From: Mesostigma viride
Taxonomy: Eukaryota; Streptophyta; Mesostigmatophyceae; Mesostigmatales; Mesostigmataceae
Assembly: GCA_009746045.1 (NCBI GenBank)
Contig: RPFO01000076.1
Location: 4,041,420-4,105,419 of the forward strand
Length of the DNA: 64,000 bases
Direction of reading: 5' to 3'
Shown here: piece by piece, positions 1 to 64,000 of the stretch
Layout of the letters: every line of letters starts with the position of its first letter
Position numbering within the stretch: position 1 is the stretch's first letter
The notes under the pieces: generated by a model
What the model was told of the DNA's origin: nothing
Database searches by the model: none
Seen by the model: the letters and a program-made list of their open reading frames with translations, nothing else
Translations under genes and position numbers: made by a program

Positions 1-505
1 TGAGCTGACATGGGCCAGGATGGAGCACCTTGCAACACTCCTACGTCTGATGATGGCTAGCAGTGAGCTGACATGGGCCAGGATGGAGCACCTTGCAACA
101 CTCCTACGTCTGATGATGGCTAGCCGTGAGCTGACATGGGCCAGGATGGAGCACCTTGTACCACTCCTACGTCTGATGATGGCTAGCAGTGAGCTGACAT
201 GGGCCAGGATGGAGCACCTTGTACCACTCCTACGTCTGATGATGGCTAGCCGTGAGCTGACATGGGCCAGGATGGAGCACCTTGCAACACTCCTACGTCT
301 GATGATGGCTAGCAGTGAGCTGACATGGGCCAGGATGGAGCACCTTGTACCACTCCTACGTCTGATGATGGCTAGCCGTGAGCTGACATGGGCCAGGATG
401 GAGCACCTTGCAACACTCCTACGTCTGATGATGGCTAGCCGTGAGCTGACATGGGCCAGGATGGAGCACCTTGTACCACTCCTACGTCTGATGATGTCTA
501 GCCCT
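1..505. repeat. 63-bp minisatellite, about 8 copies
   Basis: Eight head-to-tail copies of a 63-bp unit; the first is cut by the window edge and the last decays near position 500. Because 63 is a multiple of 3 the array stays open and translates as a 21-residue repeat beginning MEHL. I read it as non-coding intron sequence upstream of the CHUP1-like exons. Units vary at two places (CAACA or TACCA; AGC or CGT before GAGCTGAC). Most units hold the donor-like hexamer GTGAGC. Confidence 0.85.
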
Positions 506-574
506 GCTTCAACCTCTGCGACGGTGCCAGGTGGCCTCAGGGCCTGTGCCATGGGCCAGCATCCCCTCATGGAT

Positions 575-716
575 AGTTATAAGTCCCTCCCTCATCGTAG
601 TTATAAATCCCCTCGTGGGCAGTTATAAATCCCTCCCTCATTATAGTTATAAATCCCTCCCTAATCATATTTATAAATCCCCTCGTGGATAGTTATAAAT
701 CCCTCCCTCATCGATA
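575..716. repeat. Short AT-rich tandem repeat (AGTTATAAATCCC family)
   Basis: Five to six imperfect copies of a roughly 22-27 bp unit with core AGTTATAAATCCC followed by a CT-rich spacer and TCAT or TCGT. No coding signal. It lies in the presumed intron before the first visible CHUP1-like exon. Confidence 0.75.
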
Positions 717-844
717 AAACCGACGTTTACGGCAGGGCTGATGCGTGGTGGTGGCTCGGGTCATCATGTCATCCGTGGGGCTCATCTGTCACCAGTGGGG
801 GACCTGGTTCGATGCGGCGCGCTCTCTTCTCCTGTATGGGCTTG

Positions 845-965
845 CGTTCTCCCCAGCCACACGTGGGTGCTCGCCTTCTCCCCAGCCACACGTGGATTCC
901 CGCCTTCTCCCCAGCCACACGCGGGTGCTCGCCTTCTCCCCAGCCACACGCGGGTGCTCGCGTGG
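845..965. repeat. 30-bp minisatellite (CCCCAGCCACACG family)
   Basis: Four to five tandem copies of about 30 bp, core CCCCAGCCACACGYGGGTGC. Long ORFs crossing it on both strands are repeat artefacts. The stretch from 965 to 1216 shows no further feature. Confidence 0.75.
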
Positions 966-1216
966 CTGCTCCCAGCAACCTTCTCCCCGCGAACGACACA
1001 CACGAAGGGACAATAGTACCAAGCAGCAAGCAGCCCTGTTGTGCTTCAATGCCTCTTGTGTCGCACGCTTGGTCAAACGTGGACGCCCCCCCATGCCCAC
1101 ATGCCTTCGTGCTCAGATGCCACACGTGTTTAAATGTGATGCCACATCATGCCCACATCACGCCCTTTACATGCGCACATCATGCCCTTTACATGCCCTT
1201 CACATGCCCACCGCAG

Positions 1217-1382
1217 GGGTCTCGGCGGCCCGCCTCAAAGGGCATCGCGGCGCAGGCGGCCGCGCTGCGAGCCAAGGCGCGGGAGGCCGCCGCGGCCGAG
1301 GGAGCCGCCGCTGCGGGAGGGGGAATGGTGTACGCGGAAGTCACGCGCATGCCTCGCACAGCGACAGGGGATGTGGCTACAG
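1217..1382 (+). CDS. CHUP1-like exon a (Ala-rich helical segment)
   Basis: Acceptor CCGCAG ends at 1216 and donor CAG/GTGGGC starts at 1383. The frame reads an Ala/Arg/Lys-rich helix (AAALRAKAREAAAAEG) and ends in phase 1, which fits the next exon. There is no long match to a named domain. It is supported mainly by splice sites, phase and absence of stops, so it is the least certain exon. Confidence 0.55.
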
Positions 1383-4300
1383 GTGGGCGCTGCTGCGTGC
1401 ATCGTGGGCGGTGACAGGGAGGTGGATTGTAGCCGTAGATTCTTGAGGGTTGTAAAAAGTGGAAGTGTGCAGGTTGTGATGTAGCCTGCCAGCACACACG
1501 ACAATGGCGTAAAGGGGGGGAAAGGCATATTGACCATGTTTGCGTGCCACCGGGGCTTCGCTCTACCTGCTGTGTCCATGGCTGTGGATAGACCAGGTTC
1601 TGTCGATGCCGCGCACAGGTGTGCCCACAGTTTTCCGGGTTATGGTGGTGGTTTTGCCACGGTAAGGCAAGAACAGGTGCATTGCGCAGGCAGCACAAAA
1701 AGGCTCGTGTGCGCTATCTCATGTCACGTTGGAGTGTCTACTAGGGGTGGGGAAGGGGGCATGCGTTACCATGCTTGGGGGTCTGCTGGGGCTATCTCGG
1801 AGTGATGTGAGCAGCGGCTATGCGCTGCTCCCAAGCATGATGCCTACTGTATGGCTGGCCCACAAAGTGGCTAGCGTTTAGCACCCTCACATTTTACAAG
1901 GAATCTTTTCATATCTGCCGTTTCTGCCACGGCAGTCACGACCAGCTCCTTCCTGTTACTTCCAGCACGACGAGCATGCAAGTCGGGCTGTTGTGTATTG
2001 TCACCCTGGGTGGCCCCCTGGCAGGCGCGCAGCTGGCACGGCCCAGCCTGCGGTCCCCAGCACATCACCACATTGCCCTGTCGACCCCGCACCTCTTCCG
2101 GACGTGCTTCCTTATGTGCTTGCTTATGCGCTGGCATGCTTGCTTGGGCGCTTGCTTGGGCGCCTGCCTGCTCTTGGTCTTGCTCCTGGCATTGCTCTTG
2201 TCATGCTCATGGTCTTGTTCCTATGGTTGCTCCTGCGCTTGCTCCTTTGCATCCCCATGCGCGTGCCCCTGCACAACCTGCAGGCGGGCCCATGCCAGAG
2301 CTGAACTCGCTGATCGCGGACGTGCTCGCAGGCAAGCTGGGCGTCAAGCCGGGCGCCGCGCCGGGGGCGCCCGCCGCACCCGGGAGCCCCCCTCCACCAC
2401 CGCCGCCACCTGGGGGACCTCGCTCTCCCCCGCCCCCCCAGGCCCACCCAAACCACCAGGCCCACCCAAACCTCCGGGCCCACCGGGCGCGCCAAAGCCA
2501 CCCCCGCCTCCTGGCGCACCGGGGGCGCCACCCCCACCAGGCGCGGGCGCCGCAAAGGGTGGTCTTACCCGCTCCCAGGACGTAAGTAAAGCAATTGCTT
2601 TGGATGTAAGCGGAGCAGTTGCTTTGGACAACAGCCTTTGGATGTAAGCGGAGCAGTTGCTTTGGACAACAGCCTTGGGACGTAAGCGGAGCAGTTGCTT
2701 TGGACAACAGCCTTTGGACGTAAGCGGAGCAGTTGCTTTGGACAACAACCTTTGGCCATAAGTGGAGCGGTTGCTTTGGACAACAGTCTTTGGACTTAGT
2801 GGAGCAGTTGCTTTGGACAACAGCCTTTGGACCTAAGCGGAGCAGTTGCTTTGGACAACAGCCTTTGGACGGAAGCAGAGCATTGGCTTTGGACAACAGC
2901 CTTTGGACGTAAGCGGAGCATTGGCTTTTGACAACAGCCTGTTGGGCAACAGTCGTGACATGGAAACAGGATGTCTTTCTCATTTATGCCAGCAAACAAG
3001 TCTGCACCCCGCCAGGGTTTGCTTTTATCCCGGCTCTTGCATGCGAATAGCAAGGCCTTGCATTCACTTCAACCACGTACCCGGTGCCATACACTCGGGC
3101 CGTAGCCAAGGGAAGATTACGTAGCTTTCAGTCCAGTTGAGTATGGGGTGCTCCTGGCGAGAACTAGCCAAGAACCAGGGCGGCAGGGCCCATGCTGCCG
3201 ACATCCCCGCCAGCATTACTGCCTGTTTTTACCTGTGGATGTCCGGTTACCCCTGCTCACCCTTTCATCATTCTCCCCCCCCTTAACACAACAGGTCCCC
3301 ATGCCCCCACTGGTCCCCCCCCACCGTCTCCCCCTCGTTTGTGCGCGCTGGTCCCCACGCCCCCTCCATATTCCCACCACTCCCATCACCATCTGACCAT
3401 GCCCCCACTGCCCCCACCGCCATCTCTCCTTCACCCAATGTGCAGCTGCTGGAGGCGTACCGCATGGTCAACAACCCCGGCCGCCCCGTGGGCACCACCA
3501 AGAAGGTCATGAAGCTTGTCCCGGCCGGCGAGGCAGGCGCCGAGGGGGCCGCCGAGGGCCAGGAGGTACGCCCCTGCTGTCGCACGCGCGGTCAGCAACG
3601 ACAAACTCAATGGGTGGAAGGTTTCAAAATATGGCATGGGTGCAGCGGGCACATGCTGGTGGCGTTTTTCTTGGGGGGGATACTTTGGGGGGGACAGCAT
3701 TCTCCTGCTCGATCTGTGCCGCCCATGACTGTCCCAAACGGGGTGCTTTTCTTTAGTTGTTCTTGATCGGATGCCACCGCTGCCGCAAGTATGCAGGCAT
3801 GGGGTGGCACGCAACAGTATTGGCCGATGGCGCACTGGTATCTGCAGAGAAGCTGAAGCTGTTTTAACCTCGTTGTTCCTGTTTCACGGTGCCTCTGGTG
3901 CATGTAACACCTGAGGTTTGCGCTCACCATAGCCTGCCGCTCACTCAAGATTGGCGCACACATGCGGTTCACCACAGCTTGCGTATTCTAGCAGCGGAGC
4001 GTGTCCACATTTGGCTTCTAGAAGGCAGGGACACGTCAGGAAACCCTTAAGCTTACTGAAGGCTGCGTCCCATGGGATGTGTGGGTAGTAAACAGGGTGA
4101 ATAGGGTAGTAAATAGGGTGAATAGGGTAGTAAATAGGGCAAATAGGATAGTAAATAATGTGAATAGGGTAGTAAGTAGGACGAATAGGGTAGTAAATAG
4201 GGTGAATAGGGCAGTAAGTAGGGCGAATAGGGTAGTAAATAATGTGAATAGGGTAGTAAGTAGGGTGAATAGGGTAGTAAGTAGGGTGAATAGGGTAGTA

Positions 4301-7300
4301 AGTAGGGTGAATAGAGTAAGGATCGGTGAGGGGGTTTGAGGCACGTATGGAAAAGGTTGTGGACGCGGATACGTGAACTGGCACGGCCAGTAAAAGGCCC
4401 TCCTACTGGTTAAAGAACAAGCTTTCTGTAGCGGCCCATGTCCTGCAGACAAAAGGCAAATGTGTGGTTTTAGCTTGCCACATCTGGGATGCCAAGTGAG
4501 CGCAGGCAAAAGTGGGCAACCCCCGCTCTATTCACCCGGGCGGACGGCTTTGGTTTACAAACAAGGCTCCCTTTTCTGCCCGCGACGTGCATCGCTCATG
4601 CATGGCGTGCCTGCCTAAGCTCAGTGCCCCTCTTTCCCTGCACGTGCGACCCAACCCTTGTGCGGCCAATCTGTGCCCCTGCCAACGCCTCGTGCGAACC
4701 CACACTCGTGCCCTCACCGCGCGCTGGTGCCTGCCAGGGCGAAGGCGCGCCGGCCGCGGCCGCCGCTGCGGAGCCGGTGGACCTTCAGAAGGAGCTCATG
4801 AAGCAGCTGGGCGCCAACAGCGCATACATGAAGGTGAGGCGTGGCAGCGTGTATGAAGCAGCTGGGCGCCCACAGCGCGCACATGAAGGTCAGGGGTGGC
4901 AGCGGGTATGAAGCAGCTGGGCGCCCACAGCGCGCACATGAAGGTCAGGGGTGGCAGCGTGTATGAAGCAGCTGGGCGCCCACAGCGCGCACATGAAGGT
5001 CAGGGGTGGCAGCGTGTATGAAGCAGCTGGGCGCCCACAGCGCGCACATGAAGGTCAGGGGTGGCAGCGTGTATGAAGCAGCTGGGCGCCCACAGCGTGC
5101 ACATGAAGGTGAGGGGTGGCAGCGTGTATGAAGCAGCTGGGCGCCCACAGCGCGCACATGAAGGTGAGGGGTGGCAGCGTGTATGAAGCAGCTGGGCGCC
5201 CACAGCGCGCACATGAAGGTCAGGGGTGGCAGCGTGTATGAAGCAGCTGGGCGCCCACAGCGCGCACATGAAGGTGAGGGGTGGCAGCGTGTATGAAGCA
5301 GCTGGGCGCCCACAGCGTGCACATGAAGGTCAGGGGTGGCAGCGGGTATGAAGCAGCTGGGCGCCCACAGCGCGCACATGAAGGTGAGGCGTGGCAGCGG
5401 GTATGAAGCAGCTGGGCGCCCACAGCGCGCACATGAAGGTGAGGGGTGGCAGCGTGTATGAAGCAGCTGGGCGCCCACAGCGTGCACATGAAGGTCAGGG
5501 GTGGCAGCTTGTATGAAGCAGCTGGGCGCCCACAGCGCGCACATGAAGGTGAGGGGTGGCAGCGTGTATGAAGCAGCTGGGCGCCCACAGCGTGCACATG
5601 AAGGTCAGGGGTGGCAGCGTGTATGAAGCAGCTGGGCGCCCACAGCGCGCACATGAAGGTGAGGGGTGGCAGCGTGTATGAAGCAGCTGGGCGCCCACAG
5701 CGTGCACATGAAGGTGAGGGGTGGCAGCGTGTATGAAGCAGCTGGGCGCCCACAGCGTGCACATGAAGGTCAGGGGTGGCAGCTTGTATGAAGCAGCTGG
5801 GCGCCCACAGCGCGCACATGAAGGCGAGGGGTGGCAGCGTGTATGAAGCAGCTGGGCGCCCACAGCGCGCACATGAAGGTCAGGGGTGGCAGCGTGTATG
5901 AAGCAGCTGGGCGCCCACAGCGTGCACATGAAGGTCAGGGGTGGCAGCGTGTATGAAGCAGCTGGGCGCCCACAGCGCGCACATGAAGGTGAGGGGTGGC
6001 AGCGTGTATGAAGCAGCTGGGCGCCCACAGCGTGCACATGAGGGTGAGGGGTGGCAGCGTGTATGAAGCAGCTGGGCGCCCACAGCGCGCACATGAAGGT
6101 GAGGGGTGGCAGCATGTATGAAGCAGCTGGGCGCCCACAGCGCGCACATGAAGGTGAGGGGTAGCACAGGCACTTCCCCCCGTTCCTGTCCCGACCCCCT
6201 GCTGTCCATGATGGTACTAGGGGGGACGTGATGGGGGGACGTGATGGGGGAGTGTACATGTGATGGAACGCCGTGGCAGGCTCGTGCTCGTGCTGGGTGG
6301 GTTCTGAACGGTACGCCGTGTAAGGAGGCACAAGGTGCTACAATAACGTGCACGGTAACGCCCCCTCTCCCATGCGTGCCCATGCTCCCACGCGTGCCTT
6401 GTCGTATACCCTTGCCCACCCCATGATCGCCCTGTGTCCAGAACGTGCAAGAGGACATTGAGCGCTACGGCGCGCGCATCAACCAGCTCGCACAGGCCGT
6501 GCGGATCGTGTACCCGGGCTCCATGGACGAGGTGCGCGACGCGCCGAAACCAGCATTTTCACAATCCAACCCCGTGACGTGTTGCAGGCATAGTGCGCGA
6601 CTCGCCTGAACGCTTGGCAGGCATAGTGCGCGACTCGCATGAACGCTTTGCAGGCATAGTGCGCGACTCGCCTGAACGCTTGGCAGGCATAGTGCGCGAC
6701 TCGCATAATCACATTGCAGGCATAACGCACTGCAGGCATGAGACGGGGAGGTTGTACATCTTCCACAGAGGGGGGGGGGGGGGGAAGGGCCAGCTTATTG
6801 GTGCCACGTTAAGCCTGGACTCCGCCCCCATGGTTTTCTAATGGCTTGCTGGGAACCCTCGGCCTACGATGCAGGCTGAACACCTTAAACGCTTCACCCT
6901 GGGCCCCCGCGACTTGAGCTGTCCGATGGCTTGCTGTACTAAGTAGGCCTAGGCAGCTCGTGCCTTAACTCGTCGTCTGTCCCAACTCAGTCCTCACAGG
7001 AGGACTGAGTTGACAATTTTCAACCGCGTGTAGCGACTAGGTGGGGGGTCCATCCCAAATGTTTTGATGTGGATCTGGGGTGTACTAGATGTCATTTTGT
7101 TGGCAAAAATACTGCATATGTGAAAACTTGACCCGAACACCTGAAAATTACACGGACGTTGGGCACCCCTCGCGAATTCGCATTTTTCGGGATAAGAACG
7201 AGTGGGAAAAATTCAATCAAATCCTGGTGCATGAAGAAAAAATATAGGCATGTAAACAATGTAGTTCTTGAAACGTGGCAAAAAACTGGGCTCGATTTGG

Positions 7301-10300
7301 CCACTGCAACTGCCTGAAACAATTAAAAAACTCTCAGTCCTCAGGAGAGGAATGGGGCTTTTGCTAACTTTGCTAGCATGTAAGTGCGGTCATACTACAC
7401 ATCACCGTGGCCACCAACCATCCCAATCAACTCATTTCCCTTCAAGCATTACAGGACAACACACTTGCATCATCATACTTCAGGTATATCATACCTTATC
7501 ATGTAGTGAGAGCCTATGCATGCATGTAGGGAATGGGCTTGGATACCTACCAACAAAGGGTTATGTTGTAAGTGTCAACCACCAATATAATGGGTAGGTT
7601 AAGCATATTTCAATTGTTTCTAACAACAATAGATATGGCTATAACTGTTTTGCCTTGCCATGATGTGGCCAACATAGTTGCTGGCACATGATGGCAGTGG
7701 TTTGTCACCAAGACTTTTCACTCACCCGTAAAAGCTTGAATGCACCCTTGACGCAGCCCGTGGCCACACAATCATGCAGTATGAACGTAGCAAAAGAATA
7801 AATAACATCTATGAAGGTGTTTAAACCTGCACAGCTCCTAAAACCCTGCACAACTACACTGGGTTAAGGCAAATGCCTGCTAACATCATCTGAAAAGGGG
7901 GTTTTAGAGAGGGGCAGGCAACGGTCAAGAAACAGCATCAAGACCTGAACCTGACAACGCCTCGCAAGCTTAAACTCATGTACGAACATCAAGAAACGAA
8001 GATGCAACGATTATCCGGCTTTACCTGGCACGGCCGGCGTTACCTTGGCCCAGGCGGTGCCCGCAAAAGTGGCACTTTGCGGCACATAGACCATGACGTG
8101 ACAGAATGGTCGAAATCATCAAATCTATACTGTCACTCAATTTATTCTAATACAATGCATGTTAAAATGTAGAAAGAAACCTATCAGCCATTGAAATTGC
8201 GCCGGAAAGCAAGCGCAGTCATCGATTCCGTCGACCTGCCTTATCGCAGTTTTTTCCAGCAAGAACAGTGCCGACACCGGGTAAATCGCATCCCCGCGAG
8301 CTAAAAATTGATTTATATCATCTTTAGGGCATGTTAAATCTATTTCCTGAGTTTGGACAGCTAACTCGTCCGCAAACGTAAACTGCATGCATGGGCGCGA
8401 GCCGCCATGGCTAGGTCGTGCATTTCCGGAACTCGCGTTTCACGTGGAAAAGTACCCTTACCACCTGTACTTTGACCGCACAGTTAGCCGCGCATACCAA
8501 ATCCAAAAAAATCCTAAAAATATGTCCAAGAAAGATCTTTTCACGTAGTATTTGAATAAATTTTGAGGGAATTTTTTTTGTCAAACATTCTGACCGGGGC
8601 GAATTTTCTACGAAACCCAAAAACTCGGTCCTCTAGAGAGGACTGAGTTCAACTCAGTCCTCCGTAGAGGACCAGGGACAGACGACGAGTTAAGCCCTAA
8701 GTTTCACTTTTGCATAGCCTCCACTGTGTAGAGCCGTCATCAGCACTGCGACAGGAATGGGACAGCTGCGTTCTTGCCCAGGAATGGGACTCTCTGCAGG
8801 GAGCCTGGGCCAACGCTGATGTCCCTGGGTGCTTGGGAACGGGCGGACAGATCAAGGCATGCCCAGTGATGACATGCACTTTTTTGCCAGGTGTGCGTGT
8901 GGGTGAAGTGCACGTGAGAAGTTGCTGGTTGTGTCACCTGGGTGTGTCATGCGGTCAGCTGGTTTCGCTCGCGAACATAGCAGCAGGCCATGGGTACCAG
9001 AGGTTTGGCTGCCGGGACTGCGAACGGCAGCCGCCTCTTGTTGGCAAACCTTGCCCCGCGGCTGCGCATCCCAGTGCAAGTCAAGCCAGTATGCGTATCC
9101 ACTATGCATCTACCTAGTATGCATATCCATCCTCAGATGCCTGCTGGAGTCACGTTCCACTACTTGCAAATTATATCAACCCGGCATGCTTATCTTCGGG
9201 CAGTTGGACGCACGTGCAGGCTGATGCCCTGGCATTTGTTTGAGCACCTGGACGGCGACACCATACAACAACATTTCACTTGCATACAAAAACATTTCAG
9301 TTCGTAGAGAAACGTTTCATTTGCGTACATAAACGTTTCATTTGCAGGATTTGTAAAGTTGTCAGCAATTCCGGTTGCACTCATCTTCTATAGTTTGCAG
9401 CCATCTCCATTCTGTGAAGTTATCCGTGGGAAGGTGAATCTCTAACGCTGCACCTGGTTAGAACATTGCGGCTGCTAAAACGAAACATTTACTGCGGCGC
9501 TGATTGCCTGCATGTGCTGACTGCCTGCATGCGCTGATGGCCTGCATGCGTGCCAATGGTGGCATGGACTGCGTGGTACCCGCGCTCCCCTGCTGTGCGT
9601 GTTGCTGCCTGCGCTGGCGCTGTGCCTGTGCCTCCCCTTCGTGACAGTTGCAAGTGTTTGTGGCGGCGGTGGAGGAGCAACTGGCGGTGCTCAGCGACGA
9701 GGGTGCGGTGCTCAAGGCGTTCGACTGGCCTGAGAGCAAGGTATGTCCCGCGACTATGTTACCACTTCATTATTATTAGATGACATTATTGCAGTACACA
9801 GCATCTACGATACGGTCATTTGATTATACTACAGTACTATGGAATAGTATATATTGTGGGTAGGGTAGGGTACACTGTATGGGGCGCGGGATGCTCCAGG
9901 CATCTGCTGTATGTGTGAAGAGCGCTGGTGTTTCAGGGAATCGGACCGGCTCCTGGGATTATCTTACAATGACTCATCATTATAGAGTGGAGGGCAGGTT
10001 TTTTCCCGAAGTTGAGAAGCAACATGCTCCATCGTTCTCGCCGCATTTTTAGATCAAAGTTCTGGCTCCAGATATCATCTAGAACCATGATGTGCTGTGC
10101 ATTATGGATTCACACATGACAGGCACGGCTTCCTTACAATGGGCTCGCCAGCCTGGACGCTGGACGCTGGACGGTGACAGGCGGCTCTACCAAGTGACCC
10201 TACCGGCTTACTGGAGCTTGGACACTAGCTAGGCAGTTCACTTTATCTGGCAAGGCAGGCATGCTTTCCTGGCAAGTCGCAGGCATGTGTTGATGCCAGT

Positions 10301-13300
10301 CATGCATGGAGTGTGTGCGCTAGCACACACCCCCACCATCTCACTCTGCTCCAGCCCTCTCCTTGTTGCGCCGGGGGCTACACAAACAGTTTTGGACTTT
10401 CCTTTTGTCCTTGCCTGTCCCGTGCACGTAGTTTTTCTCATAGACTTTTAGTCCCATTTCTCTTTGTTAGGAGTTCTCACGTGCGCCCGCACATGCTCAT
10501 GCACTTGCACACACACACGCACACGAACACACAGATACACACGAGCACACACATACACGCACAAAAACAAACAGATATGCGCGCATGCCACACCACACAC
10601 ACACACACACACATCTCCACACCTCCTGAGGTCCCTTGTTTGCAATTGTGGCGGCTCCTCCCCCGATTCGTGCGCCTGCTGCCCACCGGCGCCCGGCGGT
10701 GGCCGCTCCTCCCCCTCTCGTGCCTTCTGCTGACTCCTGGTCCCTCCCCTTCTCGCCCCCCTCTCCCCCTCTTCTTCCCCCCCCCCCCCCCCCGCCCCCC
10801 CCCTTCTTCTCCCCATCCCTCTCCCATTTCTCCCCCCCCAGATGGACTGCATGCGCGAGGCGAGCACGCAGTACAGTGAGCTCCTTCGCTACGACGGCGA
10901 GATGAAGTCAGCAGTGGACGACGGCTACTGCAAGGGCTTGTCCGCGCGCGACGCGTTCGCCTTCATGACGCGCTCGTTCGAGAAGATGGAGAAGTTTGTG
11001 GAGGTGCTCATCCGCGATAAGGTGCGTTGGAGCAGTGTGGCAATGGGCTCATCCGCGACAAGGTGCGTGAGAGCAGTGTGGCAAGGGGCCCACCCTCGGG
11101 ACAATGTGTTTCGCTGGAACAGCGAATCCCAAGCCCCTTTCACAAGGGGTTAATTTTTTAAAGAGGTAGGGGAGAAGTTTGTGGAGGTGCTACCCCGTGA
11201 TAACTTGCGAACGTGACATGGTGCAGAGTGGGAATGTGCTGGTGCGGGACAAGGTGCGTGGGAGCAGTGAAGAGAAGGTGCTGGTCTGGGACAAGGGGCT
11301 TGACACATTCCTCACCTACATGGGCCCGAGGAGGGGCGCACGCGTATGCGCGCGCACATGCCGGCACACACATATCCGCGATTGAGGCTGCGAAGCTGGC
11401 TGCAAAATAACAGTGTGCGAGCAAACGTGGGTGTTGCGTTTCGGCTGATCGTCGATGTCTTGTCATAGCCGCAGAGACAGGCGTCCTGTCAGCACTCATA
11501 TTAATGGCTCTTGACCTCACTGCGTTTGTCAATGCCTGTGGCTGCGCCGCTGCTGCCATGCTGTGTTGTGTGCCTGCTGTGGCGTGCCTTTTTTGTGACA
11601 TGGCTTCCTGGATGTGCCGTGATGTGCTGGGGCGTGACTTCCTGTAACTTGCTGTCACATGCCTTGCTGTACTGTGACTTGCTGTGACATGCCTGTGCTG
11701 TTATTCGAATTGTTGTGAATGGCTGTCGTGCCGCTTGCGGTGGCATGTGCCAGGACTCGCTGAACAAAAGGTACAAGGAGCAGGGCATCCCCTGGAGCTG
11801 GAAGAAGGTTGACAAGCTCAAACAGGACTCCACACTGCTCGCGCAGACGTACATGACTAAGGCGCTGGCGGAGGCCGAGCGTGAGTTGGGCGGGGGGGGC
11901 TGTTTTGCGCCGACAGGGGTTCCTTAGCCGCCTGTATCACCTTTGCGATAATCGGGGTGGGGGGGCAGGGAGGGGAGGCAGTGCAAAGAGGCAGGACGGG
12001 GGAAGGGAAGGGGGAGGGGAGGGGGGGGGAGGGGAGGGGGAGGGGAGGGGAGGGGGAGGGGAGGGGGAGGGGGGGGGAGGGGGAGGGGGAGGGGGAGGGG
12101 GAGGGGGAGGGGGGGGGGAGGGGGAGGGGGAGGGGGGGGGAGGGGAGGGGGAGGGGGAGGGGAAGGACTGTAGGACTTGTGGGAAGCAAGCGTTTTACTC
12201 AGCAAGCGTTTTACTTAGCAAGTGTTTTACTTCCTTTTACCCAGCATAACCAGGGGCCATGCATAACATACAATGCATGCACGTAGGTCCAACGATGAGC
12301 ATGTCCCCCTCGTCTCCGCCAGGTTCCTTCCAGCCCAAATGGCGCAAGGGTTCAAACACACACAGTCAGGCCCCTGAGCAATAGAGTAGGCATTAGATGA
12401 GGCCTTGGCTGGGCACCTGAGCACTCGCGTGGATAAGAGCACAAGCAATATTTGTGGCGCGTGCGCCTGTCTGCAGCACCTATATGAGGCATCAGCTTGT
12501 TGAGGAAGCAGCTGGGGACAGGGGCTGGGCATGAGCAGCAGCAATCGCTTGATGAACCGATATGGAGCCCAAGTAGCTCGAGCCTGTTTCACCATAAGCA
12601 GCACGCTTTAACGTTAGCCGTGATACCATTTCGTGAAGGTGGACGGAAATGGAATGGAGTTGGAACGTGTAGCTTGTGATACCAAGGTTTGGTTGTGTGG
12701 CAAACGTACATGGTCACGAATGCATGACACATTGAGACAACGGACTGCAAGCAGCGCGGTGCGGTGACCCCCGCGTGTAGCAGCGCATTTCATGACTCCG
12801 TTGTTAGCATCTCCCTAGCAGCAGTTGAACCTTCAAATAGGTGCTATTGAGGGAGGCTGTAAAGATTTGCCTCTCGGATCTTATTGTTTGTTGGGATCTC
12901 ATTTCTTTTCTCGGCTTGTGAGTTCTTGTGTCTGTGCTGGGCCAGTCAGCCTATTCGACATTCTTGCAGCCTGCCCAGATTGTTGCCATGTATTGGAGGA
13001 TCTGCTCTCTGAATGAAATGGACTAGGGTTAGTTCGTCATCTGCACAGGAAATACTTTGCTCATTCGCAGCTTATCTTGACGAATACGGCTCGTCATGCT
13101 GGTCACAAAAATGGGGAAAACTTTGTGCCTTTTGGCCTCGTATCTGTGGGTATGTGCGTGCTGCTGCAGGGCTGCAAGACTTGGGCGGCACCAACCTGAA
13201 CAGCGCCAAGACTGTGCTCGTCACCACCATCAAGTTTATCTTCAAGGTTCACCAGTTTGCTGGAGGCTTCGATGAAGTTTGCGGTGATCTGTTCAGTATG

Positions 13301-13357
13301 GTCAAGGAAATGTTGCAAGATCTCAACGACATTATGGAGCTGAATGCGTATTCGTAA
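1217..13357 (+). CDS. CHUP1-like: CHUP1-like chloroplast-positioning / actin-binding protein, 3' part of gene (9 exons)
   Basis: Visible exons: 1217-1382, 2284-2581, 3446-3565, 4738-4833, 6442-6531, 9648-9740, 10842-11021, 11754-11880 and 13170-13357 (stop), about 450 codons. All junctions are GT..AG and phase-compatible. The order is an Ala/Lys helical segment, a proline-rich segment, a helical linker, then a C-terminal domain. Matches to the conserved C-terminal domain of plant CHUP1, from family knowledge, include LKAFDWPESK, a KRYKEQGIP stretch and FKVHQFAGGFD. In land plants CHUP1 sits on the chloroplast envelope, has a formin-FH2-like C-terminal fold and promotes actin polymerisation for light-driven chloroplast movement. 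The N-terminal exons lie before the window. Exon 2 needs a one-base frame correction in a C run (2420-2440). The last exon could use GTAAGT at 13354 as a donor, so the stop is likely but not certain. Confidence 0.8.
2284..2581 (+). CDS. CHUP1-like exon b (proline-rich segment, frame break in C run)
   Basis: Acceptor CTGCAG ends at 2283; donor GGAC/GTAAGT starts at 2582. The 5' part reads PELNSLIADVLAGKLGVKPG and then poly-Pro. The 3' part reads Pro/Gly repeats (GPPKPPGPPKPPGPP) one frame away. The upstream phase requires the first frame and the next exon the second, so one base is missing, or two are extra, near the C run at 2420-2440. That is either a homopolymer error or a real break. CHUP1 carries a proline-rich region at this place that can bind profilin. 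Confidence 0.7.
2582..2945. repeat. 38-bp donor-derived minisatellite at start of intron
   Basis: About nine copies of a 38-bp unit (GTAAGCGGAGCAGTTGCTTT plus 18 more bases) start exactly at the 5' splice site of the preceding exon. Most junctions repeat the exon end and donor as GGAC/GTAAG, so the array looks like tandem amplification of the exon-intron boundary. ORFs on the minus strand here are repeat artefacts. The rest of the intron to 3445 shows nothing else. Confidence 0.85.
3446..3565 (+). CDS. CHUP1-like exon c
   Basis: Acceptor GTGCAG ends at 3445; donor GAG/GTACGC starts at 3566. Phase 0 at both ends, 40 codons, beginning LLEAYRMVNNPGRPVG. The position matches the 'VEFYQSLMKRE'-type helix after the proline-rich part of plant CHUP1. 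It ends in an Ala/Glu-rich stretch. Confidence 0.75.
4085..4322. repeat. 21-bp minisatellite (GGGTAGTAAATAGGGTGAATA)
   Basis: About eleven tandem copies of a 21-bp unit inside the intron between exons c and d; translation gives NRVV repeats of no meaning. The flanking intron, 3566-4084 and 4323-4737, shows no other feature. Confidence 0.85.
4738..4833 (+). CDS. CHUP1-like exon d
   Basis: Acceptor TGCCAG ends at 4737; donor AAG/GTGAGG starts at 4834. 32 codons in phase 0, an Ala-rich start then DLQKELMKQLGANSAYMK. Its last 36 bases plus 19 bases of intron are the founder unit of the following 55-bp array. It precedes the exon that resembles the 'AVKADVETQGDFV' helix of plant CHUP1. Confidence 0.75.
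4798..6165. repeat. 55-bp minisatellite copied from an exon-intron boundary, 25 copies
   Basis: ATGAAGCAGCTGGGCGCC recurs every 55 bp from 4798 (inside the exon) to 6118, giving 25 units including the exon copy. Each unit contains 36 bp of exon, reading MKQLGAHSAHMK, and 19 bp of intron with the splice donor. Donor versions by my count: GTGAGG 13, GTCAGG 11, GCGAGG 1. The long minus-strand ORFs of about 200 residues are artefacts of the array. The remainder to 6441 has nothing else. Confidence 0.95.
6442..6531 (+). CDS. CHUP1-like exon e
   Basis: Acceptor GTCCAG ends at 6441; donor GAG/GTGCGC starts at 6532. Exactly 30 codons in phase 0, NVQEDIERYGARINQLAQAV and onward. It aligns by eye with the plant CHUP1 helix that runs up to the start of the C-terminal domain (the region before 'EDLLAFV'). 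Confidence 0.8.
6585..6735. repeat. 33-bp minisatellite, about 4.5 copies
   Basis: Tandem units of 33 bp with core CAGGCATAGTGCGCGACTCG. The GTGCGCGAC part resembles the donor of exon e (GTGCGCGACGCGCCGAAA), hinting at a third boundary-derived array in this gene. A run of 14 G follows near 6770. Confidence 0.8.
6965..8693. mobile_element. Non-autonomous TIR transposon flanked by TTAA (piggyBac- or Kolobok-like)
   Basis: TTAA at 6965-6968 is followed by CTCGTCGTCTGTCCC. The reverse complement GGGACAGACGACGAG is followed by TTAA at 8690-8693. Subterminal hairpins made of AACTCAGTCCTC and GAGGACTGAGTT sit at both ends. The body is AT-rich compared with the surrounding gene and has no recognisable transposase; short minus-strand ORFs at 7092-7322 and 8411-8620 match nothing I know. 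TTAA duplication is typical of piggyBac and also Kolobok; the family cannot be chosen from the ends alone. It sits in the intron between exons e and f. Confidence 0.7.
9268..9352. repeat. Short tandem repeat (AACATTTCATTTGCATACAA family)
   Basis: Three to four imperfect copies of a roughly 24-bp unit in the intron between exons e and f. The intron sequence from 8694 to 9647 shows no coding signal otherwise. Confidence 0.65.
9648..9740 (+). CDS. CHUP1-like exon f (start of conserved C-terminal domain)
   Basis: Acceptor GACAG ends at 9647; donor AAG/GTATGT starts at 9740+1. 31 codons in phase 0. It contains VEEQLAVLSDEGAVLKAFDW followed by PESK, the hallmark of the CHUP1 C-terminal domain ('DEELxFLVDExAVLKHFDWPExK' in land plants). 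This exon is the strongest single match in the gene. Confidence 0.88.
10497..10622. repeat. CA-rich microsatellite
   Basis: Long interrupted ACACAC run in the intron between exons f and g. The intron 9741-10841 otherwise shows no coding feature and ends in a very long pyrimidine tract (10,730-10,840), including runs of 14 or more C. Confidence 0.85.
10842..11021 (+). CDS. CHUP1-like exon g
   Basis: Acceptor CCCCAG ends at 10841; donor AAG/GTGCGT starts at 11022. 60 codons in phase 0, beginning MDCMREASTQYSELLRYDGE. It corresponds to the 'ADALREAAxxYxDLxKLE...' and 'KKMxKLLEKVEQSVYALLRxRD' helices of plant CHUP1 (here RSFEKMEKFVEVLIRDK). Confidence 0.85.
11005..11275. repeat. Degenerate duplications of exon g 3' end and donor
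   Basis: The exon end CTCATCCGCGATAAG/GTGCGT is repeated at about 11,049-11,070 as CTCATCCGCGACAAG/GTGCGT. Weaker copies follow: GAGAAGTTTGTGGAGGTGCT near 11,171 and GTGCGGGACAAGGTGCGTGG near 11,240. This is a third intron of the gene that starts with copies of its own donor. Confidence 0.7.
11754..11880 (+). CDS. CHUP1-like exon h
   Basis: Acceptor TGCCAG ends at 11753; donor GTGAGT starts at 11881. 42 codons plus one base. It reads NKRYKEQGIPWSWKKVDKL, matching the 'SRYKEFGIPVDWL' block of plant CHUP1, then a helix AQTYMTKALAEAE matching 'AKKYMKRVAYELD'. The phase-1 end fits the final exon. Confidence 0.88.
11960..12172 (+). repeat. GGGGA-rich low-complexity tract
   Basis: About 200 bp of almost pure GGGGAGGGGGAGG purine sequence on the plus strand in the intron between exons h and i. 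Polypurine ORFs here are meaningless. It could form G-quadruplexes or triplexes in transcript or DNA; this is inference only. A small TTTTACTYAGCAAG triple repeat follows at 12,185-12,235. Confidence 0.85.
12236..13169. other. Intron remainder, no clear feature
   Basis: Intron sequence before the last CHUP1-like exon. I see no coding exon, tandem repeat or transposon end that I can support. A segment near 12,545-12,660 (AGTAGCTCGAGCCTG, GGAAATGGAATGGAGTTGG) faintly resembles sequence at 13,890-13,970 and may be old retroelement debris. Confidence 0.4.
13170..13357 (+). CDS. CHUP1-like final exon i
   Basis: Acceptor CTGCAG ends at 13169. The frame reads IKFIFKVHQFAGGFDEVCGD, matching the terminal 'FAFRVHQFAGGFDAESM' block of plant CHUP1, then a helical tail ending NAYS and a stop at 13355-13357. 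GTAAGT overlaps the stop, so a further exon is possible. No polyadenylation signal was identified downstream. Confidence 0.85.
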
Positions 13358-13439
13358 GTGGCACCCCCCCTGGTGAACCCCCAAGGACATCTGCCTTGGA
13401 TGTACGCGCCCAAGCCCATGCACAGGCTGTTGTGGCATC

Positions 13440-13700
13440 TCTCAATTAATGTATGGCCTGGATGGGCACCTGGCCCGCACAGATAAGGTAGGCTCGCGGG
13501 CACCAAGCCTGCCCAGCCAGGACGCTTTGTCCTTACCTGGGAGGCTCCAGGCCGCGGGCGGCAAAGTGGCTGCCCATGGAGGCCTTCTGCTAGGTATGAA
13601 CATGTGCTGTCCTAGGACAAACAGGCTCAAGCCCGGGCAGCCTCCTGGCTTATCTGTAATCTGGAGGCTGATGACTCGCAAAGAGATATGAAGGATACGA
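13440..13700 (+). pseudogene. LINE ORF2 C-terminal fragment
   Basis: Translated pieces DGHLARTDKV and GLSVIWRLM resemble VGHLARTNQV and GLSVIWKKM in the C-terminal part of the LINE ORF2 at 16,147-19,363. The middle is decayed and shifted between frames. This is a degenerate remnant of the same family and not a gene. Confidence 0.55.
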
Positions 13701-13844
13701 TCCCCGAGTCGGCGTGGGCGACGTGCGTTCGTGACTAAGTATGATAACCATAGCGATTCGGGCCGCGGTGCCTGAAAACCCACAACTAGAGGTTAGATAG
13801 GCACCTATTCCATTCCACCATCCATTTCATTGAGGATCATCCAT

Positions 13845-13900
13845 GAGGCAACCCGCGCAGGCCAAAAATCCGGAGAATCCGGACCATGGTAGCTCGAGCC
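13845..13900 (+). mobile_element. 3'-terminal fragment of the restriction-endonuclease LINE family
   Basis: GCGCAGGCCAAAAATCCGGA through CATGGTAGCTCGAG matches, on the plus strand, the 3' end of the minus-strand LINE at 19,955-20,010 with few differences. I read it as a severely 5'-truncated second copy. The flanks 13,701-13,844 and 13,901-14,164 show nothing I can name. Confidence 0.55.
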
Positions 13901-14164
13901 TGCTGTTTTATCTTCCGTGTTTGTCGAGTCGTTCGGGACTATGGAAATGAATGGAGGTGGAAACCTGTACTTCTACGTGTAATTCATTCATCAATTGATG
14001 GCCTAGCTGGCCGCAACTCAGATGGTCACCGCTTTGTCAGGGCTCGGCCTACTGCCGTCTATGCCCATTAGGAGACAATTGTTCCTTTGTTCTCACCCCG
14101 CCAGTATGCACCTGCATACTTTGGTCTTAGGGTACCCACAGTAGATGGTATGAGTAAGTAAGTA

Positions 14165-14440
14165 CTTGTGTGTCATGCGGAGAGGCATGCCCCGGAAACG
14201 TACTGAAGAGATGGCAGGATAAGCTGGCCTGGCATCATGTAGTGGAGGCCAACAACCCTAGGGTAGGGAAGCCGCGTCTCACCCGCCACAAGCGTAACCG
14301 TGCATGCAGTCAATCAGGACCCTTTCCCCTAGACGAGTACCTGTTAGAATTGCAGTCATCCTTAATTAAATTCGAGGGTTTAGTGCTCTGCGGCTCCCCA
14401 ACGGGGCCACGGAATACTATGCTTACACAAAACAAATATC
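14165..14440 (+). pseudogene. LINE ORF2 3' end and 3' UTR fragment
   Basis: Reads LKRWQDKLAWHHVVEANNPR, related to the IWKKMMDKAKWAQVIEDNE segment near the C terminus of the LINE at 19,250-19,310. It is followed by a 3' UTR block (GCGGCTCCCCAACGGGGCCAC) matching 19,505-19,530. A truncated copy of a related element lies directly upstream of the next LINE debris. Confidence 0.65.
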
Positions 14441-14463
14441 GTCGGCATGCATCATGCCCCAAC

Positions 14464-14995
14464 AGTAGCTCAATCAACAGGCGCTCGACCTCGGTGATGA
14501 GGCCGAGCTTGCCAAGCGCAGCCTCCACGTCATCGTCACGCACTTCAAACACCTGCCAGGTGATACCTCGGAGACCCTTGCCAAGGCATTTGAGAAAAAC
14601 ATGAACATCCTTGTCCCCATGCATGGCTCTCACTAGTGAGGTCAAGCTGGGGGCAATCCGCCTTCCCCACTTGCCCGGTAAGGCTGGACCGACCACGCTG
14701 CTCCTCACCTTTGACTACATGGCGGACGAGCTGTTGTTCCTCAAGCGTTGCAAGCGGCTCGCCTGTAGGGACCTCCTACACACTGGACGAAGAATTGATC
14801 CTGGTGCAGCAACAACGGCGACGGGAGCTCTGGCTGACCTGCGCCTCCAGCTCCGGCAGGCAGCCGGGAAGAAGCCAGTTACTGGAGGGGGGCGGCCATC
14901 TACGTCGACCACAAGCCATGGCAGGCGACCCCCGCCACTCCAGCAGCCCCAGCAACCCCAGCCTAGGGCAATTCAGTAGTAGTAGTGTAGCATAA
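14464..14995 (+). pseudogene. Degenerate LINE ORF1 (RNA-binding protein) fragment
   Basis: Spread over two frames: AKRSLHVIVTHFKHLPGDTS, then LPHLPGKAGPTTLLLTF and ADELLFLKRCKRL. The same protein type is encoded on the minus strand at 37,170-38,600 (RSHNVIVKHFDQPADETST, KAGPAPVLLTLI). Layout and sequence suit an L1-type ORF1 with a coiled coil, RRM-like and C-terminal domain. Broken by frameshifts and stops. Confidence 0.6.
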
Positions 14996-15002
14996 GCATA
15001 GT

Positions 15003-15967
15003 ATGGCTGTCCCGGAAGCAGCAGACCTGCACAAGCTCAATAAGAAAGTCGCAGACATGGCTGCCCAACTCGGCACCTTGTCCACCGCTATCCGTCAAGA
15101 CACTGCTGCACTCCAATCCAGCATTGCCGAGGTCAAGGCCGCCCTGGCCACACCTCCCCAGCCAGCAGCCCCTGCACTCACCAGCTATGCTAACGTGGTA
15201 AAACAGACGGACATTGCCAACCTGATGGAAGATGCAGCACGCAGGGGGGCTGCAGCCCACAAGACTGCGGTCGAGGAGGACCTGCGCTCACGCAGTATAG
15301 TGGTCCGGTATTTCCAGGTTGCACAGCAGCCTGAAACGGACCTGATGCTAGCGCAACGCCTGTACCACAGCCTCATCGTGGGCAGGCTGCAACTGGGCAA
15401 CGAACGCATCCGCATTGAGTCGGCAGCCTGGATGGCGGGCCAGCCTGGCCCCATCCGGGTGACCTTTGCGAATGTGGCCAGCAAGGTGAAGGTACTCCAG
15501 GCCCGCAAGCTCCTAGGCGGGAAGAACGCGCCGAGCCTCGACGACCTCCTCTCACCGGCCCAGCTAGTCATCAAGAATGGTCTGCTGGGCAGCGACGTGG
15601 CGATCAAGGCCAGGCACGACCGCCAGAAGGTCTACGTCCGCCTCGTCCACGACACCCCGTGCTATTCATCAACGGCCAGCGCACGGAGGCGCAGGCTCCT
15701 AACAAGCGGCACAAGTCGGGCCGTACCAGGCCCGCCCCAGCTGCGTCATCATCGTCTACGCACGTCCCGGGTATGGATGCGCCCGGTAAGGGCACACCCT
15801 CGCGGCCTCGCGGTACAATAGGCTTTGGGCACAGCCTTTATAAACAAGCCCCTTTCCATCCTCATGTCGCACCGTGCGAGCATGATCAGGATGCAAGGTC
15901 GCCAGGCACGCCACGGTCAACCTTCCCGCCAATTTACCAGCCTCACACGCCTCCTAGCCCGCCTTGA
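15003..15967 (+). pseudogene. LINE ORF1: coiled-coil / RRM nucleic-acid-binding protein, frameshifted
   Basis: The frame from ATG 15003 reads a coiled-coil-like start (HKLNKKVADMAAQLGTLSTA). An RRM-like domain follows (SRSIVVRYFQ; PIRVTFANVASKVKVLQARK), then a C-terminal domain up to about 15,660. There a frame change leads to LFINGQRTEAQ, the typical tail of L1-type ORF1, and a basic Pro/Ser tail to 15,967. Such proteins coat LINE RNA as trimers and chaperone target-primed reverse transcription. Its neighbour downstream is ORF2 of the same element. One indel separates it from an intact ORF. Confidence 0.75.
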
Positions 15968-16059
15968 GCGGGATGAGGCCCAGTCGACACGCCGGCGACC
16001 CCAGCCAGGACGGAGACGACGCATATCCGTCCTGAAAGAAAGCCTCCATGCGTTGACAA

Positions 16060-16165
16060 GCATTAACCCCAATCGCCACCCTCCCCCTCCCCCCCCCCCC
16101 ACCCCCACCCCCACCTCCAGCACTACCCTTCTCCACCCCCACCCCCACCCCCACCCCCCCGCTAA
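16060..16165. repeat. C-rich low-complexity spacer between LINE ORF1 and ORF2
   Basis: CCCCCAC repeats of about 85 bp within the inter-ORF region of the LINE. No coding meaning. Confidence 0.8.
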
Positions 16166-19100
16166 TAGGGCAACGGCCCATTCTTGGCATTGCAAGTTTT
16201 AACGTGCGCACCCTCCCTGCAGATCCTTCTACGAGCGGCGGCACCCCAGCACGCCAACGCGTCGACGAGCTGATCGCCCTGTGCGCCGACAACAAGATCG
16301 CTGTTCTTGGAGTCCAGGAGCACCGACGCACCGTTGACCCTCAGCACGCGGTCAACGGTCTGCTGGTCGACGACCTGCGGGCAGGCTGGCGGTTCCACTA
16401 TGGTGGCGGCGACGCGCCGGGCCAAGGTGGTGTGGGCCTCTTGTGCTCGCCGGCAGCATCAGAGCAGCTCCAGTCCATCGTGCTGCGGTCCCCGCGTGTG
16501 CTAGTGGCCACTTTTTCGGCCACTGAGGGCCATTCACACCACACGCTAACCGTTATCGTGGGATATGCACCACATGCGGGTCGAGCTCAGGCGGAACGTG
16601 AGGCCTTCTTCGACGCCCTCAAGGAGGAGGAGGCCAACATCCAGCTCGGCACTTCCTGGTTATGCTGCTCGACGCCAACGCCACGCTGCCAGTTGGCACT
16701 GGGGGCGCTCAGTATTCCCCAACCAACACGACAGCCAACGGTAACACGCCTTTATTTGCGAATCTGCTGGCAGAATCTGCGCTGGTTGCATGCAATGCTT
16801 CTTTCGCACGCCCCGCTGAGCAGCTGGCCACCTTTTTTGGGCCGTCGGATCGGGTGGTGTGCCTTGATTATGTCTGCGTACGTCGGGCTCAGCGCCCCTC
16901 AGTTGTCGATGCTCGCGTCCTGCAAGATTCTGTCAGCACGGTGGAATCTGATCATCGTCTCGTGCTCGCTCGCATCAGATTGCGGTTTCCTGGGGTGAAA
17001 CCGTCGCGACAGCTGGCACCTCAGCCAGATCTGAAAGTGCTCCGGATTGTGCTGAAGGATGCCGACAAGATGTCAGCAGCAGAGCAGGCCGCTATGTCGC
17101 ACAGGGATGATTTCCTGGCCGTATTCGACGCCGGGGGCAGCCGACAGCAGTTACACGCCATTCCGCCGCCGGGGGATATTTCAGTGATCCTCCGTGGTGT
17201 CGCCGCCAAGTATCGCCTGGCTGCCCGCACCCTCCCCACCTTGCCTCCGCGTCGGCAGCTTGCTGTCCACCGTCACGCACCGACAGTGGTCGCCGCCAGG
17301 CAGATGCTCCGCCGCAACAGAGATCCGATCGCCAAACCTGGGCTGCAAGCAGCTCTGAGGGCCGCCTACGAGCAGGCTGAGAAGGCAGATGCTCAGCAGA
17401 TGGTCAAGGACCTGCGCAGCTGCCAGCAGAAGCACGACGGCAAGGGGGCCTGGTTCTGGTACAAGCGCCTCGGGCACCCGGACGGCCTCGGCCGGCCCCA
17501 CCGCCACGACGTCCCCGGCGCCCCAGCCAAGCGGCTTCGTACCTGGGCCACGGCCACGGCCGAGGTCGTGGGGACAGCTGCGCCGCCCCCACCCCTGCTC
17601 CCAGCCGCCGCCGCCCGCCCGGCCGCCCTGGCCGGCCCCGCAGGGCCCCCGGCCCCGCCTAGGTCAGCGGCGGACTACCTAGTCCCCCCGCTGGTCGGCC
17701 CACTTGGCGACCCGTCTGACATGCCTCCTTTCACCTCTCGCGAGGTCACGGAGGCGGTCCAGCGCCTGCGTTATGACGCAGCCACCGGCTCTGACGAGAT
17801 TCCGGCCGCAGTTGTAAAACTTGCAGCCGAATTCGAGGACACAGGTGTTATGCTGCTCTTCCGGGACATCTGCAACCGCCTTCTGCTGTCGTCGCAACCA
17901 CCTCCAGCGGCCTGGCAACACAGTTTTCGCACGATGCTGTACAAGAACAAGGGGTCGCCTGCCGACCCCGGCAACTACAGAGGGGTGTGCATTCAAAGTG
18001 CCCCCCTCAAGCTTCTTATGCGGCTCATCCTGAACCGCCTGCGCACGGCCCTGGACGGTCACCTCAGCGAGACTCAGCACGGCTTCCGTTCAGGTCGCAA
18101 CACAGTACAGGCGCTCTTCGCTACTCGCGACTGGTGGAGGAACTGCAACGCCTTCAGCCTGGTGAGTCCCCTTTGCACCTTGTGCTGGTGGACTTCATCA
18201 AAGCCTTCGATTCGGTTTTCTGGCCTGCGCTTTGGGACATCCTCGAGTTGTTCCGGATCCCCCGCCCCCTGATTGCTGTCATCCGCAACCTGTATGAAGG
18301 GTCCACCACTTCGGTGCGCACTTCTTACGGGACCACGCCCCCATGCCCTTTACAGAAGGGTGTGTGGCAGGGCTGCGTGCTGTCGCCCTACCTGTTCATT
18401 ATTGTTGTCGAATACGTAATGATTCAGGCGCGCAAGCGATTTGCCCGCATCGTGGGCAGGGAACCAGGAGTGCAGGTTGCTAACAAATTCTGGCATGGCG
18501 GTGCGGACACGGAGATTCGGCTAGCAGACATCATTTACGCAGACGACACCACCCTCTTCGAGGACACTGAGCACGTGCAGACATGGCTTGACTGCCTGGC
18601 TCTCGAGGCCCGTGCAGTGGGGCTTGAGGTCAGCAAGAAGACAGAGGCCCTGGCGGTTGGGCTCACCAACCCAGCGCCGCCCCTCTATCTCCTAGACGGC
18701 TCTCGAGTCCTGTATCGGGACCGCGTTAAGCTGCTGGGCAGCCTGCTCCCTAGCTGCGAGGTTGATGTGGACCACCGCATCTCCCTCGCCTGGCACGCTT
18801 TACGCCAGTACCGGGCCCTGTGGCGCAAGCCCCTGGGCAAGATCGAGAAACAGGACCTGTTCAAGGTCCTCGTCCTTCCTGTTCTCACGTATGGCGCCGA
18901 GACGTGGACCCTCACCGCCGACCTGGCCCGCAAGCTGGACGGCGCGGTCACCAGCATGCTGCGTTCCATTTTCAGAGTAGGATATGCTGCTCATGTCCGC
19001 AATGAGGACCTGTACCAGGGCATGCCCTATATCACCAGCACAATTAAGCAACGCCGCCTGCAGCTAGTAGGGCACCTAGCTCGCACCAACCAGGTAGACA

Positions 19101-19363
19101 CCTCACGTGGCCCCCCCGCAGGACTGCGACCAGCCCAGCCTGGCCGGCACCTCCTGACGTGGGCTGGGCCCAGTGATGTTAGACGCCGCAAGGCCCGCAC
19201 CTTCAAGGAACAGCTAGTAGAGGACATGGGGGGCCTAGGCCTCTCCGTGATTTGGAAGAAGATGATGGACAAGGCCAAGTGGGCCCAGGTCATAGAGGAC
19301 AACGAGCCCCCCCCAGTGGGGAAGCGCCCGCGTGTGCAATCCCGCGGGAGGCACGCTAGATAG
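16147..19363 (+). pseudogene. LINE ORF2: AP endonuclease - reverse transcriptase, two frameshifts
   Basis: An APE-type endonuclease starts about 16,170 (ILGIASFNVRTL; VLGVQEHRR for the catalytic Glu; MLLDANATL; TVESDHRLV for the catalytic His). A frame change falls near 16,660. The linker contains a long Ala/Pro stretch. The reverse transcriptase follows: NYRGVCIQSAPLKLL, ETQHGFRSGRNTVQ, frame change near 18,150, LVDFIKAFDSVFW, KGVWQGCVLSPYLF, catalytic IIYADDTTLF near 18,540. The C-terminal VLPVLTYGAETWTL block is typical of RTE/L1-like LINEs. No RNase H was seen. It nicks target DNA and primes cDNA synthesis from the nick. Two indels break the frame; otherwise it is nearly complete. Confidence 0.88.
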
Positions 19364-19556
19364 CTCCCCCTAGGGCAGCGTGCGGCTGCCTAGATAGATG
19401 TTGTAGATAGAATGTTGTTAGATAGACGTAGTATGTAGCCAATGTAGATAGATTAGACCGGTAGGAATGTGTGCACCCATCCATCCATCCATCGGGGTTA
19501 ATGCTCCGTGACTCCCCAACGGGAGCACGAGTCTAATTAATTAATTAATTAATGGC
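19364..19556 (+). mobile_element. 3' UTR and tail of the AP-endonuclease LINE
   Basis: GATAGATGTTGTAGATAGA-type short repeats, a CATC microsatellite at about 19,480, a block ACTCCCCAACGGGAGCAC that can pair with itself, then a TTAA/AATTAATT run at 19,533-19,552 that ends the element. The same end block is present in the truncated copy at 14,385-14,410. Confidence 0.7.
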
Positions 19557-19895
19557 TGTCTCCTTGATAGAAGGCTAAGCTGACATGGCCCACGCCCATG
19601 TGTTTGTATGGGATCCACACCAGATGATGTATTAGCGTTGAAGTAGTTGTCCACACTTTGCCCATGCAGAGAGCCACTCTCTGACGAGACGTCATGCCCT
19701 GGGCATCGCTTAGCCATGATCATCTTCCACCCCATGTCAGATAGCTGCTGAATACATGGTGGTGCAGGTGCACCTTGTGCACCCAGAGCAGGTGGCAGTT
19801 TACATCCACCACCTGCAGGTTGTTGCTCAGACTGTATGAAATACCATATGCCCCTTCTGAGGGATATGTGATACATAGCTTCCCACGGAGGTATG
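19545..19895 (-). repeat. Dispersed repeat with conserved coding-like block (copy 1)
   Basis: On the minus strand this segment reads CACATATCCCTCAGAAGG (HISLRRGIW), LGAQGAPAPPCIQ and VSSESGSLHG. The plus-strand sequence at 36,758-37,075 is a diverged copy with HISLRRGIW, ALGAQRAPA and SHQRVTLC at matching places. No known family is recognised. It may be a fragment of a larger element. Confidence 0.5.
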
Positions 19896-20154
19896 TTCTT
19901 GCTCTATAATTAACAGTAGCTGCACTAGATGGGGATATATATTCCTCATCAGGCTCGAGCTACCATGGTCCGGACTCTCCCGATTTCTGGCCTGCGCTGG
20001 TTGTCTCCTTGATATATATTATAAAGATATAATTACTTACAGCAGAGTGAAATCACTCAAACCAAAGCAAACGCCCAGCTATAAACCTATATACAGAGCC
20101 ATGTCAAAGCGCCATACGACGATAAGACCAATGGAAACGCCTAACGGGAGGAAC

Positions 20155-22943
20155 CTAATAGCCCTGCTGCACCGCAAAATCAGCCTGCGTACGCCGGAGC
20201 ATGATGTCAGCCATGGCCCGAGTCAGCGCCACCGACAAGCGCTGACGCCAATATGACGTCCAGGTCCGCGCCGACCATGGGGCCCGCTGGCCCTCCAGGT
20301 CCAGCCGGTCCTCCCGGAGCCGGCAACACTCCTTGAAGAAGGCGGAGGTCAGGGGCCCCATGGCCCCAAACTCCTCCAGGACAAAGGGCACCACACGATG
20401 GTGCCCGACGTCGCCGTAGGCCAGGAGCTTGGCCCGCTCCGCCCGGTCCGCCGTGTAACCTGCCGTGAGGGAGGCCCCAGCCACGTGGCTAAGAGCCAAG
20501 GGCCGCGCCACCGAAACGTCAATAAGCAGATGCTGGCCACCCCCCTCAAAGTCCAGCACCACGATGTCAGGCCGGTGGTTGGGGGAATAGAAGGCAGCGC
20601 CATCCGCATCCTCGGACCGGATGTTCGCGTTGGGGAAAACCGACCGAACCATGGCGAGCACCACCGTCAGGATGACAGTGTGCAAATACAAATACCAATT
20701 CTGATTCTGTTGGCCCCCCATGCAGGCAAGGTAGTGAGTCCCCGTGGGATCCTCCAGCGGCTGCCCACAGCTACCACAAGGCCGCCCGGCCGGAACAAGA
20801 GGCTGCGGGGCAAATAGCTGGTGCCGGAGCGCCACCGAGTAGTGGCTGGGAGCTAAGGCGAATGGGGGGGCCATGGGAAGTCTGAGCACGAAGGTACGCC
20901 GAGCCCACACTCCGCAAGGAAAGCGAGAACAGCCACGCACGTCCCTGGGCGTTGAGGTCCGCGAAAAGAGCCATCCAATCAGCCGTGTGCAGAATACCCG
21001 CGTAGGTTTTCTGGTGTTTATCGATGACGCGAGCAGGGAATGCGGCGGGAGATTGAACGGAGGCGACCGAGGGAGTGCCGCGAGGGAGGTGGCGCTGTAC
21101 CGCCTGAGCGGCACGGACGGGAGAACAGGCCTGCTGGATCTCAGCATAGGCCTCCTGGATGGCGGTGACGAAGGGCAAAGGGCTGCTGGGGTCCAGGAGG
21201 TCAGGCGCTGCCGTTGCCAAAAGGGGCAGGAGCCGGCAGCTTTCCGCCCACGACTGAGCGACGGAGCCCAAAAATGCTGCTGGGGCCAGCCGGGCGGCAC
21301 GAGTCAGACCACAGCCACCCATCCGTGCAGGCAGGGAGGCAATGCGAATAGCATGTGGCGGGAGGTCGGGGCCCGGGACCAGCTGCGCCAAGGCCGACTG
21401 GATGCGTTCGTCGTGGCCCTCGGCGGCCAGCCGGACCTGAGCCGGAAGAGCGCCCCGGAGCCAGTGAACGACGCGAGGGTGAGCGCAAAACCACAGAAGC
21501 AGACCCTTGGTCTGCGAATCATGAAGGCGCGCAATCAAGGGCAGTACCTCAGTGCGTGCCTCGAGGGCGGCCCGCAGAGCATCGATGACAAACTCGGGGT
21601 CGCCAACCGGAACGCCGAGGACATCCAACCCATGGAGGCGCTCGTCCCGTCCCAAGAGCTGGGGCGGAAAGCCGGAGCAATCACCTTGGGGCGAGTACAC
21701 CGCGCACTTGGCCAGGGTCAACTGGAGGTTGATGTCGGCCACCGCGGTCTGCAGTGCCAGCAGAGCCGCGGTGGTGTCCGGCACAGGGCCCAGGAGGTAG
21801 ATATCATCCAAGTAGCTAGGCCTGGATAGCGACCGCCGGGTGGGCAGCATGGACCGCTTGGAGGCAACCCTGGAGGGGGGCGGCAAAGTACAGGGGTCCC
21901 AGGGGGTCCCCTTGCTGGGTGCCCGACCGCGACAGCAGGCCGCCGCGAGTGCCGTCCTCCATGATGTGAACCAGTTGGCCGGGCTGGCCGTAGCACACGG
22001 CTGTCCAAGCGTACAAGTCCTCGAAGGACTCCATGACTGCCGCAAACATGCTGGCGCGGGACAAACTGTTGAACGCGTTGTGGCAGTCGACCTTGACGAC
22101 AGCGTGGGTGGGGTGGGCCTCGAGGTAGGCCTGCACCGAATGGATGAGGATATCCGCCCCGCCTGGAGTCGTCACCCCCAGCTGGGCCGCCACCGAGGTC
22201 TCACCCGCTGCGAGGGGCGGGCAGAAAAAGGCACGGAGCTCGGGCGCCTTTTGGCGGCAGATCACTTTGCCCACGAGCTTGCGGAGCACCTCACCGCAGG
22301 CGATCGGGCGCACCTTGCCCTCGGGGGGGGGCAAGACACCCTTGAGCAGAGCGAGGAGGCGAGCGCCCGCTAACCACTCGCGCGCAGCGGGAGGAACGCG
22401 ACCAGCCGTCAGGTCAACGAGGGTGTCAAAGAGAATGTCCTCGCCCCCATGCCCCACCAGGACCTCCAAGTGCTCGTAGCGCCAGCCCGACGGCCTGGCA
22501 GAGGAAGCCCGCGGGACCGCACGCATCACCTCCAGGAAGCAGTCGCGGTCCAGCCGGAGGGGGGCCGGCAGGGGGTCCGGCACGGGCAGCTGGAAGCCGG
22601 GCTCCGCAGGGTGAAGAGCCTCCAAGGCCGCCAGGGTAGCCGCATTGGCGGGGGCCAGCTTGGCCATTTCCAAGCGGGTCATGGCCCGGCTGAGCTGCCC
22701 CTCGCGGACGAGGCGGATGACGTCGGCGGCCACCCGCTCGAAGGAGACCTCCCTCGACAGCCGGGCCGTGCGCGGGGGCGGCACGCCAAACAGCCCCTCC
22801 CAGTCCCCCTGCAGAAAGCGGCGGCAACGGGCAATAACCGCACCCTGGAGGCCGCGCACACCACGCCCGAGAGGGGTGAGGAGCAGGCGGGGGGTCACCA
22901 TGTGCAGTTTAAAGCCCAGCGGGTCGTCCGGAGCGGCGTGCAT
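20155..22943 (-). pseudogene. RT - restriction-like endonuclease polyprotein (LINE ORF2), frameshifted
   Basis: The first frame runs 22,943 to about 21,830 with RT motifs KVRPIACGEVLRKLVGKVIC, VVKVDCHNAFNSLSR and SGTQQGDPLGPLYF. After a one-base shift, catalytic SYLDDIYLLG lies at about 21,800. A thumb/linker region follows. After another shift near 20,890 comes a zinc knuckle CGSCGQPLEDPTGTHYLAC, then a PD-(D/E)XK nuclease core RPDIVVLDF and HLLIDVSVARP near 20,520-20,590, ending at 20,155. The architecture fits RLE-type non-LTR elements (R2/CRE/Utopia-like); clade placement needs a tree. The 'RPIACGEVLRKLVGK' block is of a type common in protist and algal retroelements. Two indels break the frame. 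Confidence 0.82.
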
Positions 22944-23063
22944 GCGCCGGAGAGAAACAATGGCACATTGCGCGAAAAGGCTACGCGCGCGGTGGGGGAG
23001 GTCGGTCAGGGTAGACGTCGGGTTGATGGCGCATGCATCCCAGGGAACCGTGTCAAGCCAACG

Positions 23064-24074
23064 TCAACTGGCCGAGTAGTCGGGCGGCGGGGGCTGGGAG
23101 CCGGTGGGAGCCGAGGCGGGAGGGGCCGAGGGGGCCGGGACGGCTGGCCGGTTGAGGGGCCGTTGAGCAACACAGGCGCGCGCGTGCTGAGCGCGCCCGT
23201 GAATGGAGTACACCCGCTGGCAGTGAGCTTCCGGGCACCGGTAACAGCTCATGGCCTGCAGATCCGCCGCGCCGAGATCGGGGTGCACAGCGCGAAGGTG
23301 CTGGCAGAGGAGGTTACGGTTGTGGAACACACCAGCACACGGGGACCCCGTGGGAAGCAGCACGGCACACCGGTGAAGGCCGTCGGCGGGCGCTGATTGG
23401 CGGGGAGCGGCGCCAGCAAAGGCAGGTGGGGCCTGCGGCGTCTCCCCAGCCGGGCCGGCAGGCGCGCGCACCACGACCCGACCAGCGCCCGGCATGCCCG
23501 CCGGGGCCACGGAGGAGGCAGTGCCTACCGGGGAGACCCCCAGCGGAGGGGGGTCGAGAACGCCGGCGCCCCTCCCAGGGGGACTCGCCAGCGCGCCCGC
23601 GACCACCCCAGGCCCCGGCAACGAGGCCGGGGGCGGCGGCCAAGGGGCCGGGGAGGCAGCTGGCCCCGGGGCCCGGTGGGGACCCTGCGGGGGACCCAGC
23701 GAGACCGGGGGCGGGCCGAGAGGAAGCGCAGTCCCAGGGGGCGGCACAACAGCCCGGCACAACGGGCAGCGCGGCGCGGAATGGAGCAAGCTGCGCGCGA
23801 TGCACGATTGATGGAATGTGTGGCCGCACGCGGGCAGGCGACACAAGCCATCCCCCGGCCGGAAGGGCTCAAGGCAGATGGCACAGGAGCCCGACTCGGG
23901 GTCGTCCCCCTCCAGAAGGGACCGGACATGAGGGGGGGGCGGGTCCCAGCCGGCCTCCCAGCAACCCGGGAGAGCAGCAATCTGGTGTCTAATCACCAAG
24001 AAAATGTCCTCATATGAGGACATTTTTAAGCATGGATACCATTTGTAATAACTCACACATTTCAACATATCCAT
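23064..24074 (-). CDS. LINE ORF1 part: RING-H2 and C2H2 zinc-finger protein
   Basis: The minus-strand frame contains a RING-H2 finger (CAIC, CGHTFHQSC, CPLC; about 23,745-23,895). A long Pro/Ala/Gly-rich linker follows. Near the C terminus is a cluster of Cys/His pairs (CAGVFHNRNLLCQHLRAVH; CPEAHCQRVYSIHGRAQHAR) that looks like C2H2 fingers. It stops at 23,064, about 120 bp before the RT ORF. RING fingers usually act as E3 ubiquitin ligases; C2H2 fingers in RLE elements help bind the target. The apparent start at 24,074 lies in inserted DNA; the real ORF probably continues into the PHD part at 25,743-27,119. Confidence 0.7.
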   Translation of the reverse strand: MDMLKCVSYYKWYPCLKMSSYEDIFLVIRHQIAALPGCWEAGWDPPPPHVRSLLEGDDPESGSCAICLEPFRPGDGLCRLPACGHTFHQSCIARSLLHSAPRCPLCRAVVPPPGTALPLGPPPVSLGPPQGPHRAPGPAASPAPWPPPPASLPGPGVVAGALASPPGRGAGVLDPPPLGVSPVGTASSVAPAGMPGAGRVVVRAPAGPAGETPQAPPAFAGAAPRQSAPADGLHRCAVLLPTGSPCAGVFHNRNLLCQHLRAVHPDLGAADLQAMSCYRCPEAHCQRVYSIHGRAQHARACVAQRPLNRPAVPAPSAPPASAPTGSQPPPPDYSAS

Positions 24075-25742
24075 GGGTACGGCATGGAACCATGTTCATT
24101 TATGATATGTTCAAGAGTAGCAATGCTTAACATCCATGAAATATGCTCATTGTATAATTGTTTACGATTTATGAATGCAGGGGGGTCGCTACGCGAGTGA
24201 CCAACAAGCACTCAAGTCAACAATATGCCCAGAAAGAAGGCAGGGCCAGGTCATGGCTGGTCCTGAAAATGCACCCAAGGTGCCCACAACATGTCTACAT
24301 TACACCCTCGCTATCCTAGACCCTGCAGCCTGCCGGGGGGGGGCACAAAATGTAACTGGCAGCCAGGGACCATGGTGCAGGCCAAATAGCAGGTGTAAAG
24401 CTAGCTCAAAGCTAGCTCAGTCCAAAGAATGAAATAAGAAGCAAATACTTGCCAAGGTTAGGTCTGTGATCGTTATTGGAGGCTTGGCTGCCACCACGGT
24501 GCTCGACAATGATGCTGAAGCCTTCAATCATATATGAAGCAGATACTGCAAAGAGGCACAAATAGCAATACAAGCACAATGTAAGCATGAAAAGCTCAAG
24601 TTTCCAAGCCAGTCTAGCTCACTTGGACATGAGGTTAAGCGTTAGAAACATATGGGCAACATCCCAGCAAGCCTTGAAAAAGTTTTCAGCAACAAGGCAG
24701 TATATGTGTTAAATCAAACTACCACATTGCAACTAAGCACAGTGACTTCTACTTGCTGCTGTTTTGACGACGCAAGGCCGTTTACCTTTTCAGTGACACC
24801 ACGGGAAAAGAAAGCATTACCCAGCAAACTTCCTTTAAGTTCCCCGGACATAGGCGTAATCACAACCACGACGTTGGGCATTGAAAAGAACCGGAATCAT
24901 TAAGTCTGCGGGGGTTATAAGCTACGATACTCTTGACACGCTTATTTAGAACGATGCGGTTGCGGATGACATCCGGAACCTTGTTCTTGACGTGCGCCCA
25001 GGCCGCCAGCTGCGCGGGACAGCTCAAGAAATATATATTAAAGGACGGTGACGCCCGGGAAGCACCCAGCCTTGCGGCAAAAGTAAAATATGGCTCGCGC
25101 TCGCCGTGGTTTTCGCCAGGCGTGACTGCGATATCACGACGAAAAAATGGAGACTCTTTGACCCATCTAACTGCCCAGGTCCCTCTGTTGCCCGGGTCGC
25201 CCATTAACCCAGAAGCGTACCATAACCCATACTCGCGATATCCGCAGCTACTGGGCGGAAAAAGAAATTGTAAAACCGAACTGCATACTGACCTATCATG
25301 CCATCTACGTAGCTTCCAGATTTTCTTCAACGATGCCAAAATCCGTTCATGAACAATATTTTCGACATATACAAAGCACCTGCACGTCAAAAGCAGCATC
25401 TTCGAAATGACTAGATGATGATCTAAAGTTCTGTCTTCATTCGGGGCAAAATAATGGCCTATAACGTTCAGGCAAGCCTCAGAACTGGAACGACCCCATA
25501 GCCGTCACTCGACAAAATGCTCGATTACATTGCAACGTTCTTGCTGTAGTAGGTACTTTTCCTCGCCTCATATTTTCCAGGTACGGTCGGCCCCTGTCGA
25601 CCCCGGGGGCTTGGCGCGCTCAGTACCTATCCCAGTTTCGCGCCAAAACCCACCAGGGATCCTCAGGACCAACTTTGGCGCCAAAACCGCCCCCCTGACC
25701 CCCCCCGTCTCAAACGAGGACTATGTCCTCAAATGAGGACAT
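24009..25742. mobile_element. AT-rich insertion with palindromic ends inside the RLE LINE
   Basis: The GC-rich LINE ORF is interrupted by about 1.7 kb of more AT-rich DNA. The left end carries TGTCCTCATATGAGGACA, the right end TGTCCTCAAATGAGGACA, so both termini are near-identical palindromes. One minus-strand ORF of about 180 residues (24,860-25,399) is not recognised. GCGCCAAAAC occurs twice near 25,645 and 25,680. No transposase signature is seen, and exact borders and target duplication are uncertain. Confidence 0.55.
24860..25399 (-). CDS. Unrecognised ORF inside the 1.7-kb insertion
   Basis: 179 codons with no motif I recognise; it contains LNKRVKSIVAYNPRRLN near its C terminus and several aromatic-rich stretches. 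It may be a decayed transposase exon or chance. It is the only long ORF in the insertion. Confidence 0.25.
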   Translation of the reverse strand: MLLLTCRCFVYVENIVHERILASLKKIWKLRRWHDRSVCSSVLQFLFPPSSCGYREYGLWYASGLMGDPGNRGTWAVRWVKESPFFRRDIAVTPGENHGEREPYFTFAARLGASRASPSFNIYFLSCPAQLAAWAHVKNKVPDVIRNRIVLNKRVKSIVAYNPRRLNDSGSFQCPTSWL

Positions 25743-27119
25743 TTGGTTTTTGGACACTGGGCGCGCGAGAGGATGCCGACCGGTTGGTCAGCCGCGGGGT
25801 GCCATTCGTGCGGGATGCCTGCCAACTCCAGGATGTCGTGGAGGAAGGCAGAAACAGGCGTCCCCGCGGTTAGGGGCTGGGCGCGCCCGGCCGAGTCCAC
25901 CAAGATGGCCTGGCCGCCCTGAACCGCGATGGGGGCCCCGAACTCCACACGCAGCATGGCGGCCTGCGCCAGGCTGAGGGAGGTGATGAGAAAGCCCCCA
26001 CTGGCAACCGGGCCGGGAGGCGGGGCCTGGTCGTCCAAGAAGAGGCAAAGCTGCCGCGGGGACATGAGGCCCAGGTCGGCGCCGCCCGCGAGGTAGGCCG
26101 CCCGCACCGAGACCGGAGCGTCCCGAGCCACCGCCGTGACGAACTCGACCACCTCCTGACCCACCCGCTCATCCAGGGAAAGCAGCTCTTCCTGCCGGGC
26201 GGCCGGGAGATGCCACGGCAGCCGGCAGCCGGCGTGATATCCTTCCAAGATATACCCCCAAAGAGTCGAGGCCGTCACCGGGGGGGCGGCGGAAAGAAAT
26301 GTCGCCCGCACGCGCGCCACTAGGGCCAGGAACGCCGGGGGCCGAGGGAGCGAGGGGAGGGCGGCCTGCAACCCGACCGCGTCCAGCAACAAAGGGCAGT
26401 ACGCCCAAGAAAAGGTGGCTCGGCCCACCACGCCGACAATGTGCGAGGGCGGCCACGAGGTGAACGTGTGGGCCCGGGGGCCGCCGTCCCACGCGGCAAG
26501 GACGGGGGTGGCGGCTGGGTGGCCACTGGCCAACCGCTGCCGGGGGAAGGGAGGCCAGAGCGTCGGGGAGCGAGGGGCCAGGGGCGGGCGCCGGGGGCGC
26601 CAGGCCCGCGGGAAGGTCGGCCGGGCCCAGCCCCGGCGACAGCGCCGCGCCCCCGTAGTCGGCGGGGCCAGGCGACGGGTGGGGCCCCGGGGCCGAGGGC
26701 GCCAGGGCCCGAGCAACGGCGGCCCCACCGGGCAGGCCACGGCCCGCCCCGAGGGCCCCGGCAGGGGGGCCCACGGGGCAGGGGGCCGGAGCACCCGGCG
26801 GGGAGGGCAGCCCGGGGGCCCGCCGGGGGGGACAGCGCGGGCACGTCCAGGAGCCCGGCGGGACCCGGTAGAGCCGGGGAGTAAGACACTGCAAGTGCCA
26901 CCCGGAATTGCAAGCATCACAAACTAACATGTGGTGCCCGCAGAGCCCGCTCCGGCAGACCTCGCAGACCAAGGAGGGGGAGACCGGGGCGCCCGAGCCC
27001 CCCGCAGCCGGGTCTCCCACATCCGCAAGAAGGGCCGCAAGCCGAGAGGACCGCCGAGGCGCCAACCGGGGGGCGGGGGAGCCGTTGGCCGAAGGGGGTC
27101 GTGGGTCGTCCATGAACAA
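25743..27119 (-). pseudogene. LINE ORF1 N-terminal part with PHD finger, frameshifted
   Basis: From 27,119 the minus strand reads a basic Ser/Arg start and a PHD finger (CEVC, CDACNSGWHLQC, CPRC; about 26,830-26,980). A very Gly/Pro/Ala-rich linker follows. After a frame change around 26,400 comes a helical segment (LISLSLAQAAMLRVEFGAP-like) that runs into the insertion at about 25,742. PHD fingers read histone H3 tails; in a retroelement they could guide the particle to chromatin (inference). It probably forms one long ORF1 with the RING/C2H2 part. Confidence 0.65.
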
Positions 27120-27227
27120 TCAGGGCAGGCGTGGAAGCCACCCAGGGGGGGGGCGGGGGTGTGTGGGGGGCGGAGCCCCCCACGCGGGGGGTTTGGGGGG
27201 CGGCAGCCCCCCAACGCGGGGCGGCCG

Positions 27228-27551
27228 CGGTGCGGCACCTCGGCGCAGGTTTTTTCAGCTGTGCATGGAGAAAAAAACGTGTCTCAATCCAGGAACCCCC
27301 GTCAGTTCATGTCATGCAGCCTAGAAAACTGGAGCGATGATGGAGCCACAACTAACGGGAAATCCGCATTCAAATTCGCCTAGCCCACGGGTCACAAGTG
27401 GCCGACAGGTAGATGCAGCCAGCCCTGGGCGTGTCGCAGACAGTAATCACTACCGTAGGCCGCGGTGCCGCACCTCGGCGCAGGTTTTTTCAGCTGTGCA
27501 TGGAGAAAAAAACGTGTCTCAATCCAGGAACCCCCGTCGGTTCATATCATG
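27228..27551 (-). repeat. Direct repeat of about 90 bp in the LINE 5' region
   Basis: CGCAGGTTTTTTCAGCTGTG and its flanks occur twice, at 27,228-27,319 and 27,460-27,551, almost identical and 232 bp apart. Position at the 5' end of the minus-strand LINE suggests monomer-type 5' UTR repeats, which often carry LINE promoters; that function is inferred. Confidence 0.75.
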
Positions 27552-27571
27552 TGTGTTTTATATATTCCTCA

Positions 27572-27965
27572 TCAGGCCGTGCTGTCGTCTACAGTAATGG
27601 CAGATGCATGTCTGATGTGCACATGGCGGCCGGTAGCTTGAAGCGACTATCCTCAGGGGCAACAACCTCTACCTGTACCTGAGGCCTGATAGCCCTGGCT
27701 AGCAATGGCCGGCAATAAGCACGTGGCTGCGTCACGTGGGTGCTGCATGTATAGCAATAGCCATGAGAGTCTCGATCCTATTATGAAATGAGACAACACC
27801 GTACGTGCATGGCGTTCCAACGCCGTACGTGAGGGCTAGAGCGGCTGTCTGCATGAGAGGCGAGGCGCGAAGACGTGTATCGCGAAAGTCTGTAGGAAGA
27901 CCTGCATGCGTGGCTGGATCGAGGGAGAACGACGAACATAAAGGGGGCTGACCGTGTGCATGGTG
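27572..27965. other. Flanking sequence between RLE LINE and copia A
   Basis: About 400 bp without a gene or repeat that I can support. It continues, after copia A is removed, at 36,464. Confidence 0.4.
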
Positions 27966-27970
27966 GATGG

Positions 27971-28622
27971 AGTTAGCATTTTGGGCAACCAATATGCTAA
28001 GTGGATACAGTTTGGAAAGACCTTTCCAACGCCGTGCTGACCGCCTGAAACAGACAAGGGACAAGAAAGATATGAGGTCCCGAAGTCCTAGCCGTCCGTG
28101 GCCGACTGGGGTACAGTCCTCTGGTGTAGTGGACAGGACACGTGGCAGGCCGTGCCTGCGCAGGCTTAGCCTGACTATCACGTGACTGTGGTCCACGTAG
28201 ACCAGAGGAGCAGCAGCCTGTGACTGGTGGACTACAGGAACTGGCACAGGTCTGCAAGGATACTAGGCCTTGCAGGCTTGTGACAGGTCCTGTACTTCCT
28301 AGGTTGCAGAGTCTAGGCAAATCCAGTTCGTCCTGCATGGCTCTGCACTGATGCCAGTGGACGTTGAGGATTTGCTTGCCTGCCTGCACGTGCCTCGTCA
28401 CGCCGATGGGAACGAGGAACAACGCAAAGGATATAGCTTGGTCATGGGGGATGACCAGCTATCTTGGCAAGCACGAACCGAGGCTCCCACATTGGACGTG
28501 GAACCGCTCACCGTGGTCGTGGCTTGGTGCACGGGTTAAAAGGTTGCTGCCTTGCAACTTTGGCTCATCCCGTTGTGTGGCGTGAGAGACCAGGAACTCA
28601 CAGTTCTGGCTGCTCGCTAACT
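27971..28622 (+). repeat. 5' LTR of copia A
   Basis: 652 bp, starts AGTTAGCATTTTGGGC and ends GCTCGCTAACT, not the usual TG..CA. It contains a hairpin (TTGGTCATGGGGGATGACCA near 28,440) and a TATA-like GTTAAAAGG at about 28,536. It matches the LTRs at 38,872-39,520, 47,457-48,100 and 56,598-57,241. The 10 nt following it (CGTACTATTG, 28,623-28,632) are the presumed primer-binding position. Confidence 0.88.
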
Positions 28623-28653
28623 CGTACTATTGCATTTCTGTTTGCAAGGTTTC

Positions 28654-29796
28654 ATGTCGGCCGAGGCTCGGGTTACTCACCTGAGTCATCTCCCAGGCGC
28701 GAAGCAGCTCCAGAGTTGCCGGCGCGCGAAGACGCATTCTTCCCCTATATCACCCGTCCAACGCTTCTACATTTGTGCAAGCGGCCCACGTTGCGAGGGG
28801 CCTTGCGGAAGGAGGTTGGGTCGCTGTGTTCGGTAACGCAGCAGGGCCGTCGGCAAACGACCCTGTGGTGATGAGGATTAGGGCGACGACGTCGCCAGGG
28901 GAAACAGGACGGGTCTGCACGGAGCGCCTCGTCGCCATTCGCGACGAAATTGCTTCGTTGATCTACAGTTTAGAAGTTGCGTACCAGGGCGGGCACGTAA
29001 CCATCCAGGCGCTGGACTTAGCGCGTGAAACGCTGGGCCAACTGGTGGCCATCTGTTTAGGTGGAACCAGATTGTATAATCACTGGGTGGCGACAAGCTC
29101 GCTGGGGGAGGGGACCGACGCGTCACATATCATACGGGACGCGCAGACGCGCGAGGCCGATAGCCCGTGGGATTCGGCCGAGGTGGTGGCTCAAACGTGT
29201 GAGCACCTGGTCAACATTCTGATCCAAGAGGCGCGTGGTCACGCCGATCACTGGGTGATCACTACGCGGCCGCCGGGGATTTGGTCGACCTTGGACACTC
29301 CGAGGTTGCAGAGCAGGCCAGGGGCGACTGGGCCGACGGTGACAGTCATCACCGGTCGAGACGTCTCCGACGAGGAGTTCCACGATCAGTTCGTGGACCG
29401 CCAACGGGAATCATAGCCCGTCGTCACACAGATTGACGAGGGTGACGGCACAAACGAGGGATACTCGGCCGGCGCAGGGCAGAGTTAAACATCCCCTTTG
29501 AGCCGGAACACGATTTTGGGGAGATTGGTCGGGGCTCGCGGAACGACCGGCGAGGTGGTGGTAGTCGGTGGGTCAGGAATCTTCAGTGGTATCGCCGTGG
29601 CAGTGCGCCTAGACTGCCGGTAGAGCAGACAGCAGCCGGGAGGCCGGTGAGCCGTGTGCTAGGTCCTTACAACGCGGAGGAGGTCCGCTCAGTTCCACGC
29701 GTGGGGACACCGGTGGCACGCACAGCGCAGGAGCGTGAGGAGGAGGCCATAGCTGAGGAGCATCCAGCGGCTTCTTCCGGCAGCACCAGCGCTTGA
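28654..29796 (+). pseudogene. Copia ORF1 (extra 5' ORF, unknown function), copy A
   Basis: Homologous to the intact ORF1 of copy D (61,489-62,616). Conserved blocks: LAEGGWVAVFGNAAGP, IRDEIASLIYSLEVAYQGGH, AQTREADSPW, CEHLVNILIQEARG, GIWSTLDTPR. The frame is broken before the FVQAAHVARG block and stops early at 29,416. The true end, shared with B and C, is SA-stop at 29,796. The protein is mostly helical with no known domain, and lies 52 nt upstream of gag. Confidence 0.65.
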
Positions 29797-29848
29797 GCCT
29801 GTTTTCCTTGTCTATCGCCTGTTTTGTTTTGCCATCCCACTGTATATA

Positions 29849-31199
29849 ATGCCTCGTGGCAAACCGGGAGACGGCGACAAGGGCGAGATGGAGGCACCGG
29901 CTGGAGCAAGCCAGGAGCCTCGGCAAGACAAGGAGCAGCTGGTGGGGGAGGCGATCCCAGCCAGCGAGGGCGATGGGGGAAAGAGACCAGGCAGCAAGAG
30001 ACGGCACGAAGACTCGGTGGAGGAGGCGCGCAAGGCGCGGGCACTAGGAGCATCTGATGCAATAACGGTGGCGAATGGGCAACCTGCCGTGGAGAAGCGT
30101 AAGAGGGACACCTCCGCTGACGGCAATGGTAAGAGGCCTCACGTGGATGTGCTCTCCCCTGTGCTTGCTGGCCCAAGTGGCGTTGTTACTGTGACACCCA
30201 CTGTGGTGGAGCCGGTGAAGGCGCTGCCAGGGTCGAGACCTCACATGAGTGCAGTCACGCTTATGAATGGACAAAAGCCTCTTAACCCACCACTAGCACA
30301 GGAAGCTAGACAAGTGGCTAGAGGACATGGAGCTGGTTGTGCTCTCCGTGGACCCCACTGTCAACCTAGTGCAAGTGTTTCACTCGTCCACGTGCAACAG
30401 GGACTCGTCAGAGCGTGTCAGGGAAAAGGCTAGGACTGGTGTCAAGGATAAGCTAACCTGGGCACAGTTCCTGGATGGGTTGAGGGAGGAGTTCTCTGAC
30501 AAGGTTCTCAACCTCACCAACTACTATAAACATCAGTATGACACCTTTGAGATAGTGGGCCCTGTGGCAGAGGAATGGGCTAGGCTCAACCGTATCAGGA
30601 CAAGGGGGCCAAGTATGGCTTCCTGGTCACAGATAGGGCCTTGGCAGACTATTTCCTGGACCGTATGGGTTTGAGTGTGGATGGGAGGAACAGTGCCCGC
30701 ATGTTTCTTAACCAGACTGATGGCTCCTTGCGTGCTCTGGAGCTTGTAATCCTCAGCATAAGGAAGCCAGATCCTGCCTGCAAAGCTATCCAGTCCCATG
30801 GCAGCAATGCCACCTCCGCTGTGCAGGGCCAAGGTGATGTCCCCGGGTACCCAGCCCGTGATGGGGCAAGGCCCAACAAGCGTAAGCGCTTCAGGCGCCA
30901 GAGGCAGGGGGCTCAGGGTGGCAAGGGTGCAGGTTCCCAAGGAGGGGTTGGGAGCCAGCAAGCTGGTGGTCAGCAGGGTAAGGGTGGCCAAGGGCAAGGC
31001 AAGGGCCAAGCTCAAGGCAACCAGGGCAAGCAGGGTGGACAGTCTCAGGGAGGCCAGGGAAGCCTGGCAAGGGTGGGGCTGGGTCTGGGAAGAAGGGTGG
31101 AGCATGCTTTGTGTGTGGCAAGGAAGGTCACTGGCGTCGTGAGTGTCCTGACAGGAAGGCCAAGCCTGCTGGGGCAGGGGGCCAGTCGGGCAGCAGTGA
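29849..31199 (+). pseudogene. Copia gag with CCHC knuckle, copy A (frameshifted)
   Basis: Starts MPRGKPGDGDKGEMEAP with a Lys/Arg-rich linker. The capsid-like part follows in later frames (LEDMELVVLSVDPTVNLVQV; DKLTWAQFLDGLREEFSDK; DYFLDRMGLSVDGRN), then a Gly/Gln-rich stretch and the knuckle CFVCGKEGHWRREC near 31,105-31,150. It ends at TGA 31,197-31,199 followed by CTAG. Gag packages the element RNA into virus-like particles. At least three single-base indels; two of them are shared with copy C. Confidence 0.78.
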
Positions 31200-34100
31200 C
31201 TAGCTACATCATCCCCTGTAAATAGTCAATCACCCCTTGGGGAAGGTGTGTTGGATGTACATAAGGATGGGGGTGTGCCCCTTGTGCAGCACCAAGGGTG
31301 TAAAGATGTTGTTCTTCCACTGGATTGCAATAACAATGCTGCAGCTGAATTCCCTATGCCTCATGCAGGTGGTGGGTCTCCAGCAGGTGCTGGCCTGGAG
31401 GGCCAAAGGACCTTGCTGGAAGGGCCTGGAGCGGTCCAGGGAGCAGGACCTGGCTTGGGGAGTCAGGATGGCCTGCAGGAAGGCCCTGGAACCTCAGGAG
31501 TGGATCATGTGTCCCCACACACGGTTCAGACGTCTCGCCAGGTCAGTACTGACAGAGTGCTGAGCTATGCTGAGGCTGGCCATAGATTGCATCATATGTT
31601 TGGGCATTCTGGGCAGGCAGCAATGTTTGCTTGGAAGCTAGGTAGGGAGCCTTTGTGGGAGGCATGCCAGGCTGCTGCTGAGAACTGTGGTTGCCAGGAG
31701 AATGCTGTTCACCCACCTCAGTCCCATGCTAGGGAGCCTGCTAGGGAGCGTGGCGACATCCAGATGGATATCCAGCATATCAGGGGCTTGTATATATTGG
31801 TGGCAGTGGACAGGTTCAGCAGATATAGGCTGATAGACGTTCTGCCTGGTATGCAGGAGCACCACTTGTTGTTGGGTATGAAGGCCCTGATCCCAGGCTT
31901 TGGGGTGTGCAAGAGTGTGCAGGCAGACTTGCAGTTTGACTGTTTGCTCAAGCATCAGGACCAGCTGCCTTGTAAGCTGGTAGTAGTCCCCAGGGAGAGT
32001 CATGGGCAGCAAGGGGCTGTAGAGAGATCCATACGTGAAGTGAAGACAGTGGTGCTAGCAGCAGAGTCAGTGCCACTTGTGGCATCTGCCTTAGAGAGGG
32101 CAGCCTGGTGTAAGGGGATAGAAGAGCAGCTGAACCACAGGGTTAACTATTACTTTGATGGTGTGGCTGTCTCTCCCCTGGCCCTGCAGTATAGCTTGTT
32201 ACCTGAGAACGTGGTGCAGGCCAGTCTTAGGAAGGCAGATAGGTTATTTGCCCAGCTGAGACGTAAGGACAAGAACTGGAATGTGCTGAGGCCTCAGGTG
32301 GGGCTGAAGGTCAGGATGTGGAAGGAACCATCTATTCCAGGCAAGCGGGGGAAGTGGCAGGATGGGGTTGTCACTCGTGTGGAAGAAGCTAACAGATCTT
32401 GCCTGGTGGCTTTGGAAAAGGATCCAAGGCACGTGTACAGGTTGTCCTGGGCTCATGTCAAGGAAAGAAGGCCACATGCAATCTGGCCTGCAGACGGGCC
32501 AGGCCCTCCCAGCTGGGTTGAGGAGCCAGGCCAGAGCCAGGCAGCAGCAGCTAACAATCCTCTGGTAGTGGATGATGGTCTGTCCCTGCTGGAAGATGAC
32601 GAGCAGGAGGAGGCTGCTGAAGCAACTGTCACAAGGCCAGAGGGGACGGGGCAGCCACCTAAGGCCCGGGGGCCTCTCATGGCGGACGTCATCCGAGCAC
32701 TCATGCGCAGCAAACATGATCCCAAGGTATCCAAGCTCACGGGGTGGGGGTCGTGCTGGGCAGCTACAATGGAGGTAGATACCAACTCACAGGTGTCTGT
32801 CATCAGGGAAGAGGATGCTGTAGGCTTACAGATGTCCCATCCCAGTTGCCTTGCTGTGTCTGATTTCTCAGGAAAGGTGTCCATGAAGATCCTTGGGGAA
32901 GTGAGTGTGCCTATCTTAGGGGTGCCCACCACGTTCTGTGTGGTAGAGGGCTATAAGGGGCCTGCCATTCTGGGACAGAACTTCTTGTGCATGCCAGGGG
33001 TTACTTTGACCTCTGATGAGTTGGCACTAGAAGGCAGGGGCAGCCTCCCCCTTGAAAGATATCACTATTCCCAGGGTCTTGCAGTGGCGGTGAAGGCTGT
33101 TAGGAGTCAGCCAGCTGAGGGTCCTCAGAGTCAGGAGCCCATAGCTGAGGACTTGTTGATAATCCCAACCACCTTTGATCCAAGGCAGTTAGGGGTAAAC
33201 AGGTACCAGATAGCTGCTCACAGTCCTATTCCCTGGCGCCAGCTAGTCGAGATGATGCAGAGCCCCAAGATGGCTAAGGCATGGACTCTTGGCTTTGTTG
33301 CTTCTGGGCATGAGTGGATAGTTTCCAACTGTGCAGAACCTGTGGATGAGCTGCCAGAAGTTCACCAGCTGCTCAGATTGATGTTTGTCCTCAAGCTCAA
33401 GGAGGTTGATGGTGTCCAGGTGCCACATGTCAGACCAGTTGTAACCGAGTATCATGGCACTGGCCAGTTGTTAGATGAGGAGCTCTATACTCCAGGGATG
33501 CTGCATGACACGTGGAGGATTCTGCTGTGTATATTTCTGTCTTTTCTGGTTAAGGGTGTGCCCTATAGCTCTGTGCTGATTGATTTCAAGAGGGCTTTTC
33601 TCAAGGGTGACCAAGATCAGGCTAGGCAGACTTGGAGAGATATCCCTCCTTTCTTTGTGACTGTACCTGCTGTATGGAGAGCAGAGATAAAGGCCAGGTA
33701 CCTGAGAATTCTGAAAGGGTTGGAAGGTCTCAGGTCCAGTCCCATTATCTGGAGAAAGAGCCTAGAGAAATTCTTGAAGAATACTTGTGGGTTCTGTGTC
33801 TCCAGTGGATCCCTGTTTGTTCCAAGGGTCCTACAATGGCCTTCCTGTCTTTGCCTCACTGCATGGTGATGACCTGCATCTCATAGGTCCACCAGACTGG
33901 GTTGAGGCTGTCTTGGCTAAGATCCAGAAGCGGTTTGAGCTGGGTAAGATACAGCACATGGTGGAGAATGAGCCTATGGTCTTCTGTGGCATGCAGGCTA
34001 CGTTGTTCCAAGCCAAGGGCTCGTGGTTCATCAGGATGGAGGGTGGTAAGGACTACCCACAGCAGATTGTAGATGCATTGCAGGAGCCCATCACGCAGGC

Positions 34101-34764
34101 TAGGTGTGCTACCATCAGGGGCATGCTGGCATGGCTTGCAAGTATATGTGCCCCTGACTTGCTGGTTCTGAGTCGACTTACTGATTCCCAGCTGGTTGAG
34201 GTGGGTGCTGAGAGTGTGGTGCAGGCTGTCATGATGTCTCCCCCTCTCATACTGGGTCCTGTGGATTTGTACAAGCCCCTTGACATGGTTCTCTATGTAG
34301 ACAGTTCTATGGACAATAGGAAGGTCACAGAGGTCAGGGGCCGGGCAGCAGCATTAGTTACCCTGGAGCAAGATCACACCTCACTTGTTACCTGGTACAG
34401 TCGGTTACAGAACAGGGTTACACCCAGCAGTGATATTGCTGAGTGCAGGGCAATCTGTGAAGGGCTGCATACTGCTCTTTACTTGAGGGAGCTCTTCTAC
34501 CAGCTATGTCAAGTGGCTTCCTGTAGGTTGCAGCTGCACACACTGGTGAGGACTGATAGCATGGGCATGGTGCAATTTGTGCACAGGCAGCAGGCCAGGA
34601 GCAGGGACCTTGACTACTTGTTGCTCAAGGAGATGTCCTACCTAGCTCACATTAAACATGTGCCTGGTGTGGACAACCCTGCAGATGCCCTCACCAAGCT
34701 GGAGGAGAAGGCGGAGAGGCAGTACCCCCTGCTCCGTGGGCTCATGGACAGTTACGTTAAATAG
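31200..34764 (+). pseudogene. Copia pol: integrase - protease-like - RT - RNase H, copy A
   Basis: In the same frame as the gag stop, so it is probably reached by readthrough. Integrase: zinc-binding HHMFGHSGQ, catalytic region MDIQHIRGLYILVAVDRFSR, VQADLQFD, then ESHGQQGAVERSIREVK (32,000-32,040). Protease-like: MEVDTNSQVSVI at about 32,770 and AILGQNFL. RT: VLIDFKRAFLKGD and LHGDDLHLIG near 33,865. RNase H: YVDSSMDNRK, DIAECRAICEGLHT, RTDSMGMV, DNPADALTK. A 2-base loss near 33,795 splits the ORF (873 + 325 codons). The end is replaced by the palindromic insertion, giving a stop at 34,764. Confidence 0.88.
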
Positions 34765-35630
34765 TGCCGGAACCTTTTGCCGCCTGAGGCAAATCGGTCC
34801 GTAACACTATTTTGCCCGGAATAACCACTTCCGAGCACCCAAGTTAATTCGGCCGAATTAACTTGGGTGCTCGGAAGTGGTTATTCCGGGCAAAATAGTG
34901 TTACGGACCGATTTGCCTCAGGCGGCAAAAGGTTCCGGCACTATTTAACGTAACTAAAACCTGGCCTCGTGGAGGGGGGACGAAGAGCCCGAGACATCCG
35001 CCTAGGCCGCTGAGCACGCACCACTAAATGCGCCGGAGCTGCCTCAGTGAGGATTCGAACCCCTGACCTCCAAGGTGCACAGGTTTTAGTTACGTTAAAT
35101 AGTGCCGGAACCTTTTGCCGCCTGAGGCAAATCGGTCCGTAACACTATTTTGCCCGGAATAACCACTTCCGAGCACCCAAGTTAATTCGGCCGAATTAAC
35201 TTGGGTGCTCGGAAGTGGTTATTCCGGGCAAAATAGTGTTACGGACCGATTTGCCTCAGGCGGCAAAAGGTTCCGGCACTATTTAACCTAACTAAAACCC
35301 GTGCAACTTGGAGGTCAGGGGTTCGAATCCTCACTGAGGCAGCTCCGGCGCATTTAGTGGTGCGTGCTCAGCGGCCTAGGCGGATGTCTCGGGCTCTTCG
35401 TCCCCCTCCACGAGGCCAGGTTTTAGTTAGGTTAAATAGTGCCGGAACCTTTTGCCGCCTGAGGCAAATCGGTCCGTAACACTATTTTGCCCGGAATAAC
35501 CACTTCCGAGCACCCAAGTTAATTCGGCCGAATTAACTTGGGTGCTCGGAAGTGGTTATTCCGGGCAAAATAGTGTTACGGACCGATTTGCCTCAGGCGG
35601 CAAAAGGTTCCGGCACTATTTAACGTAACT
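34750..35630. mobile_element. Palindromic composite element, family 1 (P-S-P-S'-P dimer)
   Basis: Inserted in copia A; TGGAC is duplicated on both sides (34,745-34,749 and 35,631-35,635) and occurs once in copy C at the same site. Three 206-bp palindromes P (34,750-34,955; 35,088-35,293; 35,425-35,630), each with 103-bp arms and no spacer, flank a 132-bp module S (34,956-35,087) and its inverted copy (35,294-35,424). P starts AGTTACGTTAAATAG and ends with the complement. S holds GGTTCGAATCC, a Pol III B-box, on the minus strand and S' on the plus strand. No ORF. Confidence 0.92.
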
Positions 35631-35635
35631 TGGAC

Positions 35636-36437
35636 CCCTTACACGGGCGGCCATAGAGACCAGGCCTTGCTTCAGCTTGGGTGCCCCCAGTGGGCTGCTT
35701 GACCAAAGTACCAAGTGGTGACTGGTGCTTACTGGTTGACAGCCGGTCCTTCAGGGTTAGGTACACCCTCCTGGACAGGAGTTGGTATGGAATGTCACTC
35801 CTACCAGCTGAGAATCATGCCTGGCCCTCCCCATGGGGTTCAGAAGAGTCGCCAGGACTTAAGTCGACGCCTTTGGCCTCAAACAGTTAGGCCATGCAAG
35901 GGCAACCCGAATGTTGGTTCTTACAGGTTGCTGTACATATGTTTTCTAGTGCTTGTTTCCAACCTGTTGCTAATAAAGAACCTGGTTGTGTGACCATGTG
36001 GAACATGGTTGCCAGGGGGCCACATTCTGGGTTATATAATGCTTGAATAAAACATAATCATGTCATGTCATTCTCATGTTGTTCCCATGGTTGTCATGTT
36101 TCTCTTGTGTAAAGTTCCAGGTCACCTATAAACCTGGAGGTTGGGGTGGGGTTCAATTCCCCAGCAGAGCCACAGCCTGGCATGAGTGATTCCTGGGCTT
36201 AACACCCAGTGAAGACATGGGCTCCCCAATGAGGCAGTATTTGTATAGGTGCTACCTGGGTCTCTTTGAGCATAAAAGGGACAGGCTGGCCAAGGCGGGC
36301 GCCATAAGAACGGGCGCCTGTGATAACTGTGAAAGATCAGGAACTCACAATAGTACGTTCTTGGCATCCTGTAATCCCAGCCATTGGACTAGGTAATGTG
36401 CCTTGACTTTAATCTAGCACCAAGTTCCCAACCAAAG
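35636..36437 (+). other. 3' region of copia A, with tRNA-like T-arm and PBS-complementary stretch
   Basis: Conserved in C and D. It contains TGGGGTTCAATTCCCCA (about 36,147-36,163), a perfect 5-bp stem with 7-nt loop like a tRNA T-arm. It also contains a CCAGG..CCTGG stem just before, a GGGCGCC..GGGCGCC block near 36,296-36,318 and polyadenylation-like AATAAA signals at 35,974 and 36,045. CAATAGTACG at 36,348-36,357 is complementary to the 10 nt after the 5' LTR. No ORF of note. Confidence 0.6.
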
Positions 36438-36468
36438 TTCACAGTTCTGGCTGCTCGCTAACTGATGG

Positions 36469-36757
36469 ATCTCCTCAGGAGTATTGTGAGCAGTGATGCC
36501 ACGTGGCTCATGCCTTCGGACATGGGGGAAGACTGGAGTCCCTGCCTCCTTCTCGTTGTGCCCCACATACAGGAATGTAAAGGACTATAAGAAGTGCTTT
36601 GCGTTTCAATCCCCGGCCACGGATATGTGGCGCGTGTGTAATAATTAGTTAAGGTGCATTAATCAATCAATTAATTAATTAATTAATCAATCAATCAATT
36701 AATTAATTCAGTTAAGGTGCATTAATCAATTAATTAATTAGGAACATAACTCGGTTG
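36469..36757. repeat. Flank of copia A, then AATT-rich microsatellite
   Basis: From 36,645 to 36,745 AATTAATC/AATTAATT runs occur twice, separated by CAGTTAAGGTGCATTAATC. No gene is seen. The segment continues the pre-insertion sequence found before 27,965. Confidence 0.6.
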
Positions 36758-37075
36758 GGAGTACATGTAGCACATATCCCTGAGAAGGGGCATATGGCTT
36801 TTAATACATTCTGGGCTACTTCCTGCAAGGGTAGGGATGTAAACTACACCTGCTCTGGGTGCACAAAGGGCACCTGCACACCACTGTATTCAGGCACCTA
36901 GGGGGCCGACAGAGGTGGGAAGATCATAATGGCTATACAAAGGCTAGGGCATGGCTTCTCATCAGAGAGTGACTCTCTGCATAGGCAGAGCTGGGCTAAA
37001 TTCTTAATGCATCATCCATGGGGAATCCCATTATAGGCAGAGCGTGGCTAAATTCTGAAAGCATCATCCATGGGG
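36758..37075 (+). repeat. Dispersed repeat with conserved coding-like block (copy 2)
   Basis: Diverged copy of the minus-strand block at 19,545-19,895: CACATATCCCTGAGAAGG (HISLRRGIW) and CTCTGGGTGCACAA at corresponding positions, with stops in frame. Family unknown. Confidence 0.5.
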
Positions 37076-37099
37076 GCAATTATGGGCGCACATGCGCGT

Positions 37100-38600
37100 G
37101 GGCCACTTGCTATGCTCAACCTTAATAATCTGCACTACTGCTACTTATTCCCTAGACTGGGGTTGCTGGGGTGGCCGGGGGTGCCTGCCAGGGCTTCGGT
37201 GGTCGACGTGGATGACGTGGACCCCCCCTCCAGTACTATACCGGTTTTCCCCCTGCGCTCTGCCGGAGCTGGAGGTAGATCGGCCATAGCTCGCGTCGTC
37301 GTTGTTGCTGGGCCAGGGTCAGGTCTTTGTCCAGCGCGTAGCGAGTCCTAGAGAGCTTCTTGCGGCCTTTAAGGAACGACAGCTTATCCGCCATGTACTT
37401 AAATTAAGGTGAGGAGCACGGGGGCCGGGCCAGCCTTACCCCGCGCGCGGGGAAGGCGGGCAGCCGACATCCGCAGCTCACCAGTGAGATGCATGGGGGC
37501 AAGAATGTCGTGCAAAAATGCCGTGACTATAAGAGTCGTCGAGGTCTCATCTGCCGGCTGGTCGAAGTGCTTGACGATGACATTGTGGCTGCGCTGGGTG
37601 CGGTCGGCCTCCTCGCGGAGGTCGAGGGCTTGTTGCTTGAGCTGTGCCGTGATGGTGGAGGTGGTGGAGGTGGTGTGGTGCTTGAGCAGGTCCGCCCAGG
37701 TCTGGGTGGGAGGGGCGTCACTGCCTGGGCCAGCGGGGGCTGGCTTGGCGGCAATGTCCTTCACCGCCTGGGCGGTGATGCCTGAGGTGTTTTGCAGGCA
37801 CTCGATGGCGATGGCGGTGTCCTTGAGGCGCTGGTCGATGTCGAGGAGCTGGGCTTCAAGGGCGGCGGCCGGTGGAGGTGGAGGTGGCAGTGGAGGTGGA
37901 GGCGAGGAGGGTTGAGGTGGAGGTGACGGTGGTGGAAAGGTGAGGGAGCTCAGCAGCCAGCGTGCCGCCCATTGCCGCCACATCTGCAGCGAGCTGGGGG
38001 GTCACGTGCTGCTCCAAAGCGTCCTTAAAAGGAGGTTTGCGGACGATGGTGTCGGTCGCGACGGTGGCGGGCGGCCATTGCATTGGGTGAGGGAGCCCAG
38101 ATCTTGGCTTCGGAGCGCCCGAGGAGGGAGCAGAGGGCGAAGCGCTGGAGCCGGGGGCGATTCGTGCGGAGAATTTTTGGGAGATCTTCAGTGCTGTTGA
38201 AAGGCTGGCCACTTGGCCAGCGCCGGGCCGCAATTGTGGGAGATGAGGTGCGAGCACAGGTCAATAAGCGAGGCGTGCGTGCCGTAAAACACGTCTTCCA
38301 TGAAGGCTCCTGGGCTGCAATTCCAGTAGCCATGTGCATTGATGTCAAAGGCGATCTCGTCCCAGTGCGGCAGTCCTCGGCAGAGCGACTGCGTTTGGGC
38401 TCAGGCGATGCAGATGGCGAGGCAAGCCCGGAGGCCGGGGGGCTGGGCACCCACCATTGCACGACTAGTGTCACCGCTGCCTTCCGGGCCTGAGGGCGGA
38501 GCTGCAGCCGGAGCTGCAGACGTATTTTCAGGGCTTAGCGCAGCCGCCATGCTGCGTTGCGTAGAGGAGCGTTTGCTCGTCATATATTGCGTAATAGCTC
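37100..38600 (-). pseudogene. LINE ORF1-like fragment on the minus strand
   Basis: Minus-strand pieces: an Ala/Pro-rich start (MAAALSPENTSAAPAAAPPS), a coiled-coil part (LDIDQRLKDTAIAIECLQNT), an RRM-like part (SHNVIVKHFDQPADETST; RGKAGPAPVLLTLI) and a C-terminal part (SFLKGRKKLSRTRYALDKD). The 3' flank at 37,100-37,210 matches the LINE at 14,900-15,000. Several frameshifts and a stop at 37,399; ORF2 is missing. Confidence 0.65.
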
Positions 38601-38871
38601 CAGAAAATTATATCAGTGTGTGCGTCTTAGAAAGACGAAGCGATTGTGATATTCACGGCCGAATTTGGCATGCCCAGACGTGAAAGTTATGAGCTCCGCC
38701 GTCAGCCATGGCTACCTCGTGGCTCGTGGCTCGTGGCGTTAAGGTGCATGCGGGCCATATTGCATGCAGCCGTGTTCATAAATAAGCCATTTTCACATGT
38801 GGATGCTCGATCGACAATTGACTTTTTTCTTATTGTATGTGATTCAATGAGGCCACAGGGGATGATGGGTC
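38601..38871. other. Sequence between LINE fragment and copia B
   Basis: About 270 bp, no feature that I can support. The last five bases, GGGTC, are the candidate left target duplication of copy B; its partner is not found because B is truncated. Confidence 0.4.
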
Positions 38872-39520
38872 AGTTAGCATTCTGGGCAGCCAATATGCTA
38901 AGTGGATGCAGTTTGGAAAGACCTTTCCAACGCCGTGCTGACCGCCTGATACAGACAAGGGACAAGGAAGATATGAGGTCCCGAAGTCCTAGCCATCCGC
39001 GGCCGGCGAAGGTGCAGTCCTCTGGTGTAGTGGACAGGACACGTGGCAGGCCGTGCCTACACAGGCTTAGCCTGTCCATCACGTGACTGTGGTCCACGTA
39101 GACCAGGAGGAGCAGCAGCCTGTGACTGGTGGGGTGCTGGAGCTGGCACAGGACTGCAAGGATACTAGCTAGACCTTGCAGGCTTGTGACAGGTCCTGTA
39201 CTTCCTAGGTTGCAGGAGTCTAGGCAAATCCAGCTCGTCCTGGCTCTGCACTGATGCCAGTGGACGTTGGGGATTTGCTTGCACGCCTGCACGTGCCTCG
39301 TCACACCGATGGGAACGAGGAACAACGAAGGGGATATAGCTTGGTCATGGGGATGACCAGCTATCTTGGCAAGCACGAACCGTGGGCGCCCACATTGGAC
39401 GTGGAAGTGACCACCGTGGTCGTGACTTGGTGCACGGGTTAAAAGGTTGCTGCCTGCAACTTTGGCTCATCCCGTTGTGTGAAAGACCAGGAGCTCACGC
39501 TCTGGGCTTTGTTGCTAACT
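38872..39520 (+). repeat. 5' LTR of copia B
   Basis: 649 bp, AGTTA..TAACT ends, TATA-like GTTAAAAGG near 39,441, hairpin TTGGTCATGGGGATGACCA near 39,342. It is followed by CGTACTATTG at 39,521-39,530, the same presumed primer-binding stretch as in A and D. Confidence 0.85.
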
Positions 39521-39551
39521 CGTACTATTGCACTTTCCTGTTGCAATTTTC

Positions 39552-40714
39552 ATGTCGGCCGACGCTCGGGCAAGGACGCCTGCGCCAGAGTCTTCGAGCC
39601 GTCAGGATTCGTCGGGTGCCGCCGGTGCGAGAGGGTCCATTTTACCCTTACACGCACCATGCAGTCGAACGCGTCCACCTTCGTGCAGGCCACCTACGTG
39701 GCGCGAGGGCTTGCTGTCAGGGAGGGTGGGTTGTGGTTTTTGGCAACGCTGCTGGGCCGTCGGCAAACGATCCAGTGGTGATGCGCATTAGGGCGACAAC
39801 ATCGCCAAGCGAAACGGGCAGGGTCGCCACGGAACGTCTCGTTGGCATACGCGACGAGATTGCGTCTTTGATTTACAGCCTTGAAGTCGCGTACCCGGGT
39901 GGGCACGTGACCTTACAGGCGCTTGACTTGGCCCGCGAGTCGCTGTTTCAGCTGGTCGCCATTTGCTTGGGCGGTGCAAGGCTGTTCAATCGATCACTGG
40001 GTGGCCACCAGTTCGTTGGGGGAAGGCACTGACGCATCCCACATCATACGGGACGCGCAAACGCGGGAGCAAGACAACCTGTGGTCATCTGCCGAAGTCG
40101 TCGCACAGACGTGCGAGCATCTGGTCAACATCCTGATCCAGGAGTCCCGCGGGCACGCGAATCATTGGGTCATTACCACAAGGCCGGCGGGCATTTGGTC
40201 CACTTTGGACACGCCCCGGGTGCAAAGGGCGCCAGGTACGATTGGGCCGACCGTGAGTGTAATCACCGGTCGTGAGGTTTCTGCCGAAGACTTCCACGAT
40301 CAGTTCGTGGACCGACCTGTGGGCATCAGTGCAAGGTCCTCGCAACAGATTGACGAGGGCGACGGGACGCAGGAGGGGTACTCGGCTCGGCGACGAGCAA
40401 AGCTGCACATTCCGGCAGAGCCAGATCACGATTTTGGTGAGTTTGGTCGAGGGTCGTGCAACGAGCGGCGTGGAGGTGGAAGCCGTTGGGTAAGGGACCT
40501 GGAGTGGTCTCGTCGAGGCAGCGAGCAAAGGGTGCCGGTAGAGTTGTCGGCTGACGGGTGACCGGTTAGCCGGGTGTTTGGGCCTTACAACGAGGCGGAG
40601 GTCCGAGCGGTACCCAGGGTTGGAACACCGGTGGCGCTCACTGCGCAGGAGCGTGAGGCGGAAGCAGCGTCTGAGGAGCAGCCAGCAGCCTCTTCAGGCG
40701 ACGCCAGCGCTTGA
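39552..40714 (+). pseudogene. Copia ORF1 (extra 5' ORF), copy B
   Basis: Starts MSADARARTPAPESSSRQDS. Conserved blocks are spread over three frames (FVQATYVARG; NAAGPSANDPVVMRIRATTS; IRDEIASLIYSLEVAYPGGH; CEHLVNILIQESRG; SARSSQQIDEGDGTQEGYSA). An in-frame stop lies at 40,559. The shared end SGDASA-stop falls at 40,714, 53 nt before the gag ATG. Confidence 0.65.
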
Positions 40715-40767
40715 GCCTGTTCTTCCTTTTCCTTCGCCTGTATTGTCGTGTCGCCACTTTGTATATA

Positions 40768-42124
40768 ATGCCTCGTGGAAAGCCCGGCGACGGCGACAAG
40801 GGCGAGGTGGAGGCACCGACTGGTGAAAGCCAGGAGCCGAGGAAGGACAAGAAGCAGTTGGTGGGGGAGGCTATAGTCCCTGCCAGCGACGGGAATGGGG
40901 CTAAGCGACCAGGGACGGCAAGCGGCGGCATGAGGAGACGGTGGAGGAGGCGAGGAAGGTGCGGGCGACATGGCCATCTGATGCAGTGATGGTGGCAAAC
41001 AGCCAGCCAGCCGTGGAGAAGCGTAAGAGGGATGTCTCCTCTGACGGCAATGGTAAGAGGCTCCATGTTGATGTGCCCTCCCCTATGCCTGCTGGCCCTA
41101 GTGGTGCTGTTGTTGTGACACCCGCTGCATGTGGGGGAGCCAGTAAGGGCACTGCCGGGGTCGAGGCCTCACATGAGTGCAGTTTCTATTATGAATGGGC
41201 AGAAGAACCCACCACTAGCACAGGAGGCCTTGGACAAGTGGCTAGAGGACATGGAGTTGGTTGTGCTCTCCGTGGACCCCACTGTCAACCTAGTGCAGGT
41301 GTTCCATTCATCCACGTGCAACAGGGATTCCTCAGAGCGTGTCAGGGAGAAGACTAGGACGGCTGTCAAGGATAAGCTAACCTGGGCTCAGTTCCTGGAT
41401 GGGTTGAGGGAAGAATTTTCTGATAAGGTTCTCAACCTCACCAACTATTACAAGCACCAGTATGACACCTTTGAGATAGTGGGCCCTGTAGCAGAGGAAT
41501 GGGCAAGGCTCAACCGTATCAGGGACAAGGGGGCTAAGTATGGCTTCCTGGTCACAGATAGGGCCTTAGCAGACTATTTCCTGGACCGTATGGGTTTGAG
41601 TGTGCATGGATGGCAGGAACAGCGCCCGAATGCCAGACTGATGGCTCCTTGCGTGCTTTGGAGCTTGTGATCCTCAGCATCAGGAAGCCAGACCCTGTTT
41701 GCAAGGCCATCCAGTCCCACGGCACGGCAATGCCACCTCCGCTGTGCAGAGCCAAGGTGATGTCCCCGGGTACCCAGCCCGTCGTGGGGCACAGCCTAAC
41801 AAGCGTAGGCGCTTCAGGCGCCAGAGGAATGGGGCTCAGGGTGGAAAAGGGCAAGGTTCCCAAGGAGGGGTTGGGGGCCAGCAAGCTGGTGGTCAGCAGG
41901 GAAAGGGTGGCCAGGGGCAAGGTAAGGGCCAAGCTCAAGACAACCAGGGCAAGCAGGGTGGGCAGTCTCAGGGAGGCCAGGGGAAACCTGGCAAGGGGGC
42001 TGGGTCTGGGAAGAAGGGTGGAGCATGCTTTGTGTATGGCAAGGAGGGTCACTGGCGACGTGAGTGCCCTGACAGGAACAAGGCCAAGCCTGCTGGGGCA
42101 GGGGGCCAGTCTGGGCAGCAGTGA
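40768..42124 (+). pseudogene. Copia gag, copy B (knuckle Cys to Tyr, frameshifts)
   Basis: MPRGKPGDGDKGEVEAPTGE start, capsid-like part from about 41,130, and an end with CFVYGKEGHWRREC, so the second Cys of the CCHC knuckle is Tyr. It retains DKGAKYGFLVTDRALADYFL, which is frameshifted in A and C. It ends TGA 42,122-42,124 followed by CTAG; pol begins in the same frame. Confidence 0.78.
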
Positions 42125-42245
42125 CTAGGTACGCCATCCCCTGTAAATAGTCAGTCACCCCTTGGGGAAGGTGTGTTGGATGTACAGAAGGATAGGGGTG
42201 TGCCCCTTGTGCAGCACCAAGGGTGTAAAGATGTTGTTCTTCCAC

Positions 42246-43147
42246 TACAGTATGGCGAATATTACCCCCAAACCTATGCATCACCCTCGTCCCGGCCTAA
42301 GTGTCCCCGGACCCACCGGACAACTTGCATCCGTCACAAGTGGCGCGGCGCTCAAGGCGCGGCGCGAAATTTGACCGTTTGTCAAACCACCCGACAGGTC
42401 GGGTGGTTTCCCGACTAAGGGTAAAAAAAACACGGGTTAATAGGGTAGGATGAGCTTGAAACTATTGGCAAACCCCCTCCCCCCAGGCGGCAGGGGCGTA
42501 GGTTAGATTATAGTTTAGCTAGCCGGATTTTGTAGGTAGTTTTTTTTGCGGCTCCATCCACCCCCACCCCGCCGGCCTGTCCATGGAATATGTGCTACAT
42601 GTCCTCCCAACGGAGGCATGATTATAATTTACTGAATTTAATTTTTTTCAATGTCATATGCAATGCACCTACTGTCACGGAGTTTATCAAGGAGACAACC
42701 ATCCTATTTATGACCATCCTTCTCCTTCTTCACCAAGAGATAGGGCAGGGGCATCTGCTTGGGTGGTTATTCGCTCCTAACGGGGGGGTGGGCCGGCGTG
42801 GCGGGGCGCGGCGCGGCGGGGTGGGTGCCGATTGCCGAATGCTAACTAGGTAGATGTCCTTCCGAAAATGGGCTCCGCCGACGAAAGTTTTAACGTGAAA
42901 GTTACAACGCACGTTACTTGATATAAATAATAAACTGCCTGACTGACAGACGACCAGAAGCATGGACATCGAAGCAGAAAGGTTGCGCGCGCCAGGACGG
43001 CGCTCCCATCACGACGCTCTGCGATTATCTCGTTAACAAATCGGGCTGACTGTCGCAACAATCGTGATTGCAAGCCCAGTTCCAGGCTGCTCTGCATTGC
43101 TAGCGCACTACAGCTGCTGCATGTGCTAGTGCTTCTCTGTCGCGCAG
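42246..43147. other. Region downstream of truncated copia B, no supported gene
   Basis: AT- and GC-rich patches, including GGCGGGGCGCGGCGCGGCGG near 42,800. A CCACCCGACAGGTCGGGTGG hairpin lies at about 42,391-42,410. No domain is recognised in any frame. Confidence 0.4.
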
Positions 43148-43236
43148 AACCCACAGTGCTGCCCATTCGTCGACACCTCCTACAAGATAAGCGCGAGCCT
43201 GAGCCGGCGCCACAATCCTTCATTGAAGGCAATTGG
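43148..43236 (+). CDS. Candidate exon of unknown gene
   Basis: A clean acceptor (CTCTGTCGCGCAG) and donor (TTGG/GTGAGC) bound an 89-bp open stretch. One frame reads NPQCCPFVDTSYKISASLSR, another EPTVLPIRRHLLQDKREPEP. No family is recognised and no neighbouring exon was found, so this may be chance. Confidence 0.25.
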
Positions 43237-43321
43237 GTGAGCAGGCGCGCTCAGGCTGTCCGTTTCCACTTTCCAGACATGCATGTGTACATTCTCTTCT
43301 GCTGAGGGCAGCCTTTGTTAC

Positions 43322-43495
43322 CGCATGGGAGGCCTGGGTTGGCATGGGTTGTGCTGAGAACTGAGAAGCCTTATCAGAAAAACAGGGGCACGATCCTAGT
43401 TTGTGAGAGTCTGGCCCATTCGGGAGGTACGTCCTGTTTTTCTGATAAGGCTTCTCAGTTCTCAGCACAACCTATGCCACCCAGCCCAGGCTTAT
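43322..43495. repeat. Inverted-repeat hairpin element (MITE- or foldback-like)
   Basis: Arms of about 38 perfect bp (TTGTGCTGAGAACTGAGAAG through AAAACAGG at 43,346-43,383; complement at 43,431-43,469) extend imperfectly outwards to about 60 bp, with a roughly 47-bp loop. A second small hairpin (TTCCCACCCGG..CCGGGTGGGAA) follows at 43,496-43,530. No ORF and no clear target duplication. Confidence 0.7.
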
Positions 43496-43916
43496 TCCCA
43501 CCCGGATAGAAGTAGTACCGGGTGGGAATAATAAGCCTTTCTAGCGTTTGGCAGTGTGATACCCGGAATGTGCTCATATATTCGCGCTTTGTTGTCTGGC
43601 TAGGACGTTTTCTGGAATGCGATGTACTGGCAGTAGGCGTTCCTACGTGTACAATGCACACATGCTCTACTGACAGGGTCAGCTGCTCGCACTACTATGG
43701 TAAAACATGGAGGGGAAGAGTAAAGATGCTGGAGGGAGCCCCGGGCCGTGGAGCAGAGGAAGGACTCTGACTCACGACTGCCCGATGATGTCATGGTCAC
43801 CTGGCATGCAAGTGGTGGCTCGATTCCGTTTAATTGTGCCACCAAGATAAGAGATTTGGTGAGCTATGCTCGTTTTATCTATTACTAACCTGCTGAGCGG
43901 AGAATGAGTTAGGTTA

Positions 43917-44177
43917 AATAGTGCCGGAACCTTTTTGCCGTTGGGGCAAATCGGGCCGGAACACTATTTTGCCCGGAATAACCACTTCCGAGCACCCAAG
44001 TTAATTCGGCCGAATTAACTTAGGTGCTCGGAAGTGGTGAATCCGGGCAAAATAGTGTTCCGGCCCGATTGGGGCCGAATTAACTTAGGTGCTCGGAAGT
44101 GGTGAATCCGGGCAAAATAGTGTTCCGGCCCGATTTGCCCCAACGGCAAAAAGGTTCCGGCACTATTCCACCTAACT
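43917..44177. mobile_element. Solo palindrome of composite family 1
   Basis: A diverged copy of the 206-bp palindrome (AGTTAGGTTAAATAGTGCCG at the start, complement at the end) without an S module. Part of the right arm (CCGAATTAACTTAGG..GGCCCGATT) is duplicated. It resembles a solo LTR left by recombination between P copies. No matching 5-bp duplication is visible. Confidence 0.8.
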
Positions 44178-44389
44178 CACTTAGCATGGCACAAAAAATC
44201 AGGAAAATCGGGACACTGAGCATGACACTTGAGAACTCTCAAGTGCATGAAGACAGGACACTTATGCATTATATGTGGATGCAGAAACGATGCAGTTGAC
44301 ACACATGTTCATTGGAAATAAATAAATAAATAAATAAAGTGTGACAAGCACACAACAAGTTACATCAATCCATCATTACCAGGAATATA
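44178..44389. other. Short intergenic stretch with AAAT microsatellite
   Basis: An AATAAATAAATAAATAAA run at about 44,318-44,337. No gene feature; it lies just downstream (minus strand) of the transposase-like gene. Confidence 0.5.
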
Positions 44390-44574
44390 ATCAATCCCAC
44401 TCCTCATCAGTGTATGCAGCACTGTCAGAGTCCGCATAATTTACTACCACACGTTGCCTCTCACTTCTCCTTTGTGTGGGAATGCATGCCTCATGCACCG
44501 TCGCTGCTCAGCGACAAATCACTAGCTATGTCATCAGGGCTTGATGCGCTGCCACTAGCCGCTGCCATGGACTT

Positions 44575-44765
44575 GCCAGCAATGCTCTTGCCACGCGAGC
44601 GGTTTGGTGCAGTGGTTGCTTGTGGTTCTACCAATGTGCCAACAGTGCGCTTGCCACATGAGCGACTTGGTGCAGTGGTTGCTTGTGGCTCTACCAATGT
44701 GCCAACAGTGCGCTTGCCACGTGAGCGATTAGGTGCAGTGGTTGCTTGTGGCTCTGCAGCCATGC
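44575..44765 (-). repeat. 63-bp tandem repeat, three copies, probably coding
   Basis: Three near-identical 63-bp units on the minus strand encode a basic repeat (EPQATTAPNRSRGKRTVGTLV). A fourth degenerate partial copy lies toward 44,800. Basic repeats would suit a nuclear-localisation or DNA-binding tail of the transposase-like protein. Confidence 0.75.
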
Positions 44766-45103
44766 GTGCAGTGCTTGCTTGTGGATCTATGGGTGCAGTG
44801 CGATTACCTTGTGACTCGTGTTGTCATGTCTCTTCGCTTAACACAAAGTGTCACCTTGCGCTGCAGGTTCATATCAGCATACACGTCTGTGGTTCTCAGC
44901 TGAGCACCCGCAGCACGGGACAATACATGCTGAGCTGCACTACACGTTTCCTTTACCATCTGCCATGGTAATTTACAGTGCACGATAGCTATCTCAGGTG
45001 CATACTCTGGATCAACTACAAAACCAACTGAACATACACTCCCGGGAAGGACTAAAGCATCCTGCTTGGGCGCTCGCTCCCCTAAAGGTATAAGCGTCAA
45101 TCC

Positions 45104-45762
45104 ATTTGCGCAGCAACTCGTCAGCAGAGCTTGTGAGCTCCTGGTCCTTGCCGGCTGGAATGACCCTAGGCTGCTGGCTAGCAACCTTTATCCTCACACC
45201 AGGCCTACGACCCTCGATAGGTTCGCCACTCGTCGTGACGACCAAGGTTCGTGTGTGAAGACGCTCGTTGCCTCGTTGAGCCTCGAGCTATATGCAACCT
45301 CGTTCCATCCTTGTTCCTCGGTCATGAGCAACGCTGGGCAACGCTACATTGCCAGAGCCTCGTATCGCTGCCTTGCATCCTCGTTGCAGGCAGTATACAG
45401 GAATCTCTGGCTATCCTGTGTCTAGGACAGCACAGGACCTGCCACAGTCCTGCAAGGACGTACATCCTTGCAGACCTGCTGGCTGGTTACTGGCTTCTAC
45501 TAGTAGCCACAGTACCGTTGAGCCCTCAGTACACTGTGTCCCAGTCACGTGAGAGTCCAGGCTAAGCCTGTGCAGGCACGGCCTGCCACGTGTCCTGTCC
45601 CGACTATGCCCTGAGTGTGCCCCGCCCTCGCCCACCGGTCGGCAGTACTTCGGGACTTGATAACTTTCTAGTCCCTTGTCTGTTCTAGGCGGTTGACACG
45701 GCGTTGGAAAGGTCTCCTCAACCTGCATCCATCTAGCACATTGGTGCCCCAATATGCTAACT
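45104..45762 (-). repeat. 3' LTR of copia D
   Basis: 659 bp. Read on the minus strand it starts AGTTAGCATATTGGGGCACC and ends GCTGCGCAAAT, so its 3' terminus differs from the TAACT of A-C. It is preceded by polypurine CAAGAAAGGGTTGG (plus 45,763-45,780 complement), the presumed PPT. Confidence 0.85.
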
Positions 45763-46697
45763 CCAACCCTTTCTTGTTTTGGAGCTTGGACCAGCCTGAG
45801 AACCTATCAGCCACTGTCCCCACAAGCCTTTAGACATCTGATCCCTCCCAGAGACCAGACCTGCCTTTTCTTTTGGAACCTGAGGTGCCTCCAAATATTA
45901 GCTAGGCCTGCTCATTGGTTCAAAGGTTGCCCTCTGACCCACATGACATCCCAACCCTTTCTTTGGGAACCTGGTGTAGATTAAAGTTAGGTCTTCACTT
46001 AGTCAGAGGAGTTTGGATAGAGGAGTCCATGAACGTACTATTGTGAGTTCCTGGTCATCCAGTTATCACAGGCGCCCGTTCATATGGCGCCCGCCACGGA
46101 GCCTCCTTTATCTTTTAAATCCTTCCAAAGACTGAGAGAGCCCTGACAAATGTTAGCCAACACATGGGGAGCCCATGTCCTCACTGAGTCTCACTCAGGA
46201 TTCATACATGCCAGGCTGAGGTCAGCTGGGGAATCGAACCCCACCCCATATCCTCCAGGTTTGGATCAGCTCCTGGAACTGAGCATCACAAACAACAAGA
46301 CATGACAATAACAAGATTATGTTTTATTATAAAGGAGTATAACCCATAGTGAGGCCCCTGGCAACCACGTCCAACATGGTCACACAACCAGGGATTTTAT
46401 TAGCATGCAACAGGTTGGTTACAGAGAATATATACAAATGTACAGCAACCTGTTAGAGCCAACACTTGGGCTGCCCTTGCAGGGTCCATTCCATGAAGAC
46501 CCAAGGCCCATTACAAAGTCCTTAAGACTCTTCTGCAGCTCCATGACAGAGCCAGGCGAAATTCTCAGCCAGGGGAGTGACTCCACCCTGACCCCTGTCC
46601 AGCAGAGTGTGTCTGAACTCTGAAGGACCTGCTGTCAGCCACCACGTGGCTGCCCAGCCCACTGGGATGCCTCCCACCTAGAGCAAGGCTGTTTGGT
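45763..46697 (-). other. 3' region of copia D
   Basis: Counterpart of the 3' region of A and C: TGGGGTTCGATTCCCCA T-arm-like hairpin (minus strand, near 46,230-46,250), GGGCGCC..GGGCGCC block near 46,070-46,095, AATAAA signals (46,320-46,400). CAATAGTACG on the minus strand (plus 46,034-46,043) is complementary to the 10 nt after the 5' LTR. Confidence 0.6.
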
Positions 46698-47451
46698 CTA
46701 CTCTGGCCCTCCCCCCTTGGAGGCCATGAGCCCACGAAGCAAAGGGTATTGCAGCTCAGCCTTCTCCTCCAGCTTGGTGAGAGCATCTGCAGGGTTGTCC
46801 ACGCCAGCCACATGTTCAATGTTAGCTAAGCAAGACATTTCCTTGAGCAACAAATAATCAAGGTCCCTGCTCCTGGCCAGCTGCCTGTGCACAAACTGCA
46901 CCATGCCCATGCTGTCAGTTCTTACCAGTGTGTGCATCTGCAACCGACAGGAAGCTACTTGACATAGCTGGTAAAATAGCTCCCTCAAGTAAAGAGCAGT
47001 ATGAAGCCCTTCACAGATTGCTCTGCACTCAGCAATGTCACTGCTGGGAGTTACCCTGTTCTGCAACCGACTGTACCAGCAGACCAGAGAGGACTGTTCC
47101 TGCACCAGGGATATTAATGCTGCTGCACGGCCCCTGACCTCTGTGACTTTCCTACTATCCATAGAACTGTCCACATAGAGCATCATGTCAAAAGGCCTGT
47201 ACAAATCCAAAGGACCCAGCATGAGAGGGGAAGACATGCGAACAGCCTCTACCACTCTCTCAGCACCCACCTCAACCAGTTGGGAATCGGTCAACCGACT
47301 CAGTACCAACAGGTCAGGAGCACAAATGCTGGCCAGCCATGCCAACATACCTCGTATTGTTGCACATCTGGCCTGGGTGATGGGCTCCTGCAAGGCATCT
47401 ATGATCTGCTGAGGATAATCCTTACCACCCTCCAGCTGGATGGACCATGTA
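46698..47451 (-). pseudogene. Copia D pol 3' part: end of RT and RNase H
   Basis: Minus-strand frame: TWSIQLEGGKDYPQQIIDAL, RNase H motifs YVDSSMDSRK, DIAECRAICEGLHT, RTDSMGMV, DNPADALTK, ending in KGGGPE-stop at 46,698. It is separated from the RT part at 57,242 and above by copy C and continues it exactly (CCCTG duplicated). Confidence 0.88.
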
Positions 47452-47456
47452 CCCTG

Positions 47457-48100
47457 AGTTAGCATTTTGGGCAACCAATATGCTAAGTGGACGCAGTTTG
47501 GAAAGACCTTTCCAACGCCGTGCTGACCGCCTGAAACAGACAAGGGACGAGAAAGATATCAAGTCCCGAAGTCCTAGCCATCCGTGGCCGACTAGGGTGC
47601 AGTCCTCTGGCATAGTGGACAGGACACGTGGCAGGCCGTGCCTGCACAGGCTTAGCCTGATTATCACGTGACTGTGGTCCACGTAGATCAGAGGAGCAGC
47701 AGCCTGTGACTGGTGGAATACTGGAGCTGGCACAGGTCTGCAAGGATACTAGGCCTTGCAGGCTTGTGACAGGTCCTGTACTTCCTAGGTTGCAGAGTCT
47801 AGGCAAATCCAGTTCGTCCTGGCTCTGCACTGATGCCAGTGGACGTTGAGGATTTGCTTGCACGCCTGCACGTGCCTCGTCACACCGATGGGAACGAGGA
47901 ACAACGCAAGGATATAGCTTGGTCATGGGGGATGACCAGCTATCTCGAAAAGCACGAACCGTGGGTGCCACCTTGGTCGTGGAAGTGCCCATTGTGGTCG
48001 TGGCCTGGTGAACAGATTTAAGGTTGCTGCCTTGCAACATTGGCTAAGACGCGCTGTGAAATATCAAGAGCTCACATACGCTGGGGAGCTCTTTCTAACT
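47457..48100 (+). repeat. 5' LTR of copia C
   Basis: Starts AGTTAGCATTTTGGGC, ends GAGCTCTTTCTAACT; hairpin TTGGTCATGGGGGATGACCA near 47,919. It is followed by CGTATTATTG at 48,101-48,110, which differs at one base from A, B and D. Confidence 0.92.
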
Positions 48101-48125
48101 CGTATTATTGTCTCCTTACTTCTTC

Positions 48126-50612
48126 ATGTCCAACGTGCCGAGGGAACAGGCCATTGAGCCTTCGCAAAGCCAGAGCTCGCAGCCGCAGCTTCGGGTAGGA
48201 GCCCCGGAGCGATCACGACCTTTTCATCCCTACGCTCATCCGAGCACCGCATCAACCTTCGTCCAGGCGGCGTACCTGGCAAGGGGGCTGGCGAAGAAAG
48301 GTTGGGTAGCAGTTTGCGGAACTGCAGCAGGGCCGGCGGCGAGAGTTAAGTAATGCAATACGCATTACTTTTGCATACTTGCAAGTATGCAAAAGTAATG
48401 CGTATTGCATTACTTAACTAAAATTGGGCCGCGTGGGGAAATCCGGCGTTCCGCACACACCGCTCGTTACCGAGGTGACTCGATTAATTACGACTCGGCT
48501 ATTCCCAGCCTCACGCCGTAATTCCTATTTCGACTTGGCCTACCCGGCCTCCGCCAAACATAGAAATCCACAAATATTTCGACTTGGCCTCCCAGGCCTA
48601 CCCGCCGCAAATATTTCCGTGCCTCCGAGAGGATTCGAACCCGGTACCCCAGGAGCGAACGCCAATCTTAGTTAAGTAATGCAATACGCATTACTTTTGC
48701 ATACTTGCAAGTATGCAAAAGTAATGCGTATTGCATTACTTAACTAAAATTGGGCCGCGTGGGGAAATCCGGCGTTCCGCACACACCGCTCGTTACCGAG
48801 GTGACTCGATTAATTACGACTCGGCTATTCCCAGCCTCACGCCGTAATTCCTATTTCGACTTGGCCTACCCGGCCTCCGCCAAACATAGAAATCCACAAA
48901 TATTTCGACTTGGCCTCCCAGGCCTACCCGCCGCAAATATTTCCGTGCCTCCGAGAGGATTCGAACCCGGTACCCCAGGAGCGAACGCCAATCCAAGTAT
49001 GCAAAAGTAATGCGTATTGCATTACTTAACTAAGATTGGCGTTCGCTCCTGGGGTACCGGGTTCGAATCCTCTCGGAGGCACGGAAATATTTGCGGCGGG
49101 TAGGCCTGGGAGGCCAAGTCGAAATATTTGTGGATTTCTATGTTTGGCGGAGGCCGGGTAGGCCAAGTCGAAATAGGAATTACGGCGTGAGGCTGGGAAT
49201 AGCCGAGTCGTAATTAATCGAGTCACCTCGGTAACGAGCGGTGTGTGCGGAACGCCGGATTTCCCCACGCGGCCCAATTTTAGTTAAGTAATGCAATGCG
49301 CATTACTTTTGCATACTTGCAAGTATGCAAAAGTAATGCGTATTGCATTACTTAACTAAGATTGGCGTTCGCTCCTGGGGTACCGGGTTCGAATCCTCTC
49401 GGAGGCACGGAAATATTTGCGGCGGGTAGGCCTGGGAGGCCAAGTCGAAATATTTGTGGATTTCTATGTTTGGCGGAGGCCGGGTAGGCCAAGTCGAAAT
49501 AGGAATTACGGCGTGAGGCTGGGAATAGCCGAGTCGTAATTAATCGAGTCACCTCGGTAACGAGCGGTGTGTGCGGAACGCCGGATTTCCCCACGCGGCC
49601 CAATTTTAGTTAAGTAATGCAATGCGCATTACTTAACTGCGAGCGACCCCATTGTGATGCAGATTGAGGCTTCGACAGCTCCCGGCGAATTGTCGCGAGA
49701 GGCCGTCGAAAAGTTTGTGTCAATACGGGACGAGCTGTCCTCGACCATTTACGGTCTGGAGGTGGCTCACCAGGGCGGGCACGTGACCGTGTCGCAGCTG
49801 GATTTGGCGCGGGAGGCACTGGGCCAGATCGTGGCCATTGGACTGGGAGCAGCGCGACTGTTCAACCATCAGGTGGCAACGTCTGTGCTGGGCGCGGGAG
49901 TTGAAGTCCCGGACGTGATCAGGCAAGCGCAGGCGCGCGAAGTCGACAACCCCTGGTCGTCGGCAGAGGTGGTTTCACAAACGTGCGAACACCTCGTGAA
50001 CATTCTTTTGCAGGAGTCACGGGGCAACGCAGACCGGTGGGTGATAACCACACGACCATTTGGGATTTGGTCAACACTCGACACACCGCGGGCGGCGGAA
50101 CCAGACGCACACGATCCAGTGGTCGAGGTCATCACGGGTCGGGAGGTAACGCCAGAAGACTTCCATTACCAATTCGTTGATCAGCCAGAGGGGATCATCG
50201 AACGTTCATCTCAGCAGATAGATCAAGGCGACGGTACCACAGAAGGGTACGCTGCACGACGTCGTGCTGAGCTGCACGTCCCGCAAGAGCCCGAACACGA
50301 CTACGGTGGTCGTGGGGCTTGCAACGACAAGCGGGGTGGTGGAACGCGGTGGGTGAGGAACCTTGAGTGGGATCGCTCGAGTGGGAGCGAGCCCCGGATC
50401 CCAGTGGAGAAGTCTGCAGACGGGCGACCCGTTAGCAGAGTGTTTGGACCCTACGCCGACGGGAGGACGCCGCTGGCAGCGACGAGGAGCGGCCAGAGAC
50501 GCCCATCGCAGCCACTGCTCAAGAGCGAGAGCTGGAGGCAGCGAACCAAGCAGGTGCTGAGTCAGTAGCTGGGACGGTGCCCACGGCATCCCCCAGCGAC
50601 ACCAGTGCTTGA
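48126..50612 (+). pseudogene. Copia ORF1 (extra 5' ORF), copy C, interrupted
   Basis: ATG 48,126 opens MSNVPREQAIEPSQSQ, then TASTFVQAAYLARGLAKKGW. At 48,344 it is interrupted by the palindromic composite; removing that plus one GCGAG copy (1300 nt) restores the frame. It then continues IVMQIEASTAPGELSREAVE, IRDELSSTIYGLEVAHQGGH, VSQTCEHLVNILLQESRG, SSQQIDQGDGTTEGYAARRR. An indel near 50,480 shifts it; the other frame ends in SPSDTSA-stop at 50,612. No known domain; mostly helical. Confidence 0.75.
48344..49638. mobile_element. Palindromic composite element, family 2 (mirror-symmetric tetramer)
   Basis: GCGAG is duplicated at 48,339-48,343 and 49,639-49,643. The order is P 48,344-48,419 (76-bp palindrome, 38-bp arms), S 48,420-48,669, P 48,670-48,745, S 48,746-48,993, half P 48,994-49,031, inverted S 49,032-49,281, P 49,282-49,357, inverted S 49,358-49,607, short P 49,608-49,638. 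S is 250 bp and carries GGTTCGAATCC plus CCTCTCGGAGGCA on the minus strand (plus strand in the inverted copies). P starts AGTTAAGTAATGC and ends TAACT. The ORFs of 83-86 codons inside S are repeat artefacts. Confidence 0.93.
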
Positions 50613-50663
50613 GTCAGTTCTTCCTTTTCCTTCGCCTTTATTGTTGTGTCCCCACTGTATATA

Positions 50664-52016
50664 ATGCCTCGTGGCAAACCGGGCGACGGCGACAAGGGCG
50701 AGGAGGGGGCACCGGCTGGAGAGAGCCAGGAGCCTGGGAAGGGCAAGGAGGCGCTGGTGGGAGAGGCGATCCCAGCCAGCGACGGCGATGGGGGAAAGCG
50801 ACCAGGGAGCAAGAGGCGACACGAAGACTCGGTGGAGGAGGCGCGCAAGGCGCGGGCGCTGGGGGCATCTGATGCAATAACGGTGGCGAATGGGCAACCT
50901 GCCGTGGAGAAGCGTAAGAGGGACCCCTCTGCTGACGGCAATGGTAAGAGGCCTCATGTGGATGTGCTCTCCCCTGTGCCTGCTGGACCAAGTGGTGCTG
51001 TTGTTGTGACACCCGCTGTGGTGGAGCCAGTGAAGGCGCTGCCAGGGTCGAGACCTCACATGAGTGCTGTCACTGTTATGAATGGACAAAAGCCTCTTAA
51101 CCCACCACTAGCACAGGAAGCTTTGGACAAGTGGCTAGAGGACATGGAGCTTGTTGTGTTCTCCGTGGACCCCACTGTCAACCTAGTGCAAGTGTTTCAC
51201 TCGTCCACGTGCAACAGGGACTCGTCAGAGCGTGTCAGGGAGAAGGCTAGGACTGCTGTCAAGGATAAGCTAACCTGGGCACAGTTCCTGGAAGGGTTGA
51301 GGGAGAGTTCTCTGACAAGGTTCTCAACCTCACCAACTACTACAAGCACCAGTATGACACCTTTGAGATAGTGGGCCCTGTGGCAGAGGAATGGGCTAGG
51401 CTCAACCGTATCAGGACAAGGGGGCCAAGTATGGCTTCCTGGTCACAGATAGGGCCTTGGCAGACTATTTCCTGGACCGTATGGGTTTGAGTGTGGATGG
51501 GAGGAACGGTGCCCGCATGTTTCTTAACCAGACTGATGGCTCCTTGCGTGCTCTGGAGCTTGTAATCCTCAGCATAAGGAAGCCAGAACCTGCCTGCAAG
51601 GCTATCCAGTCCCATGGCAGCAATGCCACCTCCGCTGTGCAGGGCCAAGGTGATGTCCCCGGGTACCCAGCCCGTGATGGGGCAAGGCCCAACAAGCGTA
51701 AGCGCTTCAGGCGCCAGAGGCAGGGGCTCAGGGTGGCAAGGGTGCAGGTCCCCAAGGAGGGGTTGGGGGCCAGCAAGCTGGTGGTCAGCAGGGTAAGGGT
51801 GGCCAAGGGCAAGGCAAGGGCCAAGCTCAAGGCAACCAGGGCAAGCAGGGTGGGCAGCCTCAGGGAGGCCAGGGGAAGCCTGGCAAGGGTGGGGCTGGGT
51901 CTGGGAAGAAGGGTGGAGCATGTTTTGTGTGTGGCAAGGAAGGTCACTGGCGTCGTGAGTGTCCTGACAGGAAGGCCAAGCCTGCTGGGGCAGGAGGCCA
52001 GTCTGGGCAGCAGTGA
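50664..52016 (+). pseudogene. Copia gag with CCHC knuckle, copy C (frameshifted)
   Basis: MPRGKPGDGDKGEEGAPAGE start after TGTATATA. The capsid-like part is LEDMELVVFSVDPTVNLVQV. A frame is lost near 51,305 and again near 51,414 (the latter as in copy A). A Gly/Gln-rich segment follows, then CFVCGKEGHWRREC at about 51,922-51,965, ending QSGQQ and TGA 52,014-52,016 followed by CTAG. Confidence 0.8.
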
Positions 52017-55000
52017 CTAGCTACATCATCCCCTGTAAATAGTCAATCACCCCTTGGGGAAGGTGTGCTGGATGTACATAAGGACGGGGGTGTGCCCCTT
52101 GTGCAGCACCAAGGGTGTAAAGATGTTGTTCTTCCACTGGATTGCAATAACAATGCTGCAGCTGAATTCCCTATGCCTCATGCAGGTGGTGGGTCTCCAG
52201 CAGGTGCTGGCCTGGAGGGCCAAGGGACCTTGCTGGAAGGGCCTGGAGCGGTCCAGGGTGCAGGGCCTGACTTGGGGCGTCAGGACGGCCTGCAGGGAAG
52301 CCCTGGAACCTCAGGAGTGGATCATGTGTCCCCACACACGGTTCAGACGTCTCGCCAGGTCAGTACTGACAGAGTGCTGAGCTATGCTGAGGCTGGCCAT
52401 AGATTGCATCATATGTTTGGGCATTCTGGGCAGGCAGCAATGTTTGCTTGGAAGCTAGGTAGGGAGCCTTTGTGGGAGGCTGCCAGGCTGCTGCTGAGAA
52501 CTGTGGTTGCCAGGAGAATGCTGTTCACCCACCTCAGTCCCATGCTAGGGAGCCTGCTAGGGAGCGTGGCGACATCCAGATGGATATCCAGCATATCAGG
52601 GGCTTGTATATATTGGTGGGGTGGACAGGTTCAGCAGATACAGGCTGATAGACGTTCTGCCTGGTATGCAGGAGCACCACTTGTTGTTGGGTATGAAGGC
52701 CCTGATCCCAGGCTTTGGGGTGTGCAAGAGTGTGCAGGCAGACTTGCAGTTTGACTGTTTGCTCAAGCATCAGGACCAGCTGCCTTGTAAGCTGGTAGTA
52801 GTCCCCAGGGAGAGTCATGGGCAGCAAGGGGCTGTAGAGAGATCCATACGTGAAGTGAAGACAGTGGTGCTAGCAGCAGAGTCAGTGCCACTTGTGGCAT
52901 CTGCCTTAGAGAGGGCAGCCTGGTGTAAGGGGATAGAAGAGCAGCTGAACCACAGGGTTAACTATTACTTTGATGGTGTGGCTGTCTCTCCCCTGGCCCT
53001 GCAGTATAGCTTGTTACCTGAGAACGTGGTGCAGGCCAGTCTTAGGAAGGCAGATAGGTTATTTGCCCAGCTGAGACGTAAGGACAAGAACTGGAATGTG
53101 CTGAGGCCTCAGGTGGGGCTGAAGGTCAGGATGTGGAAGGAACCATCTATTCCAGGCAAGCGGGGGAAGTGGCAGGATGGGGTTGTCACTCGTGTGGAAG
53201 AAGCTAACAGATCTTGCCTGGTGGCTTTGGAAAAGGATCCAAGGCACGTGTACAGGTTGTCCTGGGCTCATGTCAAGGAAAGAAGGCCACATGCAATCTG
53301 GCCTGCAGACGGGCCAGGCCCTCCCAGCTGGGTTGAGGAGCCAGGCCAGAGCCAGGCAGCAGCAGCTAACAATCCTCTGGTGGTGGATGATGGTCTGTCC
53401 CTGCTGGAAGATGACGAGCAGGAGGAGGCTGCTGAAGCAACTGTCACAAGGCCAGAGGGGACGGGGCAGCCACCTAAGGCCCGGGGGCCTCTCATGGCGG
53501 ACGTCATCCGAGCACTCATGCGCAGCAAACATGATCCCAAGGTATCCAAGCTCACGGGGTGGGGGTCGTGCTGGGCAGCTACAATGGAGGTAGATACCAA
53601 CTCACAGGTGTCTGTCATCAGGGAAGAGGATGCTGTAGGCTTACAGATGTCCCATCCCAGTTGCCTTGCTGTGTCTGATTTCTCAGGAAAGGTGTCCATG
53701 AAGATCCTTGGGGAAGTGAGTGTGCCTATCTTAGGGGTGCCCACCACGTTCTGTGTGGTAGAGGGCTATCAGGGGCCTGCCATTCTGGGTCAGAACTTCT
53801 TGTGCATGCCAGGGGTTACTTTGACCTCTGATGAGTTGGCACTAGAAGGCAGGGGCAGCCTCCCCCTTGAAAGATATCACTATTCCCAGGGTCTTGCAGT
53901 GGCGGTAAGGCTGTTAGGAGTCAGCCAGCTGAGGGTCCTCAAGGTCAGGAGCCCATAGCTGAGGACCTGTTGATAATCCCAACCACCTTTGATCCACGGC
54001 AGTTAGGGGTAAACAGGTACCAGATAGCTGCTCACAGTCCTATTCCCTGGCGCCAGCTAGTCGAGATGATGCAGAGCCCCAAGATGGCTAAGGCATGGAC
54101 TCTTGGCTTTGTTGCTTCTGGGCATGAGTGGATAGTTTCCAACTGTGCAGAACCTGTGGATGAGCTGCCAGAAGTTCACCAGCTGCTCAGATTGATGTTT
54201 GTCCTCAAGCTCAAGGAGGTAGATGGTGTCCAGGTGCCACATGTCAGACCAGTTGTAACCGAGTATCATGGCACTGGCCAGTTGTTAGATGAGGAGCTCT
54301 ATACTCCAGGGATGCTGCATGACACGTGGAGGATTCTGCTGTGTATATTTCTGTCTTTTCTGGTTAAGGGTGTGCCCTATAGCTCTGTGCTGATTGATTT
54401 CAAGAGGGCTTTTCTCAAGGGTGACCAAGATCAGGCTAGGCAGACTTGGAGAGATATCCCTCCTTTCTTTGTGACTGTACCTGCTGTATGGAGAGCAGAG
54501 ATAAAGGCCAGGTACCTGAGAATTCTGAAAGGGTTGGAAGGTCTCAGGTCCAGTCCCATTATCTGGAGAAAGAGCCTAGAGAAATTCTTGAAGAATACTT
54601 GTGGGTTTTCTGTGTCTCCAGTGGATCCCTGTTTGTTCCAAGGGTCCCACAATGGCCTTCCTGTCTTTGCCTCACTGCATGGTGATGACCTGCATCTCAT
54701 AGGTCCACCAGACTGGGTTGAGGCTGTCTTGGCTAAGATCCAGAAGCGGTTTGAGCTGGGTAAGATACAGCACATGGTGGAGAATGAGCCTATGGTCTTC
54801 TGTGGCATGCAGGCTACGTTGTTCCAAGCCAAGGGCTCGTGGTTCATCAGGATGGAGGGTGGTAAGGACTACCCACAGCAGATTGTAGATGCATTGCAGG
54901 AGCCCATCACGCAGGCTAGGTGTGCTACCATCAGGGGCATGCTGGCATGGCTTGCAAGTATATGTGCCCCTGACTTGCTGGTTCTGAGTCGACTTACTGA

Positions 55001-55586
55001 TTCCCAGCTGGTTGAGGTGGGTGCTGAGAGTGTGGTGCAGGCTGTCATGATGTCTCCCCCTCTCATACTGGGTCCTGTGGATTTGTACAAGCCCCTTGAC
55101 ATGGTTCTCTATGTGGACAGTTCTATGGATAATAGGAAGGTCACAGAGGTCAGGGGCAGGGCAGCAGCATTAGTTACCCTGGAGCAAGATCACACCTCAC
55201 TTGTTACCTGGTACAGTCGGTTGCAGAACAGGGTTACACCCAGCAGTGATATTGCTGAGTGCAGGGCAATCTGTGAAGGGCTGCATACTGCTCTTTACTT
55301 GAGGGAGCTCTTCTACCAGCTATGTCAAGTGGCTTCCTGTAGGTTGCAGCTGCACACACTGGTGAGGACTGATAGCATGGGCATGGTGCAATTTGTGCAC
55401 AGGCAGCTGGCCAGGAGCAGGGACCTTGACTACTTGTTGCTCAAGGAGATGTCCTACCTAGCTCACATTGAACATGTGCCTGGTGTGGACAACCCTGCAG
55501 ATGCCCTCACCAAGCTGGAGGAGAAGGCGGAGAGGCAGTACCCCCTGCTCCGTGGGCTCATGGACCCCTTACACGGGCGGCCATAG
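52017..55586 (+). pseudogene. Copia pol: integrase - protease-like - RT - RNase H, copy C
   Basis: Same frame as the gag TGA. Integrase 52,370-53,330 with one-base losses near 52,482 and 52,618, then intact: VQADLQFD, ESHGQQGAVERSIREVK. Protease-like MEVDTNSQVSVI at about 53,586 and AILGQNFLCMPG near 53,790. A one-base loss near 53,908. The RT-RNase H frame then runs 53,970-55,586: VLIDFKRAFLKGD, LHGDDLHLIG (54,677), YVDSSMDNRK, DIAECRAICEGLHT, DNPADALTK, ending LHGRP-stop. The protease lies between integrase and RT. Confidence 0.9.
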
Positions 55587-56597
55587 AGACCAGGCCTTGC
55601 TTCAGCTTGGGTGTCCCCAGTGGGCTGCTTGACCAAAGTACCAAGTGGTGACTGGTGCTTACTGGTTGACAGCCGGTCCTTCAGGGTTAGGTACACCCTC
55701 CTGGACAGGAGTTGGTGTGGAATGTCACTCCTACCAGCTGAGAATCATGCCTGGCCCTCCCCATGGGGTTCAGAAGAGTCGCCAGGACTTAAGTCGACGC
55801 CTTTGGCCTCAAACAGTTAGGCCATGCAAGGGCAACCCGAATGCTGGTTCTTACAGGTTGCTGTATATATGTTTTCTAGTGCTTGTTTCCAACCTGTTGC
55901 TAATAAAGAACCTGGTTGTGTGACCATGTGGAACATGGTTGCCAGGGAGCCACATTCTGGGTTATATATTGCTTGAATAAAACATAACCATGTCATGTCA
56001 TTCTCATGTTGTTCTCATGGTTGTAATGTTTCTCTTGTGTGAAGTTCCAGGTCACCTATAAACCTGGAGGTTGGGGTGGGGTTCAATTCCCCAGCAGAGC
56101 CACAGCCTGGCATGAGTGATTCCTGGGCTTAACACCCAGTGAAGACATGGGCTCCCCAATAAGGCAGTATTGTGTAGGTGCTACCTGAGTCTCTTTGAGC
56201 ATAAAAGGGAAAGGCTGGCCAAGGCGGGCGCCATAAGAACGGGCGCCTGTGATAACTGTGAAAGATCAGGAACTCACAATAATACGTTCTTGGCATCCTT
56301 TAATCCCAGCCATTGGACTAGGTAATGTGCCTTGACTTTAATCTAACACCAAGTTCCCAAGGAAAGGTTGGGAGCTGACCAAGGGGTCAGGGGATAACCT
56401 GGGGTGACCTCTGATTCACTGGCCAGTACACCTAGCCTGGTCCAAGGGCGTATATGTTGTTTCCCAAAAGGAGGCAGGACCCTGGGCCCTATCAGGTCTG
56501 ATCAACCCCAAGGGACCAAGCGGTCTGTGGCTGAGTGGGCACAAGCAAGGTTAGGCTTGTTTCAAGCTGGTCCAGCTCCAAAAGAAGAAAGGGTTGG
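55587..56597 (+). other. 3' region of copia C with tRNA-like T-arm and PBS-complementary stretch
   Basis: TGGGGTTCAATTCCCCA T-arm-like hairpin near 56,076-56,092, GGGCGCC blocks at 56,226-56,247, AATAAA signals near 55,903 and 55,976. CAATAATACG at 56,277-56,286 is complementary to CGTATTATTG after the 5' LTR. It ends in the purine-rich AAAAGAAGAAAGGGTTGG just before the 3' LTR. Confidence 0.65.
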
Positions 56598-57241
56598 AGT
56601 TAGCATTTTGGGCAACCAATATGCTAAGTGGATGCAGTTTGGAAAGACCTTTCCAACGCCGTGCTGACCGCCTGAAACAGACAAGGGACGAGAAAGATAT
56701 CAAGTCCCGAAGTCCTAGCCATCCGTGGCCGACTAGGGTGCAGTCCTCTGGCATAGTGGACAGGACACGTGGCAGGCCGTGCCTGCACAGGCTTAGCCTG
56801 ATTATCACGTGACTGTGGTCCACGTAGATCAGAGGAGCAGCAGCCTGTGACTGGTGGAATACTGGAGCTGGCACAGGTCTGCAAGGATACTAGGCCTTGC
56901 AGGCTTGTGACAGGTCCTGTACTTCCTAGGTTGCAGAGTCTAGGCAAATCCAGTTCGTCCTGGCTCTGCACTGATGCCAGTGGACGTTGAGGATTTGCTT
57001 GCACGCCTGCACGTGCCTCGTCACACCGATGGGAACGAGGAACAACGCAAGGATATAGCTTGGTCATGGGGGATGACCAGCTATCTCGAAAAGCACGAAC
57101 CGTGGGTGCCACCTTGGTCGTGGAAGTGCCCATTGTGGTCGTGGCCTGGTGAACAGATTTAAGGTTGCTGCCTTGCAACATTGGCTAAGACGCGCTGTGA
57201 AAGATCAAGAGCTCACATACGCTGGGGAGCTCTTTCTAACT
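56598..57241 (+). repeat. 3' LTR of copia C
   Basis: 644 bp, AGTTA..TAACT, nearly identical to the 5' LTR. Its right edge abuts CCCTG and the interrupted RT of copy D. Confidence 0.92.
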
Positions 57242-60079
57242 CCCTGCTGTTGGACCAAGGTCGCCTGCATTCCACAAAACACCATGGGCTCATTCTCAAC
57301 CATGTACTGGATCTTACCCAGTTCAAACCGTTTCTGGATCCTGGCCAGAGTCAACTCTTGCCAAGTGGGATGGCCCAGGAGATGCAGATCATCACCATGC
57401 AGGGAGGCAAACGCTGGCAGCCCCTCATAGCTACCCTGAAACAGACAAGGATCAACTGGAGAGACTGAGAGACCACAGACAGACCTGAGGTACTTCTCCA
57501 AGCTCTTCCTCCAGATGATGGGACTCGATCTAAGGCCTTCTACGCCTTTGAGAATCCGCAAATACCTCGTCTTCAGCTCTGCCCTCCACACTGCAGGCAC
57601 CTTAACAAAGAAAGGGGGTATTGTGCGCCAAGTATCCTGTGCTTCCTGCTGATCACCCTTAAGAAAAGCCCTCTTGAAATCTACCAACACAGAGCTATAG
57701 GGTATCCCCTTCTGTAGAAAAGACAAGTAAATGCACAACAAAATCCTCCATGTATCATGCAGCATCCCTGGTGTGTAAAGCTCCTCATCTGCTAACTGTC
57801 CAGTGCCATGGTACTCAGTCACAACTGGTCTGACATGTGGCACCTGCACGCCATCTACCTCCTTGAGCTTGAGGACAAACATCAATCTGAGCAGCTGGTG
57901 ATCCTCAGGGAGGACATCCACAGGCTCTGCACAGTTGGCAACTATCCACTCATGCCCAGAAGCAACAAAGCCAAGAGTCCATGCCTTAGCCATCTTGGGG
58001 CTTTGCATCATCTCCACTAGCTTGCGCCAAGGTACAGGACTCGTTCCTGGGATCTGGTACCTCTGCACACCCAACTCACGTGGGTCAAACGTAGTAGGGA
58101 GGATCAGCAGGTCCCCAGCAATGGGCTCCTTTGTATCAGGACCCTCTGCCTCTAGACCCCTCACAGCCCTTACAGCCACACTAAGACCCTGGGAGTAGCG
58201 ATATCTCTGCAAGGGAAGGCGGCCCTGCCCTTCTAATGCTAGCTCCTCAGAGGATATCCTCACCCCTGGTAAGCACAAGAAGTTCTGACCTAGAATGGCA
58301 GGCCCCTGATACCCTTCAACCACACTGAACGTGGTGGGCACCCCCAGGATAGGCACACTCACTTCTCCCAAGATCTTCATGGACACATTCCCAGAGAAAT
58401 CAGACACAGCTAGGCAGCTAGGGGATGACCACTGCAAGCCTGCAGCATCCTCTACCCTTAGAATGGACACCTGTGAGTTGGTATCCACTTCTAGTGCTGG
58501 TGCCCCACATGACCCCCATCCCGTGAGCTTAGATACCTTGGGATCACGCTTGCTGTTCTGCAGAGCTCGAATGATGTCCGCCATAAGCAGCCCCCTGGAC
58601 TGTGGTGCAGCCCTGGCCACCTCTGGCCTTGTGACAGACGTCTCAGCAGACTCCTGCTCACCCTCATCCATCCAGGACAGACCATAATCCAAGCATGGTG
58701 GGTTAGCATCTGCTGCCTGGCTCTCATCCTGCTCATCTCCCTCCAAGGGAGGATCAGGGCCGTCTTCAGGCCAGATTGCAGTTGGCCTTCTCTCCTTGAC
58801 GTGAGCCCAGGATAGCCTGTACACGTGCTTGGGATTACTCTCCAAAGCCACCAGACAAGAATGGTTAGCTTCCTCAACATGGGTTACCTGCCCATCTTGC
58901 CACTTGCCACGCTTGCCTGGTAATGACGGTTCCTTCCACATCCTGACCCTCAGTCCCACCTGGGGCCTCAGCATTTTCCAACCCTTGTCCTTACGCCTCA
59001 ATCTGGAAAACACCCTGTCTGCCTTCTTCAGGCAGGCTGCCACCACGTCCTGTGATAGCATACCAAACTGCAATGCCAGGGGAGAGACTGCCACACCATC
59101 ATAGTAATAGGTTACCCTGTGGTTAAGCTGCTCCTCAATCCCCTTACACCAAGCTGCTTTCTCTAGAGCTGATGCCACAACAGGCACACTCCTAGCTGCT
59201 AGCACCACTGTTTTTACTTCACGTATAGATCTCTCTACAGCTCCCTGCTGCCCATGGATTCCCTAGGGACCACTACCAACTTACAAGGAAGCTGGTCAGC
59301 CAGCTTGATCAAGCAGTCAAACTGCAAGTCAGCTTGCACCTTGGTGTACACCCCAAAGCCTGGCAACAAAGACTGGAGACCCATCAACAGCTGATGCTCC
59401 TGCATTCCAGGAAGAATGGTCAGCAACCTATATCTGCTAAACCTATCCACCCCCACCAACAGATACATGCCCCTGATGTGTTGGATGTCCACCTGGATAT
59501 CCCCCCGCTCTCTAGCAGGTTCTCTGGCATGGGACTGTGGGAGGCGAACAGCATTCTCCTGACAGACACAATTCTGAGCAGCTGCACTGCAGGCCTCTAG
59601 CAAAGGCTCCTTGCCAATCTTCCAAGCAAACATCTCTGCCTGCTTAGAGTGACCAAAGATATGGTGTAGAGTGTTTCCAGCCTGAGCATAGCTCAACCCC
59701 CTGTCAGCCTGGCTGCACAGAGAGGAACGTGACAAAGACTGTGTGCTTGGGATAGCACGACCCACCTGCTGTTCTCTTGCTCCAGGGACCTCCTCCAAGG
59801 TAGCTCGGCTCCCAGAGCCAGCCCCGGTTCCCACAGAAGCTGCAGGTCCTTCCAGTCTGGCGGCTTGACTCCCAGAGTCAACCCCAACAACTGGAGACCC
59901 TGCACCTGCCACAGGCACAGGGAATTCCACTGCTGCAGCAGCGTTATTGCAATCATTGAGTGGAAGCACCTCATCATTCCCAACCCCTTGCTGCTGCACA
60001 AGAGGGACACCCCCATTACTATGTACAACTGTTCGTCCCACTAGGGGTGATTGACTATTTACAGGGGACAACATTCAAG
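57242..60079 (-). pseudogene. Copia pol 5' part, copy D: integrase - protease-like - most of RT
   Basis: Minus strand. 60,074-59,235: variable N-terminal region, HHIFGHSKQAEMFAWKIGKE, VDIQHIRGMYLLVGVDRFSR, VQADLQFD. A one-base loss near 59,255 precedes the Glu motif; from 59,208 the frame is intact. Then LRRKDKGWKMLRPQVGLRVR, protease-like LEVDTNSQVSIL (58,478-58,489) and AILGQNFLCLPG, RT VLVDFKRAFLKGDQ, LHGDDLHLLG (57,381-57,402), up to ATLVQQQG where copy C enters. It repeats the integrase-protease-RT order in a diverged subfamily. Pol is one nucleotide out of frame with the gag stop here. Confidence 0.9.
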
Positions 60080-61426
60080 TCATGGCTTACCCACCTGGCC
60101 AGAGCCTGCTCCAGCAGACTTGGCCTGGTCTGGGCAGTCACGTCGCCAATGACCCGTCCTGCCACATCCAAAGCACTTGTCATCCTTCCCAGCAGCAGCC
60201 TTCTTCAGGCCACCCTGGTTCTGGCTGCTCTGACTGGCCTGGGTGCCCTGGCCCTGGCTCTTGCCTTGCCCTTGGCCACCCTTGTTCTGCTGACCACCCT
60301 GGTGACCACCAGCCTGCTGCTGACCCTTGCCTTTGGATCCCTGCTGCTGGCCCTTGCCACCCTGGTTACCATTCTGCCTGCGCCTGTTAGCCCTCTGACG
60401 CCTACTAGGTCTGGTTTCTCCCTGAGCACCCTGCCCAGGGGCGTCACCATGGACCTGATGAGCGGAGGCTGAAGGGGCACCAGTCACCTGGATTGCCTTG
60501 CAAGCAGCATTGTCAGATGGACGGATATTGAAAATAACCTTTTGCAAGGCTGGCCACGTCCCATCTGTCTGATCAGCAAACATCCTAGCTGCATTTCTCC
60601 CATCCACACTCAGCCCCATGCGATCCAGGAAGTAATCTGCCACTGCTCTATCAGTCAGATTGAAGCCATGCTTGGCCCCCTTCTCCCTGATGCGTGTGAG
60701 CCGCTGCAGCTCCTCAGCTATTGTGCCCTTGATCTCAAAGGTATCATAGCTGAGCTTATAGTGATTAGTGAGGTTGAGTACCTTATCAGAAAACTCCTGA
60801 CGTAGGCCCTCTAGGAACTGAGACCAAGTCAGCTTGTCCTTGACAGCCTGCCTAGCCTTGTCCCTCACCCTCTCACTTGAATCCCTATTAGTCGTGGATG
60901 TGTGGAATACCTGCACAAGGTTGACAGTGGGATCTACAGAGCATGAAACTAGCTCCATATCCTCCAACCACTTGTCTAGCTCTTCCTGTCCCACAGGAGG
61001 CTTGAGAGGCTTCTGGCCATTCATCACAGCCACAGCACTCATATGAGGTCTAGTCCCAGGCAAAGCACGAGGGTCACTGCCAATGACAGCAGCTCCTACT
61101 GGTGCTAATGGCGCAGGAACATGAGCTGCAGGAACACCAGACGGAGGCACACATGGTCTCTTACCAGGTGCTTGCCGTTCAGCATCATTCTGGCCCTCCC
61201 CCGTCAGCACCACGCCGTCGGTTGGCCACCCTGCACGCTCCTCCCCTTGTGCCACCTCTTTCCTCTTCCGGTTGGACGCCCTCCTGCCATTGACGCCCTC
61301 TGCCGTTGGGATTGCCTGTCCCTCTGGCACGACGTTGGCGGGGCCTCCCGTGTCTGCCCTTGCCTCACCCCCGCCATCCCCCGCTCCGCCCCGCTCCCGC
61401 TGCCGCCCCGCGCGTGTTACGAAGCA
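60080..61426 (-). CDS. Copia gag with CCHC knuckle, copy D
   Basis: One open frame of about 416 codons upstream of TGA at 60,082-60,080. It contains a basic N-terminal part, LDKWLEDMELVSCSVDPTVN, DKLTWSQFLEGLRQEFSDK, VADYFLDRMGLSVDGRNAAR, a Gln/Gly-rich stretch and the knuckle CFGCGRTGHWRRDC. The expected ATG after TCTATA (MLRNTRG, at 61,426) is one base out of frame with the rest, so either an indel or a different start is involved. The best-preserved gag in the window. Confidence 0.8.
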   Translation of the reverse strand, partial: CFVTRAGRQRERGGAGDGGGEARADTGGPANVVPEGQAIPTAEGVNGRRASNRKRKEVAQGEERAGWPTDGVVLTGEGQNDAERQAPGKRPCVPPSGVPAAHVPAPLAPVGAAVIGSDPRALPGTRPHMSAVAVMNGQKPLKPPVGQEELDKWLEDMELVSCSVDPTVNLVQVFHTSTTNRDSSERVRDKARQAVKDKLTWSQFLEGLRQEFSDKVLNLTNHYKLSYDTFEIKGTIAEELQRLTRIREKGAKHGFNLTDRAVADYFLDRMGLSVDGRNAARMFADQTDGTWPALQKVIFNIRPSDNAACKAIQVTGAPSASAHQVHGDAPGQGAQGETRPSRRQRANRRRQNGNQGGKGQQQGSKGKGQQQAGGHQGGQQNKGGQGQGKSQGQGTQASQSSQNQGGLKKAAAGKDDKCFGCGRTGHWRRDCPDQAKSAGAGSGQVGKP

Positions 61427-61488
61427 TTATAGAATACACAGAAAACACACGCAGATATGGCCGCTGGAACCCACTCAGGCTCACGCAC

Positions 61489-62616
61489 TTACTCCAGACG
61501 AGGCCGCCTCCTGGCTTGCACTCGCCTGCCCCTCCTCACGGTCTGGACGCTGCTCAACACCCTCAGCAACCGTGTGGCTGCTGCTGCCTCTGCGACAATC
61601 TGGAGGTCTGGGTTAAACTCTCCCAGCACGCAGGTCACAGGTCGCCCGTCTTCCTTGCGTTCGACTGGATGTTGTGTCTCGCCTGGGTTGCGATGCCAAG
61701 CAAGATTGCGCAACCACCGCTTACCGCCGCCGACAAGCTCGTTCTGCTCGCCTCGGCCGTAACGGTCGTACTCGTGAGTCGCCTCACGAGGGATATGCAG
61801 ATCAGCTCTCTGCCTTGCCTCGTAGGTCTCGGTAGTGCCGTCGCCCTCGTTTATCTGCTGGGCTGAGCGCTTGACGGAGCCCTCTGGCTTGTCAGTCCAC
61901 TCAAAATGGACGTCTTCAGGCGTCTTCTCGACCCCTGCGACAATCTCCACCTCCGGACCCCACGCAGTGGTGGTTTCCGGCCTCGGTGTATCAAGCCTTG
62001 AGTAGACCCCGAAAGGCTGCGTGGTAATATAGAACCTGTCTGCGTACCCTCTCGACTCTTGCAAAAGGACAGCAACAAGATTCTCAATGGTTTGGGCAAA
62101 TACCTCCGCCGTGCTCCAAGGATTTACCGTCTCCCGAGCACGCGCGTTCCGGATGATGTCGGCGTCTGGTACCCCCTCTCCTAGCACTGCTGTCGCCACC
62201 CAGTGGTTGAACAGTCTGGTGCTGCCGAGCGCTGTTGCCACGATCTGGCTAAGCGCCTCCCTGGCTAGGTCGAGACCGGCAAGCGTGATATGGGCGCCCT
62301 GATAAGCGACCTCCACACGATTAGCAGTTTCAGCTAGCGCGTCACGAATGCGCACCAACTCTTCCACCGCCACTCGCCCCGTCTCACCTGGAGAAATCAC
62401 GACGCGAGCCCGTTGTATAATCGGGTCCGCCGCCGCTGGCCTGTTGCCTCCCCCACTCACCGCCACCCACCCCTCTTCTGCCAAGTGCCTCGCTACGTAG
62501 GCCGCTTGCACGAATGTTGGAGCGTTTGCTTGGTTACGGTAGGGGAAAAACGCTTGCGCGTCTCTCTGCTCGTTCGCCTCACCAGCACCGTGGCTGCTTG
62601 ACGATGAACCAGACAT
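61489..62616 (-). CDS. Copia ORF1 (extra 5' ORF, unknown function), copy D, intact
   Basis: 375 codons from ATG 62,616 (MSGSSSSSHGAGEANEQRDA), starting 24 nt after the LTR. Blocks conserved with A, B and C: NAPTFVQAAYVARHLAEEGW, IRDALAETANRVEVAYQGAH, LTLAGLDLAREAL-type helix, RETVNPWSTAEVF, VAVLLQESRGYADR, GVYSRLDTPRP, SAQQINEGDGTTETYEARQR, a basic C terminus. There is no similarity to gag, protease or envelope domains that I know. Conservation in four copies and position before gag suggest a structural or accessory protein; no function is assigned. Confidence 0.8.
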   Translation of the reverse strand: MSGSSSSSHGAGEANEQRDAQAFFPYRNQANAPTFVQAAYVARHLAEEGWVAVSGGGNRPAAADPIIQRARVVISPGETGRVAVEELVRIRDALAETANRVEVAYQGAHITLAGLDLAREALSQIVATALGSTRLFNHWVATAVLGEGVPDADIIRNARARETVNPWSTAEVFAQTIENLVAVLLQESRGYADRFYITTQPFGVYSRLDTPRPETTTAWGPEVEIVAGVEKTPEDVHFEWTDKPEGSVKRSAQQINEGDGTTETYEARQRADLHIPREATHEYDRYGRGEQNELVGGGKRWLRNLAWHRNPGETQHPVERKEDGRPVTCVLGEFNPDLQIVAEAAAATRLLRVLSSVQTVRRGRRVQARRRPRLE

Positions 62617-62639
62617 GAAAGCGTGGAAGCAATAGTACG

Positions 62640-63293
62640 ATTTGCGCAGCAACTCGTCAGCAGAGCTTGTGAGCTCCTGGTCCTTGCCGGCTGGAATGAC
62701 CCTAGGCTGCTGGCTAGCAACCTTTATCCTCACACCAGGCCTACGACCCTCGATAGGCTCGCCACTCGTCGTGACGACCAAGGTTCGTGTGTGAAGACGC
62801 TCGTTGCCTCGTTGAGCCTCGAGCTATATGCAACCTCGTTCCATCCTTGTTCCTCGGTCATGAGCAACGCTGGGCAACGCTACATTGCCAGAGCCTCGTA
62901 TCGCTGCCTTGCATCCTCGTTGCAGGCAGTATACAGGAATCTCTGGCTATCCTGTGTCTAGGACAGCACAGGACCTGCCACAGTCCTGCAAGGACGTACA
63001 TCCTTGCAGACCTGCTGGCTGGTTACTGGCTTCTACTAGCCACAGTACCGTTGAGCCCTCAGTACACTGTGTCCCAGTCACGTGAGAGTCCAGGCTAAGC
63101 CTGTGCAGGCACGGCCTGCCACGTGTCCTGTCCACTATGCCCTGAGTGTGCCCCGCCCTCGCCCACCGGTCGGCAGTACTTCGGGACTTGATAACTTTCT
63201 AGTCCCTTGTCTGTTCTAGGCGGTTGACACGGCGTTGGAAAGGTCTCCTCAACCTGCATCCATCTAGCACATTGGTGCCCCAATATGCTAACT
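62640..63293 (-). repeat. 5' LTR of copia D
   Basis: 654 bp. Minus strand begins AGTTAGCATATTGGGGCACC and ends GCTGCGCAAAT at 62,640, followed by CGTACTATTG (plus 62,630-62,639 complement). Small indels distinguish it from the 3' LTR (for example TAG missing near 63,036, CG missing near 63,132). Confidence 0.88.
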
Positions 63294-63659
63294 AATCCCT
63301 CTAAAGGGAGCTCTTTCACAGAACCGGCATCAAACAGAGCGACCTTTAAAAATACTTGCCTACTCCATCCTTCCGTCGGGGCACGTAGGAAACTGTGCAG
63401 AATGTGTGTGATGCGGCCATACCTAGCCCCCTCTTTACCATAAACCATTACTCCAGAGTTGCGATGGCGAACAGTTTGTCGAAGGTCGGCGACTGCAGTT
63501 CGGTAATTGCTGCCATTGATGTGGATTGAGTCATGCTCGTCACAAGCAGGCTCCATGCCACACACCGCTGCCGTAATCATCGTGGGGAGGCGTGGCTCCT
63601 GGTTTTGCGTGATCCATTGCTTCAACCACGCCAGGTTGCCAACGTGAACGAGCCGACGC
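63294..63659 (-). CDS. Exon of the transposase-like gene (5' part, before the copia D insertion)
   Basis: Acceptor CACTTGCAG (minus) ends at 63,660; the exon reads LVHVGNLAWLKQWITQNQEP through RQVFLKVALFDAGSVKELPL and is interrupted by the LTR of copy D. The downstream half is at 44,804-45,103. Plus-strand 63,660-64,000 upstream is AT-rich, probably intron, with no exon that I can support. Confidence 0.5.
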
Positions 63660-64000
63660 CTGCAAGTGACAAAGGCGAATAACGTACATCACATTGCAAA
63701 ATCAATTTAACATACAATTAAACATAGTTGTGTTACGTCCCAGCCCAGACACACCTAGCCTGAGCTACGTAGCGAAAGACCCTCCTTGCCGGAATTAGGA
63801 ATAATTCAAGGTAGCATAATGTAGGTTGCGCTTCACGACGTGAGTCGTGAGATATCTAGCATCACGGCTTGATACCAAGCTAATTTGTACACACTTATAA
63901 TGGCTAGCAAGACCAATTACAAATGGATAATTGCCCCGGGCTCAATGTGTAGGCGTATTCGCACTTATCATTCATCAAACCAAGAGGACGAGACTCTCGT

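Follow-up and report, generated by a model that had tools for sequence, protein, structure and literature searches.

Within the 64,000-nucleotide stretch of Mesostigma viride DNA analysed here (the window), a young Copia element (copy B) is interrupted at 48344-49638 by a composite of palindromes (P) and S units, and the locus raises the question of whether this is a mobile element of a class of its own and, if so, how it is copied and inserted. A preliminary description had given its layout as P-S-P-S-halfP-S'-P-S'-shortP, with 76-bp P, 250-bp S, a GCGAG duplication on either side and outer ends reading AGTTA..TAACT, and we recovered all of these features (Table 1). The two halves of the composite form 606-nt arms with a complementarity of 99%.

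Table 1. Positions in the window of the parts of the family 2 composite, of the family 1 composite and of the resident Copia elements.
Feature	Position	Strand	Remarks
Target-site duplication, left copy	48339..48343		GCGAG
Outer P	48344..48419		perfect 76-bp palindrome, AGTTA..TAACT, LTR-like end
S unit 1	48420..48669	-	250 bp, tRNA-like B box on minus strand
Second P	48670..48745		perfect 76-bp palindrome
S unit 2	48746..48993	-	248 of 250 bp
Half P	48994..49031		at inversion point, right arm only, 38 bp
S' unit 3	49032..49281	+	B box GGTTCGAATCC begins S'+29; ends CCAATTTT
P with one arm mismatch	49282..49357		76 bp, G for A
S' unit 4	49358..49607	+	
Short P	49608..49638		31 bp, AGTTA..TAACT, without inner 45 bp of P
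Target-site duplication, right copy	49639..49643		GCGAG
Family 1 composite	34750..35630		P-S-P-S'-P, P 206 bp, S about 132 bp, duplication TGGAC, within Copia A
Copia A	27971..36463	+	ends AGTTAGC..GCTAACT, duplication GATGG, 3' LTR mostly missing
Copia B	47457..57241	+	LTRs 99.7% identical, ends AGTTAGC..CTAACT, duplication CCCTG, proposed integrase donor
Copia D	45104-63293	reverse	LTRs 99.1% identical, duplication GGATT, broken by Copia B

Once joined, the flanks of the composite align with Copia copy A, and no gap marks the place of the insertion. The length added is 1300 bp, no multiple of 3, and in copy A an ORF (28775-29416) spans the homologous site; as had been proposed, excision of the composite would likely restore the copia ORF1 frame. 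A search of the window for AGTTA..TAACT with equal outer 5-mers returned five pairs, namely the two composites, two Copia elements and a pair at 42900/56257 that looks accidental, and the same rule gave 2 matches altogether on 30 mononucleotide shuffles.

The other composite of the window represents a second family (family 1; that at 48344-49638 is family 2), and for each an empty counterpart exists, at 55561-55565 in Copia B for family 1 and in Copia A for family 2. A further empty site, at 21087-21091, lies opposite the family 1 locus L055. The window also holds a decayed family 1 P without S at 43905-44179; within it, 44008-44135 is a tandem duplication of 65 bp, and no 5-bp duplication was found beside it. 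The two families had been described as sequence-unrelated and independent, but they are not wholly unrelated, and their independence was not supported. In both, P begins with AGTTA and has TTTT at position 26, and the S blocks can be aligned over the tRNA-like block and over their far end. A third family with the same plan emerged from 229 pattern matches (control pattern, 0); it rests on two loci (L074 and L075), at which a 5-bp duplication was looked for and not found. Because features of P and S are common to all three, we consider the families related.

We then asked how widely such composites occur in the M. viride assembly (439.9 Mb, 2243 contigs). The core common to families 1 and 2, GGTTCGAATCCTCNNNGAGGCA, has 1131 exact matches, and its reversed control pattern 0. 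Family 2 S gave 102 matches at 98-100% identity (40 of 164 first-look candidates scored); for family 1 S there were 1209 candidates, of which 40 were scored and all 40 were at 100%, so that this sample favours the youngest copies. After merging allelic or duplicate contigs by one matching flank (120 bp at 90%), family 2 was reduced from 44 loci to 36 sites and family 1 from 27 to 26. The earlier claim of a real class of mobile element turned on there being other insertions with 5-bp duplications, and these are many: AGTTA..TAACT ends with a 5-bp duplication were found at 47 of the 62 distinct sites (family 2, 24/36; family 1, 23/26). At the remaining 15 an exact duplication is missing, many of them being visibly cut off at one end. 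In the first family 2 set the duplication was present in 25 of 40 places, and with lengths of 4 to 8 tried, the longest match was 5 in each. The composites form a large group that has been active recently. A satellite array was rejected, since the copies occupy 62 distinct sites with duplications. Nested insertion as the origin of the multimers was likewise rejected for the units seen, whose inner junctions consist of P alone with no duplication. When the flanks of the 27 family 1 loci were compared with the window alone, few matched it, which is not a fair test of a preference for Copia. The search of plasmids returned none similar to the composite, and that of viral contigs no exact match to a 23-base S pattern. 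Separately, a family 2 monomer at locus L034 (1400-1780), with a 52-bp P on both sides, has flanks that are inverted (GACAACCCCG / CGGGGTTGTC) and not directly repeated; CGGGGTTCT also follows the family 2 loci L010 and L038.

The ends of the composites resemble those of the Copia elements around them. From 40 scored LTR matches out of 1692 candidates in the genome, we took ten pairs spaced as in a full element; nine of these full-length copies have AGTTAGC..CTAACT with an exact 5-bp duplication, and one lacks the duplication. The terminal bases and duplication length of the composites are thus those of the resident Copia elements, with the exception of Copia D, which starts with AGTTAGC but has GCAAAT rather than TAACT at its 3' end; the bases in common between composite and Copia ends amount to about 5 bp. 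Because of this match, insertion in trans by a Copia integrase is likely, P then serving the composites as an LTR-like end. As for the coding capacity of these elements, the ORF at 31248-33869 gave Pfam matches to rve (E 0.01) and RVT_2 (E 0.024), both below the cut-off, and that at 53970-55586 to RVT_2 (3.6e-5); the weak matches follow the Copia order, integrase before reverse transcriptase. The latter ORF is 100% identical to an M. viride protein over 68% of the query. It is also 87% identical over 58% to a eukprot protein of Prorocentrum lima, by its name presumably a dinoflagellate, a likeness that would reflect either horizontal transfer or contaminating sequence in that data set. Copia elements with termini other than TG..CA are known elsewhere, as stated in the part of PMC5659011 cited here.

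Beside P, we found no TGG-type primer-binding motif common to the three families on either strand. The Copia element has a polypurine tract; before P none was found, the sequences ending in ..GGCCAGGTTTT, ..GGCCCAATTTT and ..GGCTAGGTTTT or, on the other strand, in ..CACAGGTTTT, ..CGCCAATCTT and ..CAAGGTCTT. Among the other repeats of the window, a 55-bp unit is repeated in tandem about 25 times at 4798-6166 (96% matches) and a 63-bp unit eight times at the edge (1-503). Two ORFs at 16662-19363 match the RVT_1 reverse transcriptase and represent a retroelement type other than Copia.

Neighbouring units have a preferred polarity. Of the 1131 core matches, the first 100 form 55 clusters, in which 28 junctions were divergent, 15 direct and 2 convergent; for 28 against 2 the binomial p is about 9e-7, with shared ancestry and allelic copies not corrected for. 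Simple inverted dimers with their B-box ends together (+-) were found at 10 and 12 sites, that is, at 22 of the 62, and the opposite arrangement (-+) at 0 and 0. Longer forms occur (+++-, ++- and ++--), and convergent junctions were seen at L063, L019/L022 and L044. Dimers with a P52 or P64 centre recur at several sites, suggesting that ready-made dimers may multiply, so that the polarity counts are partly dependent. Six of the ten family 2 inverted dimers are heterotypic, the S allele of one half differing from that of the other, as is one of the eight family 1 dimers in which both units are full, by the single frequent variant. Since the S alleles differ, simple self-priming of one molecule is excluded for the six, and intramolecular snap-back as the origin of all dimers was rejected. 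The heterotypic dimers would fit either the pairing of two cDNAs or the multiplication of ready-made dimers. The turn-back at L016 falls within S and leaves a loop of about 12 nt.

These data bear on the possibility that the composites are MITEs or fold-back DNA transposons, P or P-S being the terminal inverted repeat, the 5-bp duplications the work of a DDE transposase and the inverted dimer the basic form. Such an element would accommodate the inverted repeats at the ends, the frequency of inverted dimers and the lack of a primer site or polypurine tract beside P. However, P-S-P monomers with 5-bp duplications exist (L050, L056, L066 and L076), the ends and duplication length match those of the resident Copia elements, and symmetric P ends would not lead one to expect polar inverted junctions; we therefore regard a DNA transposon as unlikely.

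The palindromes themselves were compared in 62 family 1 P of 206 bp, taken from 78 P spans with the duplicate locus L049 omitted. Mismatches per 103 positions averaged 0.58 within a P, 1.44 between the P of one composite and 2.61 between composites, and 40 of the 62 are perfect palindromes. Thirteen variants are present in both arms, with 76 cells against 36 one-arm cells. The family 2 P variants GCGATAC/GTATCGC, ATCCTTGCAAGGAT, P52 and P78 are likewise perfect palindromes changed in both arms. Because arm variants mostly change together, the arms are normally copied from each other. P64 combines one arm of P52 with one of P76. With allelic copies counted, it was seen in nine places, and only between + and - units, at the centre of inverted pairs; since the unlike arms sit at these centres, hybrids of this type mark joins between different molecules.

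An ordinary chromosomal process could also account for part of this, with ready-made dimers multiplying and with template switching or cruciform repair during replication keeping the palindromes perfect. The heterotypic dimers speak for it, as does the recurrence of one P52 or P64 centre from site to site, and quasi-palindrome correction is known to favour perfect palindromes; correction during ordinary DNA replication could be what maintains the likeness of the arms. On its own, however, such a process gives no account of the precise AGTTA..TAACT ends with 5-bp duplications and leaves the one-way polarity unexplained, and we judge it improbable.

We next consider the S units. On S' the B box GGTTCGAATCC begins at +27 in family 1, +29 in family 2 and +26 in family 3, and lies outside P. 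On the B-box strand S' starts with AAAACC, AAGATT or AAGACC in families 1, 2 and 3, and it ends in TTTT in the copies measured from the three families, except for TTTC at the family 3 locus L074. As for the TTTT in P, at L075 it appears to stand at position 26 of the central P and lies some 6 bp further in within an outer P, and the P of L074 has none. The tRNA-like B box and the TTTT runs suggest a pol III transcript of S, and in family 3 the sequence that precedes the B box might be likened to the variable arm found in type II tRNAs. No A box was recognised in S; ARAGORN detected no tRNA gene within the window, and no Rfam family reached its gathering score there, and thus no known RNA family. 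Matches to miRNA models at a relaxed threshold were rejected, being far below the gathering score and reflecting the perfect hairpin; at relaxed Rfam scores there was no hammerhead ribozyme either, only other hairpin models. The fold of S is modest (z -2.2 and -1.4). In family 2 S (48420-48669) the predicted fold shows three hairpin modules that resemble one another, their stems containing GGCC and with AAGTCG or GAGTCG alongside, possibly a protein-binding or packaging signal.

Taken together, we consider it probable that the composite is a non-autonomous parasite of a Copia LTR retrotransposon. Pol III would transcribe S in the outward direction, from its B-box side, and a reverse transcriptase would copy the transcript into cDNA, two steps that we hold to be the likelier course. 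For the inner P to be copied, read-through would be needed, since TTTT at the end of S' should stop pol III before P. The self-complementary 3' end of the first-strand cDNA, within P, may then, at slightly less than even odds and as the least certain of the steps, anneal to the end of another cDNA or to itself and prime second-strand synthesis, such that neither a tRNA primer site nor a polypurine tract would be needed. The arms of P would thereby become copies of each other and units would be joined B-box end to B-box end, after which the Copia integrase would insert the product via its AGTTA..TAACT ends with a 5-bp duplication. The preliminary description had credited these elements with an amplification mechanism of their own; judging from the anatomy, this stands in part, as the palindromic ends and polar inverted dimers make replication look unusual, whereas insertion is, by ends and duplication, probably that of Copia. 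If our reading is right, the integrase of an LTR retrotransposon can be hijacked with about five shared terminal bases, and LTR-type cDNA might be finished without tRNA priming or a polypurine tract. The young copies, in their number, offer a natural test bed for the formation and upkeep of palindromic ends and for the origin of inverted dimers, and they identify a large group of pol III-type repeats in a streptophyte alga of an early-diverging lineage.

A more conventional reading would make the composite a TRIMp3, with P an ordinary LTR, S the internal part, tRNA priming and strand transfer as usual, arrays arising by LTR recombination and inversions by later rearrangement. The LTR-like ends, the 5-bp duplications and the B box are as expected, and direct P-S-P-S-P arrays have their like in Cassandra, as far as the cited part of PMC7215508 goes. 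Against this, none of the three families has a conserved TGG-type primer site or a polypurine tract beside P, the promoter lies outside a P that is palindromic, and inverted dimers of one polarity predominate, so that we find an ordinary TRIMp3 quite unlikely. Fold-back chimaeras of long reads are hardly credible, for although the assembly is PacBio-based (PMC6947507, in the part cited) and several allelic or duplicate contigs are among the loci, the elements have defined ends, the 5-bp duplications recur at most sites, empty sites exist and the same layouts return at unrelated sites.

The composite that we propose as a Copia parasite can be compared with several known systems. Like a TRIM, it has at both ends a P with AGTTA..TAACT and a 5-bp duplication, P being also its own inverse; a TRIMp3 carries its pol III promoter inside the LTR, whereas here the B box is outside P. 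We file the composites beside TRIMp3, as behaving like a Copia-dependent non-autonomous element. Helenus, a tRNA-like pol III TRIM of the TRIMp3 type, is likewise short and non-coding with a tRNA-like promoter, has 5-bp duplications in plants and fungi and is proposed to depend on Copia; the passages cited place its tRNA-like part inside ordinary LTRs, with both PBS and PPT (Kojima 2024, PMC10886601). The composite differs in its B box outside a palindromic P, in having no recognised PBS or PPT and in its common inverted dimers. Cassandra is also a pol III-type LTR-derived element with LTR-sharing tandem arrays, but the excerpted account gives it a 5S promoter inside the LTR, direct arrays and a TGG-type primer site (PMC7215508). 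Retrozymes are small, non-coding LTR-type elements without proteins of their own, which according to the portion cited have hammerhead ribozymes, PBS and PPT, 4-bp duplications and a Ty3-type partner (PMC4918200); lacking a hammerhead, the composite is not a retrozyme. Fungal GalEa Copia elements and Tf1-type self-priming share the absence of a tRNA primer site and a hairpin beside the LTR; in the part of the source cited, these elements are autonomous, with a short internal hairpin and neither palindromic LTRs nor inverted dimers (PMC5445492). In the open-access literature searched, we found no palindrome-ended TRIM with inverted dimers and no such element in Mesostigma. In parvovirus rolling-hairpin replication, terminal palindromes act as primers and give rise to inverted dimers and tetramers; these dimers form at both ends, which alternate, and no 5-bp duplication is made, so that the parallel is one of mechanism only. 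By this analogy, we tentatively suggest that the composites may form a distinct class of retrotransposon parasite, in which palindromic repeats would serve as primers, pol III-derived cDNAs, made by a borrowed reverse transcriptase, would pair by their palindromic 3' ends into inverted dimers and larger multimers in a rolling-hairpin-like manner, and a Copia integrase, requiring nothing beyond AGTTA..TAACT ends, would insert the product.
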